Made by a program: the position numbers and the translations under genes. A DNA stretch of 32,403 nucleotides, taken from the NCBI GenBank assembly GCA_022616725.1, contig JAKEEH010000353.1, forward strand, positions 1-32,403, in the 5' to 3' direction. This stretch comes from Limisphaerales bacterium. Lineage in GTDB: Bacteria > Verrucomicrobiota > Verrucomicrobiia > Limisphaerales > JAKEEH01. Position 1 is the first letter of the stretch. Every line of letters starts with the position of its first letter. Positions 1 to 32,403 of the stretch are shown here, in pieces. Below the pieces are notes generated by a model that saw only the letters and a program-made list of their open reading frames with translations, had not been told where the DNA came from and did no database searches.

Positions 1-3000
1 GAGATTTACGGCACGACCATTGCCAACCTGACTGGAGCGGGCAAGTTCCCGGATCAGCCGGACCAAAGCCTCTATCAGCACATCGCGGATTGGCGGCAGC
101 CGCAGACCGGCAATCCGACGCGAACCCAGGATGAGCCGTGGAACCAGTACGGAGTGCGGATGTCAGGCTACTTCATACCGCGCAGGGACGGCTCGCACCG
201 GTTCTATTTCACGCATGATGACGAAGCCCAGTTCAGGATGAGCCCTGATGACAACCCGGCGAATGCCGCGATATTGGTGACGCCAACGGGCGTGCGCAAC
301 ATCCCCTACGCGGACTTTGCACCGCAATTCGTCGATGTGGCCGGGTTGGTGGCAGGGCAGCCCTACTACTTTGAAGCCCTGGTGAAAGAAGGGGGCGGCG
401 GCGATTATTTGAGCGTCGGCGTTCGCGAGCCGGACAATGGGCTGATTACGAACTCGATCACGGCAATTCAGCCGCAATTCCTCGCCGCGCTGGCAGACCC
501 CAATGCGGCGCCCGCCTTGAGCATCACGAATCCGCCCGCCAACGTGACAGTCGAGGTCGGCCACAGCGCGACCTTCAGCGTCGGCGTTTCGTTCAGTGGC
601 AACAACCTGCCCTATTACCAATGGAAGGTTGACGGCGTAGCGGTCGCAGGAGCCAACGGACCAACCTTTGTCACTCCGCCAGCGGTCGCCGGACCTGACC
701 AGGCAGTGACGGTCGATGTGCATCTGCCGGGTGTGTCAGTCACGAGCGCGGCGGCAACGTTGCACGTTGTGCCGGACACCACTGCGCCCCAGATCAATGC
801 TTCCGTGGTTCTCTCGGGCACGACGCTGTCCCTGGGCTTCACCGAGCCGGTGGTGGTGGACTTTCCGGCGTCGCTGACGGACCCGGCCCTTTATCGCGTC
901 AACGACATGGCCGGCATCGTGCAGAGTGTTGAAATCGTCACTCCATCGGCGCTAAAGCTGAATCTTAACGGCTCAGTATCCGGGACGGTGACGGTGCGCG
1001 CTTCGACCGCGCTGGAAGACGCGGCCGGCAACGCGATCGCGGAGAGCGGAGACCTCACTGGATTCTCAGTCGCGTTCACGGCAACGGCCGTAACCACCTG
1101 GACGGACATCGCCAACAGTGCCGGGCCGCCCACGCCAGCGGGCACGGTATTCACGGTGAACAATCGCGATTTCGTGGTCACGGCGGGTGGTGCCGATGTC
1201 TGGTCCGGCGGTGACCAGTTCACTTATATTTACGAGCAGCGAACCGGCGATTTTGACGTGAAGGTGCGAGTGGACCGCCTCGACTTAGCGGTTGGCGCAG
1301 GGAACCTCTGGTCGAAAGCCGGCCTCAACATCCGCGAAACGCTTGATGGCACCGGTCCCAACGGCAGCCGGATGGTCTGGACTTACCCGACACCCACCAA
1401 TGGCGCCGGTCAATTCGAGGCAGCGATTCGACCCGAACCGGGCCGTGATGTGATCGATGTGAACGGCGGCAGCTATGGCCGGCACGGGCGGGGCGACGGC
1501 TCAGCCTGGGTGCGCGTCAAACGCGTCGGCAAATCGTTCACTTATTATGACTCTTATGATGGGCGAAACTGGAACCGCATTGGTTTGCCGCGCGTGGCCG
1601 ACGCCAACCCGGAAAACTCCATCGGTGGAATTGGGCTGGCCATCGCCGACGCCGGTGGTTTCCCGGAAACACTGTATGTTGGGTTGGGCGTTGTCTCGCA
1701 TAATCAAAATATTATCACGACGGCCACCTTGTTTGATTATGGCGATTGGTCTTATGAAGGGGCGACGGTAGCCGTCACAAGAGATCCGGCCGATACGGTG
1801 GGTTACGTTGGCAGCCGGGTGAAATTCAGCGTCGCCGGCGTTGTCGATCGCGCGCCGCAGCATGAGCTGATCGTGCAATGGCAGCGCAACGGCGTGGATA
1901 TCCCGGGCGCGGTCAGCACCTATGTGGACAACTACACTTACACGACGCCAGTTCTCACTCTGGACGACAGCGGCGCGCAATATCGGGCCAAATTGATCGT
2001 CTCCGGCGCCACCCCGGTGTTCAGTTCCGCCGCCACGTTGACGATGCTCGCGACCGCTCCCGACGGATTAGAGCCCGAAGTCGCAATGACCCCCGCGCCG
2101 CCGCAGCTCTTGATGGCGAGGAGAGATCCAACCGATCCGAACCAAATAATCCTCACCTTCGATGAACTACTCCGCCCGAGTTCGGTCAACAACGGCACTT
2201 ACACCATCGACCAGGGCGTCGTCGTCACGCAGGCACGGCGTCTGGGCATCCGAAAGGTCCTGTTGACAGCCACCGGGCTTGCGCCGCTGAGCAATTGCGT
2301 GACTTACGCGATCTCGGTCAGCGGGGTACAGGACGGCAGCGGCAACGAGATGATGCCGACCGATACGACCATTCCCGCCGACGCAGCGGCGCGCGTGCTG
2401 TTCATCACCGGCAACGCCTCGGGAATGAACCGCTCGGACCGGATTGTAATCGACCGACTTGACTCGTTCGGTTATGAAGTGACGCCGATCAGCGCGACGG
2501 CAGCAAACCGGCGCGGCGCGTCTGCCGCAAGTGGTTATTCGCTCATATACCTCTCCTCCCCGGGCGGAACAGCGGTCGGCAGCACATTCCGCGGGCTTGC
2601 GATTCCGACGATTATCTGCCGGCGCGATTTGGCCGACGATTACGGCTTCGTGCCGGCCAATGCTCAGACCGGGACCATCGGCGCACAAACACAGATCAAC
2701 ATCGTCGCTGAGGGCCACCCACTCGCTGCCGGCTTCCCCAACGGCAATATTGCGCTCGTGGACACAGCGCAAGTGGACAACCGCACGTTCAACTGGTACA
2801 GCAACCCCGCGCCGAATGCGGTCGTCATCGCGCGCGAAGTGGTTACCACCAACAACTTCCGGCCCGTGATCCTGGCATTTGAAGCGGGGGCGACGACCCT
2901 GAATGTCCCGGCGGCCTCCCGCCGCGTTGCGACGTATCTCGAAGATAACGTGCCGCAATGGTTCAACAACAACGCTCGGGCGCTCTTCGACGCGATGATC

Positions 3001-4200
3001 AACTGGGTCTCCATTCCGTCACTCATCCATCCGCCGCAGAACCAGACGCTTGCTTATGGCAGTTCTGGCGCCCTCTGCGCCGTGGCCGGCAGCCTGACCA
3101 ACCCGTCCTATCAGTGGTACAAGGATGGGATGCTGATCATGGGCGCGACCGGCGCGCGGCTCGTTTTCAACAATGTTGTGGATGCTGATGCGGGCAACTA
3201 CACGGTCGTCATCAGCAACGCCTCGGGGTCAGTCACCAGTTCGGTCGCAACGGTCACCGTGCCGCTGCCGGAATTGGATATCGCGCGGACCGGCGACGAC
3301 ATCGTGCTGTCGTGGACAGGCGGCGGCACACTCCAGGAAGCCAAAGACATTCGCGGCCCGTGGCGCAATGCCGCGAACCAGGCCAATCCGCAGAACATCA
3401 ATCAGCCAACCTTCGCCGTGTTTATGAATGGCGCTCAGGAACCGCCACCTACGGGCGGCGGCACCGGCACGGGCAGCGGGATTATTTCGCTGGCGGGCAA
3501 CACATTGACCATCAAAATCTCGTTCTCTGGCCTGTCCGGTAACGTGAACAATTGCCATATCCATGGCGTGGGCGGGCGCGGGACCAACGCGGGGGTTTTG
3601 TATGGGCTGAATGCCTTTACAACCCAGGGCGGCACTTCCGGAACGATCGATGGATCGGTGACGCTCACCAATAAGACCGGCCTGACGATCGAGGAGCAAC
3701 TCGATCAACTGCGCGGGGGACTGTGGTACGTCAATATCCATACCACGACTTTCGGCGGCGGCGAGATTCGCGGGCAGATTGATCCGGTGCTCTTCTGCGT
3801 TTCGGCCGATCCGCAACAGGACGGCGGCGAAGGACGGACCGGTTTGGGCCTGGGGGTCGTCGCGCTTAACGATAACGTTGTCACGATCAATGTCTCGTTC
3901 TCGGGGCTGTCCGGAAACGTCAATAACTGTCACATCCACGGGCCGGCGCCGCGCGGGACGGACGCGGGCGTCCTCTATGGTCTGAATGCCATCACAACCC
4001 AGGGCGCAATGTCAGGTACGGTCAATGGGTCGGTCACGCTGGTGGATGGCACTGGCGGAATCAGCCTGGCGGACCAACTCAGTCAATTGGAAGACGGCCT
4101 GTGGTACATCAACATCCACACGACGACTTTCGGCGGTGGTGAAATCCGCGGCCAGATCGAGAAGCCGCTGAAACAGTTCTTCCGCGTCGTGCGCCCATAA
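1..4200 (+). CDS. Giant secreted modular protein, 5' partial (PA14-like, Ig-like, LamG-like, GATase-like, two CHRD domains)
   Basis: The frame is open from base 1, so the track's start at 154 is only an internal Met and the true start lies upstream. Modules in order (nt): a PA14/GLEYA-like sandwich with 'YGVRMSGYF…FYFTHDDEAQF' (1-400); an Ig-like domain with the 'YYQWKVDG' Trp (515-770); an SbsA/Big_5-like domain (780-1080); a concanavalin-like sandwich (1095-1740); a second Ig-like domain (1760-2050); another Big_5-like segment (2090-2390); a Rossmann-like glutamine-amidotransferase/ThuA-type segment beginning 'ARVLFITGNASG' (2390-3010); an Ig_3 domain with 'YQWYKDG' (3030-3260); then two CHRD domains. 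The protein ends in 'QFFRVVRP', typical of verrucomicrobial extracellular proteins. It is probably exported, with an adhesive or carbohydrate-binding role; no catalytic residues were recognised. A terminator follows. The modular reading is confident, the biological role is not. Confidence 0.85.
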   Translation, partial: EIYGTTIANLTGAGKFPDQPDQSLYQHIADWRQPQTGNPTRTQDEPWNQYGVRMSGYFIPRRDGSHRFYFTHDDEAQFRMSPDDNPANAAILVTPTGVRNIPYADFAPQFVDVAGLVAGQPYYFEALVKEGGGGDYLSVGVREPDNGLITNSITAIQPQFLAALADPNAAPALSITNPPANVTVEVGHSATFSVGVSFSGNNLPYYQWKVDGVAVAGANGPTFVTPPAVAGPDQAVTVDVHLPGVSVTSAAATLHVVPDTTAPQINASVVLSGTTLSLGFTEPVVVDFPASLTDPALYRVNDMAGIVQSVEIVTPSALKLNLNGSVSGTVTVRASTALEDAAGNAIAESGDLTGFSVAFTATAVTTWTDIANSAGPPTPAGTVFTVNNRDFVVTAGGADVWSGGDQFTYIYEQRTGDFDVKVRVDRLDLAVGAGNLWSKAGLNIRETLDGTGPNGSRMVWTYPTPTNGAGQFEAAIRPEPGRDVIDVNGGSYGRHGRGDGSAWVRVKRVGKSFTYYDSYDGRNWNRIGLPRVADANPENSIGGIGLAIADAGGFPETLYVGLGVVSHNQNIITTATLFDYGDWSYEGATVAVTRDPADTVGYVGSRVKFSVAGVVDRAPQHELIVQWQRNGVDIPGAVSTYVDNYTYTTPVLTLDDSGAQYRAKLIVSGATPVFSSAATLTMLATAPDGLEPEVAMTPAPPQLLMARRDPTDPNQIILTFDELLRPSSVNNGTYTIDQGVVVTQARRLGIRKVLLTATGLAPLSNCVTYAISVSGVQDGSGNEMMPTDTTIPADAAARVLFITGNASGMNRSDRIVIDRLDSFGYEVTPISATAANRRGASAASGYSLIYLSSPGGTAVGSTFRGLAIPTIICRRDLADDYGFVPANAQTGTIGAQTQINIVAEGHPLAAGFPNGNIALVDTAQVDNRTFNWYSNPAPNAVVIAREVVTTNNFRPVILAFEAGATTLNVPAASRRVATYLEDNVPQWFNNNARALFDAMINWVSIPSLIHPPQNQTLAYGSSGALCAVAGSLTNPSYQWYKDGMLIMGATGARLVFNNVVDADAGNYTVVISNASGSVTSSVATVTVPLPELDIARTGDDIVLSWTGGGTLQEAKDIRGPWRNAANQANPQNINQPTFAVFMNGAQEPPPTGGGTGTGSGIISLAGNTLTIKISFSGLSGNVNNCHIHGVGGRGTNAGVLYGLNAFTTQGGTSGTIDGSVTLTNKTGLTIEEQLDQLRGGLWYVNIHTTTFGGGEIRGQIDPVLFCVSADPQQDGGEGRTGLGLGVVALNDNVVTINVSFSGLSGNVNNCHIHGPAPRGTDAGVLYGLNAITTQGAMSGTVNGSVTLVDGTGGISLADQLSQLEDGLWYINIHTTTFGGGEIRGQIEKPLKQFFRVVRP
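3412..4161 (+). repeat. Tandem duplication of a CHRD-domain unit (about 375-nt period)
   Basis: Two consecutive copies lie inside the large CDS. Both carry the protein motifs 'NVNNCHIHG', 'RGT(N/D)AGVLYGLNA' and 'HTTTFGGGEIRGQI'. The 'aacgt' preceding the CHIHG codons occurs at 3541 and 3916, so the period is 375 nt (125 residues). The nucleotide copies have diverged mostly at third positions, which indicates an established duplication under protein-level constraint rather than a recent one. CHRD domains are known from chordin and from many bacterial secreted proteins; their bacterial ligand is not defined. Confidence 0.85.
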
Positions 4201-4220
4201 GACACGACATAACGCGAAAC

Positions 4221-4253
4221 AAAGAGACCGGGACTGTGTCCCGGTCTCTTTTT
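4221..4253. terminator. Bidirectional intrinsic terminator
   Basis: A perfect 14-bp stem 'aaagagaccgggac' pairs with 'gtcccggtctcttt' around a 3-nt loop. It is flanked by T-rich sequence on the plus strand and by a TTTGTTT tail when read on the minus strand. It sits 20 bases after the stop of the plus-strand giant CDS and beyond the end of the convergent minus-strand glycosyltransferase, so it can end both transcripts. Confidence 0.9.
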
Positions 4254-4301
4254 ATTCTCCCTCGCACGGCCAGAGGGTCTGTCGATGCGCCGCAGGCTTG
4301 T

Positions 4302-4342
4302 TTCCTTTCCCTCTTTGGCCTGCGGCCAAAGAGGGAAAGGAA
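4302..4342. repeat. Perfect 19-bp inverted repeat with 3-nt loop
   Basis: The arm 'ttcctttccctctttggcc' is followed by the loop 'tgc' and its exact complement. No T-run follows on either strand, so it is not a canonical terminator. A second inverted pair, 'gccgcaggc' (4289-4297) with 'gcctgcggc' (4318-4326), overlaps it and could form a competing 9-bp stem. It lies in the 3' untranslated region of the minus-strand operon. It could be an mRNA-stabilising hairpin or a dispersed palindromic repeat. Confidence 0.75.
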
Positions 4343-4368
4343 CGGTACTCTGGACGGAGGCGCCCACC

Positions 4369-5676
4369 TCACTGAAGTGAGGTGATGATGAAACCGGGTG
4401 TCACATGCGCCTGGACGGTCTCCAGGATCTTTTCGGTCATGCCCTGGACATCGAAGTCGCGCACCACCGCTTCGCGGCCAGCCAGGCCCATGCGCCGGGC
4501 CTTCTCCGGATTGGCGAGAAGCGATTCGACCGCGTCCGCGAGCGACTCAACGCTTCCAGGCTCGCAGAGCAACCCGCCGCCCGTGGCTGTGATCAGCTCA
4601 GGAAAGGCGGCGACGGACGGCTGGACCACTGGGACCGCGGACGCAAGCGCCTCGATGACGTAGAGCCCGAAAGCCTCTCCGTAGAGCGCCGGCACGGACA
4701 TGACAGTAAGGGAGCGATAAAACTGCTGTTTCGCGAGAAGGTCCAGGTTCGGATGGAACTCGAAAGATTCTGGGAATTCCGCCAGCTTTTGTTTCAGTTC
4801 TTCGACGAAGGGTTCATCGGCGGGTCCGAGGCTTCCGCCAATTTTCAAGCGCAGGCCTTTGATTCGGTCCCGGCGTTTCAAGACAAGGAACGCGTCCACA
4901 AGGGTGTCGATCCCCTTCTCGCGGCACATTCGGGCGAAATACCCAAGCACGGGTGGATCGGGCGGCGCGGGTGCGGGCGCGAAACCGTCCAGCTTGATGC
5001 CGTTGTACACGACCCGCACGCGCTCGGACGGCAGTTGCAGCCGTTTGGCCATGAGTTGGCCAAAGTAATGGCTGGGCGCGATAAAAAGCGCGATGTCACC
5101 GCAGCGTTTCACCAGGATGTCCCAGGCCTGGCCGCGAAACGGCTCCGGAAGGCCATCCAGAAACGAATCTTCGCCCTGGAGATGGCAAAACACCGGCGCG
5201 TCCAATTCGTGTTGCAAACGCCGGGCCAGACCGGCCAGCAGGACGTTCGAGAGAAAGATTGCGTCCGGTTTTGGCTGCGCCCTGAGCCATGCGATCAGCT
5301 TGTCGAGTTCAGCGATCTGATTGCCCTCTTCACCGCGCAACATCGACACGGTCAATTCGCCGAGATCCGTCGCGCGAGTTTTCGCGGCGCGCCCGGCGGC
5401 CCAGCGGAGCAGGCGCGGGTGCGAGAGGGCATTGCGCAGCCAACCCGGCGCGCGGCGGAAAAGCGTCGATTGCTGATCGAGATAAACGTTGATGCCGCTG
5501 AAGAAAATCGGCGTCCCGCTGCTTTGATCCGTATCGTCGAGGTTCAGCGGCAGATAGAGCGGGACCATCAGCGCGCTGTGCCCAAGCTTGCGCAACCTTT
5601 CGACGAGGGCATTGTCGCGGAAGCAGTTCCCACAATACATTCCGCCTGCGCCGGGAGTAATTTGGACGAGGTTCAT
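4369..5676 (-). CDS. Glycosyltransferase family 4 (GT-B fold)
   Basis: This 435-residue protein has the GT-B layout. The N-terminal acceptor half starts 'MNLVQITPGAGGMYCGNCFRDN', with a Gly-rich first loop. The linker and donor half carry 'VRVVYNGIKLDGF' and 'PVLGYFARMCREKGIDTLVDA', and the EX7E-type nucleotide-sugar motif 'EAFGLYVIEALAS' lies at about residues 334-346. It is expected to be cytoplasmic and to transfer a sugar from a nucleotide donor; the acceptor is unknown. It is the last gene of the minus-strand operon, 39 bases after the halogenase-like gene, so it may glycosylate that pathway's product. Its stop codon sits in a small inverted repeat (4365-4384). The start ATG at 5676 fits the conserved N-terminus; no strong Shine-Dalgarno is visible. 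Confidence 0.88.
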   Translation of the reverse strand: MNLVQITPGAGGMYCGNCFRDNALVERLRKLGHSALMVPLYLPLNLDDTDQSSGTPIFFSGINVYLDQQSTLFRRAPGWLRNALSHPRLLRWAAGRAAKTRATDLGELTVSMLRGEEGNQIAELDKLIAWLRAQPKPDAIFLSNVLLAGLARRLQHELDAPVFCHLQGEDSFLDGLPEPFRGQAWDILVKRCGDIALFIAPSHYFGQLMAKRLQLPSERVRVVYNGIKLDGFAPAPAPPDPPVLGYFARMCREKGIDTLVDAFLVLKRRDRIKGLRLKIGGSLGPADEPFVEELKQKLAEFPESFEFHPNLDLLAKQQFYRSLTVMSVPALYGEAFGLYVIEALASAVPVVQPSVAAFPELITATGGGLLCEPGSVESLADAVESLLANPEKARRMGLAGREAVVRDFDVQGMTEKILETVQAHVTPGFIITSLQ

Positions 5677-5715
5677 GTTTCCGTCAGCCCGTCAAACATA
5701 GCCGTGCGCCCTTAG

Positions 5716-6999
5716 CTACCGCCCCATCGCGATGCTTTCCCGCGTCGCCGCCGATTCCAGCGGCCTTCCGTACGGCAACGCCTCGGGCACTTCGGCGAAC
5801 TCCGCGATGGCGCGAAACAGATGAGTAAAATCCTTGTCCACGTCGCCCGAAAGACAATCCGTGATGTCGCCCGCCAGGTCCGGGTATTTGTCAGTCAGCT
5901 CCCGAAAACTGAAGTTCGGATCGTAGAACGCATAGACCAGTTTGCGCATGTTCTCAATGCCGTGCCGCAGCGCGCGTCCGTATTCGGCGAAGCGGCCCGG
6001 CGAGAAATCATGCGCTTCCAGCGCCTCGTGTACCGCGTCCGCGGCCATGACCCCGCTCTTGAGCGCGAGCATCAGGCCGGAGGAAAACACCGGATCGAGA
6101 AAGCAGAGCGCGTCGCCGACGAGCAGCAAGCCTTCGCACCCGCAGTATTTCGAATGAAATGAAAACTCGTTGGTGATGTAATACGGGCCGATTTGCCAGC
6201 CAGGGGCAAGATGTTCCTTAATCCAAAGGTTCTGGTCGATCTCGCGCCGAAACATCTCGCCGGGGTCCCTGATGCCGTCTCGCGTCAAGTATTTCCCTTC
6301 TGCCACCACGCCGACGCTCGTCATGTCGTTGTGCTGCGGGATGTACCAAAACCATCCCTTGTCGGGAACAAACGCAACCGTCGTCGCGCCGGCATCGATG
6401 CCTTCGTCCCGCATCGCTCCCTTGTAATAGGTCCACACGGCCACTTTGTTCAGCTTCGGATCGCGGACGCGCCAGTTATTGCGCACGGCCGCAAAGGAAT
6501 CTTTGCCCGTGCAATCGAGCGTTATTGGCGCCAGGTATTCGACCATTCGGCCATCGGCATGTTGCGCCCGCACGCCCGTTACGCGTTCGCTGTCCTTGAG
6601 CAGATTGGTGACCGTGACCTGCTCCAGCACCGTCGCGCCCCGTCCTTTTGCGTTATCAACCAGCATTTGGTCGAACTCGGAACGCAACACTTGCCAGGTC
6701 TGCGCCACGTCGGGGCTGTAGCGGGTGAAAAAATAAAACGGTTGCGAGGCTTTGCCGGACGCCGCGACAAATTGCACGCTATATTTTTTAACAAACGCGG
6801 ATTGCCGCATCTTATCGATCAGTCCCAGTCGCTGGAGCGGCTGATAGGTAAACGGGAGCAGCGATTCCCCGATGTGGTAGCGCGGAAACTTTTCGCGTTC
6901 GAGGACAAGGACGCGATGGCCTCGTTCGGCCAGCAAAGCCGCGGCAGCCGTGCCTGCTGGTCCGGCGCCGATGATGATGGTATCCCAACGGGTGCTCAC
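5716..6999 (-). CDS. FAD-dependent oxidoreductase of the flavin halogenase family
   Basis: This 427-residue protein opens with the FAD-binding 'GAGPAG' loop (11-16) and the family signature 'PRYHIGESLLP' (39-49). 'FVKKY' at 69-73 places a Lys where flavin halogenases carry their active-site Lys. 'GWFWYIP' at 215-221 fits the halogenase WxWxIP motif. A third FAD motif 'LLVGDALCFLDPVFSSG' follows. In the known family, a reduced flavin supplied by a partner makes HOX for chlorination or bromination of aromatics; related members are plain oxidoreductases. No dedicated flavin reductase is adjacent. The start is GTG, overlapping the upstream stop as GTGA (translational coupling). The upstream chorismate-lyase-like gene suggests a phenolic acid substrate, which is inference. 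Family placement is good; halogenating activity is unproven. Confidence 0.82.
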   Translation of the reverse strand: MSTRWDTIIIGAGPAGTAAAALLAERGHRVLVLEREKFPRYHIGESLLPFTYQPLQRLGLIDKMRQSAFVKKYSVQFVAASGKASQPFYFFTRYSPDVAQTWQVLRSEFDQMLVDNAKGRGATVLEQVTVTNLLKDSERVTGVRAQHADGRMVEYLAPITLDCTGKDSFAAVRNNWRVRDPKLNKVAVWTYYKGAMRDEGIDAGATTVAFVPDKGWFWYIPQHNDMTSVGVVAEGKYLTRDGIRDPGEMFRREIDQNLWIKEHLAPGWQIGPYYITNEFSFHSKYCGCEGLLLVGDALCFLDPVFSSGLMLALKSGVMAADAVHEALEAHDFSPGRFAEYGRALRHGIENMRKLVYAFYDPNFSFRELTDKYPDLAGDITDCLSGDVDKDFTHLFRAIAEFAEVPEALPYGRPLESAATRESIAMGR

Positions 7000-7568
7000 T
7001 TCTTTGCTGCGGGCGGGAGAATTTCGACAATTTCAGCCAGGGTACGTCCTTCGGCGTCAAACAAAATGTTGCGTCGCCCAAAAAGCGCTTGCGGTTCGCG
7101 CAAATTGAGCAGGCGATTGATCGTCGCGTCTGACGTGATGCGCAAGTAGGCCTGGGGACGGCTCTGGTAGGCGATGGCACAATCCTTGAGAACACGGCCC
7201 AGCGGGTGGCGCTCCTGCAAGATCCTTTGCCGCGCCTCGGCAGGGAACATGTCGAGATTGATCTTGATCGCCCCAAACTCGACCGGCTTGTCCGTGCCAT
7301 CCAGTTGCAGGACGACCTCGCGAAAATAGCTTCCGTTTCGCCGCTCGCGCCCGATGACGCGCAGGTGCACTGGCGCGCCGTGGAAATTCTCCAGCGTCGA
7401 GGTCATGTCGTTCTGGTGCACGAGCAGCCCATAGTAGGGTTCGGGCACCTCAGGCGCGGCGATTCGCTTGATCGGCGGCAATCCCAGTCCGGAGCGGGCG
7501 TAAAACTCGTCCAGCGGGTGGGCGACGGGGCAATCGACCATCGAACATTCTACAGATGCCTCACGCAT
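6996..7568 (-). CDS. Chorismate-lyase-like (UbiC/DUF98-type) protein
   Basis: I call 190 residues from the ATG at 7568 rather than the track's 237-residue version from 7709, whose Cys/Arg-rich extension lies inside the upstream radical SAM gene. ATG 7568 overlaps that gene's TGA, fitting coupled translation; Met at 7541 is an alternative. The core 'LLVHQNDMTSTLENFHG', 'YFREVVLQL', 'PVEFGAIKINLD' and 'HPLGRVL' resembles chorismate pyruvate-lyases, which release pyruvate from chorismate to leave 4-hydroxybenzoate. The Arg in 'PLGRVL' and the Glu in 'PVEFG' are plausible active-site residues by analogy with UbiC. It ends in a GTGA overlap with the halogenase-like gene. The fold is fairly likely; a non-catalytic or different-substrate role is possible. 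Confidence 0.65.
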   Translation of the reverse strand: MREASVECSMVDCPVAHPLDEFYARSGLGLPPIKRIAAPEVPEPYYGLLVHQNDMTSTLENFHGAPVHLRVIGRERRNGSYFREVVLQLDGTDKPVEFGAIKINLDMFPAEARQRILQERHPLGRVLKDCAIAYQSRPQAYLRITSDATINRLLNLREPQALFGRRNILFDAEGRTLAEIVEILPPAAKK

Positions 7569-8907
7569 AACGCGCACTCCGGTGTTCCGGCAAAAAAAAC
7601 TCCTGCAACAGCCGATCAACCTGCAGCAATCCCTCGCGGTTGATCCGCACCGTATCACCCTCCACCGACAGCAATCCCCAATCGCGCAATCTCTGGAGTG
7701 GCACGGCAAAGCGGTCGCACAAATCGACGCCGAACTTGTTCTGGAAATACGCCCGGCTTACCTGACCGAGCTTCAATTGGAGAATGAACTCGCGAATGAG
7801 CCGTTCATCGCTCGTTGGAGTGAGAGCGCGATAAATCGGCAGTGCGCCCGCCTCGACCCTGGCCACGTAGGGATCGAAATCGTGATGATTCTGGTAATGC
7901 GTTCCGCCGATGCTGCCGAAGCTCGCCACGCCAATCGAAACCAGGTCGGCGCCCGCCCAAAGCCGGTCGCGATAGAGGAATTTGGTGCGGGAGCGATCCT
8001 TGACGGCGGTATAAGCGCTGGCGATTTCGTAACCAGCCTTCTCCAATTCGTGGAACGCGTAATCCACCCACGCCCGCTTCGTTTCCCAATCAGCCACCGG
8101 GGCGACGAGCCTCCCCTCCGCCTTCATCTGCTTATAGATCGTCGTATTATACGGGATTTCCATCTCGTAAATCGTCACGCTGTCCGGAGCCATGGCGATG
8201 GTTTTGCGCACGCACTCTCTCCAGTTCGCTTCGGTTTCCTCCACCATGCCCGCAATCAGGTCGATGTTGATCTGCGGGAAACCTGCGTGTCGCGCGTATT
8301 CGTAAGCGCGCGCGATCTCCTTGCTATGGTGCGCCCGGCCATTGATTTCCAGAATATGATCGTCAAAGTTTTCAACGCCGAGGCTTAGCCGCGTTACGCC
8401 AAGGTCGCGGATGGCCTGCAATTTATGGTCGGTGAGCGTGCCCGGCTCCGCCTCGAACGTGACCTCCTCGACGGTGTCCCATGGCAAGAGCCGCTGCATG
8501 GAGCCGAAGAGATGCCGCAACTGGTCAACTGATAAATACGATGGAGTCCCGCCGCCGAAATAAATAAAGCCTGGCTTGCGCCTGCCGATAAAGGGTCGCG
8601 AGGCGTACATCGCCAATTCCGCCACCAGCGCGTCAACGTAGCGCCGGATGGCCGCCGCGTCCTTGTCTGTGTACACCTTAAAATAACAGAAGTGACAGCG
8701 TTTGCGGCAGAACGGAATGTGCGCGTAAATCCCCAGCGGCGTGCCGGGCGCCGGGGCGCGTTCGAGCGCTGCCTCGACCTGTCCGACGTATTCCGGCTTC
8801 CAGAATGAAAAGGGCGGATAATTCGACACGAAGTAGTTGCCGACCGTCGTTTGCGTTTGCAGCGGCGGTTTCGACTGGGCCGGAACTGTGATAGCCGGGG
8901 CGCTCAT
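7561..8907 (-). CDS. HemN/HemW-like radical SAM enzyme
   Basis: This 448-residue protein has the CX3CX2C cluster motif 'CRKRCHFC' (C67, C71, C74) in an 'AHIPFC' context typical of the HemN/HemW group. It also has the SAM-contact 'GGGTP' (118-122), 'FEAEPGTLTD', 'LSLGVENFDDHIL' and a HemN-type C-terminal wing (last ~90 residues). True coproporphyrinogen dehydrogenases, HemW chaperone-like proteins, heme-degrading ChuW-type enzymes and class C radical SAM methylases all share this architecture. No other heme-pathway gene is nearby. Placement between a propeller gene and chorismate-lyase/halogenase-like genes favours a tailoring role on an aromatic substrate, which is inference. It overlaps the upstream gene by ATGA and the downstream gene by 8 bases. 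Confidence 0.85.
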   Translation of the reverse strand: MSAPAITVPAQSKPPLQTQTTVGNYFVSNYPPFSFWKPEYVGQVEAALERAPAPGTPLGIYAHIPFCRKRCHFCYFKVYTDKDAAAIRRYVDALVAELAMYASRPFIGRRKPGFIYFGGGTPSYLSVDQLRHLFGSMQRLLPWDTVEEVTFEAEPGTLTDHKLQAIRDLGVTRLSLGVENFDDHILEINGRAHHSKEIARAYEYARHAGFPQINIDLIAGMVEETEANWRECVRKTIAMAPDSVTIYEMEIPYNTTIYKQMKAEGRLVAPVADWETKRAWVDYAFHELEKAGYEIASAYTAVKDRSRTKFLYRDRLWAGADLVSIGVASFGSIGGTHYQNHHDFDPYVARVEAGALPIYRALTPTSDERLIREFILQLKLGQVSRAYFQNKFGVDLCDRFAVPLQRLRDWGLLSVEGDTVRINREGLLQVDRLLQEFFLPEHRSARYA

Positions 8908-10022
8908 TTCTTTCCCTCCCCGCTGAAAGCATAGACATTGCCGTCGTCCGCGCCCACAACGATCGTGCCATCGACCACGGCAGGCGAACTGCCAATGGGC
9001 GGACCGATCTCGTAGGACCAGATCTCTTTTCCAGTCTTCAGACTGATCATGTACAGCCGCCCGTCATCCGACCCGACTACTACTTTGTCCTCGCAAACGG
9101 CGGGCGAACTGTCCACCTTGCCGCGCGTGGGAAATTTCCACACGGCCTTGCCATCGGCGCGATTGAGGCAATGCACCGTTTTGTCGCGGCCGCCGAACAC
9201 AATCCGATCCTCTGTCACGGCCGGCGACGAGAAGTAAGGGAAATTCTTGTCCCGATAGGTCCACAGATTCGTGCCGCGTTCAAGGTCAATGCAAAGAAAC
9301 TCATTTTCATAATGGCCCACATAGGCGCGGTTTCCGGAGATCGCCACCGAGGCCGCAATGTAGGCGCCGGCTTCGACCTCCTTCACCTTTGCGCCACTGG
9401 TCAGCGCAATCACGTGCAGCAACGCGTCGCACCCCCCGAAAACGGTCTTTCCATCGAACACCGCTGGCGAGCCGTTGATGTAACTCCCGGTTTCATACAC
9501 CCAATTGCTCTTGCCGGTCCCGGCATCGAGGCAGTGCAATTTGTAATCATACCCTCCAATGATGATTCGTGTACCCGCAGAGTCCTTGAAGTAGTTCGGC
9601 GAACCCAGAATCTTATCGCCCGTCTCATATTTCCAAAGCGGCTTTCCGTCCAGCCCCAGGGCATGGAGCGACCCGTCAGAAGAACCCACAAAAACCCGAT
9701 TCTCCAGCACCAAAGGTGAGGACTCGACAGCGCCGCCGGTTTTGAAGGCCCAAATCCTTTGTCCCGACTTCAAGTCGAGCGCATACACATGCTCATCGTT
9801 CGAGCCGACGAACACCTTGCCATCGACAATCGCCGCTGACGATTTGACCGGTCCGCCGGTCTTGAAACTCCAGGCTGCTTTTAGCCTGGCCGGGAGTTCG
9901 ACCTGGGAGACGCCCGTGAGGCTTTGGTTGCCGCGGAACATGGGCCACGCGCTGGCCGCGCCGAGAGGCGGCAGCACGAGGCAGAATATAGCGGCAGCAA
10001 TGATCGATTTACGCGTAACCAT
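8904..10022 (-). CDS. Exported PQQ-like beta-propeller protein (BamB-like, eight repeats)
   Basis: This 372-residue protein starts with a signal peptide ('MVTRKSIIAAAIFCLVLPP', likely cleaved after 'GAASA'). The mature start 'WPMFRGNQSLTG' is characteristic of bacterial PQQ-repeat proteins. Eight repeats of about 40 residues follow, each with an 'xxSSPAV…VFVGSxDxxLYALDxxTGxxxWxY' pattern; the SS-containing strands (PVKSS, AVESS, KILGS, YINGS, YIAAS, PYFSS, KVDSS, PIGSS) mark the blades. Eight blades match BamB-like and quinoprotein propellers. Metal- and PQQ-binding dehydrogenase residues were not recognised, so a scaffold or binding role is as likely as catalysis. It is the first gene of the operon, and its stop overlaps the radical SAM start. 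It should act in the periplasm while its neighbours are cytoplasmic. Confidence 0.85.
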   Translation of the reverse strand: MVTRKSIIAAAIFCLVLPPLGAASAWPMFRGNQSLTGVSQVELPARLKAAWSFKTGGPVKSSAAIVDGKVFVGSNDEHVYALDLKSGQRIWAFKTGGAVESSPLVLENRVFVGSSDGSLHALGLDGKPLWKYETGDKILGSPNYFKDSAGTRIIIGGYDYKLHCLDAGTGKSNWVYETGSYINGSPAVFDGKTVFGGCDALLHVIALTSGAKVKEVEAGAYIAASVAISGNRAYVGHYENEFLCIDLERGTNLWTYRDKNFPYFSSPAVTEDRIVFGGRDKTVHCLNRADGKAVWKFPTRGKVDSSPAVCEDKVVVGSDDGRLYMISLKTGKEIWSYEIGPPIGSSPAVVDGTIVVGADDGNVYAFSGEGKK

Positions 10023-10142
10023 GCAGTAACTCGCAGCCCTACGCTACGGTCTGAAGGCGGAGTCGGCAATCAAAATAATACCTACACGTATCATTTTCGT
10101 CCCCGGCGCAGGTTCAGAAATGACCTCCTGAATCATTACCAT

Positions 10143-11078
10143 TCAAGCGCCGCCACTGCGTCCTTTGCGACGTCGCCCGCAATGTTGCAGGAACTGCTTC
10201 GGCGTCATCCCGGACACTCGCTTAAAGTGCACCGCGAAATGGCTTTGGTCATAAAAACCAACTTCCAGCGCCACATCGGTGAGAGAATGCTCGCCTCGCA
10301 CCAGCATCTGCCGCGCGCGTTCGATTCGCCTCTTTAACAGATATTGGTAGGGCGAAAGGCCGGTGTGCTCTTTAAACACGCGGGAGAAGTGAAACGGGCT
10401 GAGCTTCACCGATGAGGCGATCTCATTCAAACTCAAGTCCTGCGCGGAATTCTCGTCGATGAACTCTTTCGCCCTTCGGATCACGCGTGGCGCCGGTCGC
10501 CCGCCTCGCAATGCTGACAGCTTGCGATTGGAATGCTTGCTCGCTAAATGGACAGCCAGGCTCGTCACCAGGGAGTCACTATACAAACGCCCGGATTTTC
10601 CCGAGTGTTCCACTTCCTTCTTCAGCGCCAGACATACGCCTTCGATAAACCGGTCCTCAATGCCGTGGAGCACCATCAACTCGAATCGATCGTCAAGCAG
10701 TTCCCCGCACGCGCTGGCCATGAAGGTCGGGTCTATCGAAAGTACTAATACGTCGAGCGGATCGTCGGAGCGGCTGTGCGTCGAGCCTTGCGCCGGCAGG
10801 ATGGTGACATGTCCGGGCCTTAGCCGCTGCGGAACAAACCGGCCCTCGGATTTGCGTTCCACCGTGGCCCGATTCAACTGCACAAAAACCATGTTGTTGA
10901 GCCAGATCACGTCACAAGCGTCGAGCGAAGGCAATTGCTGGACCTCCAATAAATAACCACGCCACTCCAGGGGAGCGCTCGTCAAGACAGGCGCACGCCC
11001 GATGGGCCGCAATCGCCCGAGCCCGCGGTCAAACACCATTTCTCGTTTGAAGGATTTCATGCCAGCCGCTCGATACAC
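10143..11078 (-). CDS. AraC/XylS-family transcriptional regulator
   Basis: This 311-residue protein has a cupin-like N-terminal sensor half ('LRPGHVTILPAQGSTHS') and a C-terminal double helix-turn-helix of about 100 residues from 'RVIRRAKEFIDE'. The first helix pair is in 'LSLNEIASSVKLSPFHFSRVFKEHTG' and the second in 'HSLTDVALEVGFYDQSHFAVHFKRVSG', with the family end motif 'TPKQFLQH'. The start used is GTG at 11078, with a GGAG-like site just upstream; ATG at 11060 is an alternative. It lies 120 bases upstream of the five-gene operon on the same strand, so it is a natural candidate activator of that operon. The inducer is unknown; sugars or small aromatics are usual for the family. The 214 bases upstream of it (11079-11292) hold no gene I can support. 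Confidence 0.9.
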   Translation of the reverse strand: MYRAAGMKSFKREMVFDRGLGRLRPIGRAPVLTSAPLEWRGYLLEVQQLPSLDACDVIWLNNMVFVQLNRATVERKSEGRFVPQRLRPGHVTILPAQGSTHSRSDDPLDVLVLSIDPTFMASACGELLDDRFELMVLHGIEDRFIEGVCLALKKEVEHSGKSGRLYSDSLVTSLAVHLASKHSNRKLSALRGGRPAPRVIRRAKEFIDENSAQDLSLNEIASSVKLSPFHFSRVFKEHTGLSPYQYLLKRRIERARQMLVRGEHSLTDVALEVGFYDQSHFAVHFKRVSGMTPKQFLQHCGRRRKGRSGGA

Positions 11079-11292
11079 CCGTCTCCACCGACAATGGAAA
11101 AACCATCCCTCCTGCGCTGGAGACGACTTTAGTGACCGGGCACCGTCTCAGTGGTTACGATAAACCGAAACTCGCGAAAGCTAAAGTTATGGCGTCAGAA
11201 GCGCTCCACTGGCCGGCACAGCGTCAAGCGGCGGCAGAGCGCCAATTGTCAACCTGCGGTCTGGCCGATCCCTGAACGGCGCTCCTCGCTAT

Positions 11293-13563
11293 TCACTCGC
11301 CTGCTGCTTCTTCTGCTCTCCTGGCAAACGTGAATCGCTCAACCTGCAGTCGTACCGCATTGGTTGAGTCTTCAACGATGTGATACCACTGGCCGGCGGC
11401 CAGATTCGTAAATGTTTGGGTTCGACCGGAGACGGGCCAAACCACATTCACATCCGCGGTGGCGGCACTCCCCAGGCCAATGTGCTGGCGCAGCGGGTTG
11501 GCGCCAAAGCTGCCGCCGGAGTTGACGATTTTGTGGATCTTCCGCTTGCCCTCCGGCGTCTTAACCGTGCATTCGATTCGGGCGCCGATGGCGGAGCGAT
11601 TTGATTTCACGCCCTGGAGCCGCAATCCGATCCAGCGATTACCCATGCCCGGGTTCTCAAACAGAGCGTTGCGAAAGGCATCGCCCGTATAGGCCCCTCC
11701 GAGAGATTCGTAAATATCCTGGTCACCATCGTTATCAAAATCCGCGAACGAGATGGCATGACCCTTCTGCAGGTGCCCGAACCCTCCGGCCGTCGTCACA
11801 TCCTGAAATCTGCGCCCGGCGTCATTGCGGAACATTCGATTCGGAATTATTGTCGCGAGGTCCGGATCTCCCGTCCCGGCATAGAAATCAAGGTAACCGT
11901 CGTTATCGAGATCCCCAAAGTTGCATCCCATTGTGTGAATGATCTTGAAGAGACCGGCTTGTTTGGTGACGTCCGAAAAAGTACCGTTGCGATTATTGTG
12001 GAAGAGCCGGGAGCGCTCGCCCGGGTGCGGCAGACCCAGGTAATCCGCGGCAACGTCACTGACATTCCGAATCCAATAGCCGCTGACGAACAGATCCTGC
12101 CAGCCGTCATTGTCATAATCAAAGAACCACGTAGAGAAACTACCGATCGGCTCGCCAACTCCCGCTCGCGCTGTCACGTCCCGGAACCGCCAGGTACTGG
12201 CTTTCTCGCCTGGCACGGGCCCTTCATTGCGCAAAAGAATGTTCGTGCTTCCGCGCACCGATAAGTAGAGGTCCATTCGACCGTCATTGTCATAATCCGC
12301 GCTCGCGACGGCTTTCACGAACGCGTTTACCGCCACGCCGGCTTCCGCCGCGCAATCCGTGAACGTGCCGTCTTTGTTGTTCCGATACAGTTCGCTCGGA
12401 TGCACCTCTTCACCGAGCGATTCGTTGCCGACGAATAGGTCGATCCATCCGTCGTTGTTATAATCCAGCCACGCGGCGGCCTGCGTCGGATGAAAACTGA
12501 GCATGCCCGCCTCTTCGGTCACGTCCTCGAATGTGCCGTCGCCGTTGTTGCGAATGAGCGAGTTTGGGATTCGTCCAGTGGCCCCAAGCCACGCGCCCCT
12601 CAAAACAAACACATCCACGAAGCCGTCGTTGTTGTAATCCGCGGGGACCATGTTCAATCCGCCAACCAGACCTGTCAGGCCGGCCTCCTTTGTTCGCTCC
12701 GTGAAAGTTCCATTGCCGTTGTTGATAAAGAAGCGCAGTTGCTCGCGGCTGCCCCAGCGCGAAACCATCAGGTCGATGTCGTTATCATTGTCGAAATCAT
12801 CGGCGACGGTCCCGCCGGCCAGGCCCTCCATATCCAGCCCGAGGTCGCCGGCGATATTGACGAAGCGCGGCAAAGGAAACTCAGAATCAAACACGCGCGG
12901 GGGAATTAGCCATTGCGGCGGAACCTTCGCCGGATATTCCCCCGCCGCCATATAAGCGATATTGATCAGCCAGCGCGCAGCGAGATCCTGGGGTTCACGC
13001 GTCAGAAGCTCGGTGAATTTCCCGATCGCCGCTCGCGCCCCTTTTGGGTCCCGGTGAACGGCGGCGGGACTCAATGGCAACAGGCATGACTCCGGGCCGT
13101 GGAACACGACGCAATTATCCAGTTCCCCCTGCCGCAGATGGCACATGCCCATGAACCGATCCATTTCGGCATAAAATTTTGCCGTCTGTCCGCCCGGAGT
13201 GCGGTTGGCAAGCTCAACACATTTTTTGAATTCCGCCAGCCCTTCCTCGGGTTCGCCGGCATTGAGCAACTCGAGACCCAGCGTCGCCCGCAGATAAATG
13301 GTGTCAATAATATTTGTCACAAACCTCAACTGTGCGCGCAACAGCGGCACGCGCCGGTCGCTCAAATAGAAGCACTTCGTCGGATCGGTTCGTCGATCGA
13401 TCTCGTCCAGTCGCGCCGCCATTTTCGCGGTCCCGATCCCGACTTTATCTGTCGATTTCTCCGCTCCGAAACAAATCGTGCTCGTCAGAGCACAAAGCAT
13501 CATGGAGGCGCTACTGGCCAAGGCGCGCCAAAGCTGCCGTCGTCCAAACTGTGATTGCACCAT
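11293..13563 (-). CDS. Exported FG-GAP/VCBS repeat protein with C-terminal ASPIC/UnbV domain (CRTAC1-like)
   Basis: This 756-residue protein has a signal peptide ('RRQLWRALASSASMMLCALTS', ending near 'CFGA'). A helical TPR-like segment follows ('LRATLGLELLNAGEPEEGLAEFKKC'), then a seven- or eight-fold run of FG-GAP/VCBS units with Ca-binding DxDxDG cores ('DFDNDNDIDLM', 'DYNNDGFVDVF', 'DYNNDGWIDLF', 'DYDNDGRMDLY', 'DYDNDGWQDLF', 'DLDNDGYLDFY', 'DFDNDGDQDIY'). The C-terminal ASPIC/UnbV domain contains 'GNRWIGLRLQG', 'NSGGSFGANPLRQHIGLG' and 'VVWPVSGRTQTFTNL'. The family is abundant in Planctomycetes, Verrucomicrobia and Acidobacteria; its function is unresolved, with binding or carbohydrate interaction assumed. 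It stands alone. ATG 13563 has no clear Shine-Dalgarno. Confidence 0.9.
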   Translation of the reverse strand: MVQSQFGRRQLWRALASSASMMLCALTSTICFGAEKSTDKVGIGTAKMAARLDEIDRRTDPTKCFYLSDRRVPLLRAQLRFVTNIIDTIYLRATLGLELLNAGEPEEGLAEFKKCVELANRTPGGQTAKFYAEMDRFMGMCHLRQGELDNCVVFHGPESCLLPLSPAAVHRDPKGARAAIGKFTELLTREPQDLAARWLINIAYMAAGEYPAKVPPQWLIPPRVFDSEFPLPRFVNIAGDLGLDMEGLAGGTVADDFDNDNDIDLMVSRWGSREQLRFFINNGNGTFTERTKEAGLTGLVGGLNMVPADYNNDGFVDVFVLRGAWLGATGRIPNSLIRNNGDGTFEDVTEEAGMLSFHPTQAAAWLDYNNDGWIDLFVGNESLGEEVHPSELYRNNKDGTFTDCAAEAGVAVNAFVKAVASADYDNDGRMDLYLSVRGSTNILLRNEGPVPGEKASTWRFRDVTARAGVGEPIGSFSTWFFDYDNDGWQDLFVSGYWIRNVSDVAADYLGLPHPGERSRLFHNNRNGTFSDVTKQAGLFKIIHTMGCNFGDLDNDGYLDFYAGTGDPDLATIIPNRMFRNDAGRRFQDVTTAGGFGHLQKGHAISFADFDNDGDQDIYESLGGAYTGDAFRNALFENPGMGNRWIGLRLQGVKSNRSAIGARIECTVKTPEGKRKIHKIVNSGGSFGANPLRQHIGLGSAATADVNVVWPVSGRTQTFTNLAAGQWYHIVEDSTNAVRLQVERFTFARRAEEAAGE

Positions 13564-13648
13564 TTAGCAACTTCGGTGATCTGCCCAAAGACTTCTTGTA
13601 AGCTCTTGCTGAACGCCTTGGAAAATTGCGGTAAAAGGGCCGGGATAC

Positions 13649-13667
13649 GTTACAATGCTGTTACAAT
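13649..13667. repeat. 11-bp-spaced direct repeat (operator-like) in divergent intergenic region
   Basis: 'gttacaatgctgttacaat' holds two exact copies of gttacaat whose starts are 11 bp apart, about one helical turn. It lies between the divergent ASPIC gene and the toxin-antitoxin pair, about 117 bases before the antitoxin start. Tandem sites on one helix face suit a dimeric regulator, and the TACAAT hexamers could also serve as -10 elements. No convincing -35 accompanies them. Confidence 0.4.
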
Positions 13668-13672
13668 ATCCC

Positions 13673-13750
13673 GACGGAGGTAGGGTGCGCTCCCTCGACG
13701 CGCCGCGGCATCGGAAAGAACGTCGACGGCGTCGACGGCGCGCAGGCATT
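13673..13750. repeat. G+C-rich palindromic/direct-repeat patch, possible REP-like element
   Basis: The patch contains 'ggaggtagggtgcgctccct' and, further on, the direct repeat 'gtcgacggc' twice in tandem (13722-13739) inside the self-complementary cgtcgacg context. It differs sharply from the T-rich sequence just before it. It resembles dispersed intergenic repeats of verrucomicrobial genomes in flavour, but copy number cannot be judged from one window. Confidence 0.3.
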
Positions 13751-13783
13751 GCAAACCACCGACCCTCGAAGTAATTTCACTCT

Positions 13784-13999
13784 ATGAGTTTCGCGCAAGT
13801 TCTCGAAGAACTTCCGGGTTTGACGTTTGAACAACGTCAAGCTGTCATTCGACGGGCGTTGGAATTAGACGATCCTCCGTTATCGCGAGCCGACGAAGCA
13901 CTCGTCGAAGCCCGCGTGGCGGCTCACCACGCTGATCCTCAATCGTCCCTCTCGCTAAACGATATGAAGGCGCGGTTGCGGGCGCGCAAGTCGCCATGA
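13784..13999 (+). CDS. Addiction-module antitoxin (TIGR02574-type)
   Basis: This 71-residue acidic helical protein ('MSFAQVLEELPGLTFEQRQ…RALELDD') matches the short 'putative addiction module component' family in length and layout. That family has an N-terminal helical part built around 'L..LP.L…R..L…ALELDD' and a positively charged tail ('DMKARLRARKSP'). It precedes a ParE/RelE-like toxin frame with a 4-base ATGA overlap, the classic coupling in such pairs. It would neutralise the toxin and probably autoregulate the promoter. The frame is intact although the toxin is disrupted. Confidence 0.8.
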   Translation: MSFAQVLEELPGLTFEQRQAVIRRALELDDPPLSRADEALVEARVAAHHADPQSSLSLNDMKARLRARKSP

Positions 14000-14293
14000 G
14001 CTGGACCGTCGTCGTACGCTCGGAAGCGGGCGACGACGTGGCCGAAGCCGCCAACTGGTACGACTCTCGCCAGGAAGGTCTGGGTGATGAGTTCGTCGAA
14101 GAGGTTGTTCGCGCTTTCGATTCCTTGGCCGTCAACCCTTATCTCAATTCCCGGCGCCTTCAACGAAAGGACATCCGTTGGCGTCTTCCCGACCGCTTTC
14201 CGTACCGCGTCATTTACGAGCGAAAACATCGTCATTGTCGCCGCTGTGATTCACGCCGCGCGTGACGATCACCACTGGAAGAAGCGCGTATGA
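13996..14293 (+). pseudogene. ParE/RelE-type toxin, frameshifted near the C-terminus
   Basis: The 5' frame (13996-14265) gives a ParE-like protein ('VVVRSEAGDDVAEAANWYDSR', 'GLGDEFVEEV', 'RRLQRKDIRW', 'FPYRVIYE') and then turns into an Arg/Cys-rich tail 'RKHRHCRRCDSRRA'. The family's expected ending is in the +1 frame, 'ENIVIVAAVIHAARDDHHW', which stops at 14293. Removing one C at 14221 joins the halves as 'YEENIVIVAAVIHAARD', a textbook ParE terminus. The toxin therefore carries a one-base insertion, or the read contains an indel error. The disrupted version loses the last strand and conserved 'HAARD' region and is probably weak or inactive. An origin by +1 recoding is possible but unsupported. 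Confidence 0.8.
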
Positions 14294-14371
14294 ACGACCG
14301 CCGCTCCTTTTTTCCTTGAGTCAGCCCGCAAACCGGTAGCCAATTGATCTTGAATCGAATAACAATTAACC

Positions 14372-15811
14372 ATGGTTAAAATTCCCGTTCTCCGCTGCGG
14401 CCAGCCTTACGAAAGCCTCGAATCCGATAAGGTCGTCCATTTTGTCACCGGCGAAACCCTCGCCCAGGTCAGCCAGGCCAACCCAGGCTTGCTCGCCAAA
14501 GACATGAAACGAGCGCAACGCGCGCGCGACGTCTTGCGCGAGATCCCCTGCCACGACCTTGTGCAGATCATGAAGAAGGCCGCCGACCTCTACCGCGACG
14601 CGACCCTACCGATGGGTGACGGCGAGCAATCGCCGGATGACTTCGCCCGCCAGCAATCCGCCTCCACCGGCCTCCCGGAGCACATGTGCAAAGCCAACAT
14701 GGGCAAAAACCATTTCGTGCTCTTGAACATGGACCGCATTCTCGATTGCCTCACGCGCGGCCTCGACCTGGACATCCTCACGCGCGGCTACGGCATGGAA
14801 TCCCGCGGCGTCATTGTCAGCTACCAGGCGCAGTCGCCTGTGCTCGGCCTTGTGCTCCCATCCAATTCGCCGGGCGTGCACACCCTCTGGATGCCGGTCA
14901 TTCCCATGCAGGTTGGCCTTGTCCTCAAACCAGGGCCGCAAGAGCCATGGACGCCCTATCGCATGGCCGCCGCGTTTTTCCAGGCCGGCGTTCCGCGCGA
15001 GTCCATCAGCATTTATCCCGGCGGCGGCGAGATGGGCGCCGAAGTCGTGAACCGTTGCCGCCGCGTCAAGATTTTCGGCAGCACCGAAACCGTCCAACGC
15101 TATCACGGCAATCCCTGCGTCCAGGTCCATGGTCCGGGCTTCAGCAAAATCCTCCTCGGCGACGACGTCGTGGACCAATGGGAAAAATACATCAACCTGA
15201 TGGTGGACAGCGTGTACCTGAACAGCGGGCGCGGCTGCATCAATTGCTCCGGCGTTTGGGCCTCACGCCACACCAAAGAAATTGCCCAGGCACTGGCCGA
15301 ACGCCTCGGACCCATCGACGCCAAACCGCCCCAGGATCCCACGGCGGGCCTGGCCGCCTTCACCGTACCCGGCCAGGCGCAGGCCATCCACGCCTCAATC
15401 CAGGACAAAATCAAAGAAGACGGCGTTACCGATATGACCGCCAAATTCGGCTCGCGCCTCGTCGAAAAGGAACGCGCCGCCTACCTGCGCCCCTGGGTGA
15501 TCCACGCCGACGCCCCGGAACGCAAGATTGCTCAAACCGAATACATGTTCCCCTACGTCACCGTCATCGAATGCCCGCAGGCTGAAATGATTGACAAGAT
15601 CGGCTCCACCCTCGTCTGCAGCGCCATCACCAGTGACAAAACCTGGGAACAACAACTCATGGAAGCGACGAACATCGACCGCCTCAACATCGGCCCGATC
15701 CCCACCATTCAACTCAACTGGCTGCAGCCCCACGAAGGCAACATCGTGGACTTCCTCTTCCGCGCCCGCGCCTTCCAGGTCCCACCAGACCGCATCCCCG
15801 CCCCTCGATAA
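14372..15811 (+). CDS. Aldehyde dehydrogenase superfamily protein with atypical active site
   Basis: This 479-residue protein has ALDH superfamily landmarks: 'VLPSNSPGVHTLW' (substrate/cofactor loop), 'LKPGPQEPWTPYRMAAAF' (the KP.E.TP.. equivalent), 'KIFGSTETV' (cofactor loop) and 'LNSGRGCINCSG' with the presumed catalytic Cys289. The usual general-base Glu in LELGGK is replaced: the aligned stretch is 'VQVHGPG' with Gln251. Loss of that Glu is typical of CoA-acylating or acyl-CoA-reducing members, so it may form or use an acyl-thioester. It starts 78 bases after the toxin frame and is followed by a long non-coding stretch, so it looks monocistronic. The N-terminus (~110 residues) is less typical. 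Substrate unknown. Confidence 0.8.
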   Translation: MVKIPVLRCGQPYESLESDKVVHFVTGETLAQVSQANPGLLAKDMKRAQRARDVLREIPCHDLVQIMKKAADLYRDATLPMGDGEQSPDDFARQQSASTGLPEHMCKANMGKNHFVLLNMDRILDCLTRGLDLDILTRGYGMESRGVIVSYQAQSPVLGLVLPSNSPGVHTLWMPVIPMQVGLVLKPGPQEPWTPYRMAAAFFQAGVPRESISIYPGGGEMGAEVVNRCRRVKIFGSTETVQRYHGNPCVQVHGPGFSKILLGDDVVDQWEKYINLMVDSVYLNSGRGCINCSGVWASRHTKEIAQALAERLGPIDAKPPQDPTAGLAAFTVPGQAQAIHASIQDKIKEDGVTDMTAKFGSRLVEKERAAYLRPWVIHADAPERKIAQTEYMFPYVTVIECPQAEMIDKIGSTLVCSAITSDKTWEQQLMEATNIDRLNIGPIPTIQLNWLQPHEGNIVDFLFRARAFQVPPDRIPAPR

Positions 15812-15812
15812 C

Positions 15813-15994
15813 AACCATTTTTTTGACTCAGCTATGGGACGGCTGTGAAAAAAGTTAAAGGAGTCAAATGGTTACAATCATTGAATTGAATCGTTAGTCG
15901 TGGTGCGCTCGGTGGTTGGTGGCGTCAGCAGGCGGAGCTGTCGCCGGGGCGGGAGACTTGTTTGGGCTCCCGCCTGGTCGGGAATTGTCCCGAC
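15813..15994. repeat. Series of four stem-loops after the ALDH gene
   Basis: Four inverted repeats follow one another. (a) 'aaccattt…gactc' (15813-15829) pairs with 'gagtcaaatggtt' (15861-15873) with four extra Ts bulged. (b) 'ggcgtcagc' (15921-15929) pairs with 'gctgtcgcc' (15937-15945) with one mismatch. (c) 'ggcgggag' (15948-15955) pairs with 'ctcccgcc' (15967-15974). (d) 'gtcggga' (15977-15983) pairs with 'tcccgac' (15988-15994). None has a T-run directly after it, so simple termination is not obvious. A folded leader, attenuator or repeat element is possible. Confidence 0.55.
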
Positions 15995-16046
15995 ATCAAG
16001 CGCAGTATAAGGCAGGATTTTTTTGGGGGAAATGACACTGTCGGCT

Positions 16047-16090
16047 TTTGTCGGTTCTTGTCGGGACAAGAGCCGACAAGAACCGACAAA
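16047..16090. repeat. Perfect 18-bp inverted repeat built of TTGTCGG units
   Basis: The arm 'tttgtcggttcttgtcgg' (16047-16064), the loop 'gacaagag' and the exact complement (16073-16090) form a long hairpin. Each arm itself contains a TTGTCGG direct repeat, and a further ctgtcgg lies just before it, so the element is both palindromic and iterated. It could be a strong RNA hairpin, a binding site for a dimeric protein, or a mobile palindrome. Confidence 0.75.
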
Positions 16091-16394
16091 GTAGTTCTTG
16101 CGTGTTTTCGGGGAACGGAGGCTGGAGAGTTGAAGAGTGATGGGGTTGAAGAGTTGAAGCGTTACATCGTTAAACCGCAAACACGGATTAACCTTGTTTC
16201 TCGTGGCGTTTTCAAATAGGGTTAACGTGCCTAAAAGTAAGCGTACATCCCTGGATTACGGAAGACCTGTGTCCTGGGCTGCTGCGCACGAGAATGGGCC
16301 TAAATGGGTAGCGCGAGCATTGGTTTTGCCGAAACCCCGGCAAACGACCAGGTGCGGTAGCTTGTACCGAAGCACCGATTCACCATTCAATGTC

Positions 16395-16478
16395 TTTAAC
16401 GATTTAACGAATCACGCTTTAACGAGTTCCACCGGTTCAACGATTCAATTCAACGCTTTTAACGATTTAACGAACCAC
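16395..16478. repeat. TTTAACGA-type repeat array abutting the carbamoyltransferase start
   Basis: Two 21-bp copies, 'tttaacgatttaacga' followed by atcac or accac, start at 16395 and 16458 and differ at one base. Further degenerate units (tttaacgag, ttcaacgat, ttcaacgct) fill the 63-bp period. The second copy ends at the base before ATG 16479. This kind of low-complexity 'ttYaacgat' repeat is intergenic in nature. Translated, it gives the duplicated 'FNDLTNH' peptide that wrongly extends the downstream ORF in the track. Confidence 0.8.
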
Positions 16479-18275
16479 ATGTTCATCCTTGGGTTAAATG
16501 CGTATCACGGCGACTCGTCGGCGTGCCTGGTCCGCGATGGCGAGCTAATCGCTGCGGCAGAAGAGGAGCGCTTCCGGCGGATCAAGCATTGGGCGGGTCT
16601 GCCGGTCGAAGCGATTCGGTATTGCCTGAGGGAAGGCAGAATTGAGTTGGGCAATGTCGATCACGTCGCCATCAACCGCCGACCCGGAGTCAACAACTTC
16701 CGACGCCTCGCATTCGTCCTGACGCACCGGCCCGATCCCAGGCTGGTGTTCAACCGCCTGCGCAACATCCGCAAAGCCGCCACTGTGGAAGCGGCGCTGG
16801 GCCAGGCCTTCCCGGACCAGAACCTGCGCGCCGAACTCCATCATGTCGAACATCATCTCGCGCATCTTGCGTCCGCATTCCTCGTCTCTCCATTCGAAGA
16901 AGCCGTTTCGGTGTCGATCGACGGATTCGGCGACTTCGCCAGCGCCGCGTGGGGCATGGGGCGCCGCCAAAGCGTTTGCGTGGATGATCGGGTTTACTTT
17001 CCGCATTCGCTCGGGATCTTCTACTCGGCGGTCACGCAGTACCTCGGTTTCCCCTACTTCGGCGACGAATACAAAGTCATGGGCCTGGCCCCATACGGCG
17101 AACCGAAATTCATCGACGCCATGCGCCAGGTTGTCCACCTGCAGAGTGACGGCACGTTCCGCTTGAACCTGAAATTCTTTCGCCACCACACCGATAATGT
17201 GACCTACAGTTGGAACAACTGTTCTCCCGAAGTGGGCACCCTTTACACCGCGGCCCTGGAGGAATTGCTTGGTCCCGCCCGCAAGAAAGACCAGCCCCTT
17301 GAACAAAAGCACAAGGACATCGCTCGCTCCGCCCAGGCGATGTACGAGGAAGCCTTTTTCGCCCTGCTCAATGCGCTCCATCAACGCTATCGCTGCGACA
17401 ACCTTGCGCTGTCGGGCGGTTGCGCCATGAACTCCGTCGCCAATGGCAAAGTCTATCAGTGCTCCCCGTTTAAGCGAATGTACCTGCCGGCCGCCGCGGG
17501 CGATGCCGGCGGGGCGATCGGCGCGGCATTTGTCGTATGGAACGAACTTAACCACTCAACCGGCGCCAACGGTCGCTTCCACATGAGCCACGCCTACACG
17601 GGCCCGCAGTTCAGCGAAGAGGAAATCGCTGCTGTGCTCAAATCGCGCGCATTATTCCCCGGAAAAAATCGCGACCCGTTGGATCTAACCTCGGAATCCG
17701 CAGCGTCACTGCTGGTGAGCCGCTGCGCTGATGCTTCCGAACTATGCGAGCACACGGCCAAAGCGATCAGCGAGGGCAAAGTCGTCGGGTGGTTCCAGGG
17801 GCGGATGGAGTGGGGACCGCGCGCCCTCGGCAATCGTTCCATCCTCTGCGACCCGCGCCGGGGCGACATGAAAGAGATTTTGAATGCCAAAATCAAACGC
17901 CGCGAATCCTTCCGTCCATTCGCTCCCTCAATTCTTCGCGAAGCGGTTGTCGATTGGTTCGAGACGGATGACGACGTGCCATTCATGATGGAGGTGTTCC
18001 AGGTGCGTCCCGAAAAACGCGCGCAGATTCCTGCGGTGACCCATGTGGACGGCTCTGGCCGTCTCCACACCGTCAGTCGCGACGCCAACCCGCTCTATCA
18101 CCAACTGATCACCGAGTTCCAGCGACTCACAGGTGTGCCGATCCTCCTCAACACCTCATTCAACGAAAACGAACCCGTCGTCTGCCGCCCGGAAGAAGCC
18201 CTGGACTGCTTCCTGCGCACGAAAACGGACGTGCTGGTGCTGGGCAGACACGTGGTGATACGTCACCAGGCATGA
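16479..18275 (+). CDS. Carbamoyltransferase 1 (NodU/CmcH family)
   Basis: I start at ATG 16479 (598 residues), not the track's 16194, because 'MFILGLNAYHGDSSACLVRDG' is the family's usual N-terminus and the 95 upstream codons are repeat-derived. The N-terminal TsaD/Kae1-like domain has 'HHVEHHLAHLASAF' (about 121-134, metal-binding His residues), 'VSIDGFGD', 'DEYKVMGLAPYG' and 'LSGGCAMNSVANGK'. The C-terminal domain has 'GRMEWGPRALGNRSILCDPR' and 'NTSFNENEPVVC'. These enzymes make carbamoyl-adenylate from carbamoyl phosphate and ATP and move the carbamoyl group onto a hydroxyl of a sugar or small molecule. It ends in an ATGA overlap with the flippase gene, tying it to glycan assembly. No Shine-Dalgarno is visible before the ATG, because the repeat array occupies that position. 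Confidence 0.92.
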   Translation: MFILGLNAYHGDSSACLVRDGELIAAAEEERFRRIKHWAGLPVEAIRYCLREGRIELGNVDHVAINRRPGVNNFRRLAFVLTHRPDPRLVFNRLRNIRKAATVEAALGQAFPDQNLRAELHHVEHHLAHLASAFLVSPFEEAVSVSIDGFGDFASAAWGMGRRQSVCVDDRVYFPHSLGIFYSAVTQYLGFPYFGDEYKVMGLAPYGEPKFIDAMRQVVHLQSDGTFRLNLKFFRHHTDNVTYSWNNCSPEVGTLYTAALEELLGPARKKDQPLEQKHKDIARSAQAMYEEAFFALLNALHQRYRCDNLALSGGCAMNSVANGKVYQCSPFKRMYLPAAAGDAGGAIGAAFVVWNELNHSTGANGRFHMSHAYTGPQFSEEEIAAVLKSRALFPGKNRDPLDLTSESAASLLVSRCADASELCEHTAKAISEGKVVGWFQGRMEWGPRALGNRSILCDPRRGDMKEILNAKIKRRESFRPFAPSILREAVVDWFETDDDVPFMMEVFQVRPEKRAQIPAVTHVDGSGRLHTVSRDANPLYHQLITEFQRLTGVPILLNTSFNENEPVVCRPEEALDCFLRTKTDVLVLGRHVVIRHQA

Positions 18276-19648
18276 ACCTGGAGACCAATGGCGTTGACAC
18301 CCTGCCATCGCGGGTTGACTCCTTCGCCGCGGGCCTTTCCCGGCATTGGCCCCGCGCCAAACAATGGAGCCTCCGTTTGGCCGAGTTCGGACTTGTTCAA
18401 GGACTGGTTCAGCTCTTGACGGCCGTGGCCGGCCTGCTGATCGTGCGCACACTGGCTAAACAGGACTACGCGCTCTACGCCATTGCCAATTCGATGCAAA
18501 CCATGGGTAGCCTGTTGGCCGATCTCGGCATTGGTATTGGCCTGCGGTCGATTGGTGGACGCGTGTGGAGCGATCCGGAACGGTTCGGGCAGTTGCTGAG
18601 CACTGCATTTCATCTTCGTCGTCGATTCGCAATCTTTTCGTTGATGGTGACGGTTCCGTTCTCTGGATGGATGTTGTGGCGAAACGGTGCGAGCGCGCCG
18701 CTGCTCATTGGCCTCTGCCTCTGCGTCATTGCTGGCGTTTATCCACTGCTGGGTTCCGCAGTGTTCACGAGTTGCCTACAACTGCACGGGCAATACCGCC
18801 GGATACAATCTCTTGATTTCGGCAACGCTTTGTTGCGCCTTGCGGTGATCGCCGGATTGGCGATGAGACATCTCAACTCATTGCTTGCATGCGGAGTTGG
18901 TGTAATGAGCAATTGGATCCAGTTTGTATTCTCACGACGATGGGCGCGGAAGCATGCAAGTATAGATAGTATCCAGAACCAGCAAGACCGGGATGAGCTC
19001 GTCCGCCTCTCAGTTAAGACTTTGCCAAACGCAATTTTTTTCTGCTTCCAAAGCCAAGTGACCATTTTAATTTTTACTCTTTTTGGCAGCCCGAATGGCA
19101 TCGCCGACATCACCGCTCTTGGCCGTATTAGCGCCCTGTTTGCTGTTTTTTCCGCGATATTTACCAATATATTGGCGCCCCAATTTACTTGCTGTCAGGA
19201 TTCGACCCGACTGTCGCGCCTATACACAGCTCTTGTCGCTGGCACGTCCGCTATGCTCGGATTATTTGTGCTGTTAACGGGACTGTTTCCAAAGCCGTTA
19301 TTGTGGTTGTTGGGGAACAAATACGCTTTACTGGAAAAAGAATTGACCTGGGTAGTAAGCGCCGGATGCTTAGCGCAAATTGCCGCGGCAATGTGGCATC
19401 TCAACAATTGTCGAGGCTGGATCACCTTGACTTCGAAGTTGTACATTCCCTGGATCATTCTGGCACAGGCTATAGCGGTGCCGTTGCTCGACTTTACGAT
19501 TTTCTTCCACGTTATCATCTTCAGCATCGTTATTGCCGCTGCTCCGATACCTTTATCTGCGGCTGACGCCGTAATCGGTTTGCGTGGTAGATCGGCAAGC
19601 ACTTCTTCCCCTACCCAATGCACGTTGCCCCCTTGGCCCAACAAATAA
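18272..19648 (+). CDS. Oligosaccharide flippase (Wzx-like, MOP superfamily)
   Basis: This 458-residue protein is strongly hydrophobic with about 12 predicted membrane segments. After a ~35-residue cytoplasmic tail comes 'LVQGLVQLLTAVAGLLIVRTLAKQDYALYAI', the usual first helices and loop of polysaccharide-biosynthesis flippases. Later segments include 'LVAGTSAMLGLFVLLTGLF' and the 'LWLLGNKYALL' loop common in Wzx-type proteins. It should flip lipid-linked oligosaccharide across the inner membrane. It overlaps the carbamoyltransferase stop by 4 bases and the next gene by 31. Base composition becomes noticeably more A+T-rich within this gene. Confidence 0.85.
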   Translation: MNLETNGVDTLPSRVDSFAAGLSRHWPRAKQWSLRLAEFGLVQGLVQLLTAVAGLLIVRTLAKQDYALYAIANSMQTMGSLLADLGIGIGLRSIGGRVWSDPERFGQLLSTAFHLRRRFAIFSLMVTVPFSGWMLWRNGASAPLLIGLCLCVIAGVYPLLGSAVFTSCLQLHGQYRRIQSLDFGNALLRLAVIAGLAMRHLNSLLACGVGVMSNWIQFVFSRRWARKHASIDSIQNQQDRDELVRLSVKTLPNAIFFCFQSQVTILIFTLFGSPNGIADITALGRISALFAVFSAIFTNILAPQFTCCQDSTRLSRLYTALVAGTSAMLGLFVLLTGLFPKPLLWLLGNKYALLEKELTWVVSAGCLAQIAAAMWHLNNCRGWITLTSKLYIPWIILAQAIAVPLLDFTIFFHVIIFSIVIAAAPIPLSAADAVIGLRGRSASTSSPTQCTLPPWPNK

Positions 19649-20361
19649 ACCGGGCGTGGAAGATACTTTGCCTTACGCGACGGCATTTCCGGGCGAAGCA
19701 AATCTCGGAAACCGAACAAGCGTATTTTATCAACAGCAAAGGGATATTTATCCGCGGCCCTTCACACCTATCGATGGTACTAGAGATTGTTCACGACGAT
19801 ATTTACGGACTGCGGAAGCTTCGTGGCCCAGTGCGGACGGTTATTGATATCGGTGCTAACATCGGAGTTTTCTCGATATTTGCGAAACTTTTGTTTCCGA
19901 ACGCAAAGGTGATCGCCGTCGAACCCGGGGAAAGCGCCTTTCGCTTCCTGTCGTGCAACGTATCCACTTTAGGTATTGAGCAAGAAGCTTGTGCCATCGG
20001 AGCGAAGAATGGTCCGGGTTCCCTGATTGTTGCCGACGAACTGACCAGAGCAAAATTATCTGACGGCGAGAGCGCCGGCTCCCAAAAATGCCGGATAATT
20101 ACTTTTGAATCCCTAGTCGAGCGACTCAACGCCCCCGTGGACGTTCTTAAGCTTGATTGTGAGGGCGCCGAATATGACGTCCTACAATCCCCGGCGGTCG
20201 AGTTTGTTCGTCGAATTAGAGCGGAACTGCACACGTGTAACAAAGGTAACCCCGGATTGGGGCTTCAGCAGTTGCGCAATTGTGGATTTATTGTGACGAA
20301 GTGGGCACCGTTTCCGGGCGGCGGAGCAGGAATTGTGTGGGCCGACAGGCCGACTTTTTAG
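19618..20361 (+). CDS. FkbM-family methyltransferase 1
   Basis: This 247-residue protein has the SAM-binding motif I 'VIDIGANIGVFS' (75-86), the acidic motif 'VIAVEPGESAF', and the FkbM signature 'VDVLKLDCEGAEYDVLQ'. FkbM-type enzymes O-methylate hydroxyls of polyketides, glycans or lipids. In this setting a sugar hydroxyl of the glycan is the likely acceptor. The ATG at 19618 lies within the end of the flippase gene (31-base overlap); Met53 would truncate the N-terminal segment and is less likely. There is no membrane segment, so it is cytoplasmic. Confidence 0.88.
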   Translation: MHVAPLAQQINRAWKILCLTRRHFRAKQISETEQAYFINSKGIFIRGPSHLSMVLEIVHDDIYGLRKLRGPVRTVIDIGANIGVFSIFAKLLFPNAKVIAVEPGESAFRFLSCNVSTLGIEQEACAIGAKNGPGSLIVADELTRAKLSDGESAGSQKCRIITFESLVERLNAPVDVLKLDCEGAEYDVLQSPAVEFVRRIRAELHTCNKGNPGLGLQQLRNCGFIVTKWAPFPGGGAGIVWADRPTF

Positions 20362-20382
20362 CAGTCCGAGAGCCGACGAGCC

Positions 20383-21276
20383 GTGCGAATTACTTGTAGC
20401 ATTCTCTGCCACAACTATGGCCGATTCCTGGGGCAAGCTATCGAAAGTTGCCTCAGGCAAAAACCAACTGGGTGTGACGTCGAAGTCTTAGTGATTGATG
20501 ATGGCTCAACTGATGAAACATCGATCGTGTGCAAACGCTACCTTCCGATGATCCGAGTAATTCGAAGCGAAAATCTCGGATTTGGTGCGAGTTTGACGCG
20601 CGCCGTCACGGAAGCGTCCGGGCAATATATTTGTTTGCTCGATGCCGACGATTATTTCACCACCGATAAACTGGCTCGAGTAGCCCTTGCGATTCAACGT
20701 GGTCGTCTACTGATCACCAACTACTCGCAGATGGTCGACGAGCGTGGCAATATTCTGGCGGGGCGAATTAGCTGCGGGGGCAACACAAGCAGCCTATGCG
20801 TTCAGCGCAATGCCGCTCTATCCTTGTGCCCAGCTGAAAGCGAATTGTCGTTTCATCCACTGAACGAGGCTGGCCACGGCGAGATTGTTCCCGACGCTCT
20901 TACATACTACCGATTCCATGAGAGCAGTATGATGCGTCGGCATCGAGCGGATGATTGGTATGGCTTTCAAGCACGCGTCACACATTCATTAGCGGAGAGA
21001 CTCCGCGTTCTGTCGGCGGCTCCGCCTTTTTGGGCGGAAGGGAAACTTTTACAAGCGATTTCAAATGGTTACCGCTCGATGGCTTATTATGACGAGATGG
21101 AACAATCATTGCTGGCAGGCCGCTGGTGCGCGGCAGTTTCCCGAATTCCGGCGATCTTCCGTTTTGCGCTCGGCAGCAAGAGCGGTATCCGAATGTGGCA
21201 CTGCAAAGTCGCGGCTAGGGGTCTATTCAACAGACCAATTCGACTGGCCGGGGCTAGTTCACTAACATCCTCATGA
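20383..21276 (+). CDS. Glycosyltransferase family 2 (GT-A fold)
   Basis: This 297-residue protein starts at GTG 20383, 21 bases after the methyltransferase stop. Its N-terminal GT-A domain shows 'ITCSILCHNYGRFLGQAIESCL', 'VEVLVIDDGSTDET', 'ENLGFGASLTRAV' and the metal-binding 'LLDADDYF' (DxD-type). The C-terminal half, with 'YRFHESSMMRR', is of the kind common to bacterial GT2 enzymes, but I do not recognise a specific subfamily. It is probably cytoplasmic or membrane-associated, adding a sugar to the lipid-linked glycan. It ends in an ATGA overlap with carbamoyltransferase 2, suggesting the sugar it adds and the carbamoylation are linked. Confidence 0.87.
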   Translation: MRITCSILCHNYGRFLGQAIESCLRQKPTGCDVEVLVIDDGSTDETSIVCKRYLPMIRVIRSENLGFGASLTRAVTEASGQYICLLDADDYFTTDKLARVALAIQRGRLLITNYSQMVDERGNILAGRISCGGNTSSLCVQRNAALSLCPAESELSFHPLNEAGHGEIVPDALTYYRFHESSMMRRHRADDWYGFQARVTHSLAERLRVLSAAPPFWAEGKLLQAISNGYRSMAYYDEMEQSLLAGRWCAAVSRIPAIFRFALGSKSGIRMWHCKVAARGLFNRPIRLAGASSLTSS

Positions 21277-22955
21277 ATATCGTTGGCATTAGCTATTCCG
21301 GCAACCACGAGTCCGCAGCGTGTCTCGTCCGCGATGGCGAACTTGTCTTTGCGTGCGCGGAGGAGCGCCTCAGCCGTGTGAAGCAGGACGCACGATTTCC
21401 GGCGCTTGCACTCAAAGCCGCGCTGGATTTCGCAGGTCTGAAGATCTCAGATATTGATCACGTGGCATTGAACTGGCCGCATTCGATTCGGCTACGGATG
21501 CATGATTTGAAGCTGCTCCTTACTGGACAGTGGCCATGCTCGCGGACGCGGCTTGACCGCCTTGTTGTCGGCACCTTGCAAGCGCTGCGTCATAAAGGCG
21601 GCGAACTCGATGTCGTTCGGGAACTCGGACGGTTGAAAAACCCCGTCCATTTCGTAAACCACCATCTCGCCCATGCGCTGAGCGCATACTGCATGTCCGG
21701 TTTTAATGAGTCGTCGGTGTTAGTCATTGACGGCCGCGGCTCGAGTGAAGCCACCACTCTATGGCACGCTCGGAATGGCAGCATTGAACTGCTCGAGACT
21801 TATGAGTTCCCGAATTCTCTTGGTGTCTTCTACGCTGGGATCACCGACATGCTGGGTTTCCAGCCATTGAGCGACGAATGGAAGGTGATGGGGCTTGCCG
21901 CGTACGGAAAACCGACGTTCGATCTCTCGCCCCTCATCACTTTCTCAGAGGAAGGTTATCGTGTCGATGGGCGGAAATTCTTCGGCAAGACGGATTTCGA
22001 TCGCTCAGCGCTCGAAGCCGTTGTAGGCCGTCGCCGTGATCCAGACGAAGAACTGAACGAAACACACCAGAACCTTGCTCGTTCTGCTCAAGACTGTTGC
22101 GAGAAAGCGATGTTTGGCCTCCTTCGACGGACGAGCCGGATCACGAAATCGAGGAAACTTTGCCTGGCCGGCGGTGTCGCTCTGAATTCAAAAGCAAACG
22201 GTGAGTTGCTGCGCTCTGGACTTATCGATGACATCTACGTCCAACCGGCCGCAAGTGATGACGGTGGCTGCATTGGCGCTGCGTTGGCTGTTTATCCGCG
22301 TCTTGGTTTGGCGCTGCCTCGGAAGCAGCTCGGCCACACTTACCTCGGCCCTGAATTCGCCAATAGTCAGATCGAGCAAGTGCTGAAGGTTTACAAGCTG
22401 CCTTATCGCCGCCTTGAGAGCCCATCGAGAGCCGCGGCTGAATTGTTGGCGAAAAACCATCTGGTTGGCTGGTTTCAGGGTCGCATGGAGTTTGGCCCGC
22501 GTGCGCTCGGCGCGCGCTCGATTCTATCAGACCCCCGGTTTGAGGAGAATCGTGACCGGGTGAACGAAGCGGTCAAGTTTCGCGAGAGCTGGCGTCCTTT
22601 TGCCCCCAGTGTCCTACACGAGAAGGGGGCGCAATACTTCAGTTCATACTATGACTCGCCCTACATGATCCTCACTTTTTGGGCCAATACATTTGGAAAG
22701 AAGAAGATTCCTGCTGTTGTCCACGTTGATGGCAGTGGCCGCGTGCAATCAGTACATCGGGACACGAATCCCCGTTACTACGAATTACTCATCGAATTCG
22801 AGCGGGCGACCGGCGTGCCGGTTGTGATGAACACAAGTTTCAATTTGAAGGGGGACCCGATCGTCTGCACTCCCAAGGATGCTATACAAACATTTTATAC
22901 GTCCGGTTTGGATGATCTTGTCATTGGGGATTTTGCCGTCAGCAAGAGGTGTTAG
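21273..22955 (+). CDS. Carbamoyltransferase 2 (NodU/CmcH family)
   Basis: This 560-residue protein is a second paralogue with the same architecture as the first. Its features are the N-terminus 'MNIVGISYSGNHESAACLVRDG', 'VNHHLAHALSAY' (about 128-139), 'VLVIDGRGSSEATTLW', 'DEWKVMGLAAYGKP', 'LAGGVALNSKANGEL', 'GRMEFGPRALGARSILSDPR' (about 404) and 'NTSFNLKGDPIVC'. It has diverged clearly from copy 1, so the pair looks like two enzymes with different acceptors rather than a recent tandem duplication. The ATGA overlap with the GT2 gene gives coupled expression. Role: O-carbamoylation of a sugar in the same glycan. The gap of 102 bases after it shows no feature I can support. Confidence 0.92.
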   Translation: MNIVGISYSGNHESAACLVRDGELVFACAEERLSRVKQDARFPALALKAALDFAGLKISDIDHVALNWPHSIRLRMHDLKLLLTGQWPCSRTRLDRLVVGTLQALRHKGGELDVVRELGRLKNPVHFVNHHLAHALSAYCMSGFNESSVLVIDGRGSSEATTLWHARNGSIELLETYEFPNSLGVFYAGITDMLGFQPLSDEWKVMGLAAYGKPTFDLSPLITFSEEGYRVDGRKFFGKTDFDRSALEAVVGRRRDPDEELNETHQNLARSAQDCCEKAMFGLLRRTSRITKSRKLCLAGGVALNSKANGELLRSGLIDDIYVQPAASDDGGCIGAALAVYPRLGLALPRKQLGHTYLGPEFANSQIEQVLKVYKLPYRRLESPSRAAAELLAKNHLVGWFQGRMEFGPRALGARSILSDPRFEENRDRVNEAVKFRESWRPFAPSVLHEKGAQYFSSYYDSPYMILTFWANTFGKKKIPAVVHVDGSGRVQSVHRDTNPRYYELLIEFERATGVPVVMNTSFNLKGDPIVCTPKDAIQTFYTSGLDDLVIGDFAVSKRC

Positions 22956-23057
22956 TCGCCATCTGATTTGAAGCACGGTATCTGCTTTGTTGAACACGGC
23001 CGCTAACCACGTGCGGACACGTTCGCGATCCGGAATGCAAGAAGAGTTCGCAGTAAT

Positions 23058-23852
23058 ATGGTGAACCTGCTCCGATTGGTTTATCCTCTTGGTCTTCGGC
23101 AAAGTCTCTACGCCCGCGTCGTGTCTAAGCGCTTTGGGTTTCCATCCCTCGCATCCTCGGGAGCGAAGCTCCAATTCGCTCCGATCTCGCTCCCAGCTCT
23201 TTTGTCAACTGACTGGAGTCATCGACAAATCGCTTGGATGGGCTTTTATGAGCTGTGCCTCACCCGGAGCGTTGCAAACCTGGCCCGAAATGGGGGCGTC
23301 CTCGTCGATGTTGGGGCGAACATCGGTTACTTTTCGTGCCTCTGGGCGGGACTCAATTCCGGAAATATTGCGTATGCTTTTGAACCCTCTGCGCGCAACT
23401 TCAGCATGCTGGAACGCAACATAAGAGCACAACCATTTCGTGACTCGATCCGGGCCTCCTCAACAGCGCTTGGTCGCGAAACAGGGGAATTACACTTTGA
23501 TCCGGGCCCGGCAGAGCAAAGCGGATGGGGCGGGCTGGCGGGCACACCATCGGCCGACGCCGTCCGTGTGAAAGTGGAACGGCTTGACAACATCATGAGA
23601 ACGACTGAACAGATTGCGGTGTTAAAAATCGATACTGAAGGCGCGGACGCTTGGGTGTTGGAAGGCGCAGCATGTCTCTTGCGGAACAAACGGGTTCGAC
23701 ACGTTTTCTGCGAACGAAATGTGACGCGAATGAAGGCGCTCGGAATTCCAGACGACGCAATCGAGCAGTTTCTCAACCGTGTTGGTTACAAAGTGACATA
23801 CATCGATGGCTCCAAGCGCGGAGAAATTCACGCCGTGGCAAAAAGTTACTAA
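23058..23852 (+). CDS. FkbM-family methyltransferase 2
   Basis: This 264-residue protein has SAM motif I 'VLVDVGANIGYFS' (81-93), 'AYAFEPSARNFSMLERNI' and the signature 'IAVLKIDTEGADAWVLEGA'. The Asp/Glu-Gly-Ala motif is characteristic of FkbM. It has little resemblance to the other two FkbM proteins outside these motifs, so a separate acceptor position is likely. The ATG is at 23058; an AGAAGAG stretch about 12 bases upstream is a weak ribosome site. It is likely an O-methyltransferase for a glycan hydroxyl. Confidence 0.87.
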   Translation: MVNLLRLVYPLGLRQSLYARVVSKRFGFPSLASSGAKLQFAPISLPALLSTDWSHRQIAWMGFYELCLTRSVANLARNGGVLVDVGANIGYFSCLWAGLNSGNIAYAFEPSARNFSMLERNIRAQPFRDSIRASSTALGRETGELHFDPGPAEQSGWGGLAGTPSADAVRVKVERLDNIMRTTEQIAVLKIDTEGADAWVLEGAACLLRNKRVRHVFCERNVTRMKALGIPDDAIEQFLNRVGYKVTYIDGSKRGEIHAVAKSY

Positions 23853-23903
23853 AGATCCGATAAGAACACCACTTTAGGTGTAGTATCCGTTGCCGCTTGT
23901 GCT

Positions 23904-24635
23904 GTGAACCGATTGTTCCGATTACTGGTTCGCCGTTCCCGTGCTCGGCGGCTCGGTTTTCGATTCAGGCGAGCCGCCGGTTTTATGCTGCCTTCAGAGA
24001 TTCGCATTGGATCGAACAACCTCCGTCTGCATCTGCCCGAGGATGGTGGCACTCGCACTGCGTTTATCGATGTGCTACTTGATGATTGCTATCACATTTG
24101 GGATTTGCCAGATGCTGTTCAATCCGTTGCGGACATCGGGTGCCACGCGGGCCTGTTCGCTATCGCAGCTCGCGAGCGGTGGTCACGAGCGATTATTCAT
24201 GCGTATGAACCCAACGTGGCATTGAAAACCTGTTACGAACAACATGCGGCGCAGGCGAATTTCAAGGTGTACCCTGAGGCCGTTGGTCTCTCGTCGGGAA
24301 CAGTTGCCCTGATTCCGGATCCGGAATCAGTCCAGGTTCGCACTGCTGAAGCGAAGAACGGGGGTATTCCGCAGGTCGCCTTTCGCGAGGTGCTGGCACG
24401 TCTCGGAGGCAGTGCCGACGTGGTCAAGCTGGATTGCGAAGGCGCCGAGTGGGAAATCCTCCAAGACGACGTATCCTGGCAGCAGGTCCGACTATTGACG
24501 ATGGAGTTTCACCTGTGGGCTGGGTACACACTCGAAGAACTCAAATCCCGCGTCGCCCGAATTGGTTTTCGGATTCGATGCTGCGACGTTACAGGACCCG
24601 ATTTCGGTTTGCTGCTGGCAGAGAGAAGGGGCTGA
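23904..24635 (+). CDS. FkbM-family methyltransferase 3
   Basis: This 243-residue protein starts at GTG 23904. Motif I is the variant 'VADIGCHAGLFA' (75-86), with Cys-His replacing the usual Ala-Asn. It is followed by 'IIHAYEPNVALKTCYEQH' and the FkbM signature 'DVVKLDCEGAEWEILQ'. The N-terminus is very basic ('RLLVRRSRARRLGFRFRRAAG'), which could favour membrane association. It is separated from the next gene by 6 bases, so probably co-transcribed. Likely another glycan O-methyltransferase; the variant motif I still fits SAM binding. Confidence 0.85.
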   Translation: MNRLFRLLVRRSRARRLGFRFRRAAGFMLPSEIRIGSNNLRLHLPEDGGTRTAFIDVLLDDCYHIWDLPDAVQSVADIGCHAGLFAIAARERWSRAIIHAYEPNVALKTCYEQHAAQANFKVYPEAVGLSSGTVALIPDPESVQVRTAEAKNGGIPQVAFREVLARLGGSADVVKLDCEGAEWEILQDDVSWQQVRLLTMEFHLWAGYTLEELKSRVARIGFRIRCCDVTGPDFGLLLAERRG

Positions 24636-24641
24636 CACCTG

Positions 24642-25739
24642 GTGGCTTTAGAAATCATCCAAATTGTCCCGCGGCTGCCGCCGACGATCAGCGGCGTTGG
24701 AGACTACGCATATCTGCTCGCACGGGAGTTGCGGGAAAGGCATGAGATCCACACGCGTTTCATCGTGTGTGATACCGATTGGAGTGGCGGCGACACACTG
24801 AACACCTTTTCGGTCCAGAAACTCAAAGCGCCGCGCTCAGATGAATTACTGCGTTGTCTCTTGGGGAGCGGAATGCCCAACATTGTGCTGCTTCAGTATG
24901 TTGGCTACGGTTACGAAAGGCGCGGATGTCCGACATGGTTGGTCAACGCGCTGCAGGAATGGCGTAGGTCTTGCGGGGCACGGCGTCTGATCATAATGTT
25001 CCATGAGCTTTACGCCTTTGGCCCCCCTTGGCGGAGCTCGTTCTGGGCATCCCCGTTGCAGCGATGGATTGCAGCGCAATTCGCGAAGTTGGCCGATAGA
25101 TGCGTCACAAATTTGCGGCGCTACGGGCAATGGTTGGGTGCCCGAGAGCCACGACACTTCAACCATATTCTGGCCATGCCTGTTTTTTCGAACCTCGGTG
25201 AACAGTCAGAACACGACTTAGTGGAATCACGCCCACCCAACATGATCATATTCGGCAGCGCGCAATGGGTGAAAGATCTGCTTGGTCAACATCGAGAGAA
25301 AACCCTCAAATGCGCCCAAGCTTTGGGATTGCAACAGCTAATCACTGTAGGAAGCCCGGTGGGAACCGTTCCACCTCGCTTTCCCGTCCCCATTAAAGAA
25401 CACGGTCAGGTTGACGCCAGCATCATCGCCAAGCTCATGCGATCTAGTCGAGTTGGACTTACGGATTATTTTCCGGGACACCTCGCAAAATCTGGTGTTT
25501 TCGCGGCTTACGCTGCTTTTGGATTGGTACCCGTTTTGCCCCGGCTCAACAGGTCCGAGCTCGATGGGTGCGTTGCCGGGGAAACCTACCTGGTACCGGA
25601 GCAGATCAGCACCAGTGGACCTGCGACAACGGTGCAAAAAGTCGCTGACAATGCGCGGAAGTGGTATCAAGAGCACAATCTAAATCGGACAACAGATGCG
25701 TATGCCGATCTAATCAGAGAGAGCGTGCTCACATGCTGA
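24642..25739 (+). CDS. GT4-like (GT-B) glycosyltransferase, divergent
   Basis: This 365-residue protein starts at GTG 24642, with GAAGGGG about 10 bases upstream. The N-terminus 'IIQIVPRLPPTISGVGDYAYLLAREL' is the GT4-type glycine-rich opening. The C-terminal half has 'MIIFGSAQWVKDLLG' and 'LMRSSRVGLTDYFPGHLAKSGVFAAYAAFG'. The usual EX7E motif is not recognisable; the equivalent position reads 'GHLAKSGVFAAYA'. It may therefore be a divergent retaining transferase or a non-catalytic relative. Its end overlaps the acyltransferase start by 7 bases ('ATGCTGA'). Confidence 0.75.
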   Translation: MALEIIQIVPRLPPTISGVGDYAYLLARELRERHEIHTRFIVCDTDWSGGDTLNTFSVQKLKAPRSDELLRCLLGSGMPNIVLLQYVGYGYERRGCPTWLVNALQEWRRSCGARRLIIMFHELYAFGPPWRSSFWASPLQRWIAAQFAKLADRCVTNLRRYGQWLGAREPRHFNHILAMPVFSNLGEQSEHDLVESRPPNMIIFGSAQWVKDLLGQHREKTLKCAQALGLQQLITVGSPVGTVPPRFPVPIKEHGQVDASIIAKLMRSSRVGLTDYFPGHLAKSGVFAAYAAFGLVPVLPRLNRSELDGCVAGETYLVPEQISTSGPATTVQKVADNARKWYQEHNLNRTTDAYADLIRESVLTC

Positions 25740-26335
25740 AGTGGCTGTGGACCAACCGCGAGCGTCCATTGTTGGGTTCCAAACAATGGTGGAAGGTTTG
25801 GGCCAAACGCGCGCTTACGGCACCGCGCCTTCTGGGAGCAATCCGGCGGCAGACCGCACTGCGACGGAGGGGCGCGCAGATCCAATCGCCCAGCTTTATG
25901 GCGCCATCGGTGGTCAATGGAAATCCGGCCCGACTCGAAATCGGAGCGGGCAGCTTTGTCGGGCGCGTCGAGATCCATTTACACGATCGCATACAAATCG
26001 GACGAAACGTGGTGTTGAATGACGGTGTGCGCCTCTTGACTGGGAGCCACGATGTCAATGACCCGAATTTCAAGTTGCTTACCGGACCTATTGTGATTGG
26101 CGATTACGCATGGATTGCAATGGGCGCGGTCCTATTACCCGGAGTGATGGTGGGTGAAGGTGCGGTGGTTGGGGCGGATGCAGTGGTCAGCAAGGATGTC
26201 CCGGATTACACAATCATGGTGGGGAACCCCGCGCGCCCACTAAATAAAACGCGAAACAGGCAGTTGCGCTACCAGCCACTCCGTGGACTTGCCTCGGTCG
26301 AGGCGTGGCTGGGACGGGACGGCATCATTGAATGA
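25733..26335 (+). CDS. Left-handed beta-helix (hexapeptide) acyltransferase
   Basis: I start at ATG 25733 (200 residues, 'MLKWLW…') rather than the track's 25661, since the latter runs 79 bases into the preceding gene and adds an unrelated Arg-rich tail. The hexapeptide repeat core runs through 'LEIGAGSFVGRVEIHLHDRIQIGRNV', 'VIGDYAWIAMGAVLLPGVMVGEGAVVGADAVV' and 'VPDYTIMVGNPARP', the usual ending of the maltose-acetyltransferase/WcaF group. The His in 'LTGSHDVNDP' is a good catalytic candidate. It probably O-acetylates a sugar from acetyl-CoA. It overlaps the next gene by ATGA. Confidence 0.88.
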   Translation: MLKWLWTNRERPLLGSKQWWKVWAKRALTAPRLLGAIRRQTALRRRGAQIQSPSFMAPSVVNGNPARLEIGAGSFVGRVEIHLHDRIQIGRNVVLNDGVRLLTGSHDVNDPNFKLLTGPIVIGDYAWIAMGAVLLPGVMVGEGAVVGADAVVSKDVPDYTIMVGNPARPLNKTRNRQLRYQPLRGLASVEAWLGRDGIIE

Positions 26336-27882
26336 AACGGGATTTGCATCCGCGTTCGCGAAAGCGCCGTGTGTGGCGCTTCACAAACGAAGTCAAAACA
26401 TTCCCGGAGAGAATTGCCGTTGCCCATGATGTAGGCCAGGCAATTGCTGTAGCCTCGAATGACCAAGAACCGCAGACCTTTTCGCGGGAACGCAGGCGTA
26501 GTCTTTTACGCAGAGCAACGAATGTCTCGACGGCGCCAATGTCCGGTAAGTGGGGCCTATGGCTAGTCCTGGCAGCTTTAGCCTTGACGATTGTTGAAGG
26601 CGGTTTTCGAAAATGGGTTGGTGTTTTTGGAGAAGGCATCTGGCGGTACATCGCTTATTTCTCCAAAGACATGGTATTTGCCGCCCTGCTGTTGCTGCCG
26701 GCACGCCGCGTTTCTTCGGCTGGAGTTGCGACTTTCCGTGTTTGGCTGTTGCTGGGCTGCATCTTTCTGGTCGGTGGCGCTTCGATCAGCGCAATGGAGA
26801 CATTCAACCCGGTGGGCGCCGCGCTCACGATCCGGGCCGCAGTGGTGCTGCCCGTGATCGCCTTTTTCGTGATTCCACGCTTAAAAGGGATCTCTGTCCA
26901 AACAGCCGCGTGGCTTCTTTGTGTGCTAACGATTCTGAACTTTGGCTTGGCCGTATTCCAGAATCGCTTGCCCTCGGACCACATGTTAAACAAGTACGCG
27001 GCCGATACTGAGAAAATTGTCGCTCTGGAATCCGGCGTTCGAGCGACGGGCACGTTTTCTTACATCAGTGGTCTTGGCGTCCTATCGTCAGTTGGCATTT
27101 GGGCTGGAATGGTGCTTTTGAGTCTGGCCCGTGGTAATTGGCAGCGTGTCGGCGGTTGGGCGGCAATTGTAGCGGGGTTTGGGTGCGGTCTAGCTGCGGT
27201 TGCGCGCGGTCCTGTCGTCATAGCAGCGGTCATGGTGTTGCTCTGGATGGGGTTTTCACGCGCAAGCATATCCGTGGCTGCGCGGAGCATTTTTGCCGGC
27301 CTGCTTTTACTGGGACTGCTGGTCGCCTTCGATGTGGTGCCCATCCTATCTGCACTGGGGAAGGATTTGCGAGAACGACACGAAGAGGCCGGAGACGTTG
27401 TCCAGGAACGGGTATTCGGGCAATTGGGAGAAGGGTACGAAGCCATGAAGGTGGCCCCTCTTGGAGCAGGTTTGGGCACTGAACAAATAGCCGGCAACTT
27501 CTATGCCAGTGGAATAACAGGCTTTACCAATTTCGAAACCCAACTGCCGCGCCTCGTCATGGAAGTTGGGGTCCTTGGTATGCTCGGGTTCTTGATGATT
27601 TGTGCTGGGGCGATTCTGGCCCTTCAAGCTGCGAAGCAAGAAGTGACAAGCGATGGAGAACGCGCAATGCTACTGGCGACCCAACTCCTTTTGCTGCCGA
27701 TTTTTTACACGAATATTGTCTTCAATCACACCGCCTCAGCGTTCGCATGGATGATCTTCTCTGTGGTTCTCGCTGGCGACAAATCTACGGGAGAGAGAGG
27801 TGGACTTTTTCGGCACGACAGGAAAGCTCGAAAATCACGAAGACGCGATGGCAAGGTTGCGACAAGTGGGAAGCCATTATGA
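26332..27882 (+). CDS. O-antigen ligase/polymerase-like membrane protein
   Basis: This 516-residue protein has a ~70-residue hydrophilic Arg-rich N-terminus, then about 10-11 membrane segments ('LWLVLAALALTIVEGGF', 'VWLLLGCIFLVGGASI', 'AAVVLPVIAFFVIP', 'IFAGLLLLGLLVAF'). A large periplasmic loop is suggested around 'LGKDLRERHEEAGDVVQERVFGQLGEG', and the 'GAGLGTEQI' stretch lies where O-antigen ligase/Wzy proteins carry conserved polar residues. It would join or polymerise repeat units on the outer face of the inner membrane. The ATG at 26332 overlaps the upstream stop; ATG 26539 just before the first helix is an alternative start. It ends in an ATGA overlap with the methyltransferase. Confidence 0.8.
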   Translation: MKRDLHPRSRKRRVWRFTNEVKTFPERIAVAHDVGQAIAVASNDQEPQTFSRERRRSLLRRATNVSTAPMSGKWGLWLVLAALALTIVEGGFRKWVGVFGEGIWRYIAYFSKDMVFAALLLLPARRVSSAGVATFRVWLLLGCIFLVGGASISAMETFNPVGAALTIRAAVVLPVIAFFVIPRLKGISVQTAAWLLCVLTILNFGLAVFQNRLPSDHMLNKYAADTEKIVALESGVRATGTFSYISGLGVLSSVGIWAGMVLLSLARGNWQRVGGWAAIVAGFGCGLAAVARGPVVIAAVMVLLWMGFSRASISVAARSIFAGLLLLGLLVAFDVVPILSALGKDLRERHEEAGDVVQERVFGQLGEGYEAMKVAPLGAGLGTEQIAGNFYASGITGFTNFETQLPRLVMEVGVLGMLGFLMICAGAILALQAAKQEVTSDGERAMLLATQLLLLPIFYTNIVFNHTASAFAWMIFSVVLAGDKSTGERGGLFRHDRKARKSRRRDGKVATSGKPL

Positions 27883-28925
27883 CTGCCCCTGGTCATGCCC
27901 TTGACGATTGGTACCTTCAAAATCTGATTTGCCCGCACGATCAGAGTAATCTCCGCGAGGGTCATCATCAGCTTGTTTGCGAAAGAGGCCATCAATATGC
28001 GATCGTGTCTGGAGTGCCTGTGATGCTGGTTGAGGAGGCGTCGCCAACTCTGCATGTAGTAAGCGGTTCGATCGCTGCTTCTAAAGCAAATGCGCGCGAT
28101 ACCCAGGACGCGCTTTTCTTGGAGACTTTGGGGGTCGATGAGGATCAGAGAATAGCGATTTCGGAGCAGTCTAAGAACCCGGGGAATAACGTTGATCCCG
28201 TAGTGAATTACCTTGTAGCGCATACAAGTGGGCTGATGTACCAACACCTCGTAGGAAGGTTGAGCGAGTATCCGATTCCGGACATCCCGCTTCCGTTTGG
28301 AAATGGAGCGAGCCTGCTGGATATCGGTTGTAGCTGGGGCCGCTGGTGCATCTCGGCGGGCCGGAAAGGATACCAGGCAGTTGGGATTGATCCGTCCTTG
28401 GGCGCAGTTCTGGCTGCACGACGTGTTGCGTCGCAATTGGGTGTTGACGGGAAATTTCTAGTTGCAGACGCAAGGCACCTGCCGTTTCGGCAAGGTTCTT
28501 TTGACGTAGTCTATTCTTACAGTGTGATCCAGCATTTTGGTTTTGATGATGTCCGCCGCGCCATGCAGGAGGCGTGTCGGGTGCTCGCCGCGAGAGGCCT
28601 GTGCCAAATCCAGTTGGCTAACGCCTGCGGTTTTCGTTCATTATGCCATCAGGTAAGACGGGGCTTTCGCGATGCCAGGGGATTTGAAGTTCGCTATTTG
28701 CAGCCGCAAGTCATGAGAAAACTCGTTCAGCAGTCACTGACGGCTGTAGAACTGAAAGCCGATTGTTACTTCGGACTCGGGCTGCAAAAGGGTGATCTTC
28801 GATTCATGCCCCAATGGAAACGTTTTCTCACGATGACTTCGGAACTTTTGAAACGGATCGCGAACAACATCCCCCCGATGAGCCTCGTAGCCGACAGTGT
28901 CTTTGTCGTGGGACGGAAGGCATAG
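27879..28925 (+). CDS. Class I SAM methyltransferase with Trm112-like N-terminus
   Basis: I use ATG 27879 (348 residues), which overlaps the previous stop as ATGA; the track's 27600 start lies wholly within the ligase gene. Residues ~15-50 resemble a Trm112/UPF0434 zinc-ribbon-like unit: 'LICPHDQSNL…VCERGHQYAIVSGVPVMLVEE'. Only two Cys remain, with His as possible extra ligand. The methyltransferase core has 'LLDIGCSWGRWCISA', 'VGIDPSLGAV', 'LVADARHLPFRQGSFDVVYSYSVIQHF' and 'EACRVLAARGLCQIQL', the Methyltransf_11 pattern. Such fusions are frequent in glycan and natural-product clusters. Acceptor unknown; a sugar hydroxyl or carboxyl is plausible. Confidence 0.87.
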   Translation: MTAPGHALDDWYLQNLICPHDQSNLREGHHQLVCERGHQYAIVSGVPVMLVEEASPTLHVVSGSIAASKANARDTQDALFLETLGVDEDQRIAISEQSKNPGNNVDPVVNYLVAHTSGLMYQHLVGRLSEYPIPDIPLPFGNGASLLDIGCSWGRWCISAGRKGYQAVGIDPSLGAVLAARRVASQLGVDGKFLVADARHLPFRQGSFDVVYSYSVIQHFGFDDVRRAMQEACRVLAARGLCQIQLANACGFRSLCHQVRRGFRDARGFEVRYLQPQVMRKLVQQSLTAVELKADCYFGLGLQKGDLRFMPQWKRFLTMTSELLKRIANNIPPMSLVADSVFVVGRKA

Positions 28926-28944
28926 GGAGAGTAGTCGTTGGCAA

Positions 28945-30231
28945 ATGCGTCGCAGAGAAATGCCAAATGGGAAGAGAGTCGTATATGTGGCGCCCGCATT
29001 GGGACCAGACGTAAATCAAATTGCGAGACTGTTGGAATCAAACAGGCTCCTCCAGGCGCTTGTGACTCGCCTCGTGCTTCCAGAAAGTGCCCGGAAGGCT
29101 CTTTCCGGTTGCGGGCTCTCCGCTTTCGCGCGTCGCTCTTCAGCGCCGGTTCACCGTTCCTTCCTCCGCATGGATGCCTTGGCAGACTTCGCGGCGGCGT
29201 TCCAAAGACTTGTGGGGCGTAGCGGGACAAAGATTACGGATGAATCGTTTCAGCGGGTAGATCACCTGGCCAGACGGCAAGTTGATCCTTCGGTTTTAGC
29301 GGTGATCGCTCGAGAGGACGCTTGTCTTCAATCGTTCAAAGTCGCTCGTCAGTTTGGGATTCCGACAATTTACCAGTTGCCAACTGCTTTTTATCAGTTT
29401 GTCAGGTGCAGGATGAAAGAAGAAGCTTCCCACTTCCCCGGAATCATTTGCGAAGAAGAGGTAGCACATGAATTTGCGCCTGAAAGATGCGAAAGAAAAG
29501 AAACCGAACTGGCCCACGCTGATTATGTACTCTGCCCGTCTGAATTCGTGAGGAAATCCCTTCCGGAAACTCCGGCTCTGCAAGGCAGGGTGATTACCAT
29601 CCCTCTCGGAATTGACGTTGAAAGTTGGAACCCCGTCCAAGGTTACAAACAGCCTGTGTTTCTCTACGTCGGCAACATTACTATTCGTAAAGGTGCACAT
29701 CGGCTGCTGACAGTTTGGAAGAAGTTGAAAGCATACAGAACCCATCAACTCAAGTTGATTGGTGACATGGGCATTCCAAGGTCGTTTCTCAGCGACTTCG
29801 TGGGCATGTACGATTTCGTTCCTCGCGTCCACCGGCGCGAATTACAGCGCCATTACCAGGCGGCCCAGGCATTTGTCTTCAATGCCATGGCGGATGGCTT
29901 TGGGCATGTATTTGCCGAAGCAATGGCCTGTGGAACAGCCGTGTTATGCAGCAGAAACACAGGCGCACCAGACCTTGTGACGGACGGAGTAGAAGGCCGC
30001 TTATTTGACTATGGTGACGATGATCAACTGGCGGCCACATTGGATTGGGCGCTAACCCATCCAACGGAACTGCGCGAAATGGGAGTTGCGGCGCGGCGCA
30101 AGGCACTGCGATGCGGTTGGAACGAATTCGAGACAGCTTTCTTACATTGGTTCCACTCTATAACAAGTGGGTCGGCCTCCACGCCTACTGACTCGGGCAA
30201 CGCACTCACGGGAGTCTTGAAACCGGCTTGA
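28945..30231 (+). CDS. Glycosyltransferase family 4
   Basis: The GT-B protein has about 428 residues from ATG 28945; the track's 28897 would overlap the upstream gene by 29 bases, and ATG 28960 ('MPNGKRVVYVAPALG') is equally plausible. The acceptor half has 'DVNQIARLLESNRLLQALV'. The donor half has 'VITIPLGIDVESWNP', 'PVFLYVGNITIRKGAHRLLTVWK', 'YDFVPRVHRRELQRHY' and the donor-binding 'DGFGHVFAEAMACGTAVL', a variant of EX7E with Asp first. It probably adds a sugar to the glycan. Its stop overlaps the TTG start of the next transferase (TTGA). Confidence 0.87.
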   Translation: MRRREMPNGKRVVYVAPALGPDVNQIARLLESNRLLQALVTRLVLPESARKALSGCGLSAFARRSSAPVHRSFLRMDALADFAAAFQRLVGRSGTKITDESFQRVDHLARRQVDPSVLAVIAREDACLQSFKVARQFGIPTIYQLPTAFYQFVRCRMKEEASHFPGIICEEEVAHEFAPERCERKETELAHADYVLCPSEFVRKSLPETPALQGRVITIPLGIDVESWNPVQGYKQPVFLYVGNITIRKGAHRLLTVWKKLKAYRTHQLKLIGDMGIPRSFLSDFVGMYDFVPRVHRRELQRHYQAAQAFVFNAMADGFGHVFAEAMACGTAVLCSRNTGAPDLVTDGVEGRLFDYGDDDQLAATLDWALTHPTELREMGVAARRKALRCGWNEFETAFLHWFHSITSGSASTPTDSGNALTGVLKPA

Positions 30232-31421
30232 GTGCTTATCGAATTCACATTTGGATTCCCGACTATGATTCGGCGATGGGGGGGATCCAGATCTTCTCAC
30301 GATTTTTTATCCGCAGTGTTGGGGACTGTTTTCCGAATGCGGATCTCACGGTCTTGTCGAAAAACGACACGTCGTTTCCAGCATTGCCGCGGAGGGTGGG
30401 CCGGACGGTATTCGATGGGGCAGGTTGGTGGCCTGCTCCTTTTCGGACGCCGGCCTTTACGTGCCAGCTTTTAGCGCGTGCCGTGGCAAAACGGCCCGAT
30501 TTGATCCTGACGACGCACGTAAATTTTACCCCAGCGGCCTGTTGGCTGAAATCGATGGTTGGAGCACCGTACGCGGCGGTGGCGCACGGCATCGATGTGT
30601 GGGGGACGCCACGACGGGGCCTGGGCCCGGGGCTGCGGCGCGCGGATCGAATTTTTGCGGTGTCGAGCTACACGCGGCAGAAGTTACTTGCGCAGTTTAA
30701 ACTTGAACCAGAGCGGGTGGCTGTGCTGCCGAACACCGTGGATTCCGACTCGTTCCGCCCGGCTGCAAAGCCCCGTTACTTGCTGAAGAGGTTTGGACTG
30801 CAGCCGAACCAACCGGTGATACTCACCATCGCGCGCCTTGCGAGCGCGGAACGATATAAGGGCTACGATCAAATCCTGCACGCCCTGGGCACGATCAGGG
30901 GCTCTGTGCCCAACGTGCGCTACATTCTTGCCGGGCGCGGCCCGGACAGGCCGCGTGTTGAGGCGCTGGTTCGAGAGCTGGACCTCACCGAATCGGTAAC
31001 GTTGGCCGGCTATGTGCCCGACCATGAATTGTGCGACTTTTATAACTTGTGCGATGTATTCGCTATGCCGAGCAAAGGAGAGGGATTTGGCATCGTGTTC
31101 CTGGAGGCGCTCGCTTGCGGAAAGCCGGTGCTGGCCGGGAACAAAGATGGCTCCGTAGATGCTTTATTGGGGGGAGCGTTGGGGGTGTTGATCGATCCCG
31201 ATAACATCTCGCAAATTGCCGAGAACCTGGTCGCCATGTTAAAGGGTGTGCATTCATTGAGAGTGCTGCGCCAGCCGGCAGAGCTGCGCGCGCGCGTAAT
31301 CACGGCGTATGGCTACGAACGCTTTGTTTCCACGGTGGCTGATAATCTCGGCGAACTCGGGTTTCGTCCGAAGTCATTGGATTCAATGGAGAGGAACGTA
31401 GCGACGGTCTCCTGCAAGTAA
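30228..31421 (+). CDS. Glycosyltransferase family 4
   Basis: This 397-residue protein uses a TTG start at 30228 that overlaps the previous TGA; translation then gives 'SAYRIHIWIPDYDSAMGGIQIFSR', a good GT4 N-terminus with the Gly-Gly-Ile-Q sugar-nucleotide loop. Further motifs are 'YAAVAHGIDVWG', 'RIFAVSSYTRQKLL', 'VAVLPNTVDSDSFRP', 'VILTIARLASAERYKGYDQI', 'RYILAGRGPDRPRVE' and the EX7E element 'EGFGIVFLEALACGKPVL'. All canonical residues are present, so it should be an active retaining transferase of the PimB/mannosyltransferase-like type; the sugar is unknown. Asparagine synthase follows after 8 bases. Confidence 0.9.
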   Translation: MSAYRIHIWIPDYDSAMGGIQIFSRFFIRSVGDCFPNADLTVLSKNDTSFPALPRRVGRTVFDGAGWWPAPFRTPAFTCQLLARAVAKRPDLILTTHVNFTPAACWLKSMVGAPYAAVAHGIDVWGTPRRGLGPGLRRADRIFAVSSYTRQKLLAQFKLEPERVAVLPNTVDSDSFRPAAKPRYLLKRFGLQPNQPVILTIARLASAERYKGYDQILHALGTIRGSVPNVRYILAGRGPDRPRVEALVRELDLTESVTLAGYVPDHELCDFYNLCDVFAMPSKGEGFGIVFLEALACGKPVLAGNKDGSVDALLGGALGVLIDPDNISQIAENLVAMLKGVHSLRVLRQPAELRARVITAYGYERFVSTVADNLGELGFRPKSLDSMERNVATVSCK

Positions 31422-31429
31422 TTCGCGCT

Positions 31430-32403
31430 ATGTGCGGCATCGCAGGAGTCGTTTGTCGGGATTCGCCGCCGGAGAATCTTCCGGAAATTCTTCGGCGAAT
31501 GCAATCGTGCCTGGTTCATCGGGGTCCTGATGGCCGAGGGATCTATATCTCGCGCGATGGACAAGCCGGTCTCGTCCACACGCGGCTGGCGATTCTGGAC
31601 CTCAGCCCGTCCGGTCATCAACCGATGGCCTCTGCTGAGGGCCGCTACCATGTCGTTTTCAATGGCGAGATCTATAACTTCCGTGAACTGCGGGAGGAAT
31701 TGGAAGCGGAGGGCGAACAGTTCCACACGCAAAGTGACACGGAAGTATTGCTGAGGACGTATCAGCGGTATGGACCCGATTGCGTTCGGGAATTCGCGGG
31801 AATGTTCGCGTTCGCGATTTGGGATGAACTCGAACGGACTTGTTTTCTGGCGCGGGATCCGCTGGGGGTGAAGCCGCTTTATTACTGCGTTCATAATGGG
31901 CAACTGGCGTTTGCCTCGGAATTGCGCGCTCTGGTGCGCTCGGATATGACCTCAGGCCGGCTGTCACGATCGGCGCTGCTGGGGTACCTGCTGTTCGGTT
32001 CGGTCCAGGAACCGGAAACCATGGTGGAAGGTGTGCGCGAGTTGCCGGCCGGGAGTTATCTGTTGTGGCAACAGGGCGACTGTTACGAGCGGAAATTCTA
32101 TGACGTGGAATTCCGTAGTGATCCTCCGGCGGATCTCGAAGCCGTTGCGGCAACGGGCGCGGCGCTGGAAGAATCCATCCGGCGGCACTTCGTGAGCGAT
32201 GTGCCGGTAGGCATCTTTTTAAGCGGCGGCATTGATTCAACGGCGCTCGTGGCCCTGGCACGCCGGGTTGGGATTGCGCGTGTCCGGACGTTCTCAATTT
32301 CGTTCGATTCGCCGGCGTTAAATGAAGGGGAAGTCGCGGCGCGCACGGCGCATCATTTTCAAACAGACCACTATGACTGGAGGATGGGCGCGACGGAAGG
32401 CAA
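31430..32403 (+). CDS. asnB: Asparagine synthase (glutamine-hydrolysing), 3' partial
   Basis: The frame is open from ATG 31430 to the window end (324 codons) and is absent from the ORF track because no stop is reached. It begins 'MCGIAGVVC', with Cys2 as the N-terminal glutaminase nucleophile. It continues 'HRGPDGRGIYIS', 'RLAILDLSPSGHQPM', 'VVFNGEIYNFRELR', 'SDTEVLLRTYQRYG' and 'LARDPLGVKPLYY', all class II glutaminase motifs. The synthetase half follows with the PP-loop 'FLSGGIDST'. The family makes asparagine from aspartate, glutamine and ATP; copies inside polysaccharide clusters often amidate a sugar uronic acid or an amino-acid substituent. Being 8 bases behind a glycosyltransferase gene, it is likely a glycan-tailoring amidotransferase. 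Confidence 0.93.
   Translation, partial: MCGIAGVVCRDSPPENLPEILRRMQSCLVHRGPDGRGIYISRDGQAGLVHTRLAILDLSPSGHQPMASAEGRYHVVFNGEIYNFRELREELEAEGEQFHTQSDTEVLLRTYQRYGPDCVREFAGMFAFAIWDELERTCFLARDPLGVKPLYYCVHNGQLAFASELRALVRSDMTSGRLSRSALLGYLLFGSVQEPETMVEGVRELPAGSYLLWQQGDCYERKFYDVEFRSDPPADLEAVAATGAALEESIRRHFVSDVPVGIFLSGGIDSTALVALARRVGIARVRTFSISFDSPALNEGEVAARTAHHFQTDHYDWRMGATEG

Follow-up and report, generated by a model that had tools for sequence, protein, structure and literature searches.

Several described systems share parts of the gene set reported here. In the bmp-type clusters, a chorismate lyase and a flavin halogenase are encoded together with a P450, and the product is a tetrabromo-biphenyldiol (PMC10579414). 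EhpF is an enzyme of the D-alanylgriseoluteic acid pathway, which leads to a chorismate-derived aromatic (PMC3175449). Among HemN-like radical SAM enzymes, SAM-II contacts have been described for NocN, which together with NosN represents the class C methylases (PMC13266988), and for CoeI, methylation of an aromatic ring is established (PMC9714029). Finally, the meaning of the Lys and WxWxIP motifs of flavin halogenases has been discussed (PMC10696468, PMC5945002), and the two are proposed to favour halogenation over hydroxylation (PMC10696468).

The locus analysed here lies in a 32,403-nucleotide stretch of DNA from a Limisphaerales bacterium (contig JAKEEH010000353.1; hereafter the window). 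On its minus strand follow, in order, a PQQ propeller, a HemN-like radical SAM enzyme, a chorismate-lyase-fold protein, a flavin halogenase-like protein, and a GT4 glycosyltransferase (Table 1). We found no named pathway with this gene combination in the literature. We propose, with about even confidence, that the genes belong to a dedicated pathway leading from chorismate to an exported, glycosylated, and tailored phenolic. As in the bmp-type clusters (PMC10579414), a chorismate lyase would feed a flavin-dependent halogenase acting on 4-hydroxybenzoate. Unlike in those clusters, inspection of the loci compared showed no P450 among the operon genes, the halogenase is CmlS/CndH-like, and the set adds a HemN-like radical SAM enzyme, carboxylate activation and reduction, GT4, and an exporter. 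The D-alanylgriseoluteic acid pathway is similar in its chorismate-derived aromatic context and in the full-length EhpF-type homologue described below, but no phenazine core genes were seen alongside, and our proposal routes chorismate to 4-hydroxybenzoate.

The initial annotation had placed five minus-strand genes at 4369-10022, and open reading frame calls agree to the single base. The junctions are likewise as described: an ATGA overlap (8904-8907), an 8-base overlap (7561-7568), a GTGA overlap (6996-6999), and a 39-base gap between genes 4 and 5 (5716 versus 5676). The AraC-type regulator does sit just upstream on the same strand, but its membership in the unit is not supported. In related loci, no AraC gene beside the operon was matched except for a weak 27% one in L026. 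We therefore do not retain it as a pathway regulator and regard it as a neighbour only. The strong palindrome beyond gene 5 is likely a terminator, and a promoter scan found nothing.

Table 1. Positions of the operon genes and of further features in the window.
Feature	Position	Strand	Description
Gene 1, propeller	8904-10022	minus	372 aa; PF13360 (PQQ_2), 144 bits; signal-like N-terminus
Gene 2, HemN-like radical SAM	7561-8907	minus	448 aa; PF04055 and PF06969
Gene 3, chorismate-lyase-fold (DUF98/UbiC-like)	6996-7568	minus	190 aa; ATG at 7568
Gene 4, putative flavin-dependent halogenase, CmlS/CndH type	5716-6999	minus	427 aa; GTG start; PF04820 (Trp_halogenase), 108 bits
Gene 5, GT4 glycosyltransferase	4369-5676	minus	435 aa; PF00534/PF13439; last gene of the operon here
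AraC-type regulator	10143-11078	minus	HTH_18, 92 bits; 120 bases upstream of the operon
Aldehyde dehydrogenase	14372-15811	plus	outside the operon; orthologue of the ALDH after the EhpF-like gene in relatives
Palindrome	4221-4251	plus (T run)	14-pair stem then T run; between operon end and convergent gene

Gene 2 combines Radical_SAM and HemN_C domains (Pfam). Its closest solved structures are HemN (1olt) and NocN (9p2u), and its AF2 model (pLDDT 87.6) matches HemN with an E of 3e-28. The cysteines of CxxxCxxC (C67, C71, C74) are invariant in the alignment, as are, across 17 sequences, Y61, Y116, R173, D216, and T245. These five correspond to the NocN SAM-II contacts Y34, Y96, R153, D196, and S225, all kept, with Thr replacing Ser at the last of them; HemN carries His where gene 2 has Y116. 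A two-SAM site is common to HemN, though HemN is no methylase. Gene 2 shares the HemN fold, CxxxCxxC, and two-SAM site contacts with NocN, NosN, and CoeI and is a candidate class C methylase, predicted to catalyse methyl transfer. Unlike the known class C methylases, it belongs to a subfamily of its own, whose members in the alignment are 53-79% identical to it and which is associated with a chorismate-lyase-fold gene instead of RiPP or polyketide genes. The initial annotation had left room for orthology to HemW. This is ruled out, as gene 2 scores 175 bits against a TIGR00539 cut-off of 205.4, and the genuine HemW of the genome (241 bits) lies on another contig (C262).

Gene 3 has no Pfam or NCBIfam match, lenient search included, and none of its 17 homologues matches the DUF98 or Chor_lyase models, even leniently. 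The best Foldseek match of its AF2 model (pLDDT 91.9) is the DUF98 protein AF1396 (E 9e-8, TMt 0.74); UbiC (1fw9) also matches (E 4e-5, TM 0.56/0.63), as do many UTRA sensor domains. Invariant among the homologues are M55, R83, G99, P122, G124, and E182. The first three align to M34, R76, and G90 of UbiC (self-consistently numbered), whose active site includes Met34 and Arg76 (with Gly90) as well as Glu155. E182 falls one position off Glu155 in this alignment, yet matches the Glu of AF1396. Gene 3 is like the UbiC and DUF98 lyases in fold and most active-site residues, and unlike them in lying outside both Pfam models and in an operon context other than ubiquinone. Its description as chorismate-lyase-like holds for the fold and the main active-site residues, which also counter assignment to a non-enzymatic family, but not for family models, since it falls outside every one in Pfam. 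The missing Pfam and NCBIfam matches, a fold common to non-enzymatic UTRA domains, and the offset of E182 all weigh against the proposed pathway, as does a genome (G224) in which the lyase gene is broken and the remaining cluster intact. One relative encodes a natural lyase-halogenase fusion (L022:8313-10103), which fits gene 3 as a substrate supplier. A second candidate fusion, a 621-aa open reading frame in L107, was rejected because the lyase lies in a different frame.

PDB relatives of gene 4 are 8zop, CndH, CmlS, and PltA. Its GxGxxG FAD module (G11, G13, G16) is invariant, as are K72, which aligns with the catalytic Lys of CmlS, CndH, and 8zop, the WxWxIP residues of WFWxIP at 216-221 (W216, W218, I220, P221), and FLDPVxSSG. 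Flavin-dependent halogenases also have a conserved Glu, E346 in PrnA. With the fold, Lys, WxWxIP, and FxxPxxSxG in common with CmlS, CndH, and PltA, gene 4 is predicted to be a flavin-dependent halogenase of CmlS/CndH type with halide-dependent activity. Unlike these enzymes, it has no NRPS/PKS partner in view, and it is shorter than CmlS. The gene 1 beta-propeller has a signal-like N-terminus and is probably periplasmic.

The co-occurrence of these families, which the initial annotation had left to be checked across genomes, is almost perfect. Across 34 non-redundant loci, the genes stand in the order propeller, radical SAM, lyase, halogenase, GT4, often with thioesterase, EamA-type, and PaaK-type ligase genes after them. 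The propeller gene immediately precedes the radical SAM gene in all 23 loci that have it, and wherever halogenase and GT4 genes are both present (15 loci), GT4 comes immediately after the halogenase. Radical SAM, lyase, halogenase, and EhpF-type enzyme show identical presence and absence: all four are confined to one set of 12 among 289 genomes of the phylum, also in cases where they are not linked. The conserved order and the identical pattern together place the grouping far beyond chance. In the order to which the window belongs, a radical SAM/halogenase/EhpF query finds matches in 207 of 293 genomes; in a second phylum, 5 of 14 genomes carry the radical SAM enzyme. Genes 2, 3, and 4 show correlated divergence (r 0.77-0.89; 0/2000 permutations each), which may reflect shared vertical descent. 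Searches of plasmid and viral collections returned no relatives. In several genomes, the radical SAM and lyase genes stay together and the halogenase is located elsewhere; the operon is thus not obligatory, and this arrangement, too, speaks against the proposed pathway.

The set is larger than the five genes initially listed. Its further members probably comprise an aldehyde dehydrogenase, an EhpF-type adenylating enzyme, and a thioesterase, to which relatives add a PaaK-type ligase, an iron-type alcohol dehydrogenase, and an exporter of FtsX type. Among 20 pathway genomes, the halogenase is present in 20, EhpF-like and ALDH genes in 19 each, and the PaaK-like gene in 18, often unlinked. EhpF-like, ALDH, Fe-ADH, and propeller genes are contiguous, in that order, in 3/3 loci, and in relatives the EhpF/ALDH module adjoins SSS- or MFS-type transporters and PQQ propellers, with a TonB plug or receptor-like protein nearby in two genomes. 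The L030 homologue of EhpF is full-length (E 3e-48, residues 17-361), and the EhpF-like gene of the window's genome, on contig C408, is 66% identical to it. The aldehyde dehydrogenase of the window is the genome's only match to a relative's EhpF-adjacent ALDH (44%, E 1e-130) and is probably a pathway member. The search of this genome, which is 86% complete, turned up no close orthologue of the PaaK-like or EamA genes, a further point against the pathway. What stands of the initial proposal is a set that would build and tailor a phenolic and matches no named pathway; AraC membership and five-gene completeness do not.

We infer the reactions, substrate order, halide, and product as follows. Gene 3 would split chorismate into 4-hydroxybenzoate and pyruvate; gene 4, as a two-component flavin halogenase, would chlorinate or brominate the electron-rich ring; and gene 2, as a two-SAM HemN-like enzyme, would C-methylate an sp2 ring carbon. 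The EhpF-type enzyme and the window ALDH may carry out carboxylate reduction, giving an aldehyde or benzylic alcohol, with the Fe-alcohol dehydrogenase taking part in relatives, and a PaaK-type ligase and thioesterase could handle a second acyl-CoA step. GT4 would glycosylate the product, EamA/FtsX-type transporters would export it, and the propeller would act in the periplasm. This proposal draws on the identical 12/289 pattern, the order in 34 loci, the L022 fusion, and the correlated divergence; on the lyase fold and residues, the halogenase Lys and WxWxIP, and the NocN SAM-II contacts; and on the CoeI precedent and EhpF homology.

Alternatively, the product could serve general physiology, as a redox cofactor (quinone-like or other) or a small carrier, instead of being a halogenated natural product; gene 4 would then be a ring monooxygenase, and gene 2 would C-methylate the ring. 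The prevalence in the window's order exceeds what specialised metabolites usually show, some genomes have the genes scattered in the manner of primary metabolism, and in the NCBIfam ranking for gene 4, flavin monooxygenases and reductases come directly behind CmlS. We nevertheless consider a cofactor unlikely: no prenyltransferase was seen in the cluster, invariant WxWxIP and Lys are proposed to favour halogenation, and the presence of GT4 and exporter genes points to a product that is glycosylated and exported.

It is similarly improbable that gene 3 is a non-catalytic UTRA/DUF98-fold ligand binder and that the substrate, such as an imported plant phenolic acid, comes from elsewhere to be modified or degraded. 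The UTRA domains among the fold matches and the transporters, propellers, and TonB-like proteins around the EhpF/ALDH module would suit such a role, whereas the match to UbiC Met34, Arg76, and Gly90, a best fold match to DUF98 rather than UTRA, the lack of a DNA-binding domain, and the lyase-halogenase fusion favour a lyase. Least probable, and in our view very unlikely, is an aryl-polyene or phenolic-lipid pathway of flexirubin or xanthomonadin type with polyketide genes elsewhere in the genome. The PaaK-like ligase resembles FlxY, among others, thioesterase, glycosyltransferase, and exporter genes are present, and a LolCD-type exporter would suit a lipid; the exporter is, however, FtsX-type, and inspection of the compared operons revealed no ketosynthase or acyl carrier gene.

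The gene set spans many Verrucomicrobiota and one further phylum, and we found no description of it. To our knowledge, few small molecules are known from Verrucomicrobiota, which are abundant in soil and water. It is quite possible, though short of probable, that some 9-13 co-inherited genes, near-core in one Verrucomicrobiota order and of patchy occurrence in other classes and a single additional phylum, make an unrecognised chorismate-derived metabolite or cofactor by both halogenating a simple phenol and methylating it through two-SAM radical chemistry. The set occurs in some 70% of the genomes sampled from one order and is identically co-inherited elsewhere, which suggests a common compound that has seemingly never been sought. 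The precise targets on offer are a chorismate-lyase-like family that Pfam does not cover, a halogenase clade, and a HemN-like clade for which a small aromatic is the expected natural substrate. In G378, G445, and G430, the radical SAM and halogenase genes looked fused into single ORFs, but reading these loci revealed two adjacent open reading frames, paralogues without a lyase gene.

Re-reading the open reading frames of the window bears out the five genes, coordinates and junctions of the initial annotation. In operon order, Pfam assigns a PQQ_2 propeller, Radical_SAM with HemN_C, no match (gene 3), Trp_halogenase and GT4; none of the five (0/5) passes the cut-off of any NCBIfam model.

Positions of the operon, its surroundings and selected features of relatives (window positions unless a contig, C, of the same genome or a locus, L, in a relative is named)
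Feature	Position	Strand	Remark
Large gene convergent with the operon	154-4200	+	1348 aa; C-terminal stretch duplicated (NVNNCHIHG...INIHTTTFGGGEIRGQI)
Palindrome	4221-4251		14 pairs; between operon end and convergent gene
Gene 5, GT4	4369-5676	-	
Gene 4, halogenase-like	5716-6999	-	
Gene 3, lyase-like	6996-7568	-	ATG start at 7568, giving an 8-base overlap with gene 2
Gene 2, radical SAM	7561-8907	-	
Gene 1, propeller	8904-10022	-	
AraC gene	10143-11078	-	
FG-GAP/ASPIC-UnbV protein	11293-13563		Between AraC gene and aldehyde dehydrogenase
Aldehyde dehydrogenase	14372-15811		Sole match in the genome to a relative's EhpF-adjacent aldehyde dehydrogenase
Adjacent cluster (by eye)	16194-32401		Two NodU-like carbamoyltransferases, flippase, FkbM-like methyltransferases, several glycosyltransferases; asparagine-synthase-like gene truncated by contig end
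EhpF-like gene	C408		
Thioesterase	C440		
Parallel beta-helix-like gene	L121:10690-12828		Between radical SAM and lyase genes (one genome)
Broken lyase gene	L030:9624-10058		Stops and frameshift; single-contig genome G224
Chloride-channel (ClC)-like gene	L089:12107-13612		Near halogenase orthologue, genome G188 (by eye)
Radical SAM and halogenase-like paralogue pairs	L104:9647-14270; L105:9086-13715; L106:8322-11018		No lyase gene

The operon families recur together well beyond this genome. Among 289 genomes of the phylum, gene 3 has 12 carriers, related to one another and thus not 12 independent events, and genes 2 and 4 (both E <= 1e-90) are present in the identical 12, as is a separate gene for an EhpF-type adenylating enzyme (E <= 1e-60); such family tallies depend on the E-value thresholds. 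The EhpF-type gene adjoins the operon in some families and is distant in others. The carriers span six families and more than one class, and distribution is patchy, since two families (f3 and f5) each mix carriers with non-carriers. Divergence is correlated among genes 2, 3 and 4 (r 0.77-0.89 between their distances), a pattern that shared descent alone could give. Within the window's own order, a concatenated query of gene 2, gene 4 and EhpF finds matches in 207 of 293 genomes; this is an undercount because only two candidates were scored per genome, and the matches listed fall on the gene 2 and gene 4 portions of the query. Gene 2 also occurs in 5 of 14 genomes from the phylum of Candidatus Hinthialibacteria.

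Gene order is similarly conserved across 34 non-redundant loci, whose reading frames were called mechanically and several neighbours assigned by eye. The propeller lies upstream of the radical SAM gene in 23/23, the lyase follows the radical SAM gene in 32/34, and, where both partners are present, halogenase follows lyase (26/26) and GT4 follows halogenase (15/15); one locus (L022) fuses lyase and halogenase into a single 597-aa protein. The broken lyase gene of G224, where the remainder of a 13-gene cluster is intact, reflects either real decay or sequencing error. The paralogue pairs (radical SAM 46-48%, halogenase-like 38-40%), followed at L104 and L105 by a gene resembling B12-type radical SAM enzymes (by eye), possibly represent a sister pathway. 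No ClC-like gene was seen at other loci of G188's family.

A larger gene set accompanies the operon. In relatives the genes that lie downstream encode a thioesterase of the YbgC/4HBT type, an EamA-like half transporter, a ligase of the PaaK type and an ABC exporter whose permease is FtsX-type; in three loci the operon is preceded by genes for an EhpF-like enzyme, an aldehyde dehydrogenase and an Fe-alcohol dehydrogenase. Genome-wide searches of 20 carriers recovered the halogenase in all 20, EhpF-like and aldehyde dehydrogenase genes in 19 each and a PaaK-like gene in 18. The window's genome, an assembly 86% complete, yielded no close PaaK-like or EamA gene. At several loci (L027/L043, L030/L040/L041, L096, L103) the EhpF/aldehyde dehydrogenase module is adjoined by two to three more PQQ propellers together with a transporter of the SSS or MFS type. 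Two of the genomes also have a TonB plug or receptor-like protein there; these neighbours hint that something related is taken up.

Gene 3 is predicted to adopt the chorismate-lyase fold and to retain most of the active site, because M55, R83, E182, G99, P122 and G124 are invariant in 18 sequences, its AF2 model (pLDDT 91.9) matches, in rank order, the DUF98 protein AF1396, UTRA domains and UbiC, and alignment to UbiC (self-consistent in active-site numbering) places M55/R83/G99 on Met34/Arg76/Gly90. Met34, Arg76 and Gly90, together with a Glu, belong to the UbiC active site. The chorismate-lyase-like label thus holds for the fold and most of these residues, although the Glu is offset by one position and gene 3 fails curated family models.

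EhpF works alongside an aldehyde dehydrogenase to reduce a carboxylate. The EhpF-type enzyme is homologous to EhpF over its full length (E 3e-48) and, with aldehyde and Fe-alcohol dehydrogenase genes following it, suggests that an aromatic acid is reduced to an aldehyde or alcohol. EhpF itself is among the enzymes turning chorismate-derived phenazine-1,6-dicarboxylic acid into D-alanylgriseoluteic acid (PMC3175449).

Orthology of gene 2 to HemW, which would have undercut a pathway, was rejected: gene 2 scores under the HemW cut-off and a true HemW is encoded elsewhere in the genome. Its closest solved chains are HemN and NocN, and its structural model matches HemN. The NocN SAM-II contacts Tyr34, Tyr96, Arg153, Asp196 and Ser225 (PMC13266988) have counterparts in Y61, Y116, R173, D216 and T245, all invariant, whereas HemN has His in place of Tyr96. 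On these residues gene 2 is a plausible C-methylase; the HemN-like CoeI methylates an anthraquinone (PMC9714029). For gene 4, the closest solved chains are all halogenases (8zop, CndH, CmlS, ChlB4, PltA), and Lys72, WFWxIP and FLDPVxSSG are invariant or almost so; WxWxIP is proposed to block hydroxylation and favour halogenation (PMC10696468, PMC5945002).

The simplest route for the combined gene set would run from chorismate, via the lyase, to 4-hydroxybenzoate, then to a phenolic that would be halogenated, C-methylated, reduced and glycosylated before export; step order, halide and product are what we infer. All parts come from known families, while their combination and order-wide spread appear undescribed. 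Consistent with the earlier failure to match the combination to a named pathway, no match was found in literature of mostly open-access coverage. The nearest described kind is a cluster with chorismate lyase, flavin halogenase and P450 that yields a brominated biphenyldiol (PMC10579414), whereas the operon here has no P450.
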